Virus record (IMG/VR): IMGVR_UViG_3300020411_003161
Coordinates: 1-64,000 of that record
DNA from: a virus
DNA length: 64,000 nt
Direction: 5' to 3' (one strand)
Every line of letters begins with the position of its first letter. Position 1 is the stretch's first letter. The notes beneath the pieces are model-generated. The model was not told where the DNA came from. It saw only the letters and a program-made list of their open reading frames with translations, and ran no database searches. This document shows positions 1 through 64,000 of the stretch, piece after piece. Both the position numbers and the translations under genes were made by a program.

Positions 1-1424
1 TAATTCTTTGGAAAATATTTTTTATATTGTTGGTAATTAGCATTATCCTTTGAAAAGTTCATAGCTCTGAATATAGAATTTAGTGCCTGTCCTAATTGTT
101 TACTTGGTTTTAAGTTTGGATTTTTCTTCTTGATAAGATTAATAATATCTCTACCTATTACCATCAATACTTTTTTATCACTTGGTCTTAGAGCTTCATT
201 TACGGATTCATTAGCAGATAAAGAAGAAATGATTTCTGCCTTTTTTATAGGGTGAATTAAGTGTGAATTTCTATATCTTTTTATTACATGGTTATAATGT
301 TTCTGTGTCATCTTAATAGCATCTGATTTTGTATTGCCATACTTGACCAATTGTTGTACAATAAAATTCATTTCTTGCCAGCCCGATTGGTATTGTCGTC
401 TTTCATTTATGGATTCTATTATAGTAGGGTACAACTTACCCCCTAAAGCTATTTCAGCACCAAATTTATGATTCCAAATAGTTCTGTAAGCATCTTTCAT
501 TCTTTTTATTGCAGCCTTTGATGGTTTAGAAGCAACAACATCTGCTATTTTTTGAAATTTTTTAAGTTCTGATTGGAATGTTTTAATTTTAACATCTGCA
601 CCATCAGCCTTTGGGTGTGGTTTATATTTATGTTTTATACCTGCTTTAATAGAATTTTTAAGTGGTCCTTCAAAAGCTCTCATTACCTCTTTAGGGTCTT
701 TACCATCTTTAATCACTAACTCATATATACCATCAACATTATTATGGATTGCCTGAGCAATTCTCACACCACCCTTATCTTTTGCTTTTCTGTAACCTTC
801 ATTTACGGATTCTTTCGCATACCCTTTCATCTTTTTAGCATATTTAGTAAGTTTAGCTATATTTTTTTTCATATCCTCACCACCTCTATAATCATTATAA
901 AAACTAGCAATCGTATCTGGTAAAGAACTACCTTTACTGAATTTATCTTTTAAATATTTACTTACTTTGCCAAAATGTTGAATTCTTGTATGATCATATT
1001 GTTTAAATGTTTTATCTAAATCTTTATAGATTTGTGTCATTTGATTAGTACCTTCATTCAATTGATACTCATCAATAACTTCATCTAAAATCTTATCAAT
1101 CATTGGATTAAAATCAGGACTCTCTTTTTTTAAACGACTCTTTTCAGCTCTTCCACGATTTTTGGATTGTGATTCAAAACCTACAATCTTCCCACCCTTA
1201 TGTGATGCATCTTTACCATCACCATTTCCATAAGTACCTTTCTTACGATTGTACTTATTTAGTTCTGCTCTGTATTTTTTGGCTTTGGTGGATGATTGGA
1301 ACTTCTTATATTCGTCTTTATAATCCCTTTCGGCTTCATTCTTCTTTTTCTTTTCCCACTTTTTAGCCATTTCGGGTTCATTAGCATGCATCCATTTCCG
1401 TTGTTTTTCAGATTTGAAGGGCAT
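1..1424 (-). CDS. Putative scaffold or head-internal protein, 3' end cut by window edge
   Basis: An open frame of 474 codons runs off the left edge without a stop. The ATG at 1424 follows GAGGGG and lies one base after the protease stop codon, so the two are translationally coupled. The N-terminus (KSEKQRKWMHANEPEMAKKW) is a very basic, Trp-containing motif that I recall from other marine phage proteins; residues 20-100 are rich in Lys and Arg. The rest is mostly helical and lacks a recognised enzyme motif. Four candidate prohead-protease sites are visible: LNE|G at 122-125, VNE|G at 207-210, INE|R at 339-342 and VNE|A at 408-411. In T4 the gene after the gp21 protease is the gp22 scaffold, which is cut at LxE|A-type sites, so a scaffold or internal head protein is my inference. 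The true length is unknown. Confidence 0.7.
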   Translation of the reverse strand, partial: MPFKSEKQRKWMHANEPEMAKKWEKKKKNEAERDYKDEYKKFQSSTKAKKYRAELNKYNRKKGTYGNGDGKDASHKGGKIVGFESQSKNRGRAEKSRLKKESPDFNPMIDKILDEVIDEYQLNEGTNQMTQIYKDLDKTFKQYDHTRIQHFGKVSKYLKDKFSKGSSLPDTIASFYNDYRGGEDMKKNIAKLTKYAKKMKGYAKESVNEGYRKAKDKGGVRIAQAIHNNVDGIYELVIKDGKDPKEVMRAFEGPLKNSIKAGIKHKYKPHPKADGADVKIKTFQSELKKFQKIADVVASKPSKAAIKRMKDAYRTIWNHKFGAEIALGGKLYPTIIESINERRQYQSGWQEMNFIVQQLVKYGNTKSDAIKMTQKHYNHVIKRYRNSHLIHPIKKAEIISSLSANESVNEALRPSDKKVLMVIGRDIINLIKKKNPNLKPSKQLGQALNSIFRAMNFSKDNANYQQYKKYFPKN

Positions 1425-1425
1425 T

Positions 1426-2025
1426 TTAACCCCTCATTATATCAGAAACAATTTGTTCTATCTTACCATATTTAGTAACTTTTTTCTGAACGCCTTCATT
1501 TACGGGTCTCATAAATGCACCATGCGTAGATGGATTAGAAACGAAATCAAAAGCAATTAATTCAAAATCAGGTTGGACTTCAACAGTATCATCTCCCGCT
1601 TCCTGCATAGGTTCTACACTACCCAATCCTCTAGAACTAATTCCTAATTTGATTCCTGATTTAAATAATTCTTTTAATATATTTCCAGCAGGTGTTGAAA
1701 GAACTTCAACAGTACCTAATAAATCATCACCATCCCAATGCATCTCAACGATGTTATGTGAAGCGTTATTTAGATTCACAACAGATGATTCTGGATGATC
1801 GAGTTCACCTAATGCTCTTCTTTCTTGAACATTCGTATCCAAATATTTTCCTACTTCTCGTAATAATACATCTCTTGGATATACTCTTCCATTCTGATTT
1901 TTAGACTCAGCTCTTTGTAAGACACCTTTAACAACCAACTTACCACCATTCTTCTCCATCGACTCATGGATTTGTGTTGGTGATATTTCAAAAGGCCTTA
2001 CATCTACTAATAATTGTTTATTCAT
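1426..2025 (-). CDS. 21: Prohead core protease, T4 gp21-like
   Basis: Serine protease (S77/gp21-like) that matures the prohead by cutting scaffold, capsid and internal proteins inside the assembling head. The 199-residue length is close to T4 gp21. Visible catalytic signatures are the His in GELDHPE (His77) and the Ser in GISSRGLGSV (Ser130 or Ser131), followed by a conserved FDFVSNPSTHGAFM stretch. A candidate self-cleavage site, VNE|G, lies at 175-178, consistent with autoprocessing in this family. I chose the ATG at 2025 because AGGGA precedes it; a longer in-frame start at 2052 would overlap the upstream gene and has no ribosome binding site. It follows the portal by three small genes, as in T4-like head modules. 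Confidence 0.93.
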   Translation of the reverse strand: MNKQLLVDVRPFEISPTQIHESMEKNGGKLVVKGVLQRAESKNQNGRVYPRDVLLREVGKYLDTNVQERRALGELDHPESSVVNLNNASHNIVEMHWDGDDLLGTVEVLSTPAGNILKELFKSGIKLGISSRGLGSVEPMQEAGDDTVEVQPDFELIAFDFVSNPSTHGAFMRPVNEGVQKKVTKYGKIEQIVSDIMRG

Positions 2026-2027
2026 AA

Positions 2028-2231
2028 TTAATCCCTTGTAAAAGTTTTCCAATCAGCTCCATTGTATATGTAAATTTTATCACTAGCCGTACTATAGGTC
2101 ATCGAACCCTTTACTGGATTAGCTACTTGTGCATCTGCATTTGTAGCAAAGGTTTGTATAAAACTTGGATTATGTCTAACCAATTGTTTTGGAACCTGTT
2201 TTTTATTATTATTAGGATCTACTTTATACAA
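2028..2231 (-). CDS. Small conserved-looking protein, unknown function
   Basis: 67 residues, probably started by TTG at 2231, immediately after the previous stop codon and preceded by a strong GGAGG. The C-terminal half (GSMTYSTASDKIYIYNGADW) resembles the short beta-type segment seen in phage fibre and structural proteins that display an 'x-YxxxxxKxYIYNG-W' pattern, for example the end of the 43691-44263 product here. It lies between two head-assembly genes, so a small virion or head-accessory role is possible. No enzymatic motif, signal peptide or membrane segment is visible. The non-ATG start is inferred from the ribosome binding site and gene packing. Confidence 0.6.
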   Translation of the reverse strand: MYKVDPNNNKKQVPKQLVRHNPSFIQTFATNADAQVANPVKGSMTYSTASDKIYIYNGADWKTFTRD

Positions 2232-2537
2232 TTATTTTCCTCCCCAAGAATTTCGTTTAATCCAAATATCTCTAAGGATATCTGATACTTCTTTTCTTAT
2301 TTGTTTTCTAATTTCATCCATGTCACTACTACTGATACCTTCATCTACAAACTTATATCCAGTTTGTTTTTCAATATTTTTCTTTTTCTTCCTACTAATA
2401 CCTTTAAAAGCATTAGGTGTTTCATACCCATCAATACTAGCAGTTGTAGTCATCTCTTTTAACTTTTTACGAAATAAACTACTTGCCAATTCCTTAACTA
2501 AAGAATTAAATTTTGTTGAGTTCTTTGTCAAGTTCAT
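2232..2537 (-). CDS. Small head-module protein, unknown function
   Basis: 101 residues, basic and predicted helical, overlapping the 3' end of the upstream 280-residue gene by 32 bases. Residues 48-58 hold a run of Lys and Arg (RKKKKNIEKQ). A possible prohead-protease site, VDE|G, lies at 64-67, and the C-terminal part (MDEIRKQIRKEVSDIL) looks like an amphipathic helix. The position between portal and protease, together with the small, charged, helical character, recalls the small core proteins (gp67, gp68) of T4, but there is no sequence signature that proves this. Its ribosome binding site is weak (GAGA), which suits translational coupling. Confidence 0.6.
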   Translation of the reverse strand: MNLTKNSTKFNSLVKELASSLFRKKLKEMTTTASIDGYETPNAFKGISRKKKKNIEKQTGYKFVDEGISSSDMDEIRKQIRKEVSDILRDIWIKRNSWGGK

Positions 2538-3348
2538 AATATCTCAATAATTGAATTACAGATTTATCTTCTGCTGTTTTAGATTCAGCAATACAAAATT
2601 TATCCATACAATTAACTGCCTCATTTAACTTTATCTTTAAAACTTTATCTTTCACGTCAGGTATTTTTTTGGACAAAGTTCCTTTAAGAGTATTTAGCTT
2701 TTCCTCAACTTTCGAATAAAAATTATTCGTATTTGAGATATTATTTATATATTCTTTTAATATGTTTTTTTGTTCTTTCGATAAATTGGTATATTTCTTA
2801 TTAAATTTTTCCAATAATACACGATAAGACAAAATCCTAACATCCTTATCCAACTCTGTAGGAACGAATGATTTATTTTCAAGTTTTGTATTTGTTGTTA
2901 TTTGTTCAACTATATTAAAATAACTTTCAGTTTTCTCGTCGGCTGAAATTGTATTGATACCTTCGAATAATTTATAGATGGAAGCATAGACAACATAATT
3001 ATTAACCTTTGATGAAAATAAATTTTTTGAATTATAAATAGTTGAAATCTCTTTCACTATATTATATTTTTCTCTCTTTAATTGAGTATTATTTAATGAT
3101 GATCTTTGCCTCAAGACCTCACTTAAAAAATAATCTGCTTTTTTATCACTTTTGAATTTTTTATTCATAAGTGCATTATACAGAGCCAGCTCTTTACCAA
3201 CCTCTGTATGTTCATTAAATCTTTTTTTAATTAACTGAAGAGCTTTAGAATTTTTTTGTTTGTTGAGAACATCTACGGTAACTTGTCTGAGTAAAAACTC
3301 GAACAATAAACCCGTATTTCTCAGCTTGCTATGCTTGAAATTACTCAT
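2506..3348 (-). CDS. Conserved head-module protein downstream of the portal, unknown function
   Basis: 280 residues, strongly helical, Lys- and Asn-rich. The N-terminal KLRNTGLLFEFLLRQVTVDV is a motif I recall from proteins next to the portal in uncultivated marine myoviruses, where no function is assigned. A candidate prohead-protease site, LNE|A, lies at 241-244 near the C-terminus. The gene has its own 67-base upstream gap containing the ATATTTAT element, so it may be transcribed separately from the portal. Its position between portal and protease suggests a role in head assembly or the prohead core; this is inference from context only. No membrane segment or signal peptide is seen. Confidence 0.7.
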   Translation of the reverse strand: MSNFKHSKLRNTGLLFEFLLRQVTVDVLNKQKNSKALQLIKKRFNEHTEVGKELALYNALMNKKFKSDKKADYFLSEVLRQRSSLNNTQLKREKYNIVKEISTIYNSKNLFSSKVNNYVVYASIYKLFEGINTISADEKTESYFNIVEQITTNTKLENKSFVPTELDKDVRILSYRVLLEKFNKKYTNLSKEQKNILKEYINNISNTNNFYSKVEEKLNTLKGTLSKKIPDVKDKVLKIKLNEAVNCMDKFCIAESKTAEDKSVIQLLRYYELDKELNKI

Positions 3349-3385
3349 AATATTCCTATTAATATATCAATACAATTTTTCATAT

Positions 3386-3393
3386 ATAAATAT
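3386..3393 (-). promoter_or_regulatory. ATATTTAT element upstream of 3348
   Basis: On the minus strand the gap reads TTTATATTTATATATG, with the core ATATTTAT ending 37 bases before the ATG at 3348. It is one of 14 copies of this directional motif found upstream of genes in this window. A promoter role is inferred from position and recurrence. Confidence 0.5.
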
Positions 3394-3415
3394 AAACTAA
3401 TTTTTATTAAAGAAA

Positions 3416-5173
3416 TTACTCTTCAATTATATTCTCCTCAGATAGTAAATCGGTTTCCTCAAATGGTACTTTTTGTGGAAATTTATCCTTCAATTGTGAT
3501 AAAATACCTTCTCTCGCTACAACTGTGGAAGCTTTTGATTGTGCTAATGGTGAACCACCTTTAAATTCTCTTTTACCAAAACTTCTGTGTCTTTTTTCTA
3601 CCTTTCCATCATCTTCTCGCGGTTCGTTTCCGTTAAAATGAGACTTCTCACTACCACCCCAATCATCAGGTCTTGCCATTTCATCATCCATTGGTTCATC
3701 TGGTTCTTGTGGGTTTTCAGCTGGATCTTGACCTTCAGTTTCAATTTGTTCAAATCTAAACCTCTGTTTTGTATCCTCAACCATTTCTTCAAATACAGTT
3801 TCTTTTTCCCCATCATTTAAATCAAATATATTTTCATAAATCCAATTACGACTAAACAATTTCACATCCATAGCCGTTGTTGCAGCTTCTAATCTCTGAT
3901 TCAGCAACTCTAATTTTTCTTGTTCATGTATCATAGATGGATTCTGTAATTCCAAGTCGAAATCAATCAATGATTCATCCGCAAAACCTTGAGTGTATAA
4001 ATGTATAATACCTATTTTTGTTAATTCACTTACAACAATCTTTTGAATTCTTTCTATGGTTCGAGCAAACCTAACATCTTCAGCAGCCAATGTAGCCTTA
4101 CCACCACTTAATCCTTCTTCATAACCTAAGAAAGCCTTTGGTATCCTTAGAGCCGCCATCATCTTATTTCTCAAATATTCAACATCTTCTATTTGGTCAT
4201 TATTTGAAAGACCTGGCAGAGTATCAACCTCTGTTCCACTATCACCACCACGAACAGGTAGAAAGTAATCTTCGGTTACACTCTCTATATTATATTTTAA
4301 ATTGTAATCACCTGTCTTTTGGTCAATTACAGGAACCTTTTTCAACTTACTAACAATTTTATTCATAAATTGTTCAACTTCTCTCGGTGGTATGTTTCCA
4401 ACATCAACCTTAAATATTCTTTTTTCCGGCGCCCTCATGATTCTGTGAATCAACATCGCATCTTCCATTAAGGTTAACTGCTTAAAAAGCCGCCTTGCTC
4501 CCTCAAGCATACTCTTACCATATGGTAGAAAGTTTGAATCGGAAAGTAATCTGAAATGTGCTACCTCATAGTTTTCTAAAAGTTCTTTTCTATCCCTTTC
4601 TAACTCAAATTGTATCAATTGTGGTTGTCTAGGATCATGATCTTCAAGTCTAACTACATCATAACTAGAAAGTGGTTTTACACCAATTACTCCATGTTTA
4701 TCAACTATGTCTAATTGAAGAAAAAAGTCCCCATACTTCGTAAGATTTCGTATCCAACTCCATAGATTAAATTCAACATTTAAAATATCATAAAAAAGAT
4801 TATGAAGTATCTTCTCCACTTTAGTATTATTAGTTCTTATCTTTAATATCTCACCCTCAATATTATCAACAGTACACTCATCTGAATAAATGTCCAATGC
4901 AGAAGATATAATTGAGTCTTGATCCATAAATTCATAATCTTTAAACAAATCTCTTTTTTGTACCTCATAATTAGCTCTTTGATTCTGAGCTGCACTATAT
5001 GGTGAATTATAAGTTTGTTGTACTAACCTATCATATCTATCAATGAAATTTGAAGCATATGCTTTTTGTGAATGATCTATGTCTTTAACAATCAATCTAT
5101 CATCATCAGTTTTTCTGATAATTACTTGTGATTGAAATAATCTACCTAGTCGTTTAAAAATATTATCTGCCAT
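3416..5173 (-). CDS. 20: Portal vertex protein, T4 gp20-like
   Basis: 585 residues, slightly longer than T4 gp20 (about 520). The portal is the dodecameric ring at the head vertex through which DNA is packaged and ejected, and it nucleates prohead assembly. The gp20-type core is recognisable by its order of segments: an N-terminal DRYDRLVQQTYNSP region, a central LMEDAMLIHRIMRAPEKRIFK block, DYFLPVRGGDSGTEVDTLPG, and YLRNKMMAALRIPKAFLG. The last roughly 110 residues are acidic, then basic and low in complexity (repeated EDP, DEP and RED segments), an extension beyond the T4 core. The gene follows the terminase by six bases; in T4 the tail sheath and tube genes lie between gp17 and gp20, and they are absent here. 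Confidence 0.95.
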   Translation of the reverse strand: MADNIFKRLGRLFQSQVIIRKTDDDRLIVKDIDHSQKAYASNFIDRYDRLVQQTYNSPYSAAQNQRANYEVQKRDLFKDYEFMDQDSIISSALDIYSDECTVDNIEGEILKIRTNNTKVEKILHNLFYDILNVEFNLWSWIRNLTKYGDFFLQLDIVDKHGVIGVKPLSSYDVVRLEDHDPRQPQLIQFELERDRKELLENYEVAHFRLLSDSNFLPYGKSMLEGARRLFKQLTLMEDAMLIHRIMRAPEKRIFKVDVGNIPPREVEQFMNKIVSKLKKVPVIDQKTGDYNLKYNIESVTEDYFLPVRGGDSGTEVDTLPGLSNNDQIEDVEYLRNKMMAALRIPKAFLGYEEGLSGGKATLAAEDVRFARTIERIQKIVVSELTKIGIIHLYTQGFADESLIDFDLELQNPSMIHEQEKLELLNQRLEAATTAMDVKLFSRNWIYENIFDLNDGEKETVFEEMVEDTKQRFRFEQIETEGQDPAENPQEPDEPMDDEMARPDDWGGSEKSHFNGNEPREDDGKVEKRHRSFGKREFKGGSPLAQSKASTVVAREGILSQLKDKFPQKVPFEETDLLSEENIIEE

Positions 5174-5179
5174 AATTTA

Positions 5180-6757
5180 TTATCCTAATAACCAACTTAA
5201 ATCTTCTTTTTCTCCATTAATTTCCATCTCGTATGGATTATTTTTTGGTTTATTGTTAGTAATTATTGGTGTTCTCTCATTTAAATTTCCAATTGAATCC
5301 ACTATACTACTTTGAAATTCATTTCTCTCTGATTGTATTCTAATAGCAGTATCTCTTATCCATAATAATATAGAGTAAGACATCACCAAATCATCATTAT
5401 ACCCATCAAGAGCTTCAGTTTTCGTATTCTTATATATAAATACAAAAAGTTCATCAATTAACCTCGTTGACTTTAACTTAACCATCTTCTCTCTTGTGTA
5501 TTCTTCCATTTTAGCAACAACCAATGGTTTAGTTTTCATTGTTGTTGTAAAACCAGGAACTTTATTTCTATCAATACTACGATACCTATTTGTATAATGG
5601 TGTTCTTCATCAACTACCAAATGATTTTTTTCTTGATAAAATAAATTTTCATATCCCCTATCAATAATTGTTTGTAATGTAGCCCATCCTATATTGTTAT
5701 TCTCAACAACCAAAAGGGCATCATTATATTTAGTGGCAAGTTCAATTAAGAAATTACCAAATTCTGTTGTGCCGAGTTGTCCTTTATATTCCGCAACTTG
5801 CTCCATTTCCTCTAAATCGAAAACCTGTGCTGCACTAAAATCTGTCCCATCTCCCCTTGCAACATCGGCACATATTAAATAATTTTTTGAATAATTTGGA
5901 TAATCCCAAATCCAAAGATTTCTATCAAAACCACTTTTTTCTACTGGTTCACAACACATCTTTTCTTTATACCACTCTAAGATAGCAGGATCAACAACAG
6001 AACGACCAGAACTTAGAAAATCAGCATCACATTCTTGTGCGGCCTGTGAAGGACCTAATATTTTATCCTGCTCTCTTCTCCAATCCTCATCTCTTTCAGG
6101 ATGTTCAGACCAATGTAATTTTACTGTATTAAATTTATTTACTTCATCTGTAGCATCAATCCAAGTTTTATGAAACCAATTACCAACACCATTTGGTGTG
6201 GATATGGCTAAACATTTACCACCAGTAGCCAATGTCTGTTGAGCGGCAGTCCATATAGTATCAATTTTTTCAATAAAAGCGGCCTCATCTAATATTAATA
6301 AAGATAGCGCTTCTGAACGACCTGCACTTTCATTAGAAGCAATAGCTTTGATTTGTGAACCATTTTTAAACACTAATGATAGTTTATTGTTCTCAACAAT
6401 AGCAGTTTTCAACCAGGCTGGCAAACCATCATACATAACACGAACTTTTGTAATTAAATTTTTAGCAGTATCTTTGGTGGTAGCAATTACCAAAATATTT
6501 TTATCATTTTGGAACAACATCATCCATAAAGAATAAGCAGCACTTAATGTAGATATACCTAATTGTCTTGATTTTAATACAATATTATATTCATTCTTTT
6601 GATATTCATTTAACACATCATATTGAAATGGATATAATTTAAACTTTATCTTACCTCTTTGTGGATGTTGAATCGTACAATATTGATTAATAAAGTATGA
6701 AGGATCTTTAGCACATTTAAGATAATTTTGTTTTATTGCTTGTTTTAAATCACTCAT
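5180..6757 (-). CDS. 17: Terminase large subunit, T4 gp17-like
   Basis: 525-residue DNA-packaging motor: an N-terminal ATPase drives DNA through the portal and a C-terminal RNase H-like nuclease cuts headful lengths. Visible motifs are the Walker A-type KSRQLGIST (62-70), the Walker B LLILDE (153-158) with a following AAFIE, the coupling motif STPNG near 186-190, and the nuclease acidic residues Asp298 (ICADVARG), Glu352 (LVVENNN) and Asp455/Asp456 (YNDDLV). Length and order match gp17. The start codon overlaps the stop of the upstream four-Cys gene by four bases (ATGA), so packaging is translationally coupled to that gene and, through it, to the RNA-repair genes. Confidence 0.96.
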   Translation of the reverse strand: MSDLKQAIKQNYLKCAKDPSYFINQYCTIQHPQRGKIKFKLYPFQYDVLNEYQKNEYNIVLKSRQLGISTLSAAYSLWMMLFQNDKNILVIATTKDTAKNLITKVRVMYDGLPAWLKTAIVENNKLSLVFKNGSQIKAIASNESAGRSEALSLLILDEAAFIEKIDTIWTAAQQTLATGGKCLAISTPNGVGNWFHKTWIDATDEVNKFNTVKLHWSEHPERDEDWRREQDKILGPSQAAQECDADFLSSGRSVVDPAILEWYKEKMCCEPVEKSGFDRNLWIWDYPNYSKNYLICADVARGDGTDFSAAQVFDLEEMEQVAEYKGQLGTTEFGNFLIELATKYNDALLVVENNNIGWATLQTIIDRGYENLFYQEKNHLVVDEEHHYTNRYRSIDRNKVPGFTTTMKTKPLVVAKMEEYTREKMVKLKSTRLIDELFVFIYKNTKTEALDGYNDDLVMSYSILLWIRDTAIRIQSERNEFQSSIVDSIGNLNERTPIITNNKPKNNPYEMEINGEKEDLSWLLG

Positions 6758-7236
6758 TTTCTATGCTCATGTCCAGCTAATGCAGTAGCTACTTTCTTAT
6801 CAAATTTTAAAGCTTTTGAATTTTGAACTTCTTCAAATTCTTGCTCATACTCTTTAAGTATAGTTTCCCATCTTTTTTCTTCCATCTCTTTAACCCAATC
6901 TTGCCATTCCCCCTTACGATGTAAATCAGCCTCAAATTCCATTTGACAAACTCTACATCTTTGAAATCTATTATAAGTCTGTTGGTCTAAAGTTTTTAAA
7001 ATAAGTTTTTTACAATCACTACCTTCCCAACCACTACACTTATCAAATCCCTTTGGTGGAATTTTAGTAATCTGTTTTCTCTCACCATTCTCCATAACAA
7101 ATTTTCTACCACTTGGTTCTTCCCAAATCTCACCCTCTCTTCTCATATGGATAGTTTTTGGTGTGTACCCAATTCTCGGAGTTCCTCTACCACCAACACC
7201 AGCTACTAATTTTTTAATTTTTTCTATCTTATTCAT
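6754..7236 (-). CDS. Four-cysteine putative zinc protein upstream of terminase
   Basis: 160 residues. Cys67 and Cys75 (KCSGWEGSDC) plus Cys94 and Cys97 (RCRVC) form a likely zinc-binding set. Before it lies a GEIWEE...ENGERKQITK segment and after it FEADLHRKGEWQDWV and a long charged helix. I recall this architecture (a GD/EIWE-type strand, two Cys pairs, an LxxxGxWxxW helix) from small proteins next to terminase in marine myoviruses. It sits where T4 has the small terminase gp16, but gp16 is a helical protein without these cysteines, so I do not call it TerS. Four-base overlaps couple it to genes on both sides. Confidence 0.75.
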   Translation of the reverse strand: MNKIEKIKKLVAGVGGRGTPRIGYTPKTIHMRREGEIWEEPSGRKFVMENGERKQITKIPPKGFDKCSGWEGSDCKKLILKTLDQQTYNRFQRCRVCQMEFEADLHRKGEWQDWVKEMEEKRWETILKEYEQEFEEVQNSKALKFDKKVATALAGHEHRK

Positions 7237-8819
7237 ACTCTTCCACCCTTATCCATTGTAGAAAACTTTTTAAGTTTATCAAATGCTCTAAACTTTTTCA
7301 TCTTATCTTGTTTAGTCCATTTCATCTTATCAAATACCTTCATTCTCATATGTTGTTTTACTATATAATAAATGTCTAATACATTACCACCCATCGATTT
7401 TATCCACTTAGCATATTTCTTAACGAGTTTTGCTGATACATGCTCGTGTCCGTAATGTGTCCAAAAACCTTTCTTTGGATGTAAAGCCGCAGTTTCATCT
7501 TTTCCTATGTCGTGAAATAAAGCTGCAAGTGCAAAGTCTATATCACCTGTTTTTAATGCTCTATTAGTTACAGCTATAGTATGTTTTAAAACATTACCCT
7601 CTGGATGTGCATCTCTTCTTTGATCATAATTTTTAAGATTATAAACCCTCTTCTTTAAATCAATTGGTAGTGCATTATAAATGTCTCTAAATTTTTTTGG
7701 TTTAGGTCTTGCTGCAATTTCATTTAAGAATTTATCCTTTTCCATTTTTTGTATTGCTTTACCTATATCCTTTCCTTTTAAATTACTTGGAACATCACTA
7801 CCTTTTACTGATAATTTAAATGTGACTAATTTTTTAAAATCTTTTCCTATGTATTTACCCCATTTAAGAATTTGAACTTTACTCAATTTAGTTTTTTCTT
7901 GAAACTTTTTAATCAAAAAAATATTATCAGGTTTGAAATTCTGTAATAAATTCAAAAACTGAATATCAACTATTTCTTGATTAGGATAGGCTAAGCCATT
8001 CAATTTCCTTATTGAATTTACATTATTTTTTCGTAAAATCCAAGCTAAAAATAAAATATAATCGTTTTCGTTTATATATGGAGCATTAACTTGAAAACCA
8101 GGTAATATCTGTTTTGTAAATCCTAATGAATCAGCTAATTGTAAATACCTTTTAGTTGATTTTGCCTTTTTGATTGATTTAACAAATTCATCTCTTACTC
8201 TTTCTTTACTAACACCTTTAAGACTTGGATTTTGTCTTAGTGCCTTTTCTGTTTCTTTTCCTAACTTACCACCAAGTGCACCTTGAAATCTTAATGCTCT
8301 CATCTTTCTCAACGGATCCTCATCAAATCTTTCGATTGGTTTTCCAACTGTTCTGATTTTCTTTTTTTGTAAATCCTCAATTCCACCAACTAAATCAACT
8401 ATCTCATCCCTATCCAAATCATAGAATAAAGCGTTGATAGTTAAATCTCTCCGTTTAACATCACCTTCGATGTCGGTATAATCAACTGAACTTGGGCGTC
8501 TTCCCTTACCAATATCCTTTCTGAATGTTGCTATTTCATGTCCACCAACTATCACGACACCGAATTGTTTTCCAACCTCTACGGTTTTCAACCCACCTTT
8601 CTTTGCTATCTTTAATACCTCGTCAGGTTTGGCATCGGTGGCTAAATCAAAATCTTTTGGGTTCTTTCCTAATATTGCATCCCTAACTGCTCCACCAACA
8701 ACAAAAAGTTTTTTCTTGTTTTTCTTAAAAAGTCTGTGTATATTCTTTATGTCACTGGGGACTTTAAGCTTTAATTTAGAATATTCATTCAACGGAATTA
8801 AATTGGAAAGAGAAATCAT
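7233..8819 (-). CDS. cca: CCA-adding tRNA nucleotidyltransferase with HD domain
   Basis: 528 residues. It would add or repair the 3' CCA of tRNAs using CTP and ATP. The class II nucleotidyltransferase head is clear: FVVGGAVRDAILG (39-51), the metal-binding DFD (56-58), RRDLTINAL (123-131) and DPLRKMRALRF (168-178). The C-terminal part holds an HD phosphohydrolase signature (HTIAVTNRAL and ALFHDIGKDE), as in the bacterial Cca proteins that carry 2',3'-cyclic phosphodiesterase or phosphatase activity. The first residues (MISLSNLIPLNE|YSKL) look like a short leader ending in L-x-E, possibly a capsid-targeting sequence. It overlaps its neighbours by four bases on both sides. Its location between a ligase-like protein and the terminase gene is unusual. 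Confidence 0.9.
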   Translation of the reverse strand: MISLSNLIPLNEYSKLKLKVPSDIKNIHRLFKKNKKKLFVVGGAVRDAILGKNPKDFDLATDAKPDEVLKIAKKGGLKTVEVGKQFGVVIVGGHEIATFRKDIGKGRRPSSVDYTDIEGDVKRRDLTINALFYDLDRDEIVDLVGGIEDLQKKKIRTVGKPIERFDEDPLRKMRALRFQGALGGKLGKETEKALRQNPSLKGVSKERVRDEFVKSIKKAKSTKRYLQLADSLGFTKQILPGFQVNAPYINENDYILFLAWILRKNNVNSIRKLNGLAYPNQEIVDIQFLNLLQNFKPDNIFLIKKFQEKTKLSKVQILKWGKYIGKDFKKLVTFKLSVKGSDVPSNLKGKDIGKAIQKMEKDKFLNEIAARPKPKKFRDIYNALPIDLKKRVYNLKNYDQRRDAHPEGNVLKHTIAVTNRALKTGDIDFALAALFHDIGKDETAALHPKKGFWTHYGHEHVSAKLVKKYAKWIKSMGGNVLDIYYIVKQHMRMKVFDKMKWTKQDKMKKFRAFDKLKKFSTMDKGGRV

Positions 8820-11800
8820 CTTCCAAATGTCATCATACCAGTTATTTGATTAACTGGAGCAAATGCTCCTGTAAATTTGTAAGTTTTACCATTATATTTA
8901 AAAACTATACCCTCTGATGGTATTATAGCATCCAACCCACCTATAGCATTCAACCTATCCAATTGAACTTTTAGTTTACTTAATTTATTTAAATCACCAC
9001 CACTTCGTATCGTAGATATTGCAGCTTTTACTTTTGCTCTAATACTTTGTATCGACTTATCTGGATTTACTGCTAACCAACCCTCTACATTTTTCATTAT
9101 CTCAGCACCAACACCAAAAAATAATTCCTCAAATGGTTTCATATTATCTTTGACCATCTTAGAATGATCCATTTTATCTGTAGTTAATACCCAATCTAAA
9201 AACTTTGGGTAGTCTTTAAAATCTTTTTTAATCATTGGTATGGTATATGATTTATCAAAAAATGCCCATCGTTTTGTTAATTTAATCAATATATCATTTG
9301 TTAACTTTGGATTATCGGTTTGTTTAGCACCATTCATAATCCACTCCTGCCAATAATGTTGATGATATAAAGCTAGGGTATCATTATCCTTCAATCCATA
9401 TGTTGATTGTAACTTCTTCAATTGCCCTAAAAACTTATCCTTCATCTTTCCAAAGTCTTGATGTTTAGGAACATTGAGAAAATTTGGTTTCCCAATCTTA
9501 TATTTTTTCTGTATGTTTTGATTTATTTGTTTTATCATTCCAGCTAACATTCTTGCACTATCTTTTGCCTGTCCGACAACTCTTGCACTATCATCATATT
9601 CCAACGCTCCATGAAATATAATTTGAGTAACATCATAATTAATTACATTCTCACTAGCAGGCCACAAAACCTCTAAGTTCATCCATTTATTACCATTACC
9701 GAAAATCTTAACCTGTTGTTTCTTACTTAAAGAACCTATAGCCTTTTGTAAGTCCCTAACAGCAAATACGAAAGCATCTCTTATCTTTCCCCTACCTTTG
9801 AATTTAGATTGAACACCCTTAACACTTAAAGCACTTTTACCACTATTTTTTATATGTCCTTTATTACGAGCAACAATTAATCTCCCATCTCTCCAACTAA
9901 CCATAAGATTTTGCCCATCTAATTTTTCTGTAACTCCATCTTCTCTATTTAATTGTCCACCCAAACCCATAGTGATAATTTTTTTCAAATCACCAAATGT
10001 TAAATCTTTGTCATCAAAAGGATGTGCCATATGTCCGTATGCTCCACCCATTAATAATAACTCCTTTCCGTTTCTTGATTTTTTTGAATTTAATATTTCT
10101 TGATAAACAACTTTTAATCTTCCTTTGTCTATTTCTTTATCTTTATGTAATTTTTCCATTTCTGGTTTATTAATCACAAGTTTTGGTTTTTCGCCCGGTT
10201 TATTACTACCAACAGTCGGTACAGCATAATAGGCTTTTCTAAATCCAAACTTTTTAGCAGCTATATGACCTTTACCACCATATTTTTTAACCAAATCTTT
10301 TTCTGCCTCTTCTCTGGAATATCTAATCTTAATACCTCTACGCATCAATCTTTGTTTCCAAATCTTGACTTTCTTAGATACTTCTGCTAGTGACTTCACT
10401 TCTTTTACTATCGACAATTCATCATGTTGTTCATCACCAACTCTTTCAGGTGTTTGTTCTGGCTCTTCAGCATCCATTTGTTTTGCTGTATCTCGACTAT
10501 GTTTCACTACAGATTTTCTTGTATTTGCCAAATCATCAACATACTCATAATCTTGATTAGATAAAATCATATCAATGTGGTCTAACCAACGATTCCACAA
10601 TTCAGTACCTACATAATCTGATAAATTTTGAGCACTTGGTTCATTAATACCAGCTGGACCAAACGAAACAGAATCCACTGGACCTTTTGGATAATCAGTG
10701 TCTTTTCTATAATCTCTGTATTGTGATTTGTAACTATCAAAATCTACTAACATATCAGATAGTTCCCACCCCAATCTTCCGGCCTCAATAGCAGCTCTTT
10801 TTTCATAAGCACTTAAACTTGAAAACATAGAAGGACCGTCATCTACTTCACCCGCAGTATTTAAATTGCTATTTTCAAACAAATGATTATAAAACTCAAA
10901 CAACTTTTTAAACTTATTTGTCATCATATTATACACATTCTTATCGTAATATCCAAATGCCTTTTTAAATAATTTTTGTCGTTTTTTATCATCAAATTCA
11001 GAAGAACCTAATAACTGTCTCATCACAGTTCCACTAACTTCCTTACCAGCAACACTTACACTCTGATGTGGTGCTGTCATAATATATCCGTGCTCTTTGT
11101 GTCCCTTTAAATTACCTTTATTCTTTTTATAATCCTGATAATAAGTTAAACCACCACTCTTCTTTTTTCCACCAATTAATCTACCAGCATCTTTCTTACC
11201 AAAAATATAAATAACTGCAGTTGTTTCTGGGTCGTATTTCTTTAATAAATTATTTGCAACATATGGCATTTTCTCTTGAACTATACGATTCTTTGGTACA
11301 CCCATCTTTATCATATGTTGAACCTTTTCTTTAAAGTTCATTGGATGTCTTGGTGGTTTCTTTATATTCGATGTAGTGATATAAACCTCATCCACTTTAC
11401 TCTCTAACCATTTATAAGTTTTTAAATGATGTGGACCAAATGGTTGAAATCTTCCAGGATATATACCAATTACTTTTTTAATTTTAGATGGAGCTTCATT
11501 TACCCTTTTATAACCACTCATTGAATTGGTTTTATTTTTATTAATCTTTTTTCTTTTTGGGCTACCTTGAATTACACCATCACCACCAACAATTCCCTCT
11601 TCATCAAAAATATTAACTCGACTATGAATCCTAAATGTAGCAGCTTTTCTTCCATTTATTGTTGGCATTCCATGTTTATCTTTACCGATACTTTTGACTT
11701 TCATCTTTTTATTTTTAAATTTACCAACAAGGATAGTATCACCAACTTTAATTGGTATATTGATATCCTCTTTCATTATCTTTTGTTTTTCAATCCATCG

Positions 11801-12526
11801 TTTTCCACGATAATTCTTAATAGGTTTTTTAATGAATTTATTGATTCCCTTTTTCATCAACATATCAAATTTCTTTTGGGCGGCTTCTTCACCCAAAGTT
11901 TTTGAATTATCCACCATCAAAAAGTTCTCATTTCCAAATAATCCTTGAAAAGAAATCTTATTTTTCTGTACATCCTTCCAACTATCTTCTACTAACTCAG
12001 GATTAAGTTTTCTTGGTCTTTCCATATTTCTTTTTTGAGCTACTTCTAAATCCGTATGGACAAAAACCATAAAACAATCATAACCTATCTCTTCTAATTC
12101 TTTCTTTTTCTTTTTTATAGAACCATATTTATGCCCCGTACCATCGATTATCAACCCCAATCGACCATCCATATACATTTTTTTACGGGCTTTTGTTAAT
12201 TCTTTTGCTCTACTTCTCAATCCACTATAATCTTCATAATCAGGATCTGTAAGTTGTCTAAATAGTTCTTCTGGCATATCGTCTAAGTCTGTACCAAATC
12301 CGTATTTCTTTAGCATACGAGTTAATTCTTTATCTTGATTAACAAGCTTCATACCATAAGCAGATACATTGACTTTCTTTGGTATTCCAAATAAACCCTG
12401 AGAGACAAACCCTTTACCACTACCAGGACCACCAGCAAGAAATACTGCTTTTAAAATACCAGGATCGTTGATACCCTCTTCTAAAAAAGGCTTAGTTATT
12501 TCTTCTACTAATTTCTTTAAACTCAT
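8816..12526 (-). CDS. Multidomain P-loop kinase, NMNAT-like adenylyltransferase and RNA-ligase-like protein
   Basis: 1236 residues with at least four modules. Residues about 27-235 are a P-loop kinase: Walker A AGGPGSGKG (31-39), IDGTGH (127-132) and FVHTDLEVAQKRNMER. Residues 258-300 look like a small SH3/KOW-type barrel (VGDTILVGKFKNKKMKVKSIG). Residues about 351-545 are an NMNAT/cytidylyltransferase domain: GIYPGRFQPFGPHH (a HxGH variant) and the late VSGTVMR motif. The C-terminal part is a nucleotidyltransferase-superfamily ligase: EKLDG with Lys868, WMNLEVLW (948-955), EGIVFKY (1205-1211) and KTYKFTG (1214-1220). Candidate protease sites LEE|G (15-18) and VNE|A (342-345) fall at the N-terminus and just before the adenylyltransferase. 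Together with the CCA enzyme it suggests RNA or tRNA end healing, sealing and possibly NAD metabolism. The exact substrates are unknown. Confidence 0.85.
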   Translation of the reverse strand: MSLKKLVEEITKPFLEEGINDPGILKAVFLAGGPGSGKGFVSQGLFGIPKKVNVSAYGMKLVNQDKELTRMLKKYGFGTDLDDMPEELFRQLTDPDYEDYSGLRSRAKELTKARKKMYMDGRLGLIIDGTGHKYGSIKKKKKELEEIGYDCFMVFVHTDLEVAQKRNMERPRKLNPELVEDSWKDVQKNKISFQGLFGNENFLMVDNSKTLGEEAAQKKFDMLMKKGINKFIKKPIKNYRGKRWIEKQKIMKEDINIPIKVGDTILVGKFKNKKMKVKSIGKDKHGMPTINGRKAATFRIHSRVNIFDEEGIVGGDGVIQGSPKRKKINKNKTNSMSGYKRVNEAPSKIKKVIGIYPGRFQPFGPHHLKTYKWLESKVDEVYITTSNIKKPPRHPMNFKEKVQHMIKMGVPKNRIVQEKMPYVANNLLKKYDPETTAVIYIFGKKDAGRLIGGKKKSGGLTYYQDYKKNKGNLKGHKEHGYIMTAPHQSVSVAGKEVSGTVMRQLLGSSEFDDKKRQKLFKKAFGYYDKNVYNMMTNKFKKLFEFYNHLFENSNLNTAGEVDDGPSMFSSLSAYEKRAAIEAGRLGWELSDMLVDFDSYKSQYRDYRKDTDYPKGPVDSVSFGPAGINEPSAQNLSDYVGTELWNRWLDHIDMILSNQDYEYVDDLANTRKSVVKHSRDTAKQMDAEEPEQTPERVGDEQHDELSIVKEVKSLAEVSKKVKIWKQRLMRRGIKIRYSREEAEKDLVKKYGGKGHIAAKKFGFRKAYYAVPTVGSNKPGEKPKLVINKPEMEKLHKDKEIDKGRLKVVYQEILNSKKSRNGKELLLMGGAYGHMAHPFDDKDLTFGDLKKIITMGLGGQLNREDGVTEKLDGQNLMVSWRDGRLIVARNKGHIKNSGKSALSVKGVQSKFKGRGKIRDAFVFAVRDLQKAIGSLSKKQQVKIFGNGNKWMNLEVLWPASENVINYDVTQIIFHGALEYDDSARVVGQAKDSARMLAGMIKQINQNIQKKYKIGKPNFLNVPKHQDFGKMKDKFLGQLKKLQSTYGLKDNDTLALYHQHYWQEWIMNGAKQTDNPKLTNDILIKLTKRWAFFDKSYTIPMIKKDFKDYPKFLDWVLTTDKMDHSKMVKDNMKPFEELFFGVGAEIMKNVEGWLAVNPDKSIQSIRAKVKAAISTIRSGGDLNKLSKLKVQLDRLNAIGGLDAIIPSEGIVFKYNGKTYKFTGAFAPVNQITGMMTFGR

Positions 12527-12573
12527 ATAACTACTTTTGTATTTAAATTAGACATAGTTTTTCCCCTATATCT

Positions 12574-12581
12574 ATAAATAT
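12574..12581 (-). promoter_or_regulatory. ATATTTAT element upstream of 12526
   Basis: The minus strand reads GTTATATTTATAGATA in the 73-base gap before the multidomain ligase gene, 47 bases before its ATG. This would start the transcription unit that runs through the CCA enzyme and the terminase. A promoter role is inferred. Confidence 0.5.
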
Positions 12582-12599
12582 AACATTAATAAAACTAAT

Positions 12600-12785
12600 T
12601 TAGGATTGTTCTATTATTACGAATTGTTTATTTGGTTCAGCAGCTTGTAGTGTAGCCATCTTCGATTCAGCAGAAGATTTTGTTACAAATGACTCCACTT
12701 GCTCTTTTGCGGGACCCTCATAAGCTATATTAGACGGCCACCCAGCTGGCTTTTCTGTTTTTGATTTGAAAATTACATATGGCAT
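12600..12785 (-). CDS. Small protein next to endolysin, unknown function
   Basis: 61 residues starting MPYVIFKS. I chose the ATG at 12785 because GGAGG lies eight bases upstream and the start follows the endolysin stop by one base; a longer in-frame start at 12818 would run into the endolysin gene. The sequence is soluble-looking, with a PAGWPSNIAYEGPAKEQ segment and a helical alanine- and serine-rich middle. No membrane segment is present, so it is not an obvious holin despite its position beside the endolysin. I do not recognise the family. Confidence 0.65.
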   Translation of the reverse strand: MPYVIFKSKTEKPAGWPSNIAYEGPAKEQVESFVTKSSAESKMATLQAAEPNKQFVIIEQS

Positions 12786-12786
12786 T

Positions 12787-13263
12787 TTAAACCTCCAATG
12801 CTCTTCTAAACCAACCATAGTAAAACTTTTCTAAGACTGGTTTACGGGTTACTAAATCTGCATAATACTTAACTCTATATGCTCTTACTCTTTGTAACTC
12901 AACACCATCCATAGCAGCAATAGTTTTGGGACCCATACCACCATCTACGACTAAACCAGCACCTTTGGCATTAGCAGCTCGTTGTAGAATCTTAACTGCT
13001 CTACCTCTACCTTGGTTTACACACATATCAAAGTAGATATGCCTTAAATCTTCAGGTAAACTCTCTACTTTGTTTTTATCCCAATAGTGTTCTTTGTAGA
13101 TATCTTTAGCTTCATCTTCTGTAAGCTCTTTTATATCCACATCTGGATGGCTACGCTTTGCAATCCCAAAATTAGTTTCACCCCCTGGATCTTTAGGATC
13201 ATTAACATAACCACCTTCATGTTTTAATACAACTTTTATTATATCATCAAATTTTACTAACAT
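12787..13263 (-). CDS. Endolysin, GH108-type muramidase with peptidoglycan-binding end
   Basis: 158 residues, the usual length of the family. The N-terminal Glyco_hydro_108 signature is clear: KHEGGYVNDPKDPGGETNFGIA at residues 14-35, with the catalytic glutamate expected at Glu16. A WDKNKVESLPEDLRHIYFDM stretch follows. The second half (VNQGRGRAVKILQRAAN, VDGGMGPKTIAAM) matches the PG_binding_3 companion domain. The enzyme would cut the glycan backbone of peptidoglycan at lysis or, if virion-bound, at entry. There is no signal peptide, so export would need a holin, and none is visible nearby. It lies eleven bases after the start region of the kelch-like fibre gene's end and is preceded by an AGGAG-type site. 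Confidence 0.9.
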   Translation of the reverse strand: MLVKFDDIIKVVLKHEGGYVNDPKDPGGETNFGIAKRSHPDVDIKELTEDEAKDIYKEHYWDKNKVESLPEDLRHIYFDMCVNQGRGRAVKILQRAANAKGAGLVVDGGMGPKTIAAMDGVELQRVRAYRVKYYADLVTRKPVLEKFYYGWFRRALEV

Positions 13264-13274
13264 AACCTTACTCC

Positions 13275-16034
13275 TTAATAAACATGTGCTGAACCACTTA
13301 TACTTCTAACCAATGTAGTGTCTAATGAACCCTCTGTATATTCTTCAGTACAACAAGCATGAGATGCATAACAATCCCATTCCCAACCACCAACATAAAA
13401 TGCTGCAGTTGAAGTACCACCACCAGCAAAGGTTAACCTAGCTGTTCCTAAAGTAGGACCAGTGCTCCAATTAGTTCCATCATAAGTTTCTGTATTATTT
13501 TTATAGGTGTTTGCATATCCTGGATTAGTTATTCCACCAAAGATTACTCCATCATTTTGAGTTCCAGCTCCACCCATATGAGACCTACTAGTAGTTACAT
13601 CTTCACCAGTAGCCCAAGAAGTTCCATCCCATTCTTCTACATTTTCATTACCAGTAGTACCAGTAGAAGTACCACCTGCAGCAACAGCAGCTCCAACAGT
13701 ACCAAAACCAGCTCTCCATCCTTGTGACTGTACCGTATCATTACAAGCAACCCAAGTCGTTCCATCATAACCTATTGTCTCATTATGATCTGCACCATGA
13801 TAACTATTGATATTATATTCTGTCCAATGATCAAAAACCCTGCATGATTTGGCCAAAACACCATTAAATGCAATTATACTATTTTGAGTACCAACCGATG
13901 ACCAAGCAGCTCTGCAGACGGTTGTATTATTCCCCTCTGTCCAACTTGAACCATCATATTCTTCAGAATCATCTGTATTACCATCAACTGCATTGGATGG
14001 ACCTTCATATTGAACTCCACCAAATGCAGTAGCTGCATTTTGTGTACCAGCACCACCCCTAGCAGCATGTTCAGAATTCGTAGAAGTTGGTGATACTGTC
14101 CAAGAAGTTCCATCATAACACTTCACCTCTTCGGATATACAATTATTATTTGTGCTCGGCGCAGGTGGTGGACAATATCCATTGAATAAGATTTGAGCGT
14201 TCTGTGTACCAACGGCTGTACGAAAAACCTTTCCATCACCAATAGTTCCACCAGCACTCCATGTTCTATCAGTGACACTTGAACTTAAATAAGAAAAATT
14301 AATTGTACCTAAAGTTCTGTTAATCCATACTGAACCAGGACCTAATGTATTTATTGCAGGATCAGATGTTAATAATGGAATCTGCATTGGTTCTGTAGAT
14401 TGTAATTTAAATGAACCAGTTACAAGTAAATTACTTGGTGTGGATACATTATCCAACCCAGCACCATCACCATAAAATTTTGTAGATGGCGTTCCGACAC
14501 TTGTAGCCTGCACATTACCAAATGAACCAGTTGAAGCTAATGAACCACTTATATTTCCAAATCCTTTTGACAATTGAGCCGAACCAGATACTGTTCCTGG
14601 AGTAGCTGTTGCAGTTACATTCGTTAGATTAGAACCATCACCAACAAATTTAGATGCACTTATTGTACCTTGAGCTCTAACTCTACCAAATGAAGCAGTT
14701 GATGCTAAGGAAGCACTAACTTTATTATCATTGACTAGTACCTTACTAACTCGCAAATGACTATTTGCATGTACTGAAGTAAATTGACCTGAACCGAATG
14801 AAGCAGTTGAGGCAAGTGATTGACTCACACTACCATTAGTATTACTTGATGCAGATATTATTCCATCTTTAGCAACCAATTCTTTAGTTACTAAACTATT
14901 ACTTAAATTTCTATCCCAATGTTCTGTACAACATCTATAATTAGAATAATCATATTCACTAGGTGTTCCCTCAAATTGAAACCCACCAGCAATTACTGCT
15001 GCATTCATACTAGCATCAGTTGTTGATTTCGCATCAATTCTACCATTAAGGGCATCATTACTAGTGCTCCAAGCCGTTCCATCCCATAAACAAGTAGTTG
15101 CAACATGAGTTGTATCCCAATCTGTAGTACCACCAACCATACCAGTATCATTAACAGTACCAAATGCTGCAGCAGCTATTCTTTTTTCTGAAAAAGCAGT
15201 CTGAGTAGTCCAAGAAGTTCCATCATATTCCTCTACAAAATTACATCTGAGATTTTCACCAGCTATATGTTGTCTGAGGCCATAAGAAGCATAAATTGGC
15301 TCTCCACCACCCATAATTAGTGTTGCATTTTGACTACCACCAGAACTAGCTATACCAACAGCACCACAATTAGAATTAGTTGGAGTATTGTTATAAGCAT
15401 TAAAGACATTCCCAACAGTCCAATCCGTTCCATCATACTCTTCAACACAAGAATAATCATTATAAGTGTAAGTTCCAGCACATGAAGCACCACCCATGGT
15501 TACAGCAGCATTTTGTGTTCCTTGAGTAGTTAATTGAGAACGACCTGTATTCATAGCTTCTTGTGTAGCCCAACTTGAACCATCATATTCTTCTGTACAA
15601 GTTCTAGAAGTATGTGCTGATGGTCCTGGTCTATTTTGGCCAGTTAATCCACCATTAATTAATCCAGCATTTTGAGTTCCAGTACCACCCACTCCAGCTA
15701 TCGCTGTAGTTATTGCACCACCCTCAGCCCAAGCTTCACCATCATATTCATAGGTTTCGTTACATATATTTTCATGATCATCACCACCACCAGCATATAA
15801 AAATGCATTTTGACTACCCATTCCAGCACCTTGCATGCGACCTGGAGACATAGCTTGTCCATTTGTCCAAACACCACTTGCCATACTTGAACTATTAAAA
15901 GAAAAATTTATAGCAAGATTAGATCTGTTTATCCAAACTGAACCATCAGCTATAGCTGGTGTTGTTGGATTAGTATCGTAGGCTTGAACTGCTGCGGCTG
16001 TACTGCCTGTTATGTCTGCTGAAAAAATCTTCAT
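13275..16034 (-). CDS. Kelch-like fibre or adhesin protein
   Basis: 919 residues. Two blocks of kelch-like propeller repeats (about 1-375 and 560-905) share the pattern 'GTQNAxxxxGG ... EEYDGTSWTxG', roughly 45-55 residues per blade. Between them, at about 380-555, lie fibre-type 'SGS-LAST(A/G)SFG' segments as in the neighbouring fibre proteins. Such proteins are expected on the tail or fibre tips and to bind host-surface glycans. Cys residues in pairs (for example NYRCCTEHW and HACCTEEY) stand out. The start codon lies only six bases after an ATATTTAT element and has no visible Shine-Dalgarno sequence. Assignment to a virion fibre is from composition and context; the ligand is unknown. Confidence 0.8.
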   Translation of the reverse strand: MKIFSADITGSTAAAVQAYDTNPTTPAIADGSVWINRSNLAINFSFNSSSMASGVWTNGQAMSPGRMQGAGMGSQNAFLYAGGGDDHENICNETYEYDGEAWAEGGAITTAIAGVGGTGTQNAGLINGGLTGQNRPGPSAHTSRTCTEEYDGSSWATQEAMNTGRSQLTTQGTQNAAVTMGGASCAGTYTYNDYSCVEEYDGTDWTVGNVFNAYNNTPTNSNCGAVGIASSGGSQNATLIMGGGEPIYASYGLRQHIAGENLRCNFVEEYDGTSWTTQTAFSEKRIAAAAFGTVNDTGMVGGTTDWDTTHVATTCLWDGTAWSTSNDALNGRIDAKSTTDASMNAAVIAGGFQFEGTPSEYDYSNYRCCTEHWDRNLSNSLVTKELVAKDGIISASSNTNGSVSQSLASTASFGSGQFTSVHANSHLRVSKVLVNDNKVSASLASTASFGRVRAQGTISASKFVGDGSNLTNVTATATPGTVSGSAQLSKGFGNISGSLASTGSFGNVQATSVGTPSTKFYGDGAGLDNVSTPSNLLVTGSFKLQSTEPMQIPLLTSDPAINTLGPGSVWINRTLGTINFSYLSSSVTDRTWSAGGTIGDGKVFRTAVGTQNAQILFNGYCPPPAPSTNNNCISEEVKCYDGTSWTVSPTSTNSEHAARGGAGTQNAATAFGGVQYEGPSNAVDGNTDDSEEYDGSSWTEGNNTTVCRAAWSSVGTQNSIIAFNGVLAKSCRVFDHWTEYNINSYHGADHNETIGYDGTTWVACNDTVQSQGWRAGFGTVGAAVAAGGTSTGTTGNENVEEWDGTSWATGEDVTTSRSHMGGAGTQNDGVIFGGITNPGYANTYKNNTETYDGTNWSTGPTLGTARLTFAGGGTSTAAFYVGGWEWDCYASHACCTEEYTEGSLDTTLVRSISGSAHVY

Positions 16035-16040
16035 ATATCA

Positions 16041-16048
16041 ATAAATAT
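16041..16048 (-). promoter_or_regulatory. ATATTTAT element upstream of 16034
   Basis: The minus strand reads ACTTATATTTATTGATATATG. The core ends six bases before the ATG at 16034, which leaves no room for a normal ribosome binding site if this is a -10-type element. Confidence 0.45.
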
Positions 16049-16054
16049 AAGTAT

Positions 16055-16083
16055 ATTACATAATCGAATTATTTGATTGTCAA
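16055..16083 (-). promoter_or_regulatory. Sigma-70-like promoter candidate
   Basis: On the minus strand a consensus TTGACA (16083-16078) is followed after exactly 17 bases by TGTAAT (16060-16055), one mismatch from TATAAT. It lies just upstream of the ATATTTAT element and of the kelch-like fibre gene at 16034, so that gene may have both a host-type promoter and the phage-specific element. Sequence match only. Confidence 0.35.
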
Positions 16084-16089
16084 ATATTT

Positions 16090-17196
16090 TTATGATGATG
16101 TATTTCTTTGTCCCCCACCAAAATTCTCAATATTTCTTATAATAACATCCGGATTAAAAATTTGTTCATAATTTGTATATGGACATTCATGAACATTATT
16201 ATCAAATTGGTAATCAAACATATAACTACCCATCGTCTGATTTGCTAAAATTGGATTTTTAGCAATAATATTATTATGAAAATCATATCCAAAAACTTTA
16301 GGTGATGTCCCAATCCACAAAACTGTTGATGGTAATTGAAATGCCCTAGCAGCATGTTGTAAACAACTGTCATTTAAAACTCTAATCGATGAATTAGCTA
16401 ATATAGAAAATAACTCTATATTTGACATTTGTCCATCAATTCTCTCAACACCATTTAAAATTGGTGATTCTTTTCTACATACATGATAAATGTGAAATTC
16501 ATTTACAAATCTATTTACAATTTGTTGTGAAAGTTCGAATGGTATATCCCTACACCAATTATAAGGATATTTTTGTCCCACAAATGGACCACCATTAGTT
16601 TGTAATACCATCGTTGGTTTTTCCCTTATCCATATTGATGAAAGTTGTTGTTGTGCATAATTTAAAATAACACCCGGCGTCATCTCCTTTTCATTATATT
16701 CCAAATCCATCAAATCACACCAGTTATGTATCAAATGTTGAGATTTTTGTACATGAGCAGTTTGATTATAAGCTTCATGTCTATAAAGTATTGTATCTTT
16801 GTCTCTAATATAATCATCATAAAAATGTGGTGTATTTCCTATCTGATAAAGTTTATCAACAATAGGATGATTAGACCAAACCTCAGGCCAAGAAGCAACT
16901 ATAATTAATTTCCTATCATTATATTTAGACTTTAAAGCAGGTAATAAAGCAGTAGCTGCTACATTCTTTCCCAAACCTCCTTGGACATGCCAAATCAAAT
17001 ATTTGTCTTCAACAACATTATTCCTACTCATATCCTTAGTTTCAATCTCTTTATTAGTAACCTTTTTCACATCTTTATCATAAGAAGACCAACTAGAACC
17101 TGATGATTTTTTTGATGATTTGTCAGCAGAAGACCAAGTAGATTTATCTTTTGAACTAACTTTCTTTACATTTTTAACTTTAGTTTTCTTTTTCAT
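16090..17196 (-). CDS. GT9-like (heptosyltransferase-type) glycosyltransferase
   Basis: 368 residues. After a Lys/Ser/Trp-rich low-complexity N-terminus (1-60, with WSSADKSS and WSSYDK repeats) comes a Rossmann-type start, IWHVQGGLGKNVAATALLPAL (about 68-88), which corresponds to the GGLGD...P.L loop of ADP-heptose:LPS heptosyltransferases. The C-terminal half has the matching NDSCLQHAARA...STVLWIGTSPKVFG donor-site pattern. GT9-type enzymes transfer sugars to LPS or proteins in the cytoplasm. Here the gene is the last of a series with four 2OG-Fe(II) oxygenases (one-base overlap with the preceding gene), so it may glycosylate a hydroxylated phage protein or alter the host surface; this is inference. 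Confidence 0.8.
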   Translation of the reverse strand: MKKKTKVKNVKKVSSKDKSTWSSADKSSKKSSGSSWSSYDKDVKKVTNKEIETKDMSRNNVVEDKYLIWHVQGGLGKNVAATALLPALKSKYNDRKLIIVASWPEVWSNHPIVDKLYQIGNTPHFYDDYIRDKDTILYRHEAYNQTAHVQKSQHLIHNWCDLMDLEYNEKEMTPGVILNYAQQQLSSIWIREKPTMVLQTNGGPFVGQKYPYNWCRDIPFELSQQIVNRFVNEFHIYHVCRKESPILNGVERIDGQMSNIELFSILANSSIRVLNDSCLQHAARAFQLPSTVLWIGTSPKVFGYDFHNNIIAKNPILANQTMGSYMFDYQFDNNVHECPYTNYEQIFNPDVIIRNIENFGGGQRNTSS

Positions 17197-17870
17197 TAAA
17201 CAACCCTATTAAATAGCAATTCTGTTAAACTTCCCTTATCACCCACACCACCCTTTGGAACGATATTCATCGATATACTTTTTCTTACTATATTTGTAGT
17301 ATTCATCGGTACAGAATGTTGTAAATATGATGGAAATAAAATAAACTTTCCCACATCAAAGGATATTGCAAATGAGTTCCAAGTATTTGGATTTTTTTCA
17401 TTAAATTTTTTTTCAATTGAAAAAGTATTAAAAGAAGAAAAAGCCTGTGGTTTATGAAACTCAATAGCGGATGTATCATCCGCCACTCCCCCATAAAAAA
17501 ACACTCCAGATATTATACTATTAGGGTGTGTATGTGCAATATGTGATTGACCTGGCTCCTTATGTGATACCCATGTTTGGGAAAAAATCCATTCATCTAC
17601 ATCATAACCCAAAACTTTATCGTTATATTCTTTAACTTTTTTTAAAATATATTTTTTAAATTCTTTACATTCAGGCTCATCCAATATATAAGTGTTTTTA
17701 GAATGGCTACCATATTGTTTAGTGTTTCCATTACTATCTGGATTATGCTCCTGTTCATCAAAAAAATTACAAATTTGTGCATATTCGTTTGGTAAATTTA
17801 TCAAACGAATGGGTGTTGGATATATATTCATATCATATGAACCACCTTCCCTTATAGTTTCACTCATCAT
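17196..17870 (-). CDS. 2OG-Fe(II) oxygenase, TIGR02466-like
   Basis: 224 residues. The double-stranded beta-helix iron site is visible as HTHPNSIISGVFF (His113, His115) and the distal FPSYLQHSV (His185), the pattern of the TIGR02466 group of putative 2-oxoglutarate/iron-dependent oxygenases. These enzymes hydroxylate proteins or small molecules, consuming O2 and 2-oxoglutarate; the substrate here is unknown. A second Met at residue 14 (MNIYPTP) preceded by a purine-rich stretch could be the true start. It overlaps the upstream oxygenase by four bases and the GT9-like gene by one base. It is one of four such genes in a row and most similar in layout to 17867-18499. Confidence 0.85.
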   Translation of the reverse strand: MMSETIREGGSYDMNIYPTPIRLINLPNEYAQICNFFDEQEHNPDSNGNTKQYGSHSKNTYILDEPECKEFKKYILKKVKEYNDKVLGYDVDEWIFSQTWVSHKEPGQSHIAHTHPNSIISGVFFYGGVADDTSAIEFHKPQAFSSFNTFSIEKKFNEKNPNTWNSFAISFDVGKFILFPSYLQHSVPMNTTNIVRKSISMNIVPKGGVGDKGSLTELLFNRVV

Positions 17871-18499
17871 CTTTTACCTATTCTTTCTTTTGCTGGTTTC
17901 CTACTGGGTGGTATACAAAAATTTATAGATAATACAACTCTAGTCTCATCACTAAGATTTTGTGTAACAGAGTGTTGTAACCACGATGGAAAAATTAGAA
18001 GTAATCCTTCCTTAGCCTTAAAACTTCGATTTAAAGCTGTATACTCACTAGTACCCATCATGTCAGTAAAATAATATTCTCCATGATCATCTCTATGCAA
18101 AACTATATCCCCCCCATTTTCTGGAGCTTTTATATAATACGCACAAGACAAAAAACTTCCCATATGATGATGTGTTTGATTATAATCATATTTCTTATTA
18201 GTTATAAACCAATAGTTTCCGATGTGGAGATTATCAATACCAGTATATTTTGAACAATAATCATTTACAAACTCAGTACAATCACTCAACAATTCCACAA
18301 AACAATCAGGAGGTGTATCCCCTTCCTCATATGGATGAGAATGCCAACCACCAATATTTGAACGGCGAACACCAGCTGGATCCTGATTCTCTCTATCATA
18401 AACAAATTTTAATATAGATTCATTATCTATACCAGTTATTTGTGTCTCCCATACATATGTGGGAAATACAATATGATCTTTTACATGAAATTCTAACAT
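17867..18499 (-). CDS. 2OG-Fe(II) oxygenase, TIGR02466-like
   Basis: 210 residues with the same layout as the next gene: an NYW...KKYDYNQTHHHMGSFLSCAYYI-type block (His110-His112), an acidic GGDIVLHRDDHG loop and the distal LLIFPSWLQHSV (His176), followed by TRVVLSINF. The sequence is clearly diverged from its neighbour, so the pair is an old duplication or two independent acquisitions. It starts at a TAATG overlap with the preceding hydroxylase. The expected activity is iron- and 2-oxoglutarate-dependent hydroxylation in the host cytoplasm; the substrate cannot be read from sequence. Confidence 0.85.
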   Translation of the reverse strand: MLEFHVKDHIVFPTYVWETQITGIDNESILKFVYDRENQDPAGVRRSNIGGWHSHPYEEGDTPPDCFVELLSDCTEFVNDYCSKYTGIDNLHIGNYWFITNKKYDYNQTHHHMGSFLSCAYYIKAPENGGDIVLHRDDHGEYYFTDMMGTSEYTALNRSFKAKEGLLLIFPSWLQHSVTQNLSDETRVVLSINFCIPPSRKPAKERIGKR

Positions 18500-19113
18500 T
18501 ATCTAAACGGTTTATTACTACCTGTCCAAAAAACTAAAGCTTTCCTCTCCCCACTTTTTATTGGTGTAACTCTATGCATAAAAAAAGATGGAAATATCAA
18601 CACATCACCTTTTTCCCTTGGAAAATTTATAAAACCATTTTGCCCACCATACCAACATTGAAAGTCACCACCCTCATAATCATCTGGATCACTTAATTGT
18701 ACTGTAGTAGCTAACTTTCTTCGATTTACATTACCATAACCTATATCCATATGCCAATCTAAATGTCCACTATCTGTAGGATATATCACATAATGTAATT
18801 GATCTGTCACTTTATCTATATCAAATTGAAATAAATTATCATTAGCCTCTAATACCATTTTAAATAAAACTTCATATATCCATTTACTATCATCCTGATA
18901 TGGAACATAAGCAATATCCCTATTATTAGTTCTTTCTGTATCCGTTTCGTCACCATAACCAGTCCTTCCTTTTGAAAATGGATATCTACCATTATAAATC
19001 ATAGAATGAGTCTTTTCAATCATCTCATCAGTAAATGCATTTTTGAAATAATAAAAATCATTAAAATTACATTTTGGTTCTAAATCTAAAGTAGGAAATT
19101 CAAATATCTTCAT
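18499..19113 (-). CDS. Prolyl-4-hydroxylase-type (PKHD) 2OG-Fe(II) oxygenase
   Basis: 204 residues from the ATG at 19113, which has AAGGA five bases upstream; the longer start at 19131 has no ribosome binding site. The facial triad is textbook: HMD (His121, Asp123) in SGHLDWHMDIGYG and the distal His180 in LIFPSFFMHRV, with the 2-oxoglutarate-binding Arg190/Lys191 in GERKALVFW. The segment EGGDFQCWYGG is typical of PKHD-type hydroxylases. It would hydroxylate a prolyl or similar residue, or a small molecule. It overlaps the upstream oxygenase by 14 bases. Of the four oxygenases here this has the most canonical HxD...H site. Confidence 0.9.
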   Translation of the reverse strand: MKIFEFPTLDLEPKCNFNDFYYFKNAFTDEMIEKTHSMIYNGRYPFSKGRTGYGDETDTERTNNRDIAYVPYQDDSKWIYEVLFKMVLEANDNLFQFDIDKVTDQLHYVIYPTDSGHLDWHMDIGYGNVNRRKLATTVQLSDPDDYEGGDFQCWYGGQNGFINFPREKGDVLIFPSFFMHRVTPIKSGERKALVFWTGSNKPFR

Positions 19114-19819
19114 TCTTATCCTTAACCTCATATAAAGGATGATACTTATCCATCATCCCAATTGCACTAAGTTCGAATGTATCATCTTTATATGCTCCCG
19201 TTTCATCATCAACGATTTTAGAATAAAGTGGTTCAATAAATTGATACCATCCTGTTAGAATATATTTTGTTTCATTTGGTGCTACAATTCCCCTATGGAC
19301 ATGTGTAAAATCTGCTGGCCATATACAAAGTTTTCCAGCTTCAGCTCTTTCAAAATGTTGTTGATAAAAAAATTCTGTCTCACCACCTATTTCAACATCA
19401 TTTAAATATATCATCCACGCATGCGTTCTAGGAAAAAATTGATTACTAGCTCTCTCACAATGCATTATTTTATAACCACCACCAGGTTTGTATCTTTGCA
19501 TATTAAACATTAATGACAGACCTATCTCATCTATATTATCCATAGCGAGATAATAATATCTTTCATAATCTCTTAATCCATCTTGCAAACATGGTACTAT
19601 ATTTTCATTCAAATAAGGACCAAAATCTTCATCTTCTAAAAATTTAGGTGAAAAAGTTATATCAGTAGAAGATTTTATATTCTCATCTTTAACTGTCACT
19701 CCATCAGTACCAAAAACACCATCTATATGTAACTCAGTTCTTTTTTCAAATAAGTTTATAAATGAATTACATACATCTTTAGATAGTGCATTTTTACGAA
19801 CATGTATGAATGATGTCAA
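19100..19819 (-). CDS. 2OG-Fe(II) oxygenase, P4H-like
   Basis: 239 residues. The core reads YKPGGGYKIMHCERAS (His120, Glu122), then HAWMIYLNDVEIGGETEFFY and KLCIWPADFTHVHRG (His173 or His175), with Lys185 in ETKYILTGW as the likely 2-oxoglutarate ligand. The first iron ligand pair is HxE rather than the usual HxD; both carboxylates are used in this superfamily. It is the first of the four oxygenases in transcription order and begins four bases after the 238-residue helical protein. The substrate is unknown. Confidence 0.85.
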   Translation of the reverse strand: MTSFIHVRKNALSKDVCNSFINLFEKRTELHIDGVFGTDGVTVKDENIKSSTDITFSPKFLEDEDFGPYLNENIVPCLQDGLRDYERYYYLAMDNIDEIGLSLMFNMQRYKPGGGYKIMHCERASNQFFPRTHAWMIYLNDVEIGGETEFFYQQHFERAEAGKLCIWPADFTHVHRGIVAPNETKYILTGWYQFIEPLYSKIVDDETGAYKDDTFELSAIGMMDKYHPLYEVKDKNEDI

Positions 19820-19823
19820 TTTA

Positions 19824-20540
19824 CTACTCTTTTATTTTTTTTACTTCCCCACCAGTAAGTTTAGGTCTGTCATCATCAAAACTTTTTAACTTTTTACCAT
19901 CTTCGGTACTAAGTCTCTGTAGTGTCTGTAAAGGACCTGCCGCATTTAATACCTCTGATGGTTCAGAATGTTCTGTTAAGGCTCTAACACGATTTTCCAA
20001 TCTATGTGCATATGAAACTGCCTGATGGTCGTTCACATCTTCTGTATTAAATGAACCATCGTCAAGCTCTGCTTTTATTTTTGACCACAATGATAACTCT
20101 CTAACCCTATCTGTAGCAGTTTGCATCATATTAGCCCTAGCCCAAGATGCTTCATCTAATGATATTTGAAGTTCTTCAACTGCCATATCATCACCATCAT
20201 CCATAGCCTTTTCCATCTGTTGTGCTAATCTTCTTTCCGTTAATGAGTGTCTTCTTAAATCAAAAGACAATCCTAAAAGAGAATCAAACATAGAACTCAT
20301 CTCCCTAACAGATTGCCAATACTTTGAAGCAGGTGTTGGATGTTTAGCATCATTCAATACAGATATTCTCATCTCTGTTTCTGTACGGAAGATTTGTTTT
20401 TTCTTCCAATTACCAGCTAACTCATCCCTTATAGCATATACAGCCTTTGAATCTTCCTCATTTAACTCAGCCAAAATAGGTTTTAAATCATCTGTAGCCG
20501 CAATTAGAGAAACATCATGTTTTTTATCTTTTTCTGACAT
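19824..20540 (-). CDS. Helical protein upstream of oxygenase cluster, unknown function
   Basis: 238 residues, acidic and almost entirely predicted alpha-helical, with long amphipathic segments (for example ERRLAQQMEKAMDDGDDMAVEEL and ATDRVRELSLWSKIKAEL). It carries no cysteine and no membrane segment. The N-terminus (MSEKDKKHDVSLIAATDDLK) and C-terminus (LTGGEVKKIKE) are charged. It is the first gene of the oxygenase series, four bases before the next gene. I do not recognise the family; a virion structural or chaperone role is possible given the region. Confidence 0.7.
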   Translation of the reverse strand: MSEKDKKHDVSLIAATDDLKPILAELNEEDSKAVYAIRDELAGNWKKKQIFRTETEMRISVLNDAKHPTPASKYWQSVREMSSMFDSLLGLSFDLRRHSLTERRLAQQMEKAMDDGDDMAVEELQISLDEASWARANMMQTATDRVRELSLWSKIKAELDDGSFNTEDVNDHQAVSYAHRLENRVRALTEHSEPSEVLNAAGPLQTLQRLSTEDGKKLKSFDDDRPKLTGGEVKKIKE

Positions 20541-20602
20541 AACTTATTCCTTTGATAATATAACTTAATATAACAATTTTTTTGTAAAAAAACAACTAAA
20601 AT

Positions 20603-20923
20603 TTAAGGTAAATTTGCATAAACTTCTAAATCTGAACCAAATACTGGATGATCTATTCTATTTCCACTTTCGTCAATAGAAGAAGATACGCTTTCTAAAA
20701 CACGCATCCTACTACCAGTTTCATCAACTAGTGTAGCATCACAAAGAGCTTGTGCTTCCTCTTTTGTCTTCTCTACAGCACCAACACGTGCCACCCAAGC
20801 TGTATGATCGTGTTCAGTAGTAAATACACCACCTGGATGTTCAGCTATATGACCAGCAGCTGAATCAGCATGGGTTATAAATCCCTTTCCAGTGTTTGTA
20901 GCTAAATAATATTTAATAGCCAT
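20603..20923 (-). CDS. Small protein, unknown function
   Basis: 106 residues from MAIKYYLA. I chose the ATG at 20923 because GGAG lies at the right distance upstream; a longer TTG-initiated reading would place that site inside the gene. The sequence has an ATNTGKGFITHADSAAGHIAEH segment and an acidic, serine-rich C-terminal half. The gene has its own ATATTTAT element. It sits between the 1700-residue fibre and the oxygenase series. No motif is recognised. Confidence 0.65.
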   Translation of the reverse strand: MAIKYYLATNTGKGFITHADSAAGHIAEHPGGVFTTEHDHTAWVARVGAVEKTKEEAQALCDATLVDETGSRMRVLESVSSSIDESGNRIDHPVFGSDLEVYANLP

Positions 20924-20952
20924 TAGTTTCTCCAAAAAATAAGTTGTTTCCT

Positions 20953-20960
20953 ATAAATAT
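20953..20960 (-). promoter_or_regulatory. ATATTTAT element upstream of 20923
   Basis: The minus strand reads ACTTATATTTATAGGAAAC, 29 bases before the ATG at 20923 and upstream of its GGAG. The extended match TTATATTTATA is shared with the sites before 12526, 16034 and 27933. Confidence 0.5.
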
Positions 20961-20974
20961 AAGTATGTTTTAAT

Positions 20975-23900
20975 TTACGATTTTTTTTCTAATTTTTCAA
21001 GTCTTTTATGAAGTTGTATGATGTAAAGTGACATCTCTTCAATCTTTTCTAATAACAACATATCCCTATCACCCATACTTAATTGTTTCCATTCTTCTAT
21101 AGCATTCATATCAGGAACATTTGGTAAATGTTTGGATTGTGATATATGTACATCTAATTCAGAAATTGATTTCAATTCATATTCTGGTTCAAATACATAG
21201 TCAGGTACACTTAACTTCGTACCACCATCATAAAAACCATCTTGAACATCCACCCTACCAAAAGAACCAGTTGATGTTAATGAACCACTAAGATTACCAC
21301 CCATAGAGAATATAGCTCTACCAGCAGTAGCCGCTGAAAATGTTACTGTTGCAGTATCTAAAGTATCAGCTTTAATACTTGTTGGTATAATTACTTCATC
21401 AGAATCATCATAAACCGTTACATTCGGATACTTACTATTTAATGAATGTGTTATAACCCAATTAGTAGAATCACCTGATTGATGATGTACATGACTACCA
21501 TCTGTAGAAATTCGTGTGACAGTACCAGTTGTTCCACCTGAATTTATAACTGCATATCCAGAAGTTGCTGAAGAAAATCCTATTGTTGTTTTATTAGCAT
21601 CATCAGCGGTTATAGAAGTTGGAATCACAACTTGATGTGAATCATCATAAACAGTTACAGCATTATGTTTAGTCCCCAATGAATGAGTTATTGCCCAACT
21701 TGTAGAATCCCCTGCCTGTGTGAATGTATAACTTCCACTATTAGTTCCACTTCCACCGCCACCACCAGATGAAGCAAAGGTTATAGAATCACCACCAGCA
21801 CTTGTGGTGAGTGTCATATTGGAACCAGCAACTAATGTCAAAGTATCAGTAGCAGAATCAGCAACTACATCGGATTGACCAGAAACAGATATTGTTTTAA
21901 ATGCATTTGAAGCACCACCACCACCGCCACCAGCAGCTAATGAAGCAGATGTAAAATTACCACCACCAACCATAATGTGACCAAATGAGCCAGTTGAAAC
22001 TGATGAACCACTCACGCCACCACCAACAACTTTAACAAGACTTGAACTTAACTCACCTTTCCAAGATCCTGAAACTTGAGCAGCTGAAGGACCACTTCCA
22101 CCACCACCACCTGCTGCGAGTGAAGCAGATGTGAAGTTTCCACCACCAACTTTAAGATGAGCAAATGAACCAGTTGAGGTTGCTGAACCACTTATATCAC
22201 CTTTAAATTCAGCATCATATCCATTAACTTTTCCATGAACATCTAAATTTTGATAAATTATTGCATCACCACCAATTCCAGTCTTACCTATAATATCAAT
22301 AGAAGATGTCTGATGTGCTGATGGACCACCATTCCAAGAATATTGATTTATTCTCTCATTACCATAATCCAAACCAAATAATCTAGTACCTTCTGGATTT
22401 CCCCATACTTTAATGAGACCAGACATATTAGTATTTTTACCAGTATAAGCAGCTGTACTAAATTTCCAAGGTGTAGATAATTTCCACTCATGTAAATCTT
22501 TAGCATTCTTATCAAATAAATAAGCGAATCTACCATCAGGCCTAAAGAAAATATCAGAATGTTCTGTACCACCATCACCTGATACACTTGTTGTTGATGT
22601 TACACTTATTGTTGAAACATCCCATGCTGTGGTCATTCCCAATTCAAGTACAGAATCATTTTCTCCAATTTGATATAGAGCTGAACCATCTGGTTTAGCA
22701 GTTATACCTTGTTGTGAACTACCCTGTAAGGTTGCATTTTGAACATAAGTTAATGTTGTTATATCCCAAGGTTTGGTTAAATTGTATTCATTATATTTGC
22801 TGTTATCCGTATCCATGGTTATCAGCTTCGTACCATCTGGAGAAAATACCATAGCCCTATGTAAACTACCTTGTGAAGAAATATCTTTTGAACCATGAAG
22901 GGTTCTACTACCTATATCCCAAGATCCAGATAAAGAATATTGTGCTATAGAATCTGCTAAATCTCCACTACCAATTAAACTGACATAAACATTTCTACCA
23001 TCTGGTGAAGCGGTGATTCCCCAACCATCACCCCACTCATCACTAACACCACCATCCTGCATATATTTATCCAAAGATACAGTAGATAAATCCCAATCTC
23101 TCGTAATAACCTGTGTCTCTAAATCACTATCTATTATTTTTACACCACCCTTACCAAAGGAAGCCGATGAGGCAAGCGAACCACTAAATAAAGTAGCAGC
23201 ACCAGTTTTCCACGATGTATCATCAGAACCACCACCACCACCGCCACCAGCAGCAAGGGAAGCTGAAGTGAAGTTACCACCCCCGACCATAAGATGACCG
23301 AATGAACCAGTTGAAGTTAATGAACTACTAACATTACCCGTTGCAGTAATGGTTGTAAACGAACCTGCGGCTTTTGTAGAACCACCGATTACTGTATTGT
23401 CTATCGTACCACCATCGATATCAGGTGTGTTTATATCAGGACTTGTTAAAGTCTTATTAGTAAGGGTATCCGTCGTTGTCCTACCAACTATCGTATCGGT
23501 TGTGGCAGGTAGGGTTAGTGTCACATTACCTTCGAAGGCCGAATGGGCTGGTGCTTTTAATGAAGCATAATGAGCATTACTACTTTCACAATAAAGTCTA
23601 ATCTCTGATTGTGCGCCATTATTTTTTAAATCAATAATACCACCATTAACACCTAAATTGCCAGCAGTTTGTAATCTACCAAACGAACCAGTTGAAGTTA
23701 ATGAACTACTAACATTTCCTGTTGCAGTTATTGCACCAGTAACACCTAATGTTGAACCATCAAAAGTAAGATTAGCTTCACCATTTAAAGCATCAGCCGA
23801 TGAAAATGTTGCTATTCTATTATTTGAACCATTTGCAACAGCAGAAACAGCTCCGCCACCACCACCACCGGAACCAAATCCTGCAGCTGCAACAGATGCT

Positions 23901-26077
23901 GAAATATTTGCATAGTGTCCAAATGAAGCAGTTGAAGCGGAACTACCACTAATCATTCCACTACCACTTATAATAATAGGATCAGCATAAGCACCAATTT
24001 TTACAATATTATCACTAAATGCTTCTATAACAGGTAAGCCAGATACTAAGTTAGCACTAAAAACACTACCCGACATCTCATCACTTACAGAAAACAATCT
24101 CCCATTAGTACCATCTACAGTGAATATATTTGAACCACTTCCTATTATATCCATACTTCCACTTAAACCAGCAGAACCTGTGAATGGAAAACCAGTTCCA
24201 CTTCCACCACCAGCCAATGACGCTGATGTGAAGTTACCACCCCCGACCATAAGATGACCGAATGAACCAGTAGAAGCGACTGAGCCACTCACGTTTCCAG
24301 CAAAGTTTGTGTCTTTTGCGATTTCTACTTTTGTAGTAGAACCATCTAAAGTTATATACGCAGTAGTTCCACCACTTCCATCATCCGTACTTAATATAAT
24401 ATCCTTATCGTTGGCATAATTAATTAATTGTATATTACCAGTGGTTTCAAGTATTTGAAGATTAGTTCCAGTATGTTTTATGCTCCCGTCATTATCAGAA
24501 CCAAGGGATATTTTATTACCATCAATTAATGTAATTCCCCCACCATCACCTTCTATTCTACCGAATGAACCAGTTGAAGCAGCTGAACCACTTACTCTAG
24601 TTACATCATCTATCGTACCACCATTAATGTCAGGACTTGTTAAAGTTTTATTAGTAAGAGTATCTGTAGATGAAATTGTTACTAAATTAACCTCTGAATC
24701 TTTTAATCCACCCATCCATCTATTTTCACTAACATCCCATAGTAATGAACCAGTCTGACTACCAGTGGCATCTCTTACATATATTCCAGCATCACTAGTG
24801 GCTGAACCAGCAATTTCTATTATCCTATCACCAATATTTAAAGTAGTTGAGTTGATGGATGTGGTTGTACCAGTTACAGTTAAATTTCCACTAACAGTAA
24901 CATTATCTACAGTTAATGTATCTGAACTTGGATTAAATTTAAAAGTATTACCAGAATCAGTCCGCATTGTATGATGACCACTTAGATAACTTCCTATAAA
25001 TGGTATAGCATAATCTGCATCAGTAGATGAATGAGTGTTTTGTACTTTTGAAGCACTATTAGCAGTAGTTACAGTGCCAACAATATTTGATACAGTTAAT
25101 GTATCTGAATCTGGATTAAATTTAAAATTATTACTAGAATCAGTAAACATTTTACGATGACCACTTAAATAACTTGATAAAAATGGTACAGCATAATCTG
25201 TATCAGTAGATGTATGAGTGTTTTGTACTTTTGAAGCACTATGAGCATTTGGTATCGTAGCACCTGCAATATTTGATACAGTTAATGTATCTGAATCTGG
25301 ATTGTATTTGAAACTATTACTAGAATCAGTATACATTACCCTATGACCACTTAAATAACTTGATAAAAATGGTATAGCATAATCTGCATCAGTAGCTGTA
25401 TGGGTATTCTGTACCTTTGAAGCACTATTAGCACTCGTTGCAGTACCAACAATATTTGATACAGTTAATGTATCCGAATCTGGATTGTATTTGAAACTAT
25501 TACTAGAATCAGTATATAAAGTATGTGTTCCACTTAGATAACTTCCTATAAATGGTACAGCAAAATCTGTATCAGTAGCTGTATGGGTATTAGATACCTT
25601 AGAAGCGGTTTCGACACTAGCACCACCTGCTGAAGCAAAAGTTATCGTATCACTACCCGCATTTGTAGTGATTGTCATATTGGAACCAGCAGCGAATGTT
25701 AATGTATCTGTTGTTGTGTCTGCTACTACATCGGATTGACCAGAAACAGATATCGTCTTAAATGAAAATTCATTATCCTCTCCACTACCACCACCAGCAG
25801 CTAACGAAGCAGATGTAAAATTACCACCACCAACCATAATGTGACCAAATGAACCAGTTGATGCTGCTGAACCACTAATATTACCTGTTATTTCAATAGA
25901 ACCTGTTGTTTGGGAATTGGTTGTTAGTATGGTTTGAACGGAAGGAGAACCATCGTTCTTTTCGAAATATATTTTACCATCTGCGGTATTTACAGCTATC
26001 TCACCAAGCTGTAAATCAGAAGTTGAAGGTGCTTTCCCAGCAACTGAAGATCGTTTTAATTTAATAACTTGAGCCAT
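20975..26077 (-). CDS. Giant repeat-rich tail-fibre-like protein with C-terminal coiled coil
   Basis: 1700 residues. It begins MAQVIKLKRSS...LQLGEIAVNTADGKIYF, a start common to phage fibre proteins. Residues about 155-390 hold four tandem copies of a 61-62-residue unit (SKVQNTHTATDxDYA ... NPDSDTLTVSNI). Five copies of an STGSFGHxMVGGGNFTSASL unit with glycine runs are spread along the protein. Around 1060-1260 lies a propeller-like section (FSPDGTKLITM, FRPDGRFAYLF, KPDGSALYQ). Two copies of an 'ITHSLxxKxxxVTVYDDS' domain come near the C-terminus. The final 60 residues (SKHLPNVPDM...LLLEKIEEMSLYIIQLHKRLEKLEKKS) form a coiled coil that may be a trimerisation or chaperone end. This is probably a host-recognition fibre. 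Confidence 0.85.
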   Translation of the reverse strand: MAQVIKLKRSSVAGKAPSTSDLQLGEIAVNTADGKIYFEKNDGSPSVQTILTTNSQTTGSIEITGNISGSAASTGSFGHIMVGGGNFTSASLAAGGGSGEDNEFSFKTISVSGQSDVVADTTTDTLTFAAGSNMTITTNAGSDTITFASAGGASVETASKVSNTHTATDTDFAVPFIGSYLSGTHTLYTDSSNSFKYNPDSDTLTVSNIVGTATSANSASKVQNTHTATDADYAIPFLSSYLSGHRVMYTDSSNSFKYNPDSDTLTVSNIAGATIPNAHSASKVQNTHTSTDTDYAVPFLSSYLSGHRKMFTDSSNNFKFNPDSDTLTVSNIVGTVTTANSASKVQNTHSSTDADYAIPFIGSYLSGHHTMRTDSGNTFKFNPSSDTLTVDNVTVSGNLTVTGTTTSINSTTLNIGDRIIEIAGSATSDAGIYVRDATGSQTGSLLWDVSENRWMGGLKDSEVNLVTISSTDTLTNKTLTSPDINGGTIDDVTRVSGSAASTGSFGRIEGDGGGITLIDGNKISLGSDNDGSIKHTGTNLQILETTGNIQLINYANDKDIILSTDDGSGGTTAYITLDGSTTKVEIAKDTNFAGNVSGSVASTGSFGHLMVGGGNFTSASLAGGGSGTGFPFTGSAGLSGSMDIIGSGSNIFTVDGTNGRLFSVSDEMSGSVFSANLVSGLPVIEAFSDNIVKIGAYADPIIISGSGMISGSSASTASFGHYANISASVAAAGFGSGGGGGGAVSAVANGSNNRIATFSSADALNGEANLTFDGSTLGVTGAITATGNVSSSLTSTGSFGRLQTAGNLGVNGGIIDLKNNGAQSEIRLYCESSNAHYASLKAPAHSAFEGNVTLTLPATTDTIVGRTTTDTLTNKTLTSPDINTPDIDGGTIDNTVIGGSTKAAGSFTTITATGNVSSSLTSTGSFGHLMVGGGNFTSASLAAGGGGGGGSDDTSWKTGAATLFSGSLASSASFGKGGVKIIDSDLETQVITRDWDLSTVSLDKYMQDGGVSDEWGDGWGITASPDGRNVYVSLIGSGDLADSIAQYSLSGSWDIGSRTLHGSKDISSQGSLHRAMVFSPDGTKLITMDTDNSKYNEYNLTKPWDITTLTYVQNATLQGSSQQGITAKPDGSALYQIGENDSVLELGMTTAWDVSTISVTSTTSVSGDGGTEHSDIFFRPDGRFAYLFDKNAKDLHEWKLSTPWKFSTAAYTGKNTNMSGLIKVWGNPEGTRLFGLDYGNERINQYSWNGGPSAHQTSSIDIIGKTGIGGDAIIYQNLDVHGKVNGYDAEFKGDISGSATSTGSFAHLKVGGGNFTSASLAAGGGGGSGPSAAQVSGSWKGELSSSLVKVVGGGVSGSSVSTGSFGHIMVGGGNFTSASLAAGGGGGGASNAFKTISVSGQSDVVADSATDTLTLVAGSNMTLTTSAGGDSITFASSGGGGGSGTNSGSYTFTQAGDSTSWAITHSLGTKHNAVTVYDDSHQVVIPTSITADDANKTTIGFSSATSGYAVINSGGTTGTVTRISTDGSHVHHQSGDSTNWVITHSLNSKYPNVTVYDDSDEVIIPTSIKADTLDTATVTFSAATAGRAIFSMGGNLSGSLTSTGSFGRVDVQDGFYDGGTKLSVPDYVFEPEYELKSISELDVHISQSKHLPNVPDMNAIEEWKQLSMGDRDMLLLEKIEEMSLYIIQLHKRLEKLEKKS
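23268..23311. repeat. 44-base exact direct repeat, copy 1
   Basis: A 44-base stretch starting gtgaagttaccac and ending aatgaaccagt is identical to 24228-24271. Both encode the STGSFGHLMVGGGNFTS segment of the 1700-residue fibre. Synonymous identity over this length suggests recent duplication or gene conversion. Confidence 0.8.
24228..24271. repeat. 44-base exact direct repeat, copy 2
   Basis: Second copy of the 44-base stretch found at 23268-23311, 960 bases away and in the same reading frame, so recombination between them would delete or duplicate exactly 320 codons without a frameshift. Confidence 0.8.
24908..25612 (-). repeat. Tandem 183-186-base coding repeats in 1700-residue fibre
   Basis: Four consecutive units encode about 61-62 residues each, recognisable by the recurring 'cagttaatgtatctgaa' stretch at a spacing of 183 to 186 bases. 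The peptide pattern is SKVQNTHT(A/S)(T/S)DxDYAxPF ... LTVSNI. End coordinates are approximate. Confidence 0.75.
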
Positions 26078-26104
26078 ATGGCTAAATCCTCAACAATATT
26101 GTTT

Positions 26105-26127
26105 TTAAAAAAGGTATATATATACCT
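26105..26127 (-). terminator. Palindrome followed by T-run, probable intrinsic terminator
   Basis: A perfect 16-base palindrome, AGGTATATATATACCT (26112-26127), is followed on the minus strand by six T residues. It lies just after the stop of the 597-residue fibre gene at 26140 and before the 1700-residue fibre. The stem is A/T-rich, so its strength is uncertain; an operator role is the alternative. Confidence 0.5.
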
Positions 26128-26139
26128 AAAAATTTTTAT

Positions 26140-27933
26140 CTAAAATGAACCACCATCAATAGTTCCACTATCAAAAATCAAATGCCCAAAAGAACCAGTT
26201 GAAGCTGCAGAACCAGTTACATTACCACTAACAGTTATTGCTCCAGTAACACCCAATGTAGAACCATTAAAAGTTAAATTACCTTCCCCCACAATTGAAT
26301 CCGAATCAGACCAAGTTGCAATTTCATTATTATTACCAGAACCATCAGTATCTACCAATGATGTTCCCCAAACTCTCGAATCAATTTCATCTGTTTTAAC
26401 AACATTATCTGAATTTAAAACAAGAACAGTATTATCCGTACCAGCTGCAACTCCATTCATAACAATACTTTTAGTATTACTTTCACCTAAAGTCACAGAA
26501 CCTGAAAGTACTGCATTACCAGTTGAAGTTAAGGTTGTAACAGTACCAGCAGCTGGAGTTGTACCACCTATTATAACACCATCAATAGTTCCATCACCAC
26601 CAGTATCTGTTAAAGAAACAGTAGCTCCATTTACTGTCAATCCAGTTAAAGTTCCAACAGATGTAATATTTGGTTGTGCTGCTGTTGTTAATGTTCCTGC
26701 AAGATTAGTAGCAGAGAATGTTGTTGATTGAACTCTACCAAATGAACCAGTAGAGGTTAATGAACTACTTACATTACCTGTAGCAGTAAGAGTTGTAAAT
26801 GTACCTGCCGCGGCCGTAGTAGCACCAATTATAAATCCATCTATATTTGCAGAACCACCAAACCCAGTTGCTGTGGTTATACTTTTTCCACTAGCAGGTT
26901 GAATTGTAACTGTAGTCAACCCAGTCATTGTAGTAACATTTGGTTGACTTACTGTTCCTATTGTTCCATTTAGATTTCCATTATCTACTGTCAAACCACC
27001 ACTTACCTGTAAAGAACCAGTAAACTTATGTGTATCAGTTGAATTATCACCAAATATGGTTGAACCACTACTAAATGATTGAGTCATATTGGTTACAGAA
27101 GAACTTATTATTAATTGCCTAGCAATAATATCCCCACGAGTTTCTATATCACCCGTAGCATTTATTGTGGTAAAATTACCAGCAGCTGCACTATTAGCAC
27201 CAATAGGTGTACCATCAATAGCACCACCATCTATATTAACACTGGCTAATGTTCCAACAGAAGTTATGTTTGGTTGTGCCGCAGTAACTATCGTTCCACC
27301 AATATTCGTAGCTTGTACCCTACCAAATGAACCAGTAGAAGCAATAGAACCACTAAAAGATGTCAAAGTACCTGAAGGTATTGCACCCTGCCAAGAACCA
27401 CTTATCTGAGCGGCTGAAAAATCTGTAATTGTTTCCTCTGTGGTTATCCTACTAGCTAAACTAGCGGATATGGTTGAGAAAGAACCACTTATTTGACTAG
27501 CTAAAGTTGAACCAAATGAAGCGGCATTTATTGAAGTAGTTCCTACTATGGAACCAGTAACAGAAAAAGCCCCATTTATACCAAGTGTTCCACCAACTAT
27601 TTTATTAGCTATGTTTCCAGTTAAATCTAAAGTTGTATTCCCACCAGTATTTAAAACCAATAAAGTTTTTGCATCTGTTTCGTGATACAACATATCGTTA
27701 AAATTTGCACCACCTGTTATACCACTCAAATTAGGTGTTGAATTTCCTTGTGGTAATCTAGAAAAAGTTAATCTATTTGTTCCATCAGTATTTCCAATAA
27801 CAAGTCCAGTTTTTAATACTGAATCGCCGATATTATTAGCCGAACTACTTACTATACCGATTTCACCATTAGCTAAAGTTACACCCTGTAACTGTGGTAG
27901 TGTACCTCTTCTATGTTTTATTATTTGAGCCAT
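26140..27933 (-). CDS. Tail-fibre-like protein with SGS/STGSFG repeats
   Basis: 597 residues. The start (MAQIIKHRRGTLPQLQGVTLANGEIGIV) parallels that of the 1700-residue fibre. The body alternates beta-type 'NxxGTLTTAAQPNITSVGTLTGLTVNG' and 'ATGNVSSSLTSTGSFGRVQ' segments, with many ITSVGTL and AAGTFTT repeats. The C-terminus ends on another STGSFGHLIFDSG unit, with no coiled coil or the shared DLxLSN module, so it may need partner proteins. It is transcribed from an ATATTTAT element, and a palindromic terminator follows it. Function as a virion fibre segment is inferred from composition and position. Confidence 0.8.
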   Translation of the reverse strand: MAQIIKHRRGTLPQLQGVTLANGEIGIVSSSANNIGDSVLKTGLVIGNTDGTNRLTFSRLPQGNSTPNLSGITGGANFNDMLYHETDAKTLLVLNTGGNTTLDLTGNIANKIVGGTLGINGAFSVTGSIVGTTSINAASFGSTLASQISGSFSTISASLASRITTEETITDFSAAQISGSWQGAIPSGTLTSFSGSIASTGSFGRVQATNIGGTIVTAAQPNITSVGTLASVNIDGGAIDGTPIGANSAAAGNFTTINATGDIETRGDIIARQLIISSSVTNMTQSFSSGSTIFGDNSTDTHKFTGSLQVSGGLTVDNGNLNGTIGTVSQPNVTTMTGLTTVTIQPASGKSITTATGFGGSANIDGFIIGATTAAAGTFTTLTATGNVSSSLTSTGSFGRVQSTTFSATNLAGTLTTAAQPNITSVGTLTGLTVNGATVSLTDTGGDGTIDGVIIGGTTPAAGTVTTLTSTGNAVLSGSVTLGESNTKSIVMNGVAAGTDNTVLVLNSDNVVKTDEIDSRVWGTSLVDTDGSGNNNEIATWSDSDSIVGEGNLTFNGSTLGVTGAITVSGNVTGSAASTGSFGHLIFDSGTIDGGSF

Positions 27934-27967
27934 AATTGATTCCCATTGAGAGTAAATTTACTCATCT

Positions 27968-27975
27968 ATAAATAT
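27968..27975 (-). promoter_or_regulatory. ATATTTAT element upstream of 27933
   Basis: The minus strand reads GATTTATATTTATAGATGAG, 34 bases before the ATG at 27933 in a 60-base gap between fibre genes. Confidence 0.5.
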
Positions 27976-27993
27976 AAATCCATATCTTTATCA

Positions 27994-28446
27994 TTAGTTA
28001 AATCCATCACCACAGTCAATAACTCCTGCCTGATCTGTACTAGCTATAGTCCCTAATCCCTTTACAAATATAGAAGCACTAGCTATTTTATTTGATACTT
28101 TTTGGTCAACTACTTGCATAGCACCACTAACTATCAAACTATTACTAGCTGTATCCATACTATCAATAATTGTCTGACCAGAAATCTTCAATGAACCTGA
28201 TATACTCATTGAACCAGTAAATTGATGTGTATCATCTAAGGAATCACCAAATCTAGTTGAACCACTTAATTCTTGCGTTGTTATGTTAGTTACAGATGAT
28301 GAAACAATAAATCTTTTTGCTTCTACAGTTTCAGCATTCATTCTACCAAAAGATCCAGTTACAGCTATATGCTTTAACCACTTCTTTGTAGTAGTTCCTA
28401 TTTGTCCTTGTGAACCTGTTCTTGGTACTATGTTTCTTGTTGCCAT
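27994..28446 (-). CDS. Small fibre-like protein with STGSFG-type repeat
   Basis: 150 residues. The N-terminus (MATRNIVPRTGSQGQIGTTTKKWLKHIAVTGSFGR) looks like the repeat junctions of the larger fibres, and the middle (SSSVTNITTQELSGSTRFGDSLDDTHQFTG) is nearly the same as segments at about residue 250 of the 597-residue and residue 230 of the 978-residue proteins. The C-terminus (GTIASTDQAGVIDCGDGFN) carries one cysteine. It starts one base after the preceding stop. Either a short fibre subunit or a connector; no enzymatic motif. Confidence 0.7.
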   Translation of the reverse strand: MATRNIVPRTGSQGQIGTTTKKWLKHIAVTGSFGRMNAETVEAKRFIVSSSVTNITTQELSGSTRFGDSLDDTHQFTGSMSISGSLKISGQTIIDSMDTASNSLIVSGAMQVVDQKVSNKIASASIFVKGLGTIASTDQAGVIDCGDGFN

Positions 28447-28447
28447 A

Positions 28448-29095
28448 TTATATCAATGATGATGCTCTTGGCATTATATCACCATTATCATCCGTTTCAT
28501 AATTAAAATCTGATATGTTAACCACACTACTATCATTTGGCATTAAATCCAAATTTCCATCAATCTCAAATGCGGAAATAACATTTGCTATCCCAAAAGG
28601 ACCTAATTTTTCACCATTAACTTCCAATACTCCAAACGAACCAGTACTAGCATTTTTTATATCATTATCATTCATATCTAAATCTAATGAAGCTGTATGG
28701 TTTCCTAGATTATCTGCACCAGCAATAGCAGTAGCCAATGATGAAGATACATTTGATATTCCAGGTATGGATAAAACTCCCCCAACATCTAAATTACTAC
28801 TCATATCAAAAGAACCAGTAAGTTTTAAATTATTAGTTGTAGAATAATAAGAACCAGTTTGTGTAAATATTCCAGATACTTCTGCTCCACCACCACCACT
28901 TCCAAATCCAGCAGCTGCAGCTGATGAACTAACAGCTGTTGAAAAATTACTACCACCTAATATTATATGCCCAAAAGATGCTGTTGATACTGCAGAACCA
29001 CTTAGAAATCCATGTAATGCATGTATATCCTCAGGGCCATCTCCAAGAGTTATCGCTCCAGTAGTCTTTATCTGTGATGAACCTATAATTGGCAT
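28448..29095 (-). CDS. Fibre-like protein with SGS repeats
   Basis: 215 residues starting MPIIGSSQIKTTGAITLGDGPEDIHALHG. It contains one full SGSAVSTASFGHIILGGSNFSTAVSSSAAAAGFGSGGGG unit, of which the latter half recurs in the 332-residue protein at 42689-43687. The second half (DNLGNHTASLDLDMNDNDIKNASTGSF) resembles phage fibre segments that end in a FGVLEVNG strand. AGGA lies upstream of the ATG, with an ATATTTAT element further upstream. Probable short fibre component. Confidence 0.7.
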   Translation of the reverse strand: MPIIGSSQIKTTGAITLGDGPEDIHALHGFLSGSAVSTASFGHIILGGSNFSTAVSSSAAAAGFGSGGGGAEVSGIFTQTGSYYSTTNNLKLTGSFDMSSNLDVGGVLSIPGISNVSSSLATAIAGADNLGNHTASLDLDMNDNDIKNASTGSFGVLEVNGEKLGPFGIANVISAFEIDGNLDLMPNDSSVVNISDFNYETDDNGDIMPRASSLI

Positions 29096-29118
29096 TTATT
29101 CAATCCTATTTGTTTAAT

Positions 29119-29126
29119 ATAAATAT
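29119..29126 (-). promoter_or_regulatory. ATATTTAT element upstream of 29095
   Basis: The minus strand reads ACAATATTTATATTAAAC, 23 bases before the ATG at 29095, in the 34-base gap after the 83-residue gene. Confidence 0.45.
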
Positions 29127-29129
29127 TGT

Positions 29130-29381
29130 TTATACATCATTTAATGGTTCATACCACTCACTACCTGTTAAAACATTTAAAATTTCTGAATGTGTATATT
29201 CAGATGTTTTTGATGATAGTGATGAAACAGAAGATGGCATTGAACCTTCATATTTAACAAAGGTTCTGCTCCCACTTAGGTTCAATCTCAATGTATCTTT
29301 GCTTGTTTCATGTACTTGCGAAAAATCTATTGAACCAGTTTCATTTGTATTGAATATTACATATTTTCTATTTTCATACAT
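29130..29381 (-). CDS. Small protein in fibre block, unknown function
   Basis: 83 residues starting MYENRKYVIFNTNETGSIDFSQVHE. It is beta-rich and Ser/Thr-rich with a GSEWYEPLNDV C-terminus. GGAG precedes the ATG, which follows the upstream LamG gene's stop by one base. The first strand (KYVIFNTNETGSIDFSQV) suggests a small beta-sandwich accessory of the fibre proteins; this is weak. No membrane segment or catalytic motif. Confidence 0.65.
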   Translation of the reverse strand: MYENRKYVIFNTNETGSIDFSQVHETSKDTLRLNLSGSRTFVKYEGSMPSSVSSLSSKTSEYTHSEILNVLTGSEWYEPLNDV

Positions 29382-29382
29382 A

Positions 29383-30132
29383 TTATACTCCGAATCTGTT
29401 TTTATGTGCGTTAAAATTTTGTGTTATTTCAGTTGCTGTAAGTGATCTGTTATACATATGTACACTTGCAATTCTTCCATCAAACTCGGCATGACTACCA
29501 TCGTGTTGTGAACCATATGCTAATTTAAATTCATCCATTGTCATCAAAGGTACATGCCCCGCTGCTGTGCCAGATAATGGATTATTAATAGCATTAGAGT
29601 CACTTGAAGCATATGTTGTCTTTGAACTAGCATTAACATAAATGTCATATTTATTACTATTCCAATTAAGACTCACATAATGCCAACCTGCAGCAAAATT
29701 ATCCCTAATATATGTTCTGTAATATGGATCACCACCGATAGAATCATCAGTACAATACAAAAAGGTTAATGTTTCATTTGTTGCATAACCAGTAGTTGAT
29801 CCAAAATGCACACCTGCTTGGTCTGTATTTTTATATCTGAATAAACCATAAAATGTAGTTGATGAATCAACAGATGATTCTAAGTAAAACCAAATACTAA
29901 AATGATATGCATCACCAACCCCCAAATCACCAAAATCAACATAATCATTAGTTCCATCAAAGGTAAAATAACCATCGGAACTAAAAACCGGACCATTTGT
30001 CACTGTTCCATTTTTAGGTATTGCTAAATCAGTCCAAGTCGTTCCAGAACCGATATAACTATTTTTATCCAAAGCATCTATAGAAAATGTCAAACCATTG
30101 TTTATTAAATCAGGATTTCCGTGAGCAGCCAT
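29383..30132 (-). CDS. LamG-type (concanavalin-like) carbohydrate-binding protein
   Basis: 249 residues, single LamG/Laminin_G_3-like domain. The order of strands is typical: NNGLTFSIDALDKNSYIG, FTFDGTNDYVDFGDLG, YHFSIWFYLES, WHYVSLNWNSNKYDIYVN and DGRIASVHMYNRSLTATEITQNFNAHKNRFGV, which ends exactly as in the other LamG proteins here. Such domains bind glycans in a calcium-dependent way and are common in phage adhesins. It overlaps the next LamG gene by one base (TAATG). It could be a tail-tip adhesin or neck/head decoration. Confidence 0.85.
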   Translation of the reverse strand: MAAHGNPDLINNGLTFSIDALDKNSYIGSGTTWTDLAIPKNGTVTNGPVFSSDGYFTFDGTNDYVDFGDLGVGDAYHFSIWFYLESSVDSSTTFYGLFRYKNTDQAGVHFGSTTGYATNETLTFLYCTDDSIGGDPYYRTYIRDNFAAGWHYVSLNWNSNKYDIYVNASSKTTYASSDSNAINNPLSGTAAGHVPLMTMDEFKLAYGSQHDGSHAEFDGRIASVHMYNRSLTATEITQNFNAHKNRFGV

Positions 30133-30803
30133 TATACCCCAAACCTACCTTTAGTTGCGTTAAAATTTTGTAAAATCTCTTCGGCTGATAAATCCCTATT
30201 GTAATAATGAGCCGTAGCCATCTGCCCATTGAATTGATTAGCACTACCACCCTCATTCTTTCCAAAAAATACTGTTGCCGAACCAGTTTTTACAGTGTAT
30301 GTGCTTGAATTTGATTTAACCAAAGAACCATTTATATAAATTTTTACATTACCATTAGAGTGTTGAACTGCTGTAGCATTAACCCAAACAGAATTTGCTA
30401 TAGAACTATCTGTTTGAACAGTGGTTGGACTATTACTGCTGTTAAATCCAACAAACATAATAGTTCCTCCTGATTTTTTTTTTAATTGTAAAAATCGATT
30501 AGAACCACTTGCATCAACTGATATAAAACTACCATTATGGTTGGAATCTGAATTTATCCAAGCTGATATGGTTTTTGCCGCTGTAATGCTATGGTCGGAT
30601 GTCATTTCCATATAATCGTTAGAACCATCAAAGTCAAAGTAACCAGCAGAATTAAAGGTTGGTGAGTTTGTCAATGTGGTGGTAGCATCGGAAATCATAT
30701 CGGTCCAGGTTGTTCCCGTACCAGGATAACTATTTTTATCTAAAGCATCAAAACAGAATATTAAGTCTTTATGTACTATTTGTGGGTTGTGATTGAAAGC
30801 CAT
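30132..30803 (-). CDS. LamG-type adhesin-like protein
   Basis: 223 residues with the LamG pattern: KDLIFCFDALDKNSYPGTGTTW, FDFDGSNDYMEMT, KTISAWINSDSNHNGSFISV, VWVNATAVQHSNGNVKIYINGS and FNGQMATAHYYNRDLSAEEIL, then the shared NFNATKGRFGV end. It is a paralogue of the product of 29383-30132, its immediate neighbour. The start codon lies seven bases after an ATATTTAT element and no Shine-Dalgarno is seen. Expected to be a virion carbohydrate-binding protein. Confidence 0.85.
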   Translation of the reverse strand: MAFNHNPQIVHKDLIFCFDALDKNSYPGTGTTWTDMISDATTTLTNSPTFNSAGYFDFDGSNDYMEMTSDHSITAAKTISAWINSDSNHNGSFISVDASGSNRFLQLKKKSGGTIMFVGFNSSNSPTTVQTDSSIANSVWVNATAVQHSNGNVKIYINGSLVKSNSSTYTVKTGSATVFFGKNEGGSANQFNGQMATAHYYNRDLSAEEILQNFNATKGRFGV

Positions 30804-30810
30804 ATCATAT

Positions 30811-30818
30811 ATAAATAT
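30811..30818 (-). promoter_or_regulatory. ATATTTAT element upstream of 30803
   Basis: The minus strand reads CCATATTTATATATGATATGG; the core ends seven bases before the ATG at 30803. As for 16034, there is no space for a ribosome binding site. Confidence 0.45.
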
Positions 30819-30851
30819 GGAAAAAATTATAACTAATTAAAAGACAAATAT

Positions 30852-33200
30852 TTATTTTCCTTCGAATCTACTTTTTAAAGCGTAATAATTACCTTTTACA
30901 TCTGCATCATGTAATGCTTGATTATAGATACTAAAATGTCCTATCTTACCTCTCCAATACTTTGGTGTAGCACCCGTTGACCTACCTATAATTAAATCAC
31001 CATTATGTCTTCTTTCTGATGAACCACTACTTGTTCCACTATCACCTATCGAACCAGTCCAAGTGGAATGTTGTATAGGTTCAAAATTCCTATCTCCATG
31101 TGGTCGAAATGGTACTAAATATCCATTTACAGCAGAACCAGAATCTATTATATACCCCTTATCTTCAAACTCATTTATCAATACACCATTTTTATAAATC
31201 TTATGTTTTTGTCCAATCACTGAACTAACTCTTAATCTTACATCCGAATGGTTATTATCAAGGTGGTATTCTGTACCTGGAGCTTGACCATAACCCATAA
31301 TACCTTGGGTATCATAAGCTCCACCTATTCTAACAGAAACAAAGTTTTCATATGCGTGTCTGACATGATTTTTAGCTGCGTCATTTTGATAACCTTCTGG
31401 ATCTGTAGTTGGTGAACCACTTATTGAACATGGAACTACTGATAATATCTTATGTTTTCCTTTATATATAAAACCATCTTCATTAGTTGATGTCCAAACC
31501 TCTAAATCCTTACCTATATGTGATTGCCAATAGTTTAATGACGCGGTATCCACTGAACCTGAAGCAGAAGTAGTACCAGTAGTAAAACTAGATCCTGCTG
31601 ATGTATCTATACCTCTCACACCCAACACAAAACCTGGTCCATTATTTAAACCAGCTTCACCTGAGTAGTCAGTGGTATAGGTATTTCCATATACTGTATT
31701 AATATTCTCTCCACGTATAAATGTTCCACCACTTACAGTAACCTCTTCAGTTCCAGCACCTATTAATTGAATAGTCCCATGTGTTTGGTTCGATGCTACA
31801 CCACTATGTTCTGGAACATAAACTGCACTACCAGTCCAATCTCCAGCACTACTTGGTTTCATCTCACCTGGTGTACTTCCAGTATTAACATTAAGTACCA
31901 CATCCAATGATGTTGATATGATACCCTCAGATACGAAAGCCATATTAACCCATGGTGCATTAGGATTTTTTGAAGCATCCAAAGGCCCATCTGAACCACT
32001 TCTAAAACTTCCACTTACAACATTCTCATAACCACCTCTATAAAGTGCTGTCCTATTCTCACCACTATTCAATACAAATGAAAAAATATCACCCGTTTCC
32101 CCATAATTTCCAGACAATTTTCTCATAGTTTCCAATGAAGCAGATGTTATGGAATCGGAATGGTCGAGCCAAACCTTTGCTGTATCACCATCCCTATCAC
32201 TTTCTGCCTCACGATTCCAATCAGGAAAGGTATCCTGGTTAGATGAACAACTTACTTTAAAATTCAATTCTAAATTTGTAGCTCCAGCTCCTGCAGTGGT
32301 TGTGTATAAACACTTTAGATAACTACCAGACTCTGGTCCCTTTCCAGTTCCCCATTTTCCCAACATATTAAAATCAAAAGTTAAGTCATATCCGTCATGG
32401 CTTGTAGTTGAAGTCCTTCCACTGTAGCTTGATGAAGCATTTGGATTAGGATTATCCACATGAGCAGTTTTTCTGGTTCCCCAAGTACCATATATATTGG
32501 CGTGACCTTCTGCTGCTGTTGAACTATCAGGTTTTGGATAATTAAATTCAAAATAGGATAAAGAAGCGGTAGCACCAGCTGCAGCTGAGTAGGTTCTGTG
32601 TTCGCTTATGTTATTAAGGATTCTAATATCCCTAGGCCTCAAAATAGTGGAATGGTCGGTGTGCTTCAACATCAAAGACCTTTGATCCTGTGTGAATTCA
32701 TGAGCTGTTGAATCCATACCGAACAATGTAGCTCTCTGCTTATCACTACCCGTCACATCATTCCAATTGAATTGTGAACCGCTGGGTGCAATCGGCGACT
32801 CCTTCAACCAAAAGGATAAAGTGGTTCCAGTGGAGAAATTCTCACCGAAGTTTGCCTCCGTACCATAGGCTGTTGTTGTACTTAATGCATTTGTATTACC
32901 ATCAAATTCCCAATAAGAAGCTGTTCCATTTGAACCAGTTACATAAGTAGGCATTGTACTCACACCATCATCTGGCTCTTTAAGGAAAAACTTACCTGAA
33001 CTTTGATTATAATCTCTAGGTAAAGCAGTTGTAGCAATAGTATTGAAATACTTCTCTAAAGAAGCACTAACCATCCCATTAGTTACAGGATCGGCATTTG
33101 CATCAATCACCATTTTAGTATTTTCATTAACAACATGTGATGGTTCTAAACCCTTAGTTCCACCAGGCGCTTGATAATGTCTACCTACATAATTACCCAT
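30852..33200 (-). CDS. Large adhesin with interrupted LamG-like domain
   Basis: 782 residues. LamG hallmarks occur at both ends: TASYWEFDGNTNALSTTTAYG and TTLSFWLKESP near residues 90-145, then HKIYKNGVLINEFEDKGYIIDSG, GDLIIGRSTGATPKYWRGKIGHFSIYNQAL and YYALKSRFEGK at the C-terminus. About 500 residues lie between them, holding beta-rich, Ser/Thr/Gly-rich material and segments such as VLNVNTGSTPGEMKPSSAGDW. This reads as one LamG fold with a very large insertion, or as two separate beta domains. GGAG precedes the ATG. Probably virion-exposed. Confidence 0.75.
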   Translation of the reverse strand: MGNYVGRHYQAPGGTKGLEPSHVVNENTKMVIDANADPVTNGMVSASLEKYFNTIATTALPRDYNQSSGKFFLKEPDDGVSTMPTYVTGSNGTASYWEFDGNTNALSTTTAYGTEANFGENFSTGTTLSFWLKESPIAPSGSQFNWNDVTGSDKQRATLFGMDSTAHEFTQDQRSLMLKHTDHSTILRPRDIRILNNISEHRTYSAAAGATASLSYFEFNYPKPDSSTAAEGHANIYGTWGTRKTAHVDNPNPNASSSYSGRTSTTSHDGYDLTFDFNMLGKWGTGKGPESGSYLKCLYTTTAGAGATNLELNFKVSCSSNQDTFPDWNREAESDRDGDTAKVWLDHSDSITSASLETMRKLSGNYGETGDIFSFVLNSGENRTALYRGGYENVVSGSFRSGSDGPLDASKNPNAPWVNMAFVSEGIISTSLDVVLNVNTGSTPGEMKPSSAGDWTGSAVYVPEHSGVASNQTHGTIQLIGAGTEEVTVSGGTFIRGENINTVYGNTYTTDYSGEAGLNNGPGFVLGVRGIDTSAGSSFTTGTTSASGSVDTASLNYWQSHIGKDLEVWTSTNEDGFIYKGKHKILSVVPCSISGSPTTDPEGYQNDAAKNHVRHAYENFVSVRIGGAYDTQGIMGYGQAPGTEYHLDNNHSDVRLRVSSVIGQKHKIYKNGVLINEFEDKGYIIDSGSAVNGYLVPFRPHGDRNFEPIQHSTWTGSIGDSGTSSGSSERRHNGDLIIGRSTGATPKYWRGKIGHFSIYNQALHDADVKGNYYALKSRFEGK

Positions 33201-33215
33201 TCAAATTCTCCAATT

Positions 33216-36200
33216 TTAAATAAATCTCGGTAATAAAGTTTTATAATTTTGTGTCACCTCATCATCACTCAATTGTCGAGTATAGTACATAACATTAGCA
33301 ACATCTAATTGATATTTTCTTCCAGCAAATCTACCAATTCTAAATTTAGAAGTATAGTTTCCTGGATATCTAACATCTTCAAATGTTGTTGATGTCTGTC
33401 CAGATAATGCGAGTGTTTGTTTAACACCATTTACAAATATTTTGTTTGTTGTGTCACTCCTTTCAAAAGAAACAACAGCGACAATATTATACCAATCAGT
33501 TTGAGTGAAAGTTTGGTCAGTTGATGTTTGGAAATAACTTATTATTTCTTGACTACCATTAACATCCCAATTATATAAAGAACTACCTAAACCAGTCGTT
33601 GACCTATTTTGCCATTCCACTCTTAATCTATCACCAGAACCAGTATAATATCTCAACAATCTAACACCAGACCTAGGTACATCATCTGTAGCAGCAATAA
33701 ATGGAGAAGCCACATCAACATCTGCATTAGCCATAAGATAAAGTTTATTATCCCAAGCAGCAGATGCGTCACTATAAGAATCAGCAGTTCTTGGCATCCT
33801 CACCCACATAGATATGGTTAATCCACCACTCGACTTATCAGCCGCAATCCTTTTATCAATTGCTTTATGTTTGTAATCTGAGTATATAAAACTCATCGAT
33901 TGTCCAGCAATATAAGTAGCTCCACCACCCAAGGCCATAGCAGAATTTTGCATATCACCCAATCCATCAGTTGCAGCAGAATTAGAAGTAGATGTCACCC
34001 CACCTATCGAATTCTGTACAGGTAATCTTGCAGCATTTGTAAATGCTGTTCCATCAAATTCTTGAACTGTTGGTTCATATCCACTATTTGAAGCATCTTT
34101 AGCATTACCAACTGGTGGAGCACTGCTATCAAATATTCCATTACAAACAGAAGGTGAGGAATACAATGCAGGTGAAGCATTTCCACCCCAAAACACAGAT
34201 GCATTCTGTGTTCCAGCACCAGTATTCATAAAGATACATTTCAATGAATCAGGACCAGCACTCCATGAAGTTCCATCCCATTTGAGAGTAGCACAAGTTA
34301 AATCTGTTGATGGATTTATTGTAGCCGTATTGGAATTATTAGCATTAAGTCCAGCAACATTTAGTGCTGCATTTTGACTTCCGATACCTGCCGCTTGACC
34401 AAGAACAGTTGGTGTGTTTGTTCCAGCACTAACGGTTTGACCATTATATACTTCCACACAGTCAGTTAAATTCTGACCATAAAAATTATTAGTACAACCA
34501 GTTGTATGTCCACCCCATATCATCCAACCACCAGCTTTTCCAGCACCCATACCATGAGCACGAGGTTGTGATAAAGTAGCAATTTCCCCACTCCATGAAC
34601 CATTTAAATATTCTTGAATACTATCCTGTAGATTTGTAGATGCAGGAGAACTACCTGGACAATATCCACCCATAACATGTGCGTGATTCTTTGAACCCAA
34701 TGTGACATGCCTTCTCGTTGAAGCAGGTAAATTAGGACCAGATGAAAATTGTTGTCCATCCCATAACTCTGTATTGTTGTATGTATCTATTGAAGCATTA
34801 CCTGGCGATACACTTTGCCCACCAGCAACTATAGCTCCATCCGGAGTTCCAGCTCCATTCATTAAAATTCTATGTTGACTTAATCCATTCTCTACAGACC
34901 AAATGCGAGGATAATTTGCATTTTCAAAACCAGTATCACCTGAACCAACTCCAGTGCTATCAATCGACATATAATAATCAGATTCCAAGCTTCCACTTCC
35001 ATCCAATTCAATATAATGATTTTTATCTTGATAAGTAGTGTCGATTCTTGCATCATTCATATCAGCAGCGAATCCAGTTCCATAACTAAGAGATCCCGTA
35101 CCACTATCCAGTACTGTAGTGCAATCCAACAACGCATCTTTAGGTTGAAAGGATGAACCAGTAGCAGTAAAATGTAAGTTATTCTTTATATCCTTAACTT
35201 TTATATCATTCCAAAATGTAGTCTGCATTGAACCACCAGTAACTCTCACCCCATCATTATCTGCATTATCAAAAGCACGACCTAATTTCCATGTTGGTAT
35301 TACAAAACCAGTAGCTGCAAAAGCAGAATTGGTTGTACCTAAACCATGTGCTGTCCAAGACTCTGATAATCCTTTATTATCTGTACTTTCATTTGCATTA
35401 TAATCATCAGTTCCAGATATAGTCCCCACACCAGCTCTTGAAATCTGAGCTCTCTGTGGACCTTCAGCTGGACTTTGCTTACCTTCTTGTATTTCTTGCC
35501 GTGCAGCACTAGAAGGGTTAGCTGGAAGATTACCACCAACTATAGTTCTTGGTATATGTTGTATCATAGCACAAGAAGCTGCCCAAGCATTTCCATCCCA
35601 ACTATCAGACCTTGCATAGTTATCAGCACCAATAACAGCTTTACCAGAACCACCCCATATATGTCCAGATAACGAACTATTTCCAGTCCATCCAGCATAA
35701 TTTCTTGGAAGCAATTGATTTGGTAGTTGTGACCAAACTACACCATCATATTCTTCAGTTTTACAATCATTTACACTTCCATCAGTATGTGGACCTTTAA
35801 CTGCCGCACCCACAACTCTTACACTAGATTCTGGATTTCCAGCCATAGCATTTCCACGAAATAATCCACTGTGTAATGGATGATTAACTGCCGACCAAGT
35901 AGAACCATCATAATTTACAGCCTTATCTGATCTTAAATAAGGAGATGCGATATAAGAAACATCATTTGTTAAACTTTGTCCATTGGAATCACATATAAAA
36001 AGTGCATTGGTAGGACCACCTACTACATATCTCGCTCCTATAAATGAATGAGCTCCCGCATGTTCACCGTTATGATCATAAGATCCTTTACCATAAGCCT
36101 TACCAGTACCCCCCACATCACCAGTACATGAGTAGGCAATATCTGGACTTCTCATTGTTCCATATACACCAACAGGTAAGGCACCACCATCAGACCAAGT

Positions 36201-38480
36201 CGTTCCATCTAAATGTGAAGTTTGATTCATCATATGTATACAAGCATCTGCTAAAGTTGGAGCTTGTGGATGTTTAAATGGTGTGTTATATCCACCCTTA
36301 TCACCAGTCCAATCATTCAATGTTGGTGCATTTACATTTACATCACCAGGTGTGGCACCTGCATGACATCCAGCATCAACACAAGCTTGAAAGCTCGATT
36401 CACTATCTATATTTGCATTATGACCAATAAAATGCGACTCAGCTTGCCATCCATAGACATCATTATTTCTTACAAATGTGCATCCTTCTGCATCCCGACA
36501 ACAATCACCACAACCACCAGTAGCAAAAGCACCCTTTAATGAAGTAAACATTGAACCTACAATTATTGCACTTTCAGAATTCTTCCCAGCAGCTGCTCCA
36601 TGACTTATTGCTCTATGCATTTTTGGCCCATCAGTATAAGATGTTCCATCATAAATACTTGATTCATTAAAAACATAATATAATTGACCATTTGTACCAT
36701 CGCCATTAGCACCACCCATAGCTATCATAGAATCTTGCTTTCCAGCAGCCATTATACCACGAGATCTCGCCATTCTATTACTTAAAATACAACCTTGTTG
36801 TTTTGTAATAGGTAAATCAGGACCAACACTCCACCCTTTAAATTGTACAGAACCACTCACATATCCAGTTCCAAATAAACCACCACCACGAGATACACAT
36901 TCTTGAAATGGTGCACCAGCTGTATATTGTCCATAATCCGTACCAGCAGTTGAGCCAGAAAATTGGCTAGCAGTCATATTAGTATTAGCATAAAAATCAG
37001 TTGTTCCTAATCTTCCATGTATACCATCAGTAACATTATCTTTCCTATCTGGAGCAAAGAAACTCTTATAATTTCCAGCATCCCACATAGTAGATAAATT
37101 AAATGGTGTAATTCTTGGACCAAATTGCACCCCACCAGTTGTTGTATTATATTCCTCTACAGTGTTTATATAAGATGTTGCTCTAGCTGTATATGAACTC
37201 CCATGAGCTATATGATAATCCGAATATTCATTATACCAAGCAGCTGTTGTTTGAGAATCAGTACCCCTACCCGAAGAATCTTTAATATTAGGATAAACAC
37301 CTTCTGCAGTGGTTCTACCCATTCCAACTCCACCCAAAGCATTTCCTGGAGATCCACCAGTTCCTTGAACACCCCATCTGTGATTATTCATTAATCCTGA
37401 TGCATTTTTCCAAGTAACTCCATCATAATGTTGTGTATATAATCCATAATAAGTAGATTTACCTTCTCCACATACGCCACCAGTGTCTATATCACCATCA
37501 TCATCACCAGTTCCTGGACTAGCAGAAGTGCATCTTATATTATGTCCACCAAAAACGATTCCATCATTCTGTGTTCCAGCTCCACCACCATCATGTCTCG
37601 GTGTTGGTAAATTATTAACTGCAGACCAACTCGTTCCATTATATTCTTCAACACAAGATCTTGAATTTCCTGCAGCCCATAAACTCATGATGTAACTACC
37701 ACCTATACGATGTCCACCTGCGTAAACTGCTGATTCAGCAGTTCCAAATGATTGTCCAGTAAACCGATTTGTATTCAATGTATTTCCAGTTACAGACCAA
37801 CTGGTTCCATTATAAAGTCTATCTTGAGTTGTACAAGTATGGTCATGTGTATTTGATACTGTATATGGAGTTACAATACAGTAACCACCACCACCAAAAA
37901 CCATAGCATTTGTCATCTCACCAACGATACCACCATTTAAGTTCTGGCATCTTGTACCATCTGCAGCGGCTATATCGGTTGCGGTTGCATCCCAACTCGT
38001 TCCATTATACTCAAGACTCCCATCTCCTCGAAACCTACTAGTTGTTTCTGCTGCGGGAGTACAATGGTTATTAACCATATCAATAAAATCTGATTCCGTA
38101 GAGTTATCACAGCTGGTATCAACAGTTGTTCCTGAAAATCTATGTGAACCAAAAGTTGTAGATAATGTTGCATTCTGCGAACCAACACCACTGGTGAAAA
38201 GACCACATGTTGTCATTGCATTTGATGTAGCCCAAGTTGAACCATCATACTCTTCAGTAGCATCTAAAGCTGTTCCACTTAGGTTATGACCCGTTCCACC
38301 AAATAATAACCCTGAATTTTTATCTCCGCTTAATCCGTATCGTTGAAAACATACTGCTTCCGTCATAAGTCGGACTCCCTCAAAAGGCTCACCATCAGAT
38401 GTATTTCTATTACCTGATCTTGGTGTTGATACACCTGGTCCTGTAGACCAAGCGGAAAGTTGCTGAAATTTAACAGCCAT
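33216..38480 (-). CDS. Giant kelch-like adhesin with C-terminal LamG domain
   Basis: 1754 residues. Most of the protein is made of kelch-like blades with the pattern 'GTQNAxxxFGG ... EEYNGTSWSxxxxLPxxR', at least 15 recognisable copies, more than one propeller's worth. The blade pattern is the same as in the 919-residue protein at 13275-16034. Cys-rich insertions (ACVDAGCHAGATPGD, ATGGCGDCCRDAEGCTF) occur at about 645-690. The last 250 residues are a LamG domain (LTISMWVRMPRTADSYSD, RIGRFAGRKYQLDVANVMYYTRQLSDDEVTQNYKTLLPRFI). GAGGAG lies upstream of the start. A very large host-binding fibre protein is the likely role. Confidence 0.8.
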   Translation of the reverse strand: MAVKFQQLSAWSTGPGVSTPRSGNRNTSDGEPFEGVRLMTEAVCFQRYGLSGDKNSGLLFGGTGHNLSGTALDATEEYDGSTWATSNAMTTCGLFTSGVGSQNATLSTTFGSHRFSGTTVDTSCDNSTESDFIDMVNNHCTPAAETTSRFRGDGSLEYNGTSWDATATDIAAADGTRCQNLNGGIVGEMTNAMVFGGGGYCIVTPYTVSNTHDHTCTTQDRLYNGTSWSVTGNTLNTNRFTGQSFGTAESAVYAGGHRIGGSYIMSLWAAGNSRSCVEEYNGTSWSAVNNLPTPRHDGGGAGTQNDGIVFGGHNIRCTSASPGTGDDDGDIDTGGVCGEGKSTYYGLYTQHYDGVTWKNASGLMNNHRWGVQGTGGSPGNALGGVGMGRTTAEGVYPNIKDSSGRGTDSQTTAAWYNEYSDYHIAHGSSYTARATSYINTVEEYNTTTGGVQFGPRITPFNLSTMWDAGNYKSFFAPDRKDNVTDGIHGRLGTTDFYANTNMTASQFSGSTAGTDYGQYTAGAPFQECVSRGGGLFGTGYVSGSVQFKGWSVGPDLPITKQQGCILSNRMARSRGIMAAGKQDSMIAMGGANGDGTNGQLYYVFNESSIYDGTSYTDGPKMHRAISHGAAAGKNSESAIIVGSMFTSLKGAFATGGCGDCCRDAEGCTFVRNNDVYGWQAESHFIGHNANIDSESSFQACVDAGCHAGATPGDVNVNAPTLNDWTGDKGGYNTPFKHPQAPTLADACIHMMNQTSHLDGTTWSDGGALPVGVYGTMRSPDIAYSCTGDVGGTGKAYGKGSYDHNGEHAGAHSFIGARYVVGGPTNALFICDSNGQSLTNDVSYIASPYLRSDKAVNYDGSTWSAVNHPLHSGLFRGNAMAGNPESSVRVVGAAVKGPHTDGSVNDCKTEEYDGVVWSQLPNQLLPRNYAGWTGNSSLSGHIWGGSGKAVIGADNYARSDSWDGNAWAASCAMIQHIPRTIVGGNLPANPSSAARQEIQEGKQSPAEGPQRAQISRAGVGTISGTDDYNANESTDNKGLSESWTAHGLGTTNSAFAATGFVIPTWKLGRAFDNADNDGVRVTGGSMQTTFWNDIKVKDIKNNLHFTATGSSFQPKDALLDCTTVLDSGTGSLSYGTGFAADMNDARIDTTYQDKNHYIELDGSGSLESDYYMSIDSTGVGSGDTGFENANYPRIWSVENGLSQHRILMNGAGTPDGAIVAGGQSVSPGNASIDTYNNTELWDGQQFSSGPNLPASTRRHVTLGSKNHAHVMGGYCPGSSPASTNLQDSIQEYLNGSWSGEIATLSQPRAHGMGAGKAGGWMIWGGHTTGCTNNFYGQNLTDCVEVYNGQTVSAGTNTPTVLGQAAGIGSQNAALNVAGLNANNSNTATINPSTDLTCATLKWDGTSWSAGPDSLKCIFMNTGAGTQNASVFWGGNASPALYSSPSVCNGIFDSSAPPVGNAKDASNSGYEPTVQEFDGTAFTNAARLPVQNSIGGVTSTSNSAATDGLGDMQNSAMALGGGATYIAGQSMSFIYSDYKHKAIDKRIAADKSSGGLTISMWVRMPRTADSYSDASAAWDNKLYLMANADVDVASPFIAATDDVPRSGVRLLRYYTGSGDRLRVEWQNRSTTGLGSSLYNWDVNGSQEIISYFQTSTDQTFTQTDWYNIVAVVSFERSDTTNKIFVNGVKQTLALSGQTSTTFEDVRYPGNYTSKFRIGRFAGRKYQLDVANVMYYTRQLSDDEVTQNYKTLLPRFI

Positions 38481-38483
38481 AGT

Positions 38484-41420
38484 TTACAACTCCTCTGTTT
38501 TAACTTCCTGTAAAACGAACCTAAATGTTTTTCCCGTTCTTTTGTTTTCTATAAAGAGATCTTCATGACCCTCTTGCAGTTGATAGTCACCCCATGTTCC
38601 ATCGATAGAGTTACCTATCCTTTCGGTATCAGGGTTGATACGCGTTTTGTTACTTAGTAACAAGTCACCAACGAACAAGTTAGCAAATCTCTTATTAGCC
38701 GAACCCAAGTCCGTAGCCACATCTGTGGTTGGAACTAAGTTGCCCGATAAATCCACATCCTTCAACACAGCCTTATCAGCAGCAACAACCTGTCCAAAAG
38801 AAGCAGTTGATTGTAATGAACCACTTATTTGAGCAGAGTTATTAGTTATGTTTGTCTCAACAACGATAGGATTAGTATTTAATCCTAATGTAATTCTATC
38901 ATTATCAAAAACCTCTAAAGCTGCAAGTCCAGAGAAGTCAGCAACACTAAATAGTGAACCACTCATTGTATCGGATATTGTGAACAATCTTCCAGCAGTA
39001 CCATCTACATTGAATACATTCTCACCCTGACCTTGCACAGTTAATGAAGCACTCGTAGCATGCGAAGCACTTACTGTCAATGAACCACTTATTCTTGTAG
39101 ATTTAACCGATTGTATGTCATTTCCAACTACAGTAAATTGCCCCTCAATATCATCCATCTCATCTGCAAGTCTTTGTGCAACAGAAGCAGAGAATGCAAG
39201 TAAACCACTACCGTGATTTGTACTAACCCTATCAACCTCAGCTGCAGAAAATCCTCTGATTCCTACATTATCAAATGAAGCGGTAGTTCCTGCTGAAGCA
39301 CTCAATGATGTCGCAAAAGCCATATGTCCAAATGAACCAGTAGATGTTAGTGAACCACTTACACCATTACCAAGACTAGCACCTTCTACAGTTTCTAATC
39401 TACCAAATGAACCAGTAGAAACAGCCGAACCACTAATAGCATAATACTTACCACTATCTGTAGTACCAACATGTGTTTTTTGATTATCTTTTAAATGATT
39501 AGCAATTTGAACTCCACCTACCCCAACTTTAAATGTAGAAGCGGCAGAACCACTAACTCCACCACCAACTACAGTTGAATTTGATGATGAAAGTTGACCT
39601 TGCCAAGAACCACTTACAACAGCTTTTAATGTAGCATCTGCAAAATCAATAGCTAATGTTTTATCGTTTGTTCCACTATCACTTAAACCAGTTCCACCAG
39701 TTACTGTGTTAACACCACCAGCAACAGCTGATTGTACTCTTGATGCTATTGAAGATGAGAAGAAAGTTAAATTCTTATTCTCTTCAGCAAATCCAGCAAT
39801 CTGCATTGTTCCGAATGAACCAGTTGATACTAATGAACTACTTACATGACCTTCTAATGTCATGTGGCTTCCTGATAAGAAAGTTCCACTAGCCATTTCC
39901 AATCTACCAAATGAACCAGTTGATATCAATGAACCACTAATCAAACTAGCTCCACCAGCAGCACCTTCTTTTACTAACTTAGCACCAGAAGCATCATCAC
40001 CCTCTGTCTTATCATAATATGTTAAGAGTCCAGGTGTTTGTGAAGTTACAACCAATTCTGTATAAACAGATTGTGCCTTTCCTGCAACAGCAGAACCAGC
40101 AGTTCCTACATTCCTAACACCAGTTGTGTAATCACTCCCAGCATTTTTAAATCCTATGAGGTGTGAAGCATTTGAAGAATCTTCCTGATTGAACCTATAG
40201 GTGTAGCCTGGTAAAAGAGTAAAGTTAGGTTTAGTATCACCATTAAATAAAAAGTCATTACCACTAAAAGTTACATTAATGGTTTGTACTAAGTTACCAG
40301 CGATATTACCATCTTTAGCTGCTTCAATATAATCAATAGAAGCACTAGCACCAGCGGAACCTGATATAGTATTTACATTATGTACTTCTCTTACATGTAA
40401 TTCATTATCATTTACACTACCAATACTCAAATCACCAATTGCTAACTTTGTAATTGTAGTTGAATCGATTGTTCCACCACTTATCTTATCACCACTAAGT
40501 GCGTTAGCCGCAAGATTTGTAGCTACATAAGCGGGTATTGCATCTAAGGAAGTATCATCCAATAAGTCAGCATTAAGATTAGCAACTTTATTTGTATTAC
40601 CATTAACAGTAAAAGGAGCATCTGAACCACCATTGTTCGATATGCTTAATTGAACACCCGAACCTGATAATTGGATTGAACCAGTAAAAGTATGCGTATC
40701 ATCTACTGTATCCCCAAACACAGTTGAACCACTTGAGAACGATTGGGTAAAGTGGACAATTGATGATGAGACAATTATATTTTCAGCAGTTAAATCACCT
40801 TGTATAGTCATTCCAGCAAAAGTTGGAGAATTTGTGGTAGCCAAGCCCTGTGCATTTGCAGCGTCACCTTCCATAACTGCAATTCTTGAAGATAATCCAC
40901 CACTTGCCTGAGAAAAAGCTCCACTAATGTTGCTTTGTAGTGTAGCATCTGTGAAATCAACAGCTAATGTTCTATCACTTGATAAATCACCACCTCCACT
41001 TAATCCAGTACCAGTTGCTATACTTCTACCTTGTAAAGTAGTTATATTTCCAGTATTTGTACTGATATTCCCAGTATTTGTGGATATATTTGATGTATTA
41101 GTTGTAGTTGTTGTTGCAAAACTAGCACTAGCTGCAGCAAACGAACCACTTATATCTTCTGCAATTTGAGCAGAACTACTAATTAATGTTTTCGTTGTTG
41201 TTCCTGATTCCAAAGAACTCAATCTCGTTGAGACTGAACCACTTACTGTAGCTATGGAAGCGGAAAAATCTAATAAATTTGTTTGACCAGAAAAGCCGGC
41301 GATCTCAACCGAACCAAAAGAAGCAGAAGACACCAATGAGCCACTAAGGCTATTGACAGTCATGCTACTGGCTGATATATGATTGGCTCTAAATCCAGTA
41401 TTACTTTCTATAAATGCCAC
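38484..41420 (-). CDS. Fibre-like protein with shared C-terminal DLxLSN module
   Basis: 978 residues from a GTG start at 41420, chosen because GGAG lies seven bases upstream. It contains many SGSL(V/T)STGSFG segments and a short coiled-coil-like run (NTSNISTNTGNISTNTGNITTL). Near the middle is a small compact domain (FSGNDFLFNGDTKPNFTLLPGYTYRFNQEDSSNASH) that resembles a cupredoxin-like strand pattern. The C-terminal 67 residues (RFANLFVGDLLLSNK ... DGTWGDYQLQEGHEDLFIENKRTGKTFRFVL) are the module shared with the 294- and 3080-residue proteins. Probably a tail fibre. Confidence 0.8.
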   Translation of the reverse strand: MAFIESNTGFRANHISASSMTVNSLSGSLVSSASFGSVEIAGFSGQTNLLDFSASIATVSGSVSTRLSSLESGTTTKTLISSSAQIAEDISGSFAAASASFATTTTTNTSNISTNTGNISTNTGNITTLQGRSIATGTGLSGGGDLSSDRTLAVDFTDATLQSNISGAFSQASGGLSSRIAVMEGDAANAQGLATTNSPTFAGMTIQGDLTAENIIVSSSIVHFTQSFSSGSTVFGDTVDDTHTFTGSIQLSGSGVQLSISNNGGSDAPFTVNGNTNKVANLNADLLDDTSLDAIPAYVATNLAANALSGDKISGGTIDSTTITKLAIGDLSIGSVNDNELHVREVHNVNTISGSAGASASIDYIEAAKDGNIAGNLVQTINVTFSGNDFLFNGDTKPNFTLLPGYTYRFNQEDSSNASHLIGFKNAGSDYTTGVRNVGTAGSAVAGKAQSVYTELVVTSQTPGLLTYYDKTEGDDASGAKLVKEGAAGGASLISGSLISTGSFGRLEMASGTFLSGSHMTLEGHVSSSLVSTGSFGTMQIAGFAEENKNLTFFSSSIASRVQSAVAGGVNTVTGGTGLSDSGTNDKTLAIDFADATLKAVVSGSWQGQLSSSNSTVVGGGVSGSAASTFKVGVGGVQIANHLKDNQKTHVGTTDSGKYYAISGSAVSTGSFGRLETVEGASLGNGVSGSLTSTGSFGHMAFATSLSASAGTTASFDNVGIRGFSAAEVDRVSTNHGSGLLAFSASVAQRLADEMDDIEGQFTVVGNDIQSVKSTRISGSLTVSASHATSASLTVQGQGENVFNVDGTAGRLFTISDTMSGSLFSVADFSGLAALEVFDNDRITLGLNTNPIVVETNITNNSAQISGSLQSTASFGQVVAADKAVLKDVDLSGNLVPTTDVATDLGSANKRFANLFVGDLLLSNKTRINPDTERIGNSIDGTWGDYQLQEGHEDLFIENKRTGKTFRFVLQEVKTEEL

Positions 41421-41471
41421 TATCGTTCTCCATTATGACTTTTAATTACGCATGGTTATAAATACTCATTA

Positions 41472-41479
41472 ATAAATAT
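41472..41479 (-). promoter_or_regulatory. ATATTTAT element upstream of 41420
   Basis: The minus strand reads CTATATTTATTAATGAGTATTTATAACC, 51 bases before the GTG at 41420. A second, related GTATTTATAA lies 13 bases closer. This gap of 81 bases separates two fibre genes and holds nothing else I can recognise. Confidence 0.45.
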
Positions 41480-41501
41480 AGATTAAATCTTAAATCATTA
41501 C

Positions 41502-42386
41502 TCATTCATCTATGTTTTGTAATAAAAATTTATACCTTTTTCCATTCTTTCTATTTAATAAATATAGGTCTTCTTCACCTTCCTGTATAGTCCAGTTACC
41601 AGTTGTACCATCAACTTCATTACCACCCTTTGGATGATGTTCATTACTTAATTCCAAGTCACCAGCGTATATATTAGCAAATCTTCGCTGCTCTGAACCC
41701 AAATTACTTCCTTTGTCAGTAGATGGTAATATATCCCCATTATTAACAAATAAAGAACCAGACTCAAATAGAAAATCTTCTCTAACAACAAAACCAGGTT
41801 CTTTTATTTTAAATTCAATTTCATTTAAATAACCAGAAGTTTCTCTACTAAATTCTATCTTCCAAAACCTACCAACATATTGTCTCATTGGTTCAAATAT
41901 AAATGTATTTGTTGAACCTGAAACATTTTGGTTAGCATTATCCACTACTGTTACATCATTGACATCATAAACCTTAGTAAAATCCGAACCATTCAAACTA
42001 TAATGTACTACGCTTATATCAACATCATTAGGATATACTCTTATTTCACTTATATACTTATTCGAACCAAAATCCAAAACCACATCTAAATTATTTATAC
42101 CTGGTGGTAAAAAATAAACAGAACCGATAAATTGATTACCATCTACTATTCTTGTATCATTTATTTCACCACTAATAGTAATACTTTGGTCTCTATCACC
42201 CATACCACCATCATTACTATAAAGTGGATTAGATATGTCGTATTGGTTACTCCCTACAGAAAAACTACCCGTTGATTGAAACTTTTGTGCTTCCATAGAA
42301 ACGGAATTTCCACTTATTTTCTCAGTCTGTACCGATTTTAATTCAGCACTAGATCCAGATGTGATAATTTGTTTCCAACCAGCCAT
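41502..42386 (-). CDS. Discoidin-like fibre-tip protein with shared C-terminal module
   Basis: 294 residues. It starts MAGWKQIITSGSSAEL, like the 332-residue protein (MASWKKIITSGSSAHL). The middle, about residues 65-200, has the features of an F5/8 type C (discoidin) domain: VVLDFGSNKYISEIRVYPN, VHYSLNGSDFTKVYDV and RFWKIEFSRETSGYLNEIEF. The C-terminal 59 residues (FANIYAGDLELSNEHHPKGG ... NWTIQEGEEDLYLLNRKNGKRYKFLL) are the module shared with two larger fibres. Likely a carbohydrate-binding virion protein whose C-terminal module attaches it to, or assembles it with, other fibres. Confidence 0.8.
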   Translation of the reverse strand: MAGWKQIITSGSSAELKSVQTEKISGNSVSMEAQKFQSTGSFSVGSNQYDISNPLYSNDGGMGDRDQSITISGEINDTRIVDGNQFIGSVYFLPPGINNLDVVLDFGSNKYISEIRVYPNDVDISVVHYSLNGSDFTKVYDVNDVTVVDNANQNVSGSTNTFIFEPMRQYVGRFWKIEFSRETSGYLNEIEFKIKEPGFVVREDFLFESGSLFVNNGDILPSTDKGSNLGSEQRRFANIYAGDLELSNEHHPKGGNEVDGTTGNWTIQEGEEDLYLLNRKNGKRYKFLLQNIDE

Positions 42387-42417
42387 TGATAAACCTTATA
42401 TAGTTAATTAACTATAT

Positions 42418-42425
42418 ATAAATAT
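42418..42425 (-). promoter_or_regulatory. ATATTTAT element upstream of 42386
   Basis: The minus strand reads AATATATTTATATATAGTTAATTAAC, 31 bases before the ATG at 42386. A TATATAGTTAATTAACTATATA palindrome directly follows and could be an operator or weak hairpin. Confidence 0.5.
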
Positions 42426-42426
42426 A

Positions 42427-42669
42427 TTATTTTGATTCTTTAGTTAAAAGGTATTGTAAATGATTTTGTAATTTTTGTAGTAAGTGATATATAAATTCTA
42501 TTTCAACCCCCTTATACTCCATTTGTGCAAGTTTGGCTAAAACAAACTTAGTTTCATCCAAATTCAAACCCAAACCTACATCTACTTTTTCCGTTGGTTT
42601 TGGTTGTTCTTTCACAGAGTCTTCTACTTTTATTTTTTCTACTGTATCACCTAATGTTGTTGCACCCAT
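42427..42669 (-). CDS. Small helical protein in fibre block, unknown function
   Basis: 80 residues. The first 40 are charged and flexible (VEKIKVEDSVKEQPKPTEKVDVG); the second half is an amphipathic helix (TKFVLAKLAQMEYKGVEIEFIYHLLQKLQNHLQYLL). AAAGGG lies upstream of the ATG. It could be a small chaperone or an assembly factor for the neighbouring fibres, as such small helical proteins often sit inside fibre operons, but nothing in the sequence proves it. Confidence 0.65.
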   Translation of the reverse strand: MGATTLGDTVEKIKVEDSVKEQPKPTEKVDVGLGLNLDETKFVLAKLAQMEYKGVEIEFIYHLLQKLQNHLQYLLTKESK

Positions 42670-42688
42670 TTATAACCCTTTGTTTAAA

Positions 42689-43687
42689 TTATGAATAAAT
42701 AAATATTTCCCCATCACCATTTATAAAAATCTCACCCTTTCCATATTTTTTATCACTATCGGATGGAACATAATTACTAGCGGAATTGTGTAATTCTGGA
42801 GCATTTACTGTAGCTACATATTGTTCTGGATCTACAGCTGTATCACCAGTTGCAACATTTTCTGTTATAGACCATCTATTGTTTTTTGAACCTACACTAT
42901 TTTTAAAAAGTAAACTTCCCTTTCCAGCAACAGAACCACTTTGTATTAAAATACCAGAATCTAAGTTTGAACCCTCAGAGCCAGATGCTAGAAAGATAAA
43001 TTGATCTGTTATAGTGGATGAATTAGCACTTATAGTAGAACCCGTTACAATCAAATCACCAGCTATAACTGCATTTCCAGTTAAACTTACACTAGCAAAA
43101 GTCACATCATTAGTAGTCCCAACTCTTTGATTTCCAAACGAACCACTTATTGCATCACCTATTTGTTGAGAAGAACTTACTAATGTTTTACCATTAAGTG
43201 TGTCAATACTATTTTTATTTGTTGCAACTCTACTAGCTAAACTAGAACTTGTAGTGTTAAATGAACCACTTATTTTTACACCTGTTAAACTTCTTATGAA
43301 TTCTTGATTTTCACCCAATGAACCACTTATCTGTGCTGCAGTGTAACTACTGAAAGTAATTTTGTCGGTTGTGCTATTGGTTGTTATGGTTACACCACTA
43401 CCACCTTCTAAAGTTAATGTATCAGTAGTAGAATCTGCTGTAACATCCGATTGACCAGAAACAGCTACAGTAGAAAATAAATTTTGACTTCCACCACCAC
43501 CGCCACCACTTCCAAATCCAGAAGCTGCAGCTGATGAACTAACAGCTGTTGAAAAATCATTACCACCTACCTTTATATGTCCAAATGAACCCGTAGAAGT
43601 TAATGAACCTGAAATATTACTATCAGTAGTTATCGCTTGTAAATGAGCGGAACTTCCGCTCGTTATAATCTTCTTCCAACTTGCCAT
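42689..43687 (-). CDS. Fibre-like protein with SGS/STGSFG repeats
   Basis: 332 residues, starting MASWKKIITSGSSAHL. It contains a STGSFGHIKVGGNDFSTAVSSSAAASGFGSGGGGGGS unit, a segment VAVSGQSDVTADSTTDTLTLEGGSGVTITTNSTTDKITFSS that is nearly repeated in the 1700-residue fibre, and a C-terminal part ending KYGKGEIFINGDGEIFIYS. Its last codons contain the ATATTTAT element that precedes the 80-residue gene. AGGGA precedes its ATG. A fibre or fibre-connector role is inferred. Confidence 0.75.
   Translation of the reverse strand: MASWKKIITSGSSAHLQAITTDSNISGSLTSTGSFGHIKVGGNDFSTAVSSSAAASGFGSGGGGGGSQNLFSTVAVSGQSDVTADSTTDTLTLEGGSGVTITTNSTTDKITFSSYTAAQISGSLGENQEFIRSLTGVKISGSFNTTSSSLASRVATNKNSIDTLNGKTLVSSSQQIGDAISGSFGNQRVGTTNDVTFASVSLTGNAVIAGDLIVTGSTISANSSTITDQFIFLASGSEGSNLDSGILIQSGSVAGKGSLLFKNSVGSKNNRWSITENVATGDTAVDPEQYVATVNAPELHNSASNYVPSDSDKKYGKGEIFINGDGEIFIYS
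42699..42706 (-). promoter_or_regulatory. ATATTTAT element upstream of 42669 (inside upstream gene end)
   Basis: The minus strand reads GAAATATTTATTTATTCATAA, 29 bases before the ATG at 42669, and encodes the last residues of the upstream fibre-like protein. The dual use makes this the weakest member of the set. Confidence 0.3.
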
Positions 43688-43690
43688 GAT

Positions 43691-44263
43691 TTATTTCCCT
43701 AAATAAAATTCCTTATCGGTTGAATTATAATACATAGCACCTTCCACTATGGTTGGTTCTGAATCAAAAGAACCAAATTTAACCACTCCTTCTTGATTAA
43801 TATTAAGTGCTTCTTGAGCTCCACTCTTAATGGATACCAAATCTTTATCTACAGTAGTTGGTGCCAATCTAAAAAACGAATCAAAAGTATTTTGATGTTC
43901 ACCAATATTCATTTCTTTGAAACTACCAGACCCATTTCCCACTATATTAAATGAATTTAAATCTAAATCACCACCTAATTGTGGAGTGGCATCTTCAACA
44001 ATATTTGACATGCCAGCACCGCCAGTTTCTAAATTTGTGTTACCCCAATAAAGAGTTCCACCTCTACTATGTAATTTATTTCCAGTCTGAGATGTTCCAT
44101 TCTCTATCTCTAAATATTCACTTGTAGTGAAACTACCAGATACTCTAAAATCATCTAATAAATCACCATCTCCATCGAAGATAGTCTTATCATCATCACG
44201 AACTTGAAGTAAGTGCTTAAAAGTATCTGAAATTAATGTTGGTCCTAAATTGTTAGTAGACAT
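43691..44263 (-). CDS. Fibre-associated protein, unknown function
   Basis: 190 residues starting MSTNNLGPTLISDTFKHLLQVRDDDKTIFDGDGDLLDDFRVSGSFTTSEYLEI. The ending (SEPTIVEGAMYYNSTDKEFYLGK) is a pattern seen in phage fibre and structural proteins and resembles the 67-residue protein at 2028-2231. The middle (EDATPQLGGDLDLNSFNIVGNGSGSF) is a widespread phage fibre strand pattern. It overlaps nothing; six bases separate it from the next gene. Probably a virion fibre subunit. Confidence 0.7.
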   Translation of the reverse strand: MSTNNLGPTLISDTFKHLLQVRDDDKTIFDGDGDLLDDFRVSGSFTTSEYLEIENGTSQTGNKLHSRGGTLYWGNTNLETGGAGMSNIVEDATPQLGGDLDLNSFNIVGNGSGSFKEMNIGEHQNTFDSFFRLAPTTVDKDLVSIKSGAQEALNINQEGVVKFGSFDSEPTIVEGAMYYNSTDKEFYLGK

Positions 44264-44269
44264 AACCTA

Positions 44270-44794
44270 TTATATTCTTCCAATAACCATATTATAAAAA
44301 GAGTCAAATTTTTCATTTAAATTAGCCTCTCTATAATAAGTATATAGAATATCCCTAAAAGTTTTTTTATTATTTACCATTTGTTTTTTGGTAATACCCA
44401 TTTCTTTTAAAATTTTTATAAAATCATTGTGTTTATTTGATTTATCAATTTTTTCTATCATAATTTTTGGTTTTACTGATTTAGTTCCTATTGATTCTAC
44501 TTTAGCTTTTTTACTTGTCAAAACACTAAAAGCTTCCTCATAAGGTTGAAAATAAGCATCCTCAGCAATTACTTCCAATTCCATTATCCCAGCTTCACCA
44601 TCCTTTGAAATGTTTTTAAGCTTTGGCAATAAAATATTTCCCTTACCATTAGAATCTATTGTTCCCTCAACCATAAGATTTTTATCATCAAATTTTAAGA
44701 TAGCTCTTAACTTTGAATCACTTATAGCAGCCCCCTCTAATGCCACATTACATTCAAATAATTCCGTTTTATCTGTATAAAGTTTAAGCGACAC
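44270..44794 (-). CDS. Conserved hypothetical protein, beta-sandwich then helical
   Basis: 174 residues. The N-terminal 90 residues (MSLKLYTDKTELFECNVALEGA ... GIMELEVIAEDAYFQPYEEAFSVL) look like a compact Ig-like beta domain; the C-terminal 60 residues are helical and basic (FIKILKEMGITKKQMVNNKKTFRDILYTYYREA). I recall similar N-terminal segments (SLKLYxDxxxLFExxxxLEGAxL) from marine phage proteins of unknown function. The start overlaps the upstream gene by eleven bases. A virion component is likely, as it lies in the fibre block, but the family is not assigned. Confidence 0.7.
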   Translation of the reverse strand: MSLKLYTDKTELFECNVALEGAAISDSKLRAILKFDDKNLMVEGTIDSNGKGNILLPKLKNISKDGEAGIMELEVIAEDAYFQPYEEAFSVLTSKKAKVESIGTKSVKPKIMIEKIDKSNKHNDFIKILKEMGITKKQMVNNKKTFRDILYTYYREANLNEKFDSFYNMVIGRI

Positions 44795-45104
44795 TTATAG
44801 ATACCGTTGGTTTTTGTAATATTTCTTGTATCACTAAATCTATATCAGATACATCTACATCTACATCTGGTGATATTTTCGCTGTATGTTTCACATCAAC
44901 TCCATTTACCTTTAAAAAGAGTTCAATAAATCTCTCTTTCTTCTCAGGAGACTTCTTCCAAAGTTCAGCGTATTTTCTCCTTCGTCTTGAAGAACTACCA
45001 CGTATTTGATCTAACTCATATGCTAAACTAAATTCAGCAAAAGTATACCTAGCCAAACTCCATTTAATATTTGACTGCGACCAAGTTGTTCCTCTAACAC
45101 TCAT
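44784..45104 (-). CDS. Small protein in fibre block, unknown function
   Basis: 106 residues starting MSVRGTTWSQSNIKWSLARYTFAEFSLAYEL. A basic centre (RGSSSRRRRKYAELWKKSPEKKERFIELFLKV) is followed by an acidic segment (SPDVDVDVSDIDLVIQEIL). It looks helical in the middle and may bind nucleic acid or a partner protein. AAGGA lies upstream of the ATG and an ATATTTAT element lies 19 bases upstream. I do not recognise it. Confidence 0.65.
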   Translation of the reverse strand: MSVRGTTWSQSNIKWSLARYTFAEFSLAYELDQIRGSSSRRRRKYAELWKKSPEKKERFIELFLKVNGVDVKHTAKISPDVDVDVSDIDLVIQEILQKPTVSISVA

Positions 45105-45123
45105 AATACACTATTCCTTATGT

Positions 45124-45131
45124 ATAAATAT
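45124..45131 (-). promoter_or_regulatory. ATATTTAT element upstream of 45104
   Basis: The minus strand reads CAACATATTTATACATAAGGAATAG, 19 bases before the ATG at 45104 and just upstream of its AAGGA. Confidence 0.5.
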
Positions 45132-45161
45132 GTTGGTTGTTGTAAAAGATTGATGTAGATT

Positions 45162-45890
45162 TTATATTCCATATATTCCTCTATACACATTAAAATTTTG
45201 GTTTATTTGATTTTCATTTAATGCAATTCCATTATAAAACAACACCGGACCAACATAACCTGTAATCTCATCAGTTGTTGCAGTAGTTGATGTGTTACTA
45301 TAACCACTTATGTAAGTATAATAACTTGTATTAATAGCTGAAGTAACAATTGTTCCATAATCTGTATTAGCTAATACTCCATTATGATATAATTTAGTGC
45401 TCCCATCTCTATCACAAGTCCATGCAACATTTACCCAATTACCAGTCCATGTTTTAACTGAATCTACATTTACATAAACATCATTCATTCTACACCTCAT
45501 CGAACCACTATAAAAAACCATCAAATATCCTGAGAAAGGGCTCCATTTATTAAAAATATAAGCTGTATCTGTAGTTGTTAATTTTATCCACATTTGAATA
45601 GTAAAATCATTAGTACCTATATCAAAATCACTATCATCAATTATATAAGCAAAATCATCCGTTCCATCAAAACTCCAATGTCCTTCTGATTTTGAATCAG
45701 CACCATTTATCATGGTAAAATCATTTTCATATGCACTCAAATCTCTAATATAATTAGGAGGAGTTCCACCATTCTCACCCATCGAACCATAATCATATGG
45801 ATCCAAATGTAATACAAGATTATCATTTTGTACAACCTCACCACCACCAATGAAGTGTCCATCGCTATCTATACCAATATTAATACCCAT
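45162..45890 (-). CDS. LamG-type adhesin-like protein
   Basis: 242 residues. The LamG pattern is complete: DNLVLHLDPYDYGSMGENG, WSFDGTDDFAYIIDDSDFD, TNDFTIQMWIKLTTTDTAYIF, WVNVAWTCDRDGSTKLYHNG and ITGYVGPVLFYNGIALNENQINQNFNVYRGIYGI. It is the last of three tandem LamG genes joined by one-base overlaps. A glycan-binding virion protein is expected. Confidence 0.85.
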   Translation of the reverse strand: MGINIGIDSDGHFIGGGEVVQNDNLVLHLDPYDYGSMGENGGTPPNYIRDLSAYENDFTMINGADSKSEGHWSFDGTDDFAYIIDDSDFDIGTNDFTIQMWIKLTTTDTAYIFNKWSPFSGYLMVFYSGSMRCRMNDVYVNVDSVKTWTGNWVNVAWTCDRDGSTKLYHNGVLANTDYGTIVTSAINTSYYTYISGYSNTSTTATTDEITGYVGPVLFYNGIALNENQINQNFNVYRGIYGI

Positions 45891-46621
45891 CAGATATCAA
45901 ATCTCCCTCTATCAACACTAAAATTATAAGCAACCTCATCTGCAGATAGTGTTTTTTCGTAGACTCTAACGATAGCTATCTTACCATCAAAATATTTTGG
46001 TTTACTCGAACCACTCGTTTCATCCTTATGTCCTATTTTAAGATTTGTATTATCAAGACCAGCAACAGTGAGATTTGGATTTGTTGTGCTTTGTGCCTCA
46101 AACTTACCATTCAAATATATTTTGGTTAATGGTGTTGTGGCATATGTACCAACAACACAATAATATTTATTTGTAGTTAAAGTGCCCGTTGTCGAAGCTA
46201 TAGCATGAGAAACACCATTAACACCCATTCTTAAAGTTCCATCATTTACTAAATCGATACCAAAAGAACCTTGACCATCACCTTGTGTCACCAAACCACC
46301 CAACGAACCAATAACAGTATTCGATTTAAACCAAACTTCAATTGATAACTGTGATGTAGCACTAGCAAAAGATAGTTTTTGACCTATATCTACATAATCA
46401 TTAGTACCATCAAACTCAAACATCGGACCTTTAATATCCGTAGTGTCTAACCCCAATCCATTTACTAAGGTTGGATGTGTAGTGTTACCACTCAAATCAG
46501 TCCAAGTTGTACCTGTATTATCATATGATTTTTTATTACCAGCATCCAAATAAAGAAGTAGATTATCCCTTATAGGATGTTTTCCACCAATAAATCTTTC
46601 CGAAGTTGATTGTAACCCCAT
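45890..46621 (-). CDS. LamG-type adhesin-like protein
   Basis: 243 residues; LamG signatures: DNLLLYLDAGNKKSYDNTGTTW, FEFDGTNDYVDIGQKLSF, LSIEVWFKSNTVIGSLGGLV, KYYCVVGTYATTPLTKIYLNGK and FDGKIAIVRVYEKTLSADEVAYNFSVDRGRFDI. It is the middle gene of the LamG triplet. Compared with its neighbours its binding-loop regions differ strongly while the core strands are conserved, suggesting diversified ligand specificity. Confidence 0.85.
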   Translation of the reverse strand: MGLQSTSERFIGGKHPIRDNLLLYLDAGNKKSYDNTGTTWTDLSGNTTHPTLVNGLGLDTTDIKGPMFEFDGTNDYVDIGQKLSFASATSQLSIEVWFKSNTVIGSLGGLVTQGDGQGSFGIDLVNDGTLRMGVNGVSHAIASTTGTLTTNKYYCVVGTYATTPLTKIYLNGKFEAQSTTNPNLTVAGLDNTNLKIGHKDETSGSSKPKYFDGKIAIVRVYEKTLSADEVAYNFSVDRGRFDI

Positions 46622-47430
46622 TATGTTAATCCATATCTGTTTGCATGTAATCTATAATTGTGTAAAATTTCAGTATTGTCTAATAATTTATTATAAAATA
46701 ATATAGGACCAATCGCAGAACTTGAAGCATACCATGCACTAGCTGGTTTTCCATATAATATAGATCCAATAACAGCAACATCAGGATTACTTAAAGTACC
46801 AGCACTAGACCAATTACTTGAATTTCCCATTGTTTGTGTTGTTGATTGTGAAACCCCATTTATATATAATTTATTATTCGAAACAGTTCTACTATATGTC
46901 CAAGCTATATTGTTCCATTGACCTGTAGCTAAATTTGATGTTGTTGCAAATGCATAAAATGTATTTGTTGGTTTAATCAAACAAACTAATTTAGTACCAG
47001 TGGTTTCTTGGTCAGTATCTGTTGTCCCAAATGAAAAAGCCTTTGCATTACCAGAAGAATAATTTCCTTTTGAAAAAAAAGTTTCTTCTATCTGACTTAT
47101 CCGATATACCCACATCTGTATTGTAAAATCCCCTGTACTACCATTGACAAAAGAATTACTAGTCATTGACATATAATCATTTGTACCATCAAATTTAAAA
47201 TTATTATAATAACCACTTTGTAGTAAATCAGAATTATTTATATTAGCAAATGAAAAATCATTTCCCGATGGACCATTTACTCCAGATAAATCTTCCAACT
47301 TCAATGCGGTGTCTCCACTATAAGATTTTTCGTCTGCGGGATCTAAAAACAATTGTAGATTATCCCTTATTGGTCTGGTGGGTGTGACTAAATATCCACT
47401 GGTTGATGTACTTCCCATATTAACAGGCAT
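46621..47430 (-). CDS. LamG-type adhesin-like protein
   Basis: 269 residues; LamG signatures: RDNLQLFLDPADEKSYSG, FKFDGTNDYMSMTSNSFV, GDFTIQMWVYRISQIEETFF, WNNIAWTYSRTVSNNKLYINGVSQ and AIGPILFYNKLLDNTEILHNYRLHANRYGL. It is the first gene of the LamG triplet and follows the giant 3080-residue fibre by two bases, with GAGGA upstream of its ATG. It probably works on the same virion structure as that fibre. Confidence 0.85.
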   Translation of the reverse strand: MPVNMGSTSTSGYLVTPTRPIRDNLQLFLDPADEKSYSGDTALKLEDLSGVNGPSGNDFSFANINNSDLLQSGYYNNFKFDGTNDYMSMTSNSFVNGSTGDFTIQMWVYRISQIEETFFSKGNYSSGNAKAFSFGTTDTDQETTGTKLVCLIKPTNTFYAFATTSNLATGQWNNIAWTYSRTVSNNKLYINGVSQSTTQTMGNSSNWSSAGTLSNPDVAVIGSILYGKPASAWYASSSAIGPILFYNKLLDNTEILHNYRLHANRYGLT

Positions 47431-47432
47431 AA

Positions 47433-50400
47433 CTAATCCTCATCTACTGGTGTTAACGATATCTTAAACTTCTTTCCAGTTAGATTATTAATTACATACA
47501 AATCATCCTTACCCTCTTGCAGTGTCCAATCACCTTTCGTACCATCAACCTTATTACCCTCTTCCCTATCCATATTGGAAAGCTGAAGGTCAGTGGTGTA
47601 TACATTTCTCCATCTCAAAGTTGTTGAACCCAAATCATGAGTTGCAGAAGCACCAGGATCTATATCACCAGTTACAGTTAATGTCGAACCATCGAAAGTT
47701 AGATTAGCCTCACCATCTAATTCAGTTGTAGTTGAACCTATGGTTACAAGTCTATTTTCAGTTTGATTATTTAAGGCTGTAATAGTTCCACCACTACCAC
47801 CAGAACCACCAGCTCCCCATTCCAATGTTGTTCCACTTGATGGCCATTTCAATACATCACCAGAAGTTCCTGTTGTATTTGGTATTGTATATTTCCCATC
47901 TATAGTTACAGAACCACTACTGAAGATACTACCCGTTATGTAGATGTTTCCAGGTGTTCCACTCGTTCCACCATCTGAATGTAATCCCCTATCCCCACTT
48001 CTCAAATATAAATCACCACCAACCCCAGCAGTAATTCCAGTAGCACCAGTATTAGCACCATCTCCAGCGGCTATGATAATATCTCCACCCCTACCAACCT
48101 TTGTGTCGGTAGCAGATGATGAAGCGAAAGCGCCTTGCCCCTTTAGGGATATTGTATTTGGCGAACTAAAGGATGAGGTGTGTGATGAGTTGAAACTAAT
48201 CTGTGGATTTAAATTTATACCATCAGCATTACTCGCCGATACATCAAACAACACAGCCTTTGGATTGACTTGTGTAAAAGATACGGACCTATTCGTAGCC
48301 AATTCCAAACCATCTCTGGTAAATTTAAAAAACTCACCTCTGTTTAGCTGTGCATTTATACCTTCAGGTGAAACCTCAACAACTGGTTTTGAACCCACAA
48401 CAACACTAAAGTTATCAAATAAAACTATGGGTGTAAAAAATTCTCCCAATAGATCTTGGTTTGTGGTGACAGGATTGTATCCCAATCCCATACCGTGATA
48501 TGCGTTATCATATCTCTCACCTGAATTGTTTTGGTCGAAAGTAGTTGCTCTTCCCCCAATAAGTTCGTTTATCAAAACTAAGCTAACATTTCCAGTTTTG
48601 TCACTATTGGTGTTATTGGTGTAGTTAGATGAAAAGTTATGCCATTTATTCCAATCCTCATGTGTGAAGGTTCTAGTAGGATGCTCATATGAGTAGGAGA
48701 ATGCTGTTCTTTGTGCAACTACATCACTTCCTATTTTTAACTGTAGAATTATTCTAAATGTCATACCTATTGTTCTATTCTGCCATGATGTGGAAACACC
48801 AGGTGTGATGCTAACCCCACTCAATGTTTTTCCAAAATGATTCTGAAAGACATAATCATTATAAAGTAAATCTGGTATTAAGTAACTTCCACCAAAAGTT
48901 ATACTAGAGCCAGGTTCCAAAGTCTGTGAGGTGGATGATTGTTGTGTCAATGTAGTTTTAAAGCTAAATCCCAATGCCGATGTACCATCTTTGATGTCAT
49001 TATTGAAACTAGCAGAGACTGCTAGAAAGTTATCCCCAAATGGTGTCACATCCGAAGCCCTCTGAAATCTTCTATCCTCATTTGTCATTGATTTATTAGC
49101 AGGAGTATCAGCGTAGTCCTCACTTATAAGTTGATAATCCAAATCATTTCTACCAACGACATAAGAGGAAGATACAGTTCCAAGACCACCAATACTTGGG
49201 TTGTTCAATGAATAAACCCCATCATCAGCAGCATTCCTTACAGTTGGTGTATCAATTGTCCACGAAGAAACATTATCAATAATCGGATATGATGCACCAG
49301 CACCAGGTCTTTCGAAAGATAGATTTGTCAATGGTTCGGATGTATCTGGTAAGGTAGAGAATTCAAAGTTAGCACCAACCCTCAATTGACTCGTATCATT
49401 ATCCTTAAATTCCAATCCAACCATATTATCAGCAGAAGAGGTTAGAGCTATGGATTGTGTTAAACCAGCCCCAAAGGATTTAGATATAGCACTGTCACCC
49501 AATATCCATCCACCGATTGAACCACTATCAGCACTAATATTATTTGCAATTAAATCACCACTTAGCTGTGCAGCTGAAGCTGTTATCTGTCCATTGGATT
49601 TCAATATTAAATTATTACCAGTGTCATTTATCTGTGTACCACTTATATCAAAACCACCGATAACTCCTGAACCTGTTGCATTGATACTCTCAGCAGTCAA
49701 CCTACCTTGTATCAAAGCATTTGAAGCCGTAAGTTGTCCAGTAGAACCTGTTATTGAAAATACATCCCCACCACCAGCTCCAGCTGATAACTTACCCTCT
49801 TCTAATTTCAATCCACCTATGTTTCCAGCACTAGCACTTATGGTTCCAGCCAAATCTGCTCCGACAGCCGTTAGTATTCCACCATTGGTTAAACTAAAGG
49901 ATCCAGCAGAAATCTGATTTGATGATATATTTATTCCACCAATATCACCACTACTTGCAGATACCTGACCTTCTATTGTCACATCACCATTCTGAGCTAA
50001 TGTAAACTTATCTGATTGTATTTTTAGATTTCCATTTGAACCACTTATATATGTGCCTGTGGAAGAACCAAAATAAAATTTAGAAGAACTTATATCAAAT
50101 CCACCCTCATCATATCGTAGATGTGAACCAGTCAATTCCCCAATATGTGCTTTTGTAATGCTTTTACTTACTTCTAATTGAATTCCAGTTTCTCCAAACG
50201 AACCTGAACCTAAAGATATAGATGGTACAGAAGAATCAATTACTATTCCATTTTGTTCTGGCGAACTAACCTCATTAAGAGTTAGTCTCACTGTCATTTC
50301 ATTTATAGCAAATGTTCCGCTTGATTGGTCTGGAAACCTTATTTTTGCACCAACAGTCTGCCCAGCCGTATATGAATAATTTGTTGTGTCTTCTCTTTCT

Positions 50401-53400
50401 ATTTCATTTGTATTATTATCAGAACCAACTATATTTACAGGTGTTTGATCCACACCATCCAATATTACTATTAATTGAGCAACACCACTATCGCTGGTAT
50501 CTGTAGTTGAACCTGTGTATTCAGCCTTTACTATCGTACCATCAAATTCCCTCTGTGAAGTTCCTATCATCGTCACATCCACATCACCAGATGTGTCACT
50601 ACTACCATTTACACCAGAGGTTAATAAGAAGTCTGTCGATGAACCACTAGCTTTTATTTGTGTTGAATTTATTAAAAATCCACCTATGACACCAGCACTT
50701 GCAGTTATTGCACCACCTTTTAATGCAAATGTACTTGAACTTATTTCTAATTCACCATCAGAACCACTTATGAATTGTGAACCAACAGCACCTTTATTCC
50801 CAAAAACAAATGTCGAACCGCTAAATTCCAATTTAGATCCTGATATCTGTACTCCTGCTTGGTTTATGTTAAGAGCAGTTAAGTTTGAAGACGAATCATT
50901 ATTAAGAGCAGTAACACTCAATTCTATACTACCAGTTGTAAGTTCAATCTGACTCAACCTTTGGTCTTGAGAACCCGTTGTATCGTTTATAGATGATACA
51001 CTAAGATTAATGCTACCAGTCTCTAACTCTATCTCAGACAATCTTTGATTTTGAGAACCTGTAGCGGTGTTCAATGAGGATGTTGTAGCTTCTATCGCAG
51101 ATACACTTAAATTTATACTACCAGTTGTCAACTCAATTTGACTCAACCTTTGGTCTTGTGAACCTGTCTCTTGATTTATTGAAGCCACACTTAGGTTTAT
51201 GCTACCAGTCTCCAACTCTATTTGACTCAACCTTTGGTCTTGAGAACCCGTTGTATCGTTTATAGATGATACACTAAGGTTGATACTACCAGTTTCTAAT
51301 TCGATTTGTGATAATCTATTATCCTGCGAACCTGTCGTCTGTTTTATCGATTCAACGCTTAGGTTTATGCTACCAGTGGTTAATTCAATTTGACTCAACC
51401 TTTGGTCTTGTGAACCTGTCTCTTGATTTATTGAAGCCACACTAAGATTAATGCTACCAGTCTCCAATTCGATTTGTGATAATCTATTGTCTTGTGAGGA
51501 TGTAGTTTGATGTATTGAAGATACATTGAGATTAATACTACCAGTTTCTATTTCAATTTGACTTAACCTTTGGTCTTGGGAACCAGTTGTTTGTTTTATT
51601 GCTTCAACGCTTAATTCTATACTACCAGTTGTCAGTTCAATTTGCGACAACCTATCACTCTGCGAACCTGTTGTATCGTTTATAGATGATACACTAAGGT
51701 TGATACTACCAGTTTCTAATTCAATTTGACTTAACCTTTGGTCTTGGGAACCAGTTGTTTGTTTTATTGCCTCAACGCTTAGATTTATGCTACCAGTGGT
51801 TAATTCTATCTCAGCCAATCTCTGATTCTGTGTGGTTATGGAATCGTTTAATGAACCAGTTGTTGTGTTCAATGATGCTGTGGCACTTTCAATTGCAGAT
51901 ACACTTAGATTTATACTACCGGTAGTCAATTCTATGTCAGCTAATCTTTGATTTTGTGTAGCTATAGAAGTATTCAATGAGCCAGTTGTTGTGTTCAATG
52001 AGGCAGTGGCACTTTCAATAGCACTAACAGATAAGTTTATACTTCCTGTGGTTAGTTCTATATCAGCCAATCTTTGATTCTGTGTAGCTATAGAAGTATT
52101 CAATGAACCAGTTGTCGTATTTAAAGAGGCTGTAGCAGTTTCAATAGCACTAACACTAAGATTAATACTACCAGTTGTCAACTCTATCTCAGCCAATCTT
52201 GCATCTTGTGTTGTTATTGAACTTTGTAATGAACCAGTTTCAGTATTCAAAGAAGTTGTTGTAGACTCAAGAGCACTCACAGACAAATTGATACTTCCAG
52301 TAGTTAATTCGATTGAACTTATTCTTGAATCTTGTGAAGTTATTGAATTTTGTAAAGATGCTGTTGTAGCATTTAATGAACCAGTAGTTTGACCTACAGA
52401 AGCTGTGCTCTCATTTAATGATGATACACTAAGATTGATACTTCCAGTAGTTATTTCAATTGCTGATATTCTAGCATTATGAGATCCCGTTGTATTATTT
52501 AATGAGGTAATTCCTAAATTTATACTTTGTGTGGTTGTGTTTATTGATGCTAAAGATTTAGATACATCACCATCTGATATGGCTAATGAACCAGTAATTG
52601 TTAGGGTGCTATTATCCCATTTAAATTTATCCTTTAAACTAAATTGTCCACTACTATCCAAATAAACACCAGTATCCGCTGTACCAAAAGTCCCCGCACC
52701 AGTGAACAACTTATTAGACTGCATTTTTATACCACCGATTGAACCAGTATTAGCAACTATTCCACCCTGTAAGAAAACATTCTCCCCATACAAACCAAAA
52801 CCAGCATTAGCAGGATTTGTACCATGTAGTTTTTCTTGACTTAATCCACTTAAATCTCCAAGTCTTGTTTTTAATTGTATATCATAAATAGCACTTCCAG
52901 TTCTTTCTACAACATCAATATAAGGTGTTGTAGAATCATTTGGATTTGCATTTAATCTTATAAATCCCGTACCCTCTTTTCCAGTCGATACAATTACTTG
53001 TCCAGGTTCATAAGTTGTAGCAATTGAAGCGCTATCACCAAGGGAACTTGTATCATTTGTTCCAGGAAGTGAACCACTATATCCACGTTTCACATATAAC
53101 TTACCACCAATATCTGTACCACTTTCTGGATTATTTCTTGACGAACTTTCAACCAACATATATTCTGTTGAGAAACCTGTATCTGTTACTTTCTTTGCAG
53201 ATATTATTTCATTTGCCACAAATCCACCAATATTTGCAACACTCATAGTTGTAGCAGTAGAAGCTAATTGTGTAGAACCAGTAATAGTAGTTGAATTACC
53301 AACATATAATTGCCCACCAACTGCATTGACTGTTTCTTTTTCAAATACAGTTGTCGATAGTGTTCCCCTAATGGTTATGTTTTCAAATTCAGCACTTCCA

Positions 53401-56400
53401 TTACCAGCAGAATCTAATCTAAATCCTTTAACTCCACTTGCAAAATCATTAGTTTCTATAATACCACTAGATCTTAAAGTTAGATTTGAACCAACTATCG
53501 TTTCACTACCTAATGTCCAACCACCAATAGTTCCACTTGTTGAAGTTAAAACTCCAGCACTTGTAACTTTAAATACTGAACTTGCGCCTAATGCAATTCC
53601 ATCTGTCCCCAAATAAAGTCCCGTATTAGAGTCAGTTAATGTTGCTTTACTGCCAAGTGTTATTTTTGGAGTAGTAGGATCTAATAAAATATTCGTTGCT
53701 GATAGTGTAGAACCTATTGTCCACCCACCTATAGTACCTGATGTTGATTTTAAAACTCCAGCATTGGTTACACTGAAAGGTGCATCACCAAATGTAGAAT
53801 CACCTAATTGTATTCCGGTTGAACCCAATTGAATATAATCAGAATCAGTTCCAGAATAGATATCCGAAGTTCTTATATTCCAATTAGCAATTGTCCCAGC
53901 CTTAGCTGTTAATGAACCAGCATTGGTAACTTGAAATTCATTTTCATCACCAAGAGAAATTCCATCTGAACTTATAAAAACTCCATCATTACCATCAGCA
54001 GCAAATGTAGCTTTATCTCCTATCTTTATGTTAGCACTAAAAGTACCAGTAGCACCAGTCAAATCCCCACTAAATACACCTGAAGTGAAATTGACAGCAC
54101 CAGCAGAAGATATTGTAATTCCACCATTACTTACTGCTGTGCTATAATCAGCATCATTTCCCCACCACATATTACCTGAAGAATCCACACTCCAAGCATT
54201 AGTACCAATCTCTATTGAACCACCAGTAATAGATCCTTTAAAAGTAGCCGCACCATCTGCTGCTATTTTAAATTGATTAGAACCTAAAAAACCAGCCCCC
54301 AATGTTATATGACCTGCGCTTGTAAATGTATCATCAGCCACTTCAGTTCCGATATAAATAGCATTACTATCTACAGTCCACCCACCAATACTACCCTCAT
54401 TAGCAGTTATTTTTCCACTAATGTCAGCTGATGTCAACTTAGCTGCAGATGCTGTAATCTGTCCCGTTGAACCTGTAATTGAAAGTTGATGTGAATCGGA
54501 ATGTATTCCTTGACTTTTAATAGTTATTCCACCAATACTACCTTCATCAGCTGTTATTTTTCCACTAATGTCAGCAGTTGTTAATTTAGCTGCAGAAGCT
54601 GTTATTTGTCCAGTTGAACCCGTAATTGAAAGTTGGTGTGAATCAGAATGTATTCCTGCATTCTTAATTGTTATTCCACCAATCTGCCCAGTTGTGGCGG
54701 TTATATTACCTGATATTTTTGCAGCTGAAGCAGTTATTTGTCCCGTTGAACCTGTAATTGAAAGTTCATGTGAATCTGAATTTATTCCAGTACTATCAAT
54801 TGTAATTCCACCAAAAGAACCCTTTGTAGCAGTTATATCACCATCTATCTTAGCTGCTGAAGCAGTTATTTTACCAGAAGAACTTAATACCAAATTCCCA
54901 TCAGTACTTACAATCGCAATTGGATTTATTACAAAACCAGCAATAGATGCTGATTTGAAACTTGCGAAACCTTTTGAGTCTATACTTGAAGAAGCATTTG
55001 TGGCAGTAGAAGCAACTCCCCCAATTAGTGCTGGAGTTCGTATAGCATTTGCAGTTAAATCAGCATCAATAGTAACACCACTTCCAATTACTCCAGCACT
55101 CGCTTCAATAGTTCCATCTGCTTTGACTTGAAAATTAGAAGAAGATATAAAGTATTCTGTTCCAGTTGCAGCGCCACTTATGTAAAAATTAGGAGTTACA
55201 GGCTCATCAGGTGGTGAGAAAAAAGCATTATCACTAACACCAAAACTACCAATTGAAGCTGATACAAATCTGGCGAATCCCTTAGAATCTATAGATGATG
55301 AAGAGTTTTGTTCGGTTGATGCAACTCCACCGATTGTAGCAGGTGTTCTTAAACTATTTACTGTCAATCCAGCATTAATTGTTGCATTAGCACCAATTAC
55401 TAATGTATCATTATTTGGATCTAAATGAAAATCAGATGAACTTATCTCAATATTATTATTAGCACCACTTATGAATTGAGTTGTAGTATTACCAACAAAA
55501 AATTTATCGGTTCTTATATCCAACTCAGATGGTATACTTCTAAATTTTAAAAATGAATTAGCGCTTCCATATAACTCTAATCCAACTCCTTTATAATCAT
55601 CATCGGTAGCAGTTGGTAAAACAGAACCACTAAATAACATAACCCCCGTATTACCATTTGAAAAACCAGTATATTCTTTTGATTTTAAATAAGCACCACC
55701 ATCTCTAGCAGCCATTTCAAAACCATCACCAACAGCATCACCAGTATATAATGAACCACTTATTAAATTATCATTACCCTCAATAAAAAGAGCTGAACCT
55801 GTAAATGTTTGTTCTGATGAAGTTATTTCTATATCAGTATTTAATAAACTTCCCGTATAATATTGTGCTATATCCCCATTTGGATTTTTAATTCTTAATC
55901 TAAAAACAACAGGAGTATTTCTTCTAAAATCATTTGGAACAGGAACTTTATATTGATGGGACAATATATTCAAACCAGCAGAATCATCTACTGGAACCTC
56001 ATAATTACTTCCACTTATTTCATATGTAGATAATGTAGTATATTCTGTAGCTTGAGTATTTGATTCTTTATATGAAAGTTCAGCAAATCTCGCTTGACCA
56101 CCATTAGTTTGTAAATGTGAAGCACTAACATTGACATAACTTCTTGATACATGGGTATCACCAGTATCAAATTCAATACTCTGATTAATCTCAAAACCAC
56201 TCTGTAATAAAGTTGGTGTAGGAAAAAGTATTGGAGAAGTGTTTTGGTAATCTTTTCTTATTTCATATTCAAAGGTACTTCTTATATTATATGCATCATC
56301 AAATTCACCTGGAGTATATTGTGAATCAAGAGAACTAACTATATAAAATTTAGCCATTCCATCAGCTATTTCTGCAGAAGTTCTCAATGGGTTTTTCTTT

Positions 56401-56675
56401 ACCCAAACATATCCTATACCCCCACCACTAAGTGCAGTAGTTATTTCCGAATATATTACAACACCTTTGGAATCAACAAATTCAAATAATAAATTTGCAC
56501 CAGATTGTAGTGGTGGTAAATCTTCTGGTGGATTGTATGTTATTATAAATGGATGTTTACCATAACCTAAAATATCTGGCAATAAACTTAAAGTAAAATA
56601 TGTAGTATTATTAATTTCAGTATCAATATAATACCGATATGATTCTAAATCCAAAGTTTGTGAATATGTTGACAT
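47433..56675 (-). CDS. Giant tail-fibre-like protein with long coiled-coil ruler
   Basis: 3080 residues, the largest gene in the window. The N-terminus (MSTYSQTLDLESYRYYIDTE) leads into beta domains, followed by about eight 'ITASAAKL...DSHQLSITGSTGQ' and 'SIGGW(T)I' beta repeats. Residues 1409-1912 are a coiled coil of 15 repeats (49, 42, 28 or 35 residues each, all multiples of seven) with TTGSINLSVxxI. Further beta repeats follow, then a large domain with RTFTHEDWNKWHNFSSNYTNN, a glycine-rich stretch and, at the end, the shared module (VYTTDLQLSNMDREEGNKVD ... DWTLQEGKDDLYVINNLTGKKFKISL). Probably a long tail fibre or tape-like adhesin. An ATATTTAT element and AGGA precede the ATG. Confidence 0.85.
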   Translation of the reverse strand: MSTYSQTLDLESYRYYIDTEINNTTYFTLSLLPDILGYGKHPFIITYNPPEDLPPLQSGANLLFEFVDSKGVVIYSEITTALSGGGIGYVWVKKNPLRTSAEIADGMAKFYIVSSLDSQYTPGEFDDAYNIRSTFEYEIRKDYQNTSPILFPTPTLLQSGFEINQSIEFDTGDTHVSRSYVNVSASHLQTNGGQARFAELSYKESNTQATEYTTLSTYEISGSNYEVPVDDSAGLNILSHQYKVPVPNDFRRNTPVVFRLRIKNPNGDIAQYYTGSLLNTDIEITSSEQTFTGSALFIEGNDNLISGSLYTGDAVGDGFEMAARDGGAYLKSKEYTGFSNGNTGVMLFSGSVLPTATDDDYKGVGLELYGSANSFLKFRSIPSELDIRTDKFFVGNTTTQFISGANNNIEISSSDFHLDPNNDTLVIGANATINAGLTVNSLRTPATIGGVASTEQNSSSSIDSKGFARFVSASIGSFGVSDNAFFSPPDEPVTPNFYISGAATGTEYFISSSNFQVKADGTIEASAGVIGSGVTIDADLTANAIRTPALIGGVASTATNASSSIDSKGFASFKSASIAGFVINPIAIVSTDGNLVLSSSGKITASAAKIDGDITATKGSFGGITIDSTGINSDSHELSITGSTGQITASAAKISGNITATTGQIGGITIKNAGIHSDSHQLSITGSTGQITASAAKLTTADISGKITADEGSIGGITIKSQGIHSDSHQLSITGSTGQITASAAKLTSADISGKITANEGSIGGWTVDSNAIYIGTEVADDTFTSAGHITLGAGFLGSNQFKIAADGAATFKGSITGGSIEIGTNAWSVDSSGNMWWGNDADYSTAVSNGGITISSAGAVNFTSGVFSGDLTGATGTFSANIKIGDKATFAADGNDGVFISSDGISLGDENEFQVTNAGSLTAKAGTIANWNIRTSDIYSGTDSDYIQLGSTGIQLGDSTFGDAPFSVTNAGVLKSTSGTIGGWTIGSTLSATNILLDPTTPKITLGSKATLTDSNTGLYLGTDGIALGASSVFKVTSAGVLTSTSGTIGGWTLGSETIVGSNLTLRSSGIIETNDFASGVKGFRLDSAGNGSAEFENITIRGTLSTTVFEKETVNAVGGQLYVGNSTTITGSTQLASTATTMSVANIGGFVANEIISAKKVTDTGFSTEYMLVESSSRNNPESGTDIGGKLYVKRGYSGSLPGTNDTSSLGDSASIATTYEPGQVIVSTGKEGTGFIRLNANPNDSTTPYIDVVERTGSAIYDIQLKTRLGDLSGLSQEKLHGTNPANAGFGLYGENVFLQGGIVANTGSIGGIKMQSNKLFTGAGTFGTADTGVYLDSSGQFSLKDKFKWDNSTLTITGSLAISDGDVSKSLASINTTTQSINLGITSLNNTTGSHNARISAIEITTGSINLSVSSLNESTASVGQTTGSLNATTASLQNSITSQDSRISSIELTTGSINLSVSALESTTTSLNTETGSLQSSITTQDARLAEIELTTGSINLSVSAIETATASLNTTTGSLNTSIATQNQRLADIELTTGSINLSVSAIESATASLNTTTGSLNTSIATQNQRLADIELTTGSINLSVSAIESATASLNTTTGSLNDSITTQNQRLAEIELTTGSINLSVEAIKQTTGSQDQRLSQIELETGSINLSVSSINDTTGSQSDRLSQIELTTGSIELSVEAIKQTTGSQDQRLSQIEIETGSINLNVSSIHQTTSSQDNRLSQIELETGSINLSVASINQETGSQDQRLSQIELTTGSINLSVESIKQTTGSQDNRLSQIELETGSINLSVSSINDTTGSQDQRLSQIELETGSINLSVASINQETGSQDQRLSQIELTTGSINLSVSAIEATTSSLNTATGSQNQRLSEIELETGSINLSVSSINDTTGSQDQRLSQIELTTGSIELSVTALNNDSSSNLTALNINQAGVQISGSKLEFSGSTFVFGNKGAVGSQFISGSDGELEISSSTFALKGGAITASAGVIGGFLINSTQIKASGSSTDFLLTSGVNGSSDTSGDVDVTMIGTSQREFDGTIVKAEYTGSTTDTSDSGVAQLIVILDGVDQTPVNIVGSDNNTNEIEREDTTNYSYTAGQTVGAKIRFPDQSSGTFAINEMTVRLTLNEVSSPEQNGIVIDSSVPSISLGSGSFGETGIQLEVSKSITKAHIGELTGSHLRYDEGGFDISSSKFYFGSSTGTYISGSNGNLKIQSDKFTLAQNGDVTIEGQVSASSGDIGGINISSNQISAGSFSLTNGGILTAVGADLAGTISASAGNIGGLKLEEGKLSAGAGGGDVFSITGSTGQLTASNALIQGRLTAESINATGSGVIGGFDISGTQINDTGNNLILKSNGQITASAAQLSGDLIANNISADSGSIGGWILGDSAISKSFGAGLTQSIALTSSADNMVGLEFKDNDTSQLRVGANFEFSTLPDTSEPLTNLSFERPGAGASYPIIDNVSSWTIDTPTVRNAADDGVYSLNNPSIGGLGTVSSSYVVGRNDLDYQLISEDYADTPANKSMTNEDRRFQRASDVTPFGDNFLAVSASFNNDIKDGTSALGFSFKTTLTQQSSTSQTLEPGSSITFGGSYLIPDLLYNDYVFQNHFGKTLSGVSITPGVSTSWQNRTIGMTFRIILQLKIGSDVVAQRTAFSYSYEHPTRTFTHEDWNKWHNFSSNYTNNTNSDKTGNVSLVLINELIGGRATTFDQNNSGERYDNAYHGMGLGYNPVTTNQDLLGEFFTPIVLFDNFSVVVGSKPVVEVSPEGINAQLNRGEFFKFTRDGLELATNRSVSFTQVNPKAVLFDVSASNADGINLNPQISFNSSHTSSFSSPNTISLKGQGAFASSSATDTKVGRGGDIIIAAGDGANTGATGITAGVGGDLYLRSGDRGLHSDGGTSGTPGNIYITGSIFSSGSVTIDGKYTIPNTTGTSGDVLKWPSSGTTLEWGAGGSGGSGGTITALNNQTENRLVTIGSTTTELDGEANLTFDGSTLTVTGDIDPGASATHDLGSTTLRWRNVYTTDLQLSNMDREEGNKVDGTKGDWTLQEGKDDLYVINNLTGKKFKISLTPVDED
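50940..52451 (-). repeat. Heptad-register coding repeat array
   Basis: 1512 bases encode 15 consecutive units starting (T/E)TGSI(N/E)L. In order their lengths are 49, 42, 42, 42, 42, then eight of 28, one of 35 and one of 28 residues: 504 residues, exactly 72 heptads. Some units are nearly identical at the DNA level, for example around 51261-51300 and 51681-51720. Confidence 0.9.
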
Positions 56676-56697
56676 GTATTAATCCTAAATCTTATTA

Positions 56698-56705
56698 ATA
56701 AATAT
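56698..56705 (-). promoter_or_regulatory. ATATTTAT element upstream of 56675
   Basis: The minus strand reads TTAAATATTTATTAATAAG, 22 bases before the ATG of the 3080-residue fibre. It shares an 85-base divergent gap with a separate plus-strand copy for the RHH gene. Confidence 0.5.
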
Positions 56706-56722
56706 TTAAGAAATAATATATG

Positions 56723-56730
56723 ATATTTAT
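56723..56730 (+). promoter_or_regulatory. ATATTTAT element upstream of RHH gene
   Basis: The plus strand reads TGATATTTATTTATATG, 30 bases before the ATG at 56761. This is the only copy on the plus strand that precedes a gene, and its orientation follows the gene, which supports the motif being directional. Confidence 0.5.
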
Positions 56731-56760
56731 TTATATGTATAAAATAAGGATAATATCGGT

Positions 56761-56937
56761 ATGAAAAGAAAATATTCTTTTACAATAGATGAAACGCTAA
56801 TGGAATGGTTTAGACTTTATGTTAAAGATGAAAGCACTACTATGAGTGCTGTTTTAAACCAACATATATTAAGTTTGAAAAGAGGTGGCAATAAACCTAA
56901 AAATATATTATACTCTAATAAAATAAATCAAAATTAA
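56761..56937 (+). CDS. Small ribbon-helix-helix-like DNA-binding protein
   Basis: 58 residues, the only plus-strand gene in the window. The layout fits the Arc/CopG ribbon-helix-helix fold: a basic beta strand (KRKYSFTID, residues 2-10), helix A (ETLMEWFRLYVKDE), a short turn (STTM) and helix B (SAVLNQHILSLKR), then a basic, Asn-rich tail. AAGGA lies ten bases upstream of the ATG. Its stop codon overlaps that of the SbcD-SbcC fusion (convergent), and it is divergent from the giant fibre gene. Sitting exactly at the boundary between the replication and structural blocks, it is a good candidate for a transcriptional switch protein; this role is inferred. Confidence 0.7.
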   Translation: MKRKYSFTIDETLMEWFRLYVKDESTTMSAVLNQHILSLKRGGNKPKNILYSNKINQN

Positions 56938-59900
56938 GTATAAGTTATCTTAGAATAACCACTCGTAGTTTTATTAATTGGTAGTAAATAATCCATAAAA
57001 TCTTTTATAGTGTCTAAGTGTGTTATAATGAAAACAGATTGAAATCTGGTTTTTAAGTAATCAAAAGCTCCTTTCATATTTGCTAAGTTTTCCGAATCCA
57101 ATGTACCGAATCCCTCATCGATTACAAGAAAACTTGGATGTGGTAAATTAGATACATTGATTAACCCAACTCTCAATGCGAGTGAAGATACGAACTTCTC
57201 CATTCCACTTGATAAATCCAATGCCCATTCATCCTCATCATACTTTATATAAATGTTTATGTTCTTATCTTCATTTCTAAGTTTCAATTCAAACCCAACC
57301 ATCATATGTTGTAATACTGCATTTACCTCATTCTCAATGATTGGTAAAGCATCATTTATAATCAATCTAGGTATTCCATCTCGAGCAACAAGATTTAAAT
57401 ACAGAGAATAATCATTTATCTTTTGTTCAATTTCTATAAATTGTTTTATTTCATTTTCTATATTCAATTTATTGGTTTCGATAACAGTTATATTTGTTTT
57501 TAATCTCTCAACTTTTTTACTCAAATCATCTCTTAGAGATATGTTAGAATCAAGCTCAGAAACAATCTCTTTTAGATTCTTATTAACTTCTTCGTTATGT
57601 TGGATTAAAGCTTTATTCTTATCGTAATTTTTCTTATCCTCATATAGTGAAGAAAGATTCATTTCATCTTCTGATATGTCTTTTTCTATCTGCTTCAACT
57701 TTGCATGATTTTTATAAGCATCACTCTCAACTCTTTTTAAATCCTCAGCAAGTTGTTCATATTTTATCTTAATTTGTTCTGAATCACCCAATATAACAAG
57801 TTTATTAGAAACTCCCAATTTTGCAAGTTTTATTTTCTCCAACTTAACTTTCTTATCCTCTATCTCATTCTCCATAGATTTTTTATCTTCAATTTGATGT
57901 TTACCATTCTCTAAACAAAATTCGCAGTTTTCATCATATTCATATTTTTCTAAATGAGATAACTTTTCTTCAGCCTCTTTTATTGTTGATTGTACTAATA
58001 AAATTGCATTAGAAAGTTCTTTTTCCTCTGATTGCATTTCTCTATATGCTTCGAAATCTTCAGCTATTTTATCTTCATCATAAGTCTTACTATCTTTCAA
58101 TAATTGATTATATAGAGATCTTAAATCTTCTTTATATTCCAATTCAGTATTTAAAATTTCATTATTGGTTTCTATGTGAGTTTCCAATTTATTTATTTCT
58201 TCTTCAAAATTTGTTTTATCCAAAACAACATCTATATCTTTTAACTTCTTTATAAATCTTTCTTTTTTCTTACTATTTCTATCAATTATCTTATTAAATT
58301 TATTTAATTCTTTTTCCTCTATTTTAAGTGTAGATTGTTGTGCAATCAAATCCTCTTCCAATTTAGAAATTTGATAAAACAATTCTTTGTCTTTCATTCT
58401 TCTATGTAAAGCTTTTTCTTCAGCAACATCCTCTCTTGCTATATCGTATAATTTATCAAACAATTCAATATCAAGAAATTGAGACAAAATTTGTTTTCTT
58501 TCCGATTGCTTCTTCTCTACAAAATTTTGTCCATTATTTTGTAAAGACATTGAAGTTAAAATAAAATCATCGAATGTTCCTAATATATTTCGTATCTCTT
58601 CATTAGTTCCAGTTCCATATTGTGAATTACTTCTTTGTGCTCCAGATAAATCAATCATTTCCCCATTCTCTTCCATATAAAATTTAACAGATACAGGGCA
58701 AGTCTTTGTAACTATTCCAGTCTTTCTGGCAGTTCTTCTTTTTAATGTACCAACTCTATGTATAAAATATGTAACACCATTTACTTCTATAGCCAACTTT
58801 ATTTCAAATTTCCTAGTTCTTCTATTCAAAACTTCCATAGCCTTATAAGTTCTAGAACATGCATCAAATATAGCATAAGAAATAATATCAAATAATGCCG
58901 ACTTACCACTATGGTTTGGAGCTATGAGTCCAACAATTCCATTTAATTTAGTGAAGTCAATCTTATTACCTTTACCATAACTAAACATATTATCAAACTC
59001 AATATACTTTAATCTCCACTCTATATTCCGTGGTTTATCCTTCATCATAGAAACAGATGAATTTGTCTGTTCATTTATTTTATATATTCTATCTATTGTT
59101 TCATCATCTATATTAGGATTTTCTTCTTTCAATACCTTTGAAACAAGTTTATTCTGAACATCCAAATCATGTATATCATCTATTGATATTTTATTTTGAC
59201 CTTGATGTAAGTGGGAATCAATACTTGTTATTTTTTCAGTAACTATTTGTTTTAATTTTCTATAGTTCTTTCTTAAATCTAATTCAATCAATCTCAATTC
59301 TTCTACTGAAGTATCTTTGTATTTTATTTTTATATTACCAAATTTTGGTATAAAAGACATCTTACTTTTTATCTTACCATCTTCAACCAATATAGTTTTA
59401 AAACCATAATCATTTTCTACCCTGATGAATTCAGATTTTCTTTTTTCCACATCCCAAAGTAAAAATCCATGTTCTGGTGCCTCAGCAAAGTTCTGTTGAA
59501 TCAATGAACCACAATATGCAATTGTTTCTCCTTTATTAAGAAATTGTCTTTTATGAATGTCACCCAATAGAACCATATCATATCCATCAAAATGTGAAAC
59601 CTTCACATCGTCATCCTGCATCTCCAATCCAGTATCAACTTCAAAAGTACCCACACCACCGTGATAAACAGCTATTTTTGTATCCCCCTCTATATCTGAT
59701 GCTTTAGGTAAATTCTTTACATTTGGTTTACCTTCTTTATTTATATCAAATACTGATAAGAAACCAAATTTATGTCCACCCAACTCATATACACCACTTT
59801 TTTTCCAATAGTGTATATTTGGATTTATTTGTTTTACTAAATCTATTATTGGTGATAAAACATCTTCACGTGATTTATTGTTTAAATTACAATCATGATT

Positions 59901-60146
59901 TCCAGGAATTATTAATGTGGGTGAGATAGCACTTAACTTTAAAAAGAAATCAGCAACTAATCTAACTTCTTCTGGCGATGTATCAAGTTTTCCATGAACA
60001 ATATCACCACCTATGTAAATTAAATCAGGCTTTACTTCCTTCAATTTTTTATATAATCTCTTAAACACATCTCGATATTCCACAAACCTATGTAGTTTTC
60101 TGATGTGAATATCTGCTAAGTGTGCTATAGTTTTAATTTTATCCAT
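56934..60146 (-). CDS. SbcD-SbcC (Mre11-Rad50) fusion nuclease-ATPase
   Basis: 1070 residues combining two normally separate proteins (T4 gp47 and gp46). Residues 1-340 are a calcineurin-like phosphoesterase: Asp12 and His14 (ADIHI), Asp48 (GGDIVHG), PGNHD (81-85), His162 (AVYHGG) and GDIH (195-198). Residues 376-1070 are an SbcC/Rad50 SMC-like ATPase: Walker A APNHSGKS (409-416), two coiled-coil arms around a zinc hook Cys741-x-x-Cys744, the LSSGME signature (978-983) and the Walker B FLVIDE (1006-1011). It would process double-strand breaks and ends for recombination-dependent replication, degrading or resecting DNA. It lies in the replication block and overlaps the primase gene by eight bases. 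Confidence 0.95.
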   Translation of the reverse strand: MDKIKTIAHLADIHIRKLHRFVEYRDVFKRLYKKLKEVKPDLIYIGGDIVHGKLDTSPEEVRLVADFFLKLSAISPTLIIPGNHDCNLNNKSREDVLSPIIDLVKQINPNIHYWKKSGVYELGGHKFGFLSVFDINKEGKPNVKNLPKASDIEGDTKIAVYHGGVGTFEVDTGLEMQDDDVKVSHFDGYDMVLLGDIHKRQFLNKGETIAYCGSLIQQNFAEAPEHGFLLWDVEKRKSEFIRVENDYGFKTILVEDGKIKSKMSFIPKFGNIKIKYKDTSVEELRLIELDLRKNYRKLKQIVTEKITSIDSHLHQGQNKISIDDIHDLDVQNKLVSKVLKEENPNIDDETIDRIYKINEQTNSSVSMMKDKPRNIEWRLKYIEFDNMFSYGKGNKIDFTKLNGIVGLIAPNHSGKSALFDIISYAIFDACSRTYKAMEVLNRRTRKFEIKLAIEVNGVTYFIHRVGTLKRRTARKTGIVTKTCPVSVKFYMEENGEMIDLSGAQRSNSQYGTGTNEEIRNILGTFDDFILTSMSLQNNGQNFVEKKQSERKQILSQFLDIELFDKLYDIAREDVAEEKALHRRMKDKELFYQISKLEEDLIAQQSTLKIEEKELNKFNKIIDRNSKKKERFIKKLKDIDVVLDKTNFEEEINKLETHIETNNEILNTELEYKEDLRSLYNQLLKDSKTYDEDKIAEDFEAYREMQSEEKELSNAILLVQSTIKEAEEKLSHLEKYEYDENCEFCLENGKHQIEDKKSMENEIEDKKVKLEKIKLAKLGVSNKLVILGDSEQIKIKYEQLAEDLKRVESDAYKNHAKLKQIEKDISEDEMNLSSLYEDKKNYDKNKALIQHNEEVNKNLKEIVSELDSNISLRDDLSKKVERLKTNITVIETNKLNIENEIKQFIEIEQKINDYSLYLNLVARDGIPRLIINDALPIIENEVNAVLQHMMVGFELKLRNEDKNINIYIKYDEDEWALDLSSGMEKFVSSLALRVGLINVSNLPHPSFLVIDEGFGTLDSENLANMKGAFDYLKTRFQSVFIITHLDTIKDFMDYLLPINKTTSGYSKITYT

Positions 60147-61050
60147 ATAATTTTGCCTGTATCATATCTGAAAAACTTGATGATATTGTCTTATCAATTA
60201 AATTAGTCATATATTCAAATCCCAAATCATTAGGATCTTTATTCTTTGGTAATTTTACTACTTTGGAATCTATACCAAAATCTTTAAAAAATTCTGATAG
60301 ATTATAAGCATCTTTTTTAGCATCTTCATCTAAAGCAATATAAATTGTTTTTACTTTCTTTTCAAATATTTTTCTTAATAAACTCTTTGGTGGTTTTTTA
60401 CTCAACATCGGTATTGCATTTGTTCTGATTGAAATAGCATCAAACATACCCTCACATAATACAATTGGATAAGACCAAGCAATAAACCAATCAAATGGAA
60501 CTATATCTCTTGATACATTTGGATTTTTATATTTCATTCCACCCATAAATGACCTACCTACGAAATAATTCAATATACCATTATCATCATAGCTAGGAAT
60601 AATAATCCTATTTTGATAAACACCAGTATCACAAAATCCAATTTTGTACTTTTTAATATCAATACCATCCAATCCTCTTTTTTTTAAAAAACTTATTGCA
60701 TGATTATAAAATAATGATTTTGATTTTTTCCACAATGGTTGGTATTCCATAGGTAAAGAAACAATAACCTTTGATTCCTTGTCACCCCCTTTGGTTGGAA
60801 CAAATACAATATCCTTTAGTTCACTAAAATATTTAGTATCAGCGTTTATCTTTTTAAATAATGAATATAAAGAATGCCCACCTTGATTACTAACCCAACA
60901 ATGCCATTTCTGTGATGACATATTGATTTGTAATTTTGGTTTGTAATGACTAACAAAAGGTGAGAAAAACATATACTCATCCTGTTTTGTTAGTTTCTTA
61001 CTTCGACTATTCAAAGCCCGTTCTAACAAATGTATTAATTTATTATTCAT
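60139..61050 (-). CDS. DnaG-like primase with Toprim domain, degenerate zinc finger
   Basis: 303 residues. The Toprim signature is clear: a catalytic Glu in PIVLCEGMFDAIS and the DxD in IALDEDAKKDAY, typical of DnaG-type primases. The N-terminus keeps the shape of the CHC2 zinc-finger region (FFSPFVSHYKPKLQINMSSQKWHCWVSNQGGHSLYSLF), but the usual ligands are replaced: the first Cys is Ser, and the second Cys pair is reduced to Cys51 with Ser. It would make RNA primers for lagging-strand synthesis. No helicase domain is fused; the helicase must lie elsewhere. It overlaps both neighbours by eight bases. Confidence 0.9.
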   Translation of the reverse strand: MNNKLIHLLERALNSRSKKLTKQDEYMFFSPFVSHYKPKLQINMSSQKWHCWVSNQGGHSLYSLFKKINADTKYFSELKDIVFVPTKGGDKESKVIVSLPMEYQPLWKKSKSLFYNHAISFLKKRGLDGIDIKKYKIGFCDTGVYQNRIIIPSYDDNGILNYFVGRSFMGGMKYKNPNVSRDIVPFDWFIAWSYPIVLCEGMFDAISIRTNAIPMLSKKPPKSLLRKIFEKKVKTIYIALDEDAKKDAYNLSEFFKDFGIDSKVVKLPKNKDPNDLGFEYMTNLIDKTISSSFSDMIQAKLYG

Positions 61051-61546
61051 ATAAAGCGCAAACTAATGCGTCATAACCATCCAAATTCCGTTTATCCCAC
61101 AAACCTGTTTTTGTTAATTTAATGTATTCTTCTAAATTATACAAGTTATTTATTTCTTCCTTTACAAAATCCTTTGCAGATACTCCTTGTTTACGAGCTT
61201 TGCCAAAAAGATGTTTTCTTGCTGTCATTGGATTAATACCATCTACTATTTCCCCATAGGCAAACTCTAAACAATATACCAATACAGCATTGAACTTTGC
61301 TAACTTTATTATCGTTTGTTGCGATGTTCTACCACGCATAAAACCAGAAAGATTATCTTCGATATATATTTTTTCAACTCTTTCAAATGGATCGATTTTA
61401 GTAATCTCATCCATTGTTAATTGAACTTTATCTCGAATTGTTTTTTCTTTTTCAATGGGGATAAACCCCATTTTAATAACCTCTTTACCATCTACGAATG
61501 CATAACCTACTGTTGTAGTTGATGCATCCAAACCTAATTTTTTCAA
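61043..61546 (-). CDS. RuvC-like Holliday junction resolvase
   Basis: 167 residues, close to RuvC length. The RNase H-like fold is recognisable: Asp7 in LGLDASTTTVGYA, Glu63 in KIYIEDNLSGF, a basic NPMTARKHLFGKARKQG stretch and the C-terminal acidic pair Asp156/Asp159 in NLDGYDALVCALYE. It would cleave four-way junctions produced by recombination before packaging, the role of T4 gp49 (endonuclease VII), which is unrelated in fold. It is the first gene of the replication block and shares an eight-base overlap with the primase. Confidence 0.9.
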   Translation of the reverse strand: MKKLGLDASTTTVGYAFVDGKEVIKMGFIPIEKEKTIRDKVQLTMDEITKIDPFERVEKIYIEDNLSGFMRGRTSQQTIIKLAKFNAVLVYCLEFAYGEIVDGINPMTARKHLFGKARKQGVSAKDFVKEEINNLYNLEEYIKLTKTGLWDKRNLDGYDALVCALYE

Positions 61547-61549
61547 ATG

Positions 61550-61927
61550 TTACTTCTTTTTTAGAAATTCCTTTGCCATCTTTTGACCATACTTTTCTGC
61601 TTTCTTTTCAAAGTAGTTATCATCGTGAGCGTCACCACCTTTATCAACAGCAATATTCATTTCCGTTTCATATCTTTTTTTATATCCCTTCTTTCCATAT
61701 TTTTTAGCATCAAGAGCATGGTCAATCTCGTGATATACTGTAACTAAAAAATCTTTAAAATTGGAAGTTGGTTTAATGTTAATTATATCATCATCTACAT
61801 TATAATCAGCTTTATTTTTTCCAGTGTTTTTAAATTTTATTTTTGATTTTAATCCAGCTTGTCTAACTATTTCTGTAGCAATTTGATGAAAATCCACCCT
61901 TTCATTTAATATATCCATTAATTTCAT
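61550..61927 (-). CDS. Small HExxH metallopeptidase with possible capsid-targeting leader
   Basis: 125 residues. The zinc-binding motif HEIDH (His66, Glu67, His70) sits in a helix of the form FLVTVYHEIDHALDAKKYG, and a later acidic stretch (DKGGDAHDDNYFEKKAEKYG) may hold the third ligand. The N-terminus MKLMDILNE|RVDF is short and amphipathic and ends in L-x-E, like the capsid-targeting leaders of T4 internal proteins (for example MKTYQEFIAE). The ATG lies four bases after an ATATTTAT element; the second Met (residue 4) is an alternative start. It could cut a host protein after injection or act in the virion; substrate unknown. Confidence 0.75.
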   Translation of the reverse strand: MKLMDILNERVDFHQIATEIVRQAGLKSKIKFKNTGKNKADYNVDDDIINIKPTSNFKDFLVTVYHEIDHALDAKKYGKKGYKKRYETEMNIAVDKGGDAHDDNYFEKKAEKYGQKMAKEFLKKK

Positions 61928-61931
61928 ACTA

Positions 61932-61939
61932 ATAAATAT
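61932..61939 (-). promoter_or_regulatory. ATATTTAT element upstream of 61927
   Basis: The minus strand reads AGTATATTTATTAGTATG; the core ends four bases before the ATG at 61927, or 13 bases before the alternative ATG. No ribosome binding site is visible. Confidence 0.45.
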
Positions 61940-61943
61940 ACTA

Positions 61944-62399
61944 TTAAATCGTTATAATAGTTGTTAAATTACCAAAACCAGCCCCATGTAATCCACCTAT
62001 TTTTATCTCATAATTTCCAGGTGGAATGTATTGTGTTCTTTCTGTTTTATAAAGTTTCCACACATAAGTGAAATCCCTATATCTACCATCGGGCCATGGA
62101 TCTCTTTTCAATGGTTGTTCATGTACAAGTCTATTTGTTTCAGTATCATAAATCCACAACTTAGTATTATTACTTGTTACTCTATATTTTATTTTCACTA
62201 CAGCGCCTTCACCACCACTCCACTTTTCATGAGTATCTTTCCACGCTATTAGTGGAAAATTATTAAATTCATTTTCATCAATTACAAATTCTTCCCTTTT
62301 AATTTCTCTCTTTTCTGTATAATTAAGATAGGTAAAAGCTAATGTAACAAAAATTAAAGTAAGAATTATTTTTTCTAATATTTTAACATCTAATTTCAT
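61944..62399 (-). CDS. Membrane-anchored protein with beta-sandwich outer domain
   Basis: 151 residues. A single N-terminal transmembrane helix (ILEKIILTLIFVTLAFTYLNY, residues 8-28) is followed by a soluble beta-rich domain containing WSGGEGAVVKIKYRVTSNNTKLWIYD and a C-terminal YIPPGNYEIKIGG ... NLTTIITI pattern, which recalls FlgD/Ig-like or pilus-accessory domains. It would face the periplasm or outside. Its neighbours are pseudopilins and a secreted protein, so a role in an envelope or pilus-like structure fits. A spanin role is the alternative. No clear Shine-Dalgarno is seen. Confidence 0.7.
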   Translation of the reverse strand: MKLDVKILEKIILTLIFVTLAFTYLNYTEKREIKREEFVIDENEFNNFPLIAWKDTHEKWSGGEGAVVKIKYRVTSNNTKLWIYDTETNRLVHEQPLKRDPWPDGRYRDFTYVWKLYKTERTQYIPPGNYEIKIGGLHGAGFGNLTTIITI

Positions 62400-62429
62400 A
62401 ATGAAACTTACACAGAAAAACTATGAAAG

Positions 62430-63050
62430 TCAAGTTTTTTTCATTTTTATTTTTAATTGTGCCAATAGATTATCTATTTGTTTTAATTTAGGATGATTGA
62501 TATCAGCATCCATAAACTCATCTCTTTTAATTTTTAACTTCCCATATGCTTTCTGTAAATCTACTAAAGCAATACCTTTCATTGATTTCCTATAATATAA
62601 ATGGTGTAATGCTTCATCTTCTGCTTCAGCACCACGAACACCAGCAACTGCAGTTATGTATTCTGTTTCATATGGTTCTGAATCTACAACTTCTGTAATC
62701 TCTTCCCATACTGCTTGCTCCCACATAGCATCCATATCAAAGTCTATATCTTCTACAGATGCAATATCAATACTATCTTGAATTGCTTTTTGTTTACTTT
62801 TTTCAGCTCTTTGTACTGCAAATACAGAATCATAATATGTGTCTGATAATGAATCACATTCACTTAACCATTGTCCATAGTTTTTCCAATTAGGTCTACC
62901 ATTATAATTTCTGTATTCTGTATCATCACATTCCTTACCCATGAATGTAGATGTCTTAAACTCTGATACACGAGTTGCTTGACTATAACCTAATTGAATA
63001 TTCAGACAAATAAAAAGTATTGGGATTATATTCGAAATACCAAATCTCAT
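62430..63050 (-). CDS. Secreted protein next to pseudopilins
   Basis: 206 residues. Residues 1-25 (MRFGISNIIPILFICLNIQL, then GYSQA) form a typical Sec signal peptide. The mature part has paired cysteines (MGKECDDTEYRNYNG and LSECDSLSDTYYDS), a very acidic middle (IASVEDIDFDMDAMWEQAVWEEITEV) and a C-terminal helical half (HLYYRKSMKGIALVDLQKAYGKL) containing a conserved-looking VAGVRGAEAEDEAL segment. The start at 63050 overlaps the pilin gene by 68 bases but has AGGAG upstream. It probably works with the pseudopilins in the periplasm or outside; function unknown. Confidence 0.75.
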   Translation of the reverse strand: MRFGISNIIPILFICLNIQLGYSQATRVSEFKTSTFMGKECDDTEYRNYNGRPNWKNYGQWLSECDSLSDTYYDSVFAVQRAEKSKQKAIQDSIDIASVEDIDFDMDAMWEQAVWEEITEVVDSEPYETEYITAVAGVRGAEAEDEALHHLYYRKSMKGIALVDLQKAYGKLKIKRDEFMDADINHPKLKQIDNLLAQLKIKMKKT

Positions 63051-63387
63051 TATTCATTCTCCTATGATATAGTTTAGTTCCATCGAATTGCCACTCATTA
63101 TCTTCATCGGGTATTCCCAATTCATGAGTAACGATTACATTTCTCGTACGACCTAAAACAGATAATGGGTGTTCAGGCCAACTTTGTTGTCCTGTTAACT
63201 CATATTGTTTCTTTGCATAAACTTCTAACTCTTTCCAAATCTGATATGTAAATTCCTTTTCATGTTTCAATTCTTCCAATTCAATCCTTTTTTCAAATCT
63301 TGGTACAGCCACTGCACTCATAATACCAATAATCAGAATCACTATCATCAACTCAATTAGAGTGAATCCTTTAAGTGATACTTTCAT
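62983..63387 (-). CDS. Type IV pilin / type II secretion pseudopilin-like protein
   Basis: 134 residues. The class III (prepilin) signal is textbook: MKVSLKG|FTLIELMIVILIIGIMSAVA, with a basic leader, Gly at -1, Phe at +1 and Glu at +5, then a roughly 20-residue hydrophobic helix and an acidic/basic amphipathic helix (RFEKRIELEELKHEKEF). The C-terminal globular part is short and beta-rich (DEDNEWQFDGTKLYHRRMNNEIWYFEYN), as in pseudopilins (GspH/GspI size). It needs a prepilin peptidase, which would be provided by the host. GGGGAGA precedes the ATG; it overlaps the preceding pilin gene by one base. Confidence 0.9.
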   Translation of the reverse strand: MKVSLKGFTLIELMIVILIIGIMSAVAVPRFEKRIELEELKHEKEFTYQIWKELEVYAKKQYELTGQQSWPEHPLSVLGRTRNVIVTHELGIPDEDNEWQFDGTKLYHRRMNNEIWYFEYNPNTFYLSEYSIRL

Positions 63388-63830
63388 TAAATCTCCCCAA
63401 CTACATAATCATTAAGAGATGGACTATCAGGGTCTGTATCTTTTATCACTATCCTTTTTGTTATAAATCCATATTCGCTTGTATCATCATCCCAGTAATA
63501 ATTATATGGGTTCTTATTCTGATTGTATGGCAACTTGCCACTAAATAAATTATCTGGTGTTCTACCATCTTCTAAAGTAATTTCTCTGTATGTGGAATCC
63601 ATTAAACCATTCTCTGGCAATTGTGGAAAGTGTGGATTACCTCGCATATGGTTTAAATAATAATACTGCATAAAAGTATTCTTTATTGTTTCCATATTTG
63701 CTAAGTTCACTTGTTTTTGAGTTCGATTCGTTAAACTATTAAAAGTGGGGATCATCGAACCAACGAGAATCCCCACTAATGTTATAGTTACGATCAACTC
63801 AACCAAAGTAAATCCGGCAGAGTTCTTCAT
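63387..63830 (-). CDS. Type IV pilin / pseudopilin-like protein (GspG/PilA-type)
   Basis: 147 residues with the prepilin signal MKNSAG|FTLVELIVTITLVGILVGSM: short basic leader, Gly at -1, Phe at +1 and Glu at +5. After the hydrophobic helix comes an amphipathic helix (TNRTQKQVNLANMETIKNTF) and a compact C-terminal domain (PENGLMDSTYREITLEDGRTPDN, PYNYYWDDDTSEYGFITKRI) with acidic residues, resembling calcium-binding major pseudopilins. AGGAG lies directly upstream. It is the second of at least three pilin-like genes transcribed into the phage block. Confidence 0.9.
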   Translation of the reverse strand: MKNSAGFTLVELIVTITLVGILVGSMIPTFNSLTNRTQKQVNLANMETIKNTFMQYYYLNHMRGNPHFPQLPENGLMDSTYREITLEDGRTPDNLFSGKLPYNQNKNPYNYYWDDDTSEYGFITKRIVIKDTDPDSPSLNDYVVGEI

Positions 63831-63839
63831 CGATAACTC

Positions 63840-64000
63840 CTATAGATCAGCTCTAGAACCTAAAGTCCCTACATCAGCATTATCGCCTGTTTGTGTACCT
63901 TTATCATATGCCCAACCAACTCTAGAGTTGTCATTTCTTTGATGTGTGATTTTGTTAGAAGTAGTATTATATGTCCACTCACCATCAGAATCAGCATCAT
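63840..64000 (-). CDS. C-terminus of a further pilin-like or secreted protein, 5' end outside window
   Basis: 53 codons of an open frame run in from the right edge and stop with TAG at 63840-63842, nine bases before the next ATG and overlapping its AGGAG site. The residues (DADSDGEWTYNTTSNKITHQ ... GDNADVGTLGSRADL) have the DGEW strand pattern seen at the C-terminal domain of pilin-like proteins, including the 'DNEWQFDGTKLYHR' segment of the 134-residue neighbour. That it is a third pseudopilin is inference from this similarity and the operon context. Confidence 0.6.
   Translation of the reverse strand, partial: DADSDGEWTYNTTSNKITHQRNDNSRVGWAYDKGTQTGDNADVGTLGSRADL

Follow-up and report, generated by a model that had tools for sequence, protein, structure and literature searches.

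A putative head-packaged set of RNA-repair enzymes processed by the prohead protease of a marine T4-like phage

Comparison with described systems

In T4, internal head proteins (IPI-III, Alt) carry a capsid targeting sequence, and the prohead protease gp21 cleaves after L/I-x-E (PMC9026906). The locus that we describe here, in a 64,000-nucleotide stretch of viral DNA (the window; IMG/VR record IMGVR_UViG_3300020411_003161), is alike in its short leaders ending in L/I-x-E, in a prohead protease encoded by the same genome and in its late head operon. T4 cargo consists of single small proteins or of Alt, whereas here the genes predict a multi-enzyme chain with internal sites and domains of the RNA-repair type. 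We favour, with moderate confidence, the reading that both the 1236-aa and the CCA/HD protein are prohead-processed precursors of RNA-repair enzymes that are packaged in the head and injected. We have not found such a system described.

Polyvalent proteins (Iyer et al. 2017, PMC5512222) also unite many dissimilar enzyme domains in one polypeptide, and they are predicted to be injected with the DNA. Their release is ascribed to embedded peptidases, whereas here the prohead protease is proposed to act at defined sites. Neither the 1236-aa nor the 528-aa protein has an embedded peptidase domain by Pfam; the window has only a separate zincin gene (61550-61927). The text on polyvalent proteins contains no NMNAT or adenylyltransferase, and in that study RNA ligases never accompany the 2H domains (PMC5512222).

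The enzymes themselves have counterparts. T4 Pnkp (PseT)/Rnl1 and bacterial Pnkp share the kinase fold and motifs, as well as KxDG with motifs III, IV and V in a fold that is ligase-like by prediction. Unlike T4 Pnkp/Rnl1, the window proteins include an HD domain and a CCA enzyme, and a search for a HAD phosphatase among the proteins examined gave none; compared with T4 Rnl1, the ligase-like domain has a large helical insertion. Jumbo phages, too, carry an RNA ligase, PNK, a CCA enzyme and enzymes of NAD metabolism, which are described as phage-encoded counter-defence genes; the part of that account used here mentions neither fusion nor head packaging (PMC7824862). Finally, published mass spectrometry found NMNAT-like proteins in virions of the cyanomyoviruses S-SCSM1 and S-CREM2, although the authors allow for co-purification. 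These proteins share the NMNAT-type domain and the leader, on which the sections consulted do not remark, but they are single enzymes.

Locus layout and module identities

The 1236-aa ORF, the 528-aa gene, the 160-aa gene and TerL form a chain in which each gene overlaps the next by 4 bases (Table 1). The gp21-type protease gene lies 7-11 kb from the module genes. Close relatives of the 1236-aa ORF are encoded on 28 viral contigs, and each module belongs to a common family, with more than 560 relatives apiece among those scanned, a lower bound. A cellular origin was rejected: matches in bacterial and archaeal genomes amount to nine loci only, mostly phage-looking short MAG contigs. The window contains no tRNA genes or Rfam families, and searching it against an anti-phage-defence library gave nothing relevant, the sole matches being weak ones of HD domains to Cas proteins.

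Table 1. Features of the locus (arrows mark predicted cuts)
Feature	Coordinates	Strand	Basis and remarks
1236-aa precursor	8816..12526	(-)	Order: leader, kinase, small barrel-like module, NMNAT, helical 'DDGP' module and basic linker, ligase-like domain
Leader, residues 1-17, MSLKKLVEEITKPFLEE↓	12476..12526	(-)	Capsid-targeting-sequence-like; predicted site FLEE↓G
P-loop polynucleotide-kinase-like module, residues 18-253	11768..12475	(-)	Pfam, hhalign, AF2/Foldseek
Small mobile module, residues 254-344	11495..11767	(-)	Predicted sites IMKE↓D before, RVNE↓A after
NMNAT-type adenylyltransferase, residues 345-551	10874..11494	(-)	Pfam and PDB profile; predicted sites LFE at 544, 551
Helical 'DDGP' module and basic linker, residues 552-822	10061..10873	(-)	Predicted sites VKE (709), LAE↓V (715)
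KxDG nucleotidyltransferase, RNA-ligase-like, residues 823-1236	8819..10060	(-)	Helical insertion about 190 aa
Lys868 codon, predicted adenylylated lysine (EKLDGQN)	9923..9925	(-)	Invariant in 37 sequences
528-aa precursor, CCA-type nucleotidyltransferase and HD module	7233..8819	(-)	ORF and Pfam domains
Leader of CCA gene, MISLSNLIPLNE↓	8784..8819	(-)	Relatives' leaders given in the text
CCA-type nucleotidyltransferase, ending FLNE↓	7719..8783	(-)	Pfam and border conservation
HD phosphohydrolase module (IAARPKPKKF...)	7236..7718	(-)	Pfam HD 4.2e-9; E↓ before in 27/27 contexts
160-aa gene	6754..7236	(-)	Weak Zn-ribbon match; kept ahead of TerL
TerL, terminase large subunit	5180..6757	(-)	Pfam
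T4-type portal protein	3416..5173	(-)	Pfam
Prohead protease (Peptidase_S77, T4 gp21 family), proposed processing enzyme	1426..2052	(-)	PF03420 E=6.8e-30

Module identities, conserved sites, leaders, the protease gene and the five-enzyme fusions described below were all read from sequence. The first-pass annotation had reported a 1236-residue multi-domain ORF, and this ORF is real, with AGGPGSGKG at 31-39, GRFQPFGPHH, VSGTVMR, Lys868 in EKLDG, and EGIVFKY and KTYKFTG towards the C-terminus. Its P-loop kinase is polynucleotide-kinase-like. Pfam places AAA_33/Zeta_toxin at 29-185 above cut-off, hhalign aligns the module with T4 PseT (prob 90%, E=1.4e-6), and the top five Foldseek matches of its AF2 model are C. 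thermocellum Pnkp (CthPnkp; E about 2e-6), with Zeta toxins and adenylate kinases close behind. Both the Pnkp kinase fold and the motif order were matched.

The NMNAT-type domain is also supported: PF01467 (CTP_transf_like) scores above cut-off at 355-439, and a PDB profile search matches the archaeal NMNAT 1f9a (E=1.4e-5). The SGTxxR motif is invariant. At the HxGH position the window has GPHH, and HSGH occurs in some relatives. The small module ahead of it, for which the label KOW-like barrel was a guess, is a leaderless stand-alone gene in 4 relatives. No Pfam family matches the 'DDGP' module or linker above cut-off; a hint of HEPN in this middle part (Pfam E=0.02) was dropped because relatives, inspected by eye, lack its motif.

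The C-terminal nucleotidyltransferase fold that had been suspected appears RNA-ligase-like by structure prediction (AF2, pLDDT 87.6): nearly all top Foldseek matches are RNA ligases, consistent with one another at weak scores (best E=0.0044, TM about 0.23). Across 37 sequences, motifs I (KxDG; K46/D48/G49), III (E130), IV (E383/G384) and V (K395) are invariant. Direct sequence search of the domain against solved structures gave no meaningful match, and homology to T4 Rnl1 was rejected at the sequence level (hhalign prob 0.5%). DUF6267, the family of cyanophage KxDG proteins, was not supported as a family for this domain (no Pfam match; hhalign prob 0.5%, aligned only at the start). An H-x-x-H...KxDG start is common to both domains.

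The next gene had been called a CCA enzyme with an HD domain, and Pfam agrees, detecting class II CCA/poly(A) polymerase domains (PF01743, PolyA_pol; PF12627, RNA-binding) and HD. NCBIfam ranks CCA best (1.3e-52) though below cut-off, with PcnB close behind. The HD domain is predicted to be a module distinct from the CCA enzyme. The 4-base overlap said to lead on to a terminase partner exists with the 160-aa gene, but no family backs the partner's identity, which was a guess.

In four relatives (L258, L249, L250, L256) CCA, HD, kinase, NMNAT and the C-half of the ligase are fused in one ORF. Hence, these enzymes appear to form a functional set, and RNA repair, the common theme proposed at first reading, is supported by it.

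One could also argue that a packaged and processed kit has small molecules as its substrates. The kinase would then work with NMNAT to rebuild NAD+ as a counter to NAD-depleting defences, and the target adenylylated by the ligase-like domain would be something other than RNA. NMNAT is the most clearly identified of the enzymes, and cyanophage virions have repeatedly yielded NMNAT-like proteins. A Nudix gene with a leader (MSIPKLLDLLE↓) stands ahead of the ORF in three relatives (L002, L007, L009), and the pairing of a kinase with NMNAT exists in NadR. Nevertheless, we regard this explanation as unlikely. The kinase is nearest to polynucleotide kinases and the ligase-like domain to RNA ligases, and their being fused to HD and a CCA enzyme points to tRNA.

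Conserved sites at the module borders

The reading as processed RNA-repair precursors draws most on the borders between modules. Before the kinase, P1 is Glu in 81/81 relatives and P1' is Gly in 80/81 (one E↓A); P3 is L50/I21/V9/F1, and P2 is almost any residue. This site is kept whether the kinase stands at the gene start, behind the small module or behind another domain. P1 Glu also precedes the HD module (27/27) and a module starting with Cys (11/11), and E↓ lies ahead of the small module in most of 19 relatives. Just upstream of NMNAT, [LIVM]xE occurs in 92/96 relatives; upstream of the ligase a site occurs in 64/79. Within mature ligase modules there are 2.3 L/I-x-E per 1000 aa versus 15.8 for the mirror motif, and across a related genome the ratio of the two motifs is 0.98. 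At the point of gp23 maturation, the major capsid proteins of relatives retain (L/I)xE↓A.

Some relatives encode the ligase in two genes; in L258, for example, the halves are an 82-aa gene and a C-half starting GKLIAARN. The break falls at the tip of a beta-hairpin that AF2 predicts from strands 50-57 and 60-64, and [LIM]xE is present at the break in 23/23 C-halves. A split intein was rejected as the cause, the ends lacking intein-like sequence by eye. The window ligase starts with LLLMGG and not LxE↓GG; it may therefore still be joined to the linker, or be cut upstream. Extra modules of relatives resemble ADP-ribosyltransferases and Ntn-type hydrolases in appearance, but they have no Pfam or PDB match, and we therefore make no claim about them except for the conserved E↓C border.

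Leaders end in FLEE↓G in the 1236-aa protein and PLNE↓Y in the CCA gene, whose relatives have MISLTELLPINE↓, MIKLRTLLPLNE↓, MNKLTHELIKDLLPINE↓ and MRKFKNYIIE↓. Further leaders are MIKLMDLLTE↓, MKSFEQILSE↓ and MKTFAELQE↓, and the NMNATs detected in virions begin MKSFLQFLKE↓A (S-SCSM1) and MKNFSSFLTE↓A (S-CREM2). These leaders resemble the T4 IPIII type. Cyanophages and pelagiphages also have leaderless homologues (HTVC008M NMNAT, P-HM1 DUF6267). By itself, the leader pattern is not enriched across the genome of one relative (5 found, 3.6 expected). Hence, our argument rests on the conservation of module borders.

The first-pass annotation saw one polypeptide. On that view, an intact multifunctional protein would repair RNA in the infected cell that produced it, unpackaged, and L-x-E would be ordinary linker. 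The fusion is indeed real and conserved, and phage RNA repair genes normally work after expression (PMC7824862). We consider this view improbable, for the following reasons. First, P1 Glu is universal over unrelated contexts. Second, the sites of split ligases coincide with the break. Third, L-x-E is depleted within ligase modules. Fourth, the genes sit in the head operon next to TerL. Because L/I-x-E sites are conserved at module borders, a precursor cut into separate enzymes seems the better description.

A repair kit probably delivered with the DNA

Since the precursors carry cutting sites of the capsid protease, the enzymes are probably packed in the head and delivered ready-made with the DNA. 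Cleavage, packaging of these particular proteins and RNA-repair activity are what we infer, as follows. An N-terminal leader would bring each precursor into the prohead core, and the gp21-type protease would cleave after L/I-x-E, both at the leader and between modules. The mature head would then hold separate kinase, small module, NMNAT, ligase-like, CCA nucleotidyltransferase and HD proteins. Entering the cell together with the DNA, these could at once heal tRNA or other RNA that has been cleaved: HD would remove the 2',3'-cyclic or terminal phosphate, the kinase would phosphorylate the 5'-OH end, the ligase would seal the RNA and the CCA enzyme would restore 3' ends. NMNAT might restore NAD+ or supply NAD-dependent partners.

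The least likely explanation is that the packaged enzymes instead repair DNA, such as an incoming genome that has nicks or blocked ends. Kinase and KxDG ligase folds also act on DNA ends, and DNA ligases do occur further down the ranking of fold matches. However, RNA ligases come first in the PDB ranking and, in the viral library, next after direct relatives, and the family of the CCA enzyme is specific for tRNA.

For marine T4-like phages more generally, we put at about even the chances that a prohead-cut enzyme polyprotein delivers a whole tRNA/RNA repair kit at DNA entry, and that in some relatives the cuts expose a possibly nucleophilic Cys at the N-terminus and serve to assemble a ligase from two separately encoded halves. 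Host defences that cut tRNA or other RNA can halt a phage that has yet to express repair genes of its own; if our reading is true, a kit that arrives with the particle would remove this delay. The prohead protease would then be a polyprotein-processing protease for varied enzyme cargo, beyond capsid maturation. The split ligase offers a natural two-part nucleotidyltransferase for study. A leader together with L/I-x-E sites would, if the reading holds, provide a simple rule to predict which proteins large T4-like phages inject.

Modules of the putative polyprotein

The 1236-residue protein and its motifs lie where the first-pass annotation had placed them, in a viral contig of 64,259 bases. The CCA enzyme with an HD domain, described there as the next gene, is also present. 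A 160-aa gene that weakly matches a Zn-ribbon follows, then TerL and a T4-type portal. The proposed P-loop kinase and NMNAT-type domain hold as well: AAA_33/Zeta_toxin (residues 29-185) and CTP_transf_like (355-439) exceed the Pfam curated cut-offs. A Pfam search of the C-terminal 400 residues gave zero matches, and a search of the window for tRNA genes and Rfam families found none.

Its motifs, and more weakly its fold, suggest that this C-terminal part is a nucleotidyltransferase-type ligase. In an alignment of 37 sequences EKxDGQN, the AR of ARN, Glu130, EG (383-384) and YK (394-395) are invariant (numbered as in the model; positions in the window protein are 822 higher). With the AlphaFold model (pLDDT 87.6, pTM 0.82) as query, Foldseek matches in the PDB are weak and consistent: a fungal tRNA ligase leads (E=0.0044, probability 0.98), followed by an archaeal RNA ligase, T4 Rnl2, T4 Rnl1 and Naegleria RNA ligase; most DNA ligases rank lower. 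In a viral structure library direct relatives come first, then RNA ligases. An inserted helical stretch of some 190 residues ahead of motif IV is probably the cause of the low TM-scores. A sequence-level relation to T4 Rnl1 or DUF6267 was sought and none was found.

For the kinase, the five best Foldseek matches are all to the kinase domain of Clostridium thermocellum Pnkp, and profile comparison with T4 PseT gives a probability of 90% (E=1.4e-6). Adenylate kinases and zeta toxin rank just behind Pnkp, so by fold a polynucleotide is a candidate substrate. The NMNAT module is closest to archaeal NMNAT; at the HxGH motif the window has GPHH and certain relatives have HSGH, and SGTxxR is invariant.

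Features of the window and of related loci (L-numbers, in other viral contigs); an arrow marks a predicted prohead-protease cut
Locus	Positions	Strand	Feature
Window	3-1424	-	Head-operon protein, repeated [LIV]NE sites (QLNE, SVNE, SINE); may be a core or cargo precursor in its own right
Window	1426-2052		Prohead protease, T4 gp21 family (PF03420, E=6.8e-30)
Window	7233-8819		Class II CCA/poly(A)-type nucleotidyltransferase + HD; predicted sites PLNE↓Y (12), FLNE↓I (367)
Window	8816-12526	-	1236-residue ORF; predicted sites FLEE↓G (17), IMKE↓D (253), RVNE↓A (344), LFE (544, 551), LAE↓V (715)
Window	17196-19819	-	Tail-fibre region; gene run resembling 2OG-Fe(II) oxygenases/prolyl hydroxylases by eye
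Window	61550-61927	-	125-aa zincin-like metallopeptidase, HEIDH (MPTase-PolyVal E=2.8e-4, under cut-off)
Window	62983-63830	-	Two genes, type IV pilin/pseudopilin-like N-termini (FTLIELMIVILIIG, FTLVELIVTITLVG), in a phage contig
L007 (also L009)	581-1009		Nudix hydrolase, leader MSIPKLLDLLE↓, ahead of polyprotein
L007 (also L009)	4365-5225		286-aa protein, leader MIKLKDILLE↓, in place of the CCA gene; ART-like by eye, without database match
L012	1914-6695		Extra modules
L012	6705-7349		GIY-YIG-like homing endonuclease between polyprotein and Zn-ribbon genes
L015	4142-9412		Extra modules
L016	380-4276		Extra modules
L031	17484-18328		LR756508 portal gene, apparent intein-like insert (CLAPETKVSTEFGERSICNIEPGDSV)

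Predicted processing sites and the split ligase

Close relatives are encoded in 28 viral contigs, mostly at the same position ahead of TerL and portal. In module searches the ligase domain has at least 566 relatives and the kinase at least 582; a search of bacterial and archaeal assemblies gave nine loci only. Module order varies. The small barrel-like module is N-terminal, behind the kinase, behind NMNAT or encoded separately, and the kinase stands alone in 64 ORFs. In Pelagibacter phage HTVC008M a KxDG protein (DUF6267), the small module, the kinase and an NMNAT-like protein are adjoining separate genes, with an NT5C-type HAD protein a few genes away. Single ORFs join CCA nucleotidyltransferase, HD, kinase, NMNAT and ligase C-half (L258, L249, L250, L256) or CCA, HD, NMNAT and ligase (L242, L245, L235). 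These fusions are good evidence that the enzymes form one functional set, and the presence of the CCA enzyme points to tRNA.

T4 gp21 cleaves behind L/I-x-E; a cut of this type takes off the T4 capsid targeting sequence, a 10-residue N-terminal peptide (PMC9026906). The residue preceding the kinase module is Glu in all 81 non-redundant modules, with L/I (71), V (9) or F (1) at P3, an almost free P2 and Gly at P1' in 80. The contexts upstream (a short leader, the small module or another domain) are unrelated in sequence. Glu also directly precedes the HD module (27/27) and a Cys-starting module (11/11); in 92 of 96 cases NMNAT has a site no more than 26 residues ahead of it, and the ligase starts with [LI]xE↓GG in 64 of 79. 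In the window this start is LLLMGG, so the ligase may be released only upstream. At the gp23 maturation point, the relatives' major capsid proteins have retained (L/I)xE↓A.

Straboviridae kinases (about 30% identity) do not keep Glu-Gly, yet their leader ends in L-x-E (e.g., MKSFKDFTSLDE↓); hence the pattern is more than a feature of the kinase fold. Mature ligase modules contain few L/I-x-E motifs (2.3 per 1000 aa) and many of the mirror form E-x-L/I (15.8). The ratio of the two is 0.14 for the ligase. The genes of a related 216-kb genome taken together give 0.98, and the kinase and NMNAT modules 0.76 and 1.17, respectively, so this depletion is a ligase property, not a general one. Linkers and modules differ in these sites by an odds ratio of 2.5; since the sequences are related, its p-value is indicative only.

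The ligase itself is encoded by two genes in about 40 relatives. The catalytic-lysine half is a separate gene of 77-259 aa downstream of the other half (L016, L114, L115, L234, L249, L258 and others) and ends ...EKLDGQNLMISWR(ND/ED), right behind the catalytic motif. The other half sits in the big polyprotein after LITE↓, LLSE↓, MLNE↓, GITE↓ or LIKE↓ and begins (G)KLxAARNKG. An [LIM]xE motif stands at the break in each of the 23 C-halves, and the break falls on the turn joining predicted strands 50-57 and 60-64 of the AlphaFold model. Such a pattern is difficult to account for without actual cleavage at the site.

One of the extra modules in L016, L012 and L015 starts E↓C[IV]A..FG..V.GKNRDRN and looks like an N-terminal-nucleophile hydrolase, without database matches. 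The prohead protease would give it a free N-terminal Cys.

Possible packaging and a possible role in RNA repair

Leaders of stand-alone kinases (MIKLMDLLTE↓, MKSFEQILSE↓, MKTFAELQE↓) resemble that of T4. Published virion proteomics reports NMNAT-like proteins in cyanomyoviruses, S-SCSM1 and S-CREM2 included, and their genes start MKSFLQFLKE↓A and MKNFSSFLTE↓A, respectively. In Atu_ph07, AUZ94865 carries the kinase module and is, by counting, CDS 53. It lies within CDS 31-76, a stretch from which 29 proteins were detected in virions, and may be one of these. Against packaging, certain homologues have no leader, and the leader pattern by itself showed no enrichment in a genome-wide test. The zincin-like protein begins with the leader MKLMDILNE↓ and is therefore another likely head cargo.

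Each single idea has precedent, in T4 internal proteins, polyvalent proteins, phage tRNA repair and virion NMNAT. We found no description of a processed enzyme polyprotein of this kind in the open-access journal literature searched. What can be read from the genes is the fold-level identity of the modules, the conserved sites, the protease gene, the fusions and the coincidence of split and site. From these we infer the cutting and packaging of the 1236-residue protein, the activity of its enzymes and the order of repair steps.

In E. coli the HD domain of the CCA enzyme acts both as a 2',3'-cyclic phosphodiesterase and as a phosphatase, and because of this we assign 3'-end healing to the HD module, which would carry it out here. 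Our best reading is a packaged, protease-cut and injected set of precursors that heals cleaved RNA. The precursors would be packed into the prohead and cleaved there by the maturation protease; the freed enzymes would then be injected, mending cleaved RNA from the first minute.

Follow-up and report, generated by a model that had tools for sequence, protein, structure and literature searches.

Five overlapping genes of an aquatic virus, four encoding 2OG-Fe(II) oxygenases (OX1-OX4) and one a glycosyltransferase-like protein (GT), may be the catalytic core of a late-expressed cassette acting on the kelch-type fibre proteins encoded next to it, an explanation that we favour with somewhat better than even confidence. 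We observed the genes, conserved residues in their active sites, a kept gene order, a neighbourhood of fibre genes and, in relatives, the recurrent addition of sulfotransferase and APS kinase genes. The new element is the wider conserved cassette; the oxygenase run alone is already known in cultured phages.

Organisation of the Cassette

The genes lie in IMGVR_UViG_3300020411_003161, a virus of aquatic bacteria, of which a stretch of 64,000 nt (the window) was analysed; no isolates with close nucleotide similarity to the window were found. The five ORFs were verified, all on the minus strand, and the region contains the following features:

FIB919, 13275..16034, minus strand: fibre-like protein of the kelch (beta-propeller) type, immediately downstream; proposed as the substrate
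GT, 16090..17196, minus strand: glycosyltransferase-like protein with predicted GT9 fold (GT-B)
OX4, 17196..17870, minus strand: PF13759/TIGR02466 oxygenase, HxH...H
OX3, 17867..18499, minus strand: PF13759/TIGR02466 oxygenase, HxH...H
OX2, 18499..19113 (or to 19131), minus strand: PF13640 2OG-Fe(II) oxygenase, HxD...H triad, relative of PiuC/YbiX (PKHD-type)
OX1, 19100..19819, minus strand: PF13640 2OG-Fe(II) oxygenase, HxE...H triad, predicted prolyl-hydroxylase fold
g238, 19824..20540, minus strand: highly conserved, first large gene of the cassette
g110, 20603..20935, minus strand: small conserved protein heading the unit, its order kept in related loci
TATTTATA, 20952..20959, minus strand: putative late-promoter element upstream of g110
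FIB1700, 20975..26077, minus strand: fibre-like protein, long and rich in repeats, immediately upstream; second of the two candidate substrates

The original prediction of four distinct oxygenase genes overlapping head to tail by 4, 1 and 14 bases was confirmed, coordinates included: OX1 and OX2 overlap by 14 bases (with the ATG of OX2 at 19113), OX2 and OX3 by 1, OX3 and OX4 by 4, and OX4 and GT by 1. OX1 has a TTG start codon, which is backed by the aligned N-termini of its relatives. The cassette is embedded in the fibre region, as had also been proposed, OX1-OX4 and GT sitting between the fibre genes of the window.

The Four Oxygenases

All four proteins scored above the curated Pfam cut-off (27 bits) of the 2OG-Fe(II) oxygenase superfamily, OX1 (30.9 bits, 5.3e-7) and OX2 (50.9 bits, 3.3e-13) with PF13640, OX3 (75.6 bits, 4.3e-21) and OX4 (64.9 bits, 9.6e-18) with PF13759; the last two also exceeded the TIGR02466 cut-off of 62.5 bits (86.3 and 72.3 bits, respectively). 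The motif rule for these enzymes is an HxD/E...H iron triad with a basic residue for 2OG, the classical iron motif being HxD. The triad and the basic residue are present in OX1, in the HxE form in place of the classical HxD (H120/E122/H175, K185), and in OX2, as HxD (H121/D123/H180, R190), each with its distal His. By contrast, the triad is absent from OX3 (H110/H112/H176, R187) and OX4 (H113/H115/H185, R196), which have HxH...H instead and, since they pass the TIGR02466 cut-off, were filed under that family and not as classical-triad enzymes. Each of the two matches the solved structures 3bvc/2rg4, with which they have the HxH pattern in common. The ligands and the basic residues of all four enzymes are conserved in aligned relatives, with one row lacking some ligand columns of OX3 and OX4 in broader alignments that included partial sequences. 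Thus, the ligand pairs first proposed for OX4 (HxH 113/115), OX2 (HxD 121/123) and OX1 (HxE 120/122) held, together with the distal His, but the HHH of OX3 did not: D or N replaces its middle residue, H111, in the aligned relatives, so that the ligand pair is H110/H112.

OX1 matched PHROG phrog_61 at 1.3e-37, and its profile matched bacterial P4H structures at 2e-8. Its predicted structure (pLDDT 81.3), OX1 being the one oxygenase modelled, has the double-stranded beta-helix fold and reached a VIA Z of 20.0 with 4iw3 and 6f0w, and the first-ranked Foldseek match was the vCPH of PBCV-1 (5c5t, VIA Z 18.7). By fold similarity, OX1 models as a prolyl-hydroxylase-type enzyme. The OX2 profile matched the PKHD hydroxylase PiuC at 3.3e-15, with scores below the NCBIfam PRK05467 cut-offs. 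A ferrochelatase or endonuclease V role, after the PHROG names matching OX1 and OX2, was rejected, as Pfam shows neither domain in the HTVC008M and Mosig proteins that bear these names. In trees that took in 23 of the 40 GT-cluster representatives described below, OX1-OX4 formed separate old lineages and are therefore probably not redundant.

The Glycosyltransferase

A heptosyltransferase-type enzyme had been proposed behind the one-base overlap; the overlap stood and a GT9 fold was predicted, but GT fell short of the Pfam GT9 (PF01075) cut-off (14.3 bits against 22), and for this reason we name it GT9-fold and do not file it as a GT9 member. Its predicted structure (pLDDT 75.6, pTM 0.72) gave VIA Z values of 22.2 to GT9 3tov, 20.1 to TibC (4rb4), a protein O-heptosyltransferase of adhesins, 20.0 to WaaF (1psw) and 18.8 to a further GT9 entry, the values dropping to 12.3 below this group. 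In this model GT has a GT9-type GT-B fold. Its N-terminal extension of ~60 residues, Ser/Lys-rich, is mostly of low confidence in the model, and the invariant residues are G73, G74, G76, K77 and D276, S277 / H281.

Neighbourhood in Related Viruses

The conserved neighbourhood on which the original prediction depended was found in related viral contigs: the order g110-g238-OX1-OX2-OX3-(extra OX4)-OX4-GT recurs in many of them, so that the five-gene arrangement is not due to chance. For a quantitative view, the best 80 of 350 GT relatives were sampled, and 90 loci (13 + 77) from aquatic virus contigs, some of them from the same contigs, were analysed and grouped in 40 clusters at 90% identity. 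The counts were made on the 27 of 40 clusters whose flanks reach 3 kb or more in each direction, leaving out 13 that fall short of this. Among these 27 well-flanked clusters, still drawn from the best 80 of 350 relatives, the 6.5 kb around GT contained an oxygenase gene in 21, a PAPS-type sulfotransferase gene in 20 and one or the other in all 27, as well as a window-like fibre gene in at least 19, a lower bound, fibre counts being based on similarity to the window fibres only. An APS kinase-like gene was near GT in 11/27 and a flavin halogenase in 3/27. FkbM methyltransferase or further glycosyltransferase genes sometimes join the cassette, and locus L058 carries a natural FkbM-sulfotransferase fusion.

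The domains of these partners are PF13469 (sulfotransferase), PF01583 (APS kinase) and PF04820 (halogenase). The PF13469 match of the L018 sulfotransferase (7.2e-16) and a PAPS P-loop with P12, R13, G15, S16 and T17 invariant over 9 members identify the partner in relatives as a PAPS-dependent sulfotransferase. In the window record and 16 longer records, a sulfotransferase gene was found in 13/17, one in each and always within ~5.5 kb of GT; the search of the 64-kb fragment gave none in the window record. A joint probability of log10 -12 calculated in the neighbourhood analysis assumes independent records, some of which are near-identical phages, and was not used as a measure of significance.

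The GT-sulfotransferase pair also occurs without oxygenase genes in several lineages, and in the Bacteroidetes MAG contigs L130 and L132 it adjoins NHL-type secreted beta-propeller proteins with a Por secretion tail. Beta-propeller neighbours are thus seen in three settings, kelch in the phages described here, RCC1 in phage S-SRM01 and NHL in Bacteroidetes. In addition, a distant GT (26%) immediately follows the tail fibre gene of the Pelagibacter podovirus HTVC112P.

Fibre-like Proteins and a Putative Late-Promoter Element

FIB919 matched the solved kelch protein 9tsn (phmmer, 2.1e-6) and holds 10 YDG..W-type motif units, with no Pfam match above cut-off. Similar kelch motifs are present in a second protein of the window, at 33216-38480, far from the cassette. 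FIB1700 belongs to no Pfam family; its sequence repeats are visible in the window, and some relatives have FIB1700-like proteins beside the cassette. For g238, the mean column identity was 63% (15 sequences), and PHROG and PDB searches gave weak matches only.

A scan with the T4 late motif TATAAATA (18 matches on both strands vs 12.9 expected) led to the reverse-strand motif TATTTATA. Exact copies of it stand in 9/15 of the window's intergenic gaps, against a mean of 0.68 in shuffled sequence, and before g110 in 10 of the 22 related loci inspected, against 0.56 expected from shuffling. Neither sigma-70-type promoters nor terminators rose above shuffled sequence in the cassette region.

Possible Role of the Cassette

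In the explanation that we favour, transcription would start at TATTTATA before g110, together with the virion genes; OX1-OX4 would each act on a residue or position of their own, hydroxylating freshly synthesised FIB919 and possibly FIB1700, and GT would add sugar onto hydroxyl groups of the same fibre protein. In relatives, the sulfotransferase could then sulfate the sugar added by GT or an amino-acid hydroxyl. Such changes would probably serve to alter the surface with which the receptor-binding fibres bind, their stability or their charge. A protein substrate is suggested by the modelled fold of OX1, that of peptide/protein prolyl hydroxylases, and by the GT9 fold predicted for GT, which includes TibC. 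The cassette, with the sulfate-transfer and tailoring genes of its relatives, suggests that such viruses may put chemical decorations on the proteins with which they grip the host. Against fibre modification, the cassette could lie beside fibre genes simply because such regions collect cargo genes. The absence of a sulfotransferase from the window record, the kelch motifs far from the cassette, the GT score below the Pfam GT9 cut-off, the position of the HTVC008M and S-CREM1 oxygenase arrays and that of the S-SCSM1 sulfotransferase (see below) also count against it.

In the form first proposed, fibre modification was an ordered pathway, hydroxylation followed by glycosylation. The neighbourhood, the fibre setting, the OX1 and GT folds and the sulfotransferase of the relatives agree with fibre modification. 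The strict order is weakened and not required, since several lineages pair GT with a sulfotransferase and no oxygenase, and there are oxygenase arrays that lack GT. This narrower reading, in which the oxygenases make the very hydroxyl that GT glycosylates, seems rather unlikely to us. It draws on the known logic of collagen lysyl hydroxylase and its glycosyltransferases, which hydroxylate and then glycosylate, and on the one-base overlap leading from OX4 to GT; the gene directly upstream of GT is OX4/OX3 in 25 of the 40 clusters, FIB919-like in 6, a sulfotransferase in 4 and another gene in 4, with none available in 1. However, in 6/27 well-flanked clusters no oxygenase lies within 6.5 kb of the conserved GT, part of the relatives have GT behind fibre genes and not oxygenases, and the window is without collagen-like repeats. 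GT is probably independent of the hydroxyls made by OX1-OX4. That the cassette instead alters LPS, capsule or S-layer sugars on the host surface late in infection, so as to block re-adsorption of progeny or superinfection or to free virions, we judge unlikely: OX1 resembles protein hydroxylases, arrays of 2OG oxygenases are not known as a usual part of LPS pathways, and the Bacteroidetes GT-sulfotransferase pair adjoins secreted beta-propeller proteins in the two contigs. On the other hand, GT9 enzymes are typically LPS heptosyltransferases, the GT fold matches WaaC/WaaF, sulfotransferases, FkbM methyltransferases and extra glycosyltransferases stand beside GT in some loci, and PMC7029224 agrees, reading the glycosyltransferases in the fibre region of pelagimyophages as modifiers of the host O-chain.

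It is quite improbable, in our opinion, that the oxygenases serve metabolism, in 2-oxoglutarate or small-molecule chemistry, and stand in one fibre region with an independent GT-sulfotransferase pair by happenstance, as by hand tally 38 of the 41 oxygenase genes in the window record and the 16 longer records lie within 7 kb of GT, genes overlap, the order is kept and separate old oxygenase lineages stay together; 7 of these 17 records have no oxygenase gene. Nevertheless, the separate occurrence of arrays and GT-sulfotransferase pairs fits such a reading, and PMC9602691 interprets cyanophage 2OG oxygenases as metabolic. To that interpretation of the common, unexplained oxygenases of aquatic T4-like phages, fibre decoration offers a testable alternative. 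If true, receptor-binding proteins of aquatic phages would differ from gene-only prediction, with a bearing on host range, charge and stability, and fibre structure prediction would also be affected.

Other substrates were considered and rejected. Collagen was discarded because the window ORFs have no Gly-X-Y run of at least 6 triplets; runs of at least 8 triplets are found in 10/40 GT-cluster representatives. For DNA modification, a partner enzyme that acts on DNA was not seen among the cassette genes. Tyrosine sulfation of FIB919 at its EEYDG motifs was dropped, as the window record is without sulfotransferase and many kelch-like proteins of phages have motifs of this kind.

A bolder and doubtful extension is a modular assembly line, encoded by the phages and acting after translation. 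Its products would be beta-propeller receptor-binding fibres that bear hydroxyl, halogen and sulfated sugar groups, so that the adhesion surface gains a chemical diversity which the genetic code does not provide; the GT-sulfotransferase pair is shared with Bacteroidetes, in which it may decorate secreted propellers. The parts would be up to six oxygenases, a flavin halogenase, GT, an FkbM methyltransferase, a sulfotransferase and the kinase that makes its PAPS; no one genome among those examined has them all.

Comparison with Known Systems

In the open-licence PMC literature, nothing was found joining phage, sulfotransferase, tail fiber, glycosyltransferase and oxygenase, or linking glycosylation, glycosyltransferase and prolyl hydroxylase to phage tail fibers; phage, sulfotransferase and halogenase came together only in one paper, a Xanthomonas genome survey. 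Four oxygenase genes in a row, which had been thought exceptional, are not: the Pelagibacter phage HTVC008M has four (gp069-gp072) and the Synechococcus phage S-CREM1 a longer run (ORF72-80), while S-SCSM1 has 24 genes. These arrays of T4-like cyanophages and pelagiphages share PF13640, PF13759/TIGR02466 and head-to-tail overlaps with the cassette. Unlike the cassette and its relatives, the HTVC008M and S-CREM1 stretches viewed have no annotated glycosyltransferase or sulfotransferase, and their arrays adjoin neck, baseplate or other genes; the S-SCSM1 sulfotransferase does not lie in a fibre region.

Among single enzymes, the OX1 model reached VIA Z 20.0 with the P. putida P4H, and identity to OX1 is 16-22% for vCPH and the bacterial P4H/PHD enzymes; unlike the collagen prolyl hydroxylase setting, the window has no Gly-X-Y run. 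GT shares the GT-B fold (Z 18-22) and a D-S-x-x-x-H motif with GT9 heptosyltransferases and TibC, the latter compared by fold only, but at 11-14% identity and below the Pfam GT9 cut-off. In mycobacteriophage virion glycosylation we know of no oxygenases or sulfotransferases. The feature shared with the cassette is that phage enzymes are proposed to glycosylate a virion protein, as stated for mycobacteriophage glycosyltransferases in PMC11256854.

The cultured freshwater Synechococcus phage S-SRM01 has one annotated oxygenase in its region gp334-gp349, compared with four in the window, and a GT9-like fold match to its TPR protein only (rank 16). In the same region, tail fibre, RCC1 propellers, 2OG oxygenase, sulfotransferase and glycosyltransferase genes stand together, which makes this phage a cultured test case, beside the published S-CREM1 virion proteomics (PMC9964418), which are open to re-search.

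Gene Order and Promoter-Like Element

The minus strand of the window carries, in the order of transcription, FIB1700 (a fibre-like protein), the conserved genes g110 (small) and g238, the 2OG-Fe(II) oxygenases OX1, OX2, OX3 and OX4, the GT9-fold glycosyltransferase-like gene GT, FIB919 (a kelch-type fibre-like protein, the proposed substrate) and then the endolysin; the gene overlaps given in the original prediction proved correct on the window sequence.

20975-26077, minus strand: FIB1700, first in transcription order, ahead of g110
13275-16034, minus strand: FIB919, after GT and before the endolysin
20952-20959, coding strand: TATTTATA, intergenic gap
27967-27974, coding strand: TATTTATA, intergenic gap
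41457-41464, coding strand: TATTTATA, intergenic gap

On the coding strand, 9 of the window's 15 intergenic gaps contain TATTTATA, against a mean of 0.68 and a maximum of 4 over 2000 shuffles; one copy lies directly before g110, and g110 is also preceded by it in 10 of 22 related loci. It is likely a late-promoter element differing from that of T4. If we are right to read it as a variant T4 late promoter, the cassette would be transcribed late, as one unit with the virion genes.

Elsewhere in the window, a 1070-aa ORF (56934-60146) is an SbcCD fusion (SbcD-type phosphoesterase and SbcC-type ATPase), and a 1236-aa multidomain protein (8816-12526) is P-loop kinase-like at its N-terminus and cytidylyltransferase-like in the middle. 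Tandem paralogues at 29383-30803 (two genes) and 45162-47430 (three genes) match PHROGs 8510/24074, partly annotated as virion structural protein, and a 3080-aa ORF (47433-56675) gave weak PHROG matches only.

Conservation of the Neighbourhood

Scanning viral contigs with GT as seed yielded 13 loci and then the best 80 of 350 matching; the 90 loci analysed fell into 40 groups at 90% identity, 27 of them with at least 3 kb on both sides. In these 27 groups (best 80 of 350 in the second scan), an oxygenase and/or a sulfotransferase was always present, with oxygenases in 21, sulfotransferase in 20, a window-like fibre gene in 19, an APS kinase-like gene in 11 and a halogenase in 3; Pfam confirmed the sulfotransferase, APS kinase and halogenase identities. 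One typical order is g110-g238-OX1-OX2-OX3-OX4-OX4-GT-sulfotransferase, and another group has g110-g238-OX1-OX3-OX4-sulfotransferase-several FIB919-like genes-GT. Sulfotransferase and GT stay together in lineages without oxygenases, and one locus, L058, carries a natural FkbM-sulfotransferase fusion (Pfam).

Tryptophan-halogenase family genes lie within the oxygenase cassette at L006:3323-4822, L012:5788-7254 and L051:4232-5707 (PF04820 tested for L006 and L051). In L117, genes for a sulfotransferase, GT and APS kinase form a set closely preceded by a collagen-like protein (L117:1-5331) in which 228 Gly-X-Y triplets follow one another (GTN/GTS at the start), a Thr-rich and possible glycan acceptor.

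As a within-genome control, the window's own record and 16 longer records were searched whole, with overlapping hits merged and tallied by ourselves. In these 17 records, 38 of 41 oxygenase genes lay within 7 kb of GT, the other three being in G009 (two) and G004 (one); seven records had none. Sulfotransferase hits occurred in 13 of the 17, one per record and all within ~5.5 kb of GT, and were not found in the own record, G001, G003 and G009.

A scan of bacterial genomes gave six loci, every one from MAGs. L129, with the phage-type cassette g238-OX1-OX3-GT-sulfotransferase-fibres, is probably of phage origin, a contig that was binned with a Flavobacteriaceae MAG. GT and sulfotransferase are both present in L130, L132 and L133; in L130, which also carries APS kinase, and in L132, the large gene upstream of GT encodes an NHL beta-propeller with a Por secretion tail. 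By eye, L131 adjoins collagen-like and tail-sheath-like genes, and no partner gene was found at L134.

Oxygenase Families and Predicted Structures

OX1 and OX2 belong to PF13640 and OX3 and OX4 to PF13759/TIGR02466, with scores over the cut-offs. Pairwise identity among the four is only 14-27%. In trees, OX3 forms its own clade (support 98/92), OX4 and its extra copy form one clade (100/100), the extra copy is a clade of its own (100/100), and the OX1 clade (99/97) includes one protein of Pelagibacter phage HTVC008M on a long branch; the OX2 forks had weaker support. The window and L002, its nearest relative, lack the extra copy, which is present in L003-L006. The four are old, distinct enzymes and not fresh duplicates.

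In alignments of relatives, the predicted iron ligands of OX1-OX4, like the basic residue on the 2OG side, were invariant or nearly so. OX3 and OX4 have HxH in place of the classical carboxylate, a family feature, since the solved but uncharacterised structures 3bvc and 2rg4 have HxH at the aligned place. Profile searches matched OX1 to bacterial prolyl 4-hydroxylases (2e-8) and OX2 to the PKHD hydroxylase PiuC (3e-15). The predicted OX1 model (pLDDT 81.3) matched P. putida P4H and a Trichoplax PHD (Z 20.0 each) and the viral collagen prolyl hydroxylase vCPH of a chlorovirus (Z 18.7, Foldseek rank 1). Because the structural matches listed are prolyl hydroxylases, acting on peptides or proteins, the predicted fold favours a protein substrate for OX1, a common fold being no proof of function.

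GT fell below the Pfam GT9 cut-off, and no glycosyltransferase came up when PDB sequences were searched by profile. Its predicted model (pLDDT 75.6) gave Z 18-22 to GT9 entries, including TibC, a heptosyltransferase that glycosylates an adhesin; three chloroplast NDH-subunit chains (Z 17.6-17.9) stood between these and later matches (12.3).

Possible Target of the Cassette

The cassette genes would form a functional set whose target is the neighbouring fibre proteins. The evidence supports these proteins as target better than host sugars or small molecules, since in three settings the shared neighbour is a propeller-type surface protein and OX1 has a protein-hydroxylase fold. Modification of the fibres is a proposed role for the cassette, and GT probably does not depend on the oxygenases. 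The ordered pathway of the original prediction, in which hydroxylation precedes glycosylation, is possible but rather improbable.

Comparison with Cultured Phages

Among 50,697 phage records, GT matched only three, one being a single-cell virus and the others Pelagibacter podoviruses, of which one was examined; there the annotated GT comes straight after the tail fibre gene. The terminase is nearest to that of Microcystis phage Mel-JY01 (54%), then Flavobacterium phage immuto (53.5%).

HTVC008M gp068 (L045:8563-9204), Mosig_00059 and Mosig_00058 (L044:5503-6785) are annotated 'ferrochelatase' or 'DNA endonuclease V'; no Pfam domain of either kind was found in them at E 0.01, and the PHROGs bearing these names match OX1/OX2 over the oxygenase domain. 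The three are possibly misnamed, which touches the published ferrochelatase-oxygenase pairing (PMC9599517).

Searches of open-licence papers found no description of the combined cassette. Large oxygenase sets are described in passages of PMC9602691 and PMC9964418, and passages of PMC9599517 mention oxygenases in pelagipodoviruses that are co-located but not adjacent. In Synechococcus phage S-SRM01, one stretch combines a tail fibre and RCC1 propellers with a 2OG oxygenase, a sulfotransferase and a glycosyltransferase; a term search of its paper found neither mass spectrometry, 2OG nor sulfotransferase. Tandem oxygenases by themselves are already known, from HTVC008M and Synechococcus phage S-CREM1.
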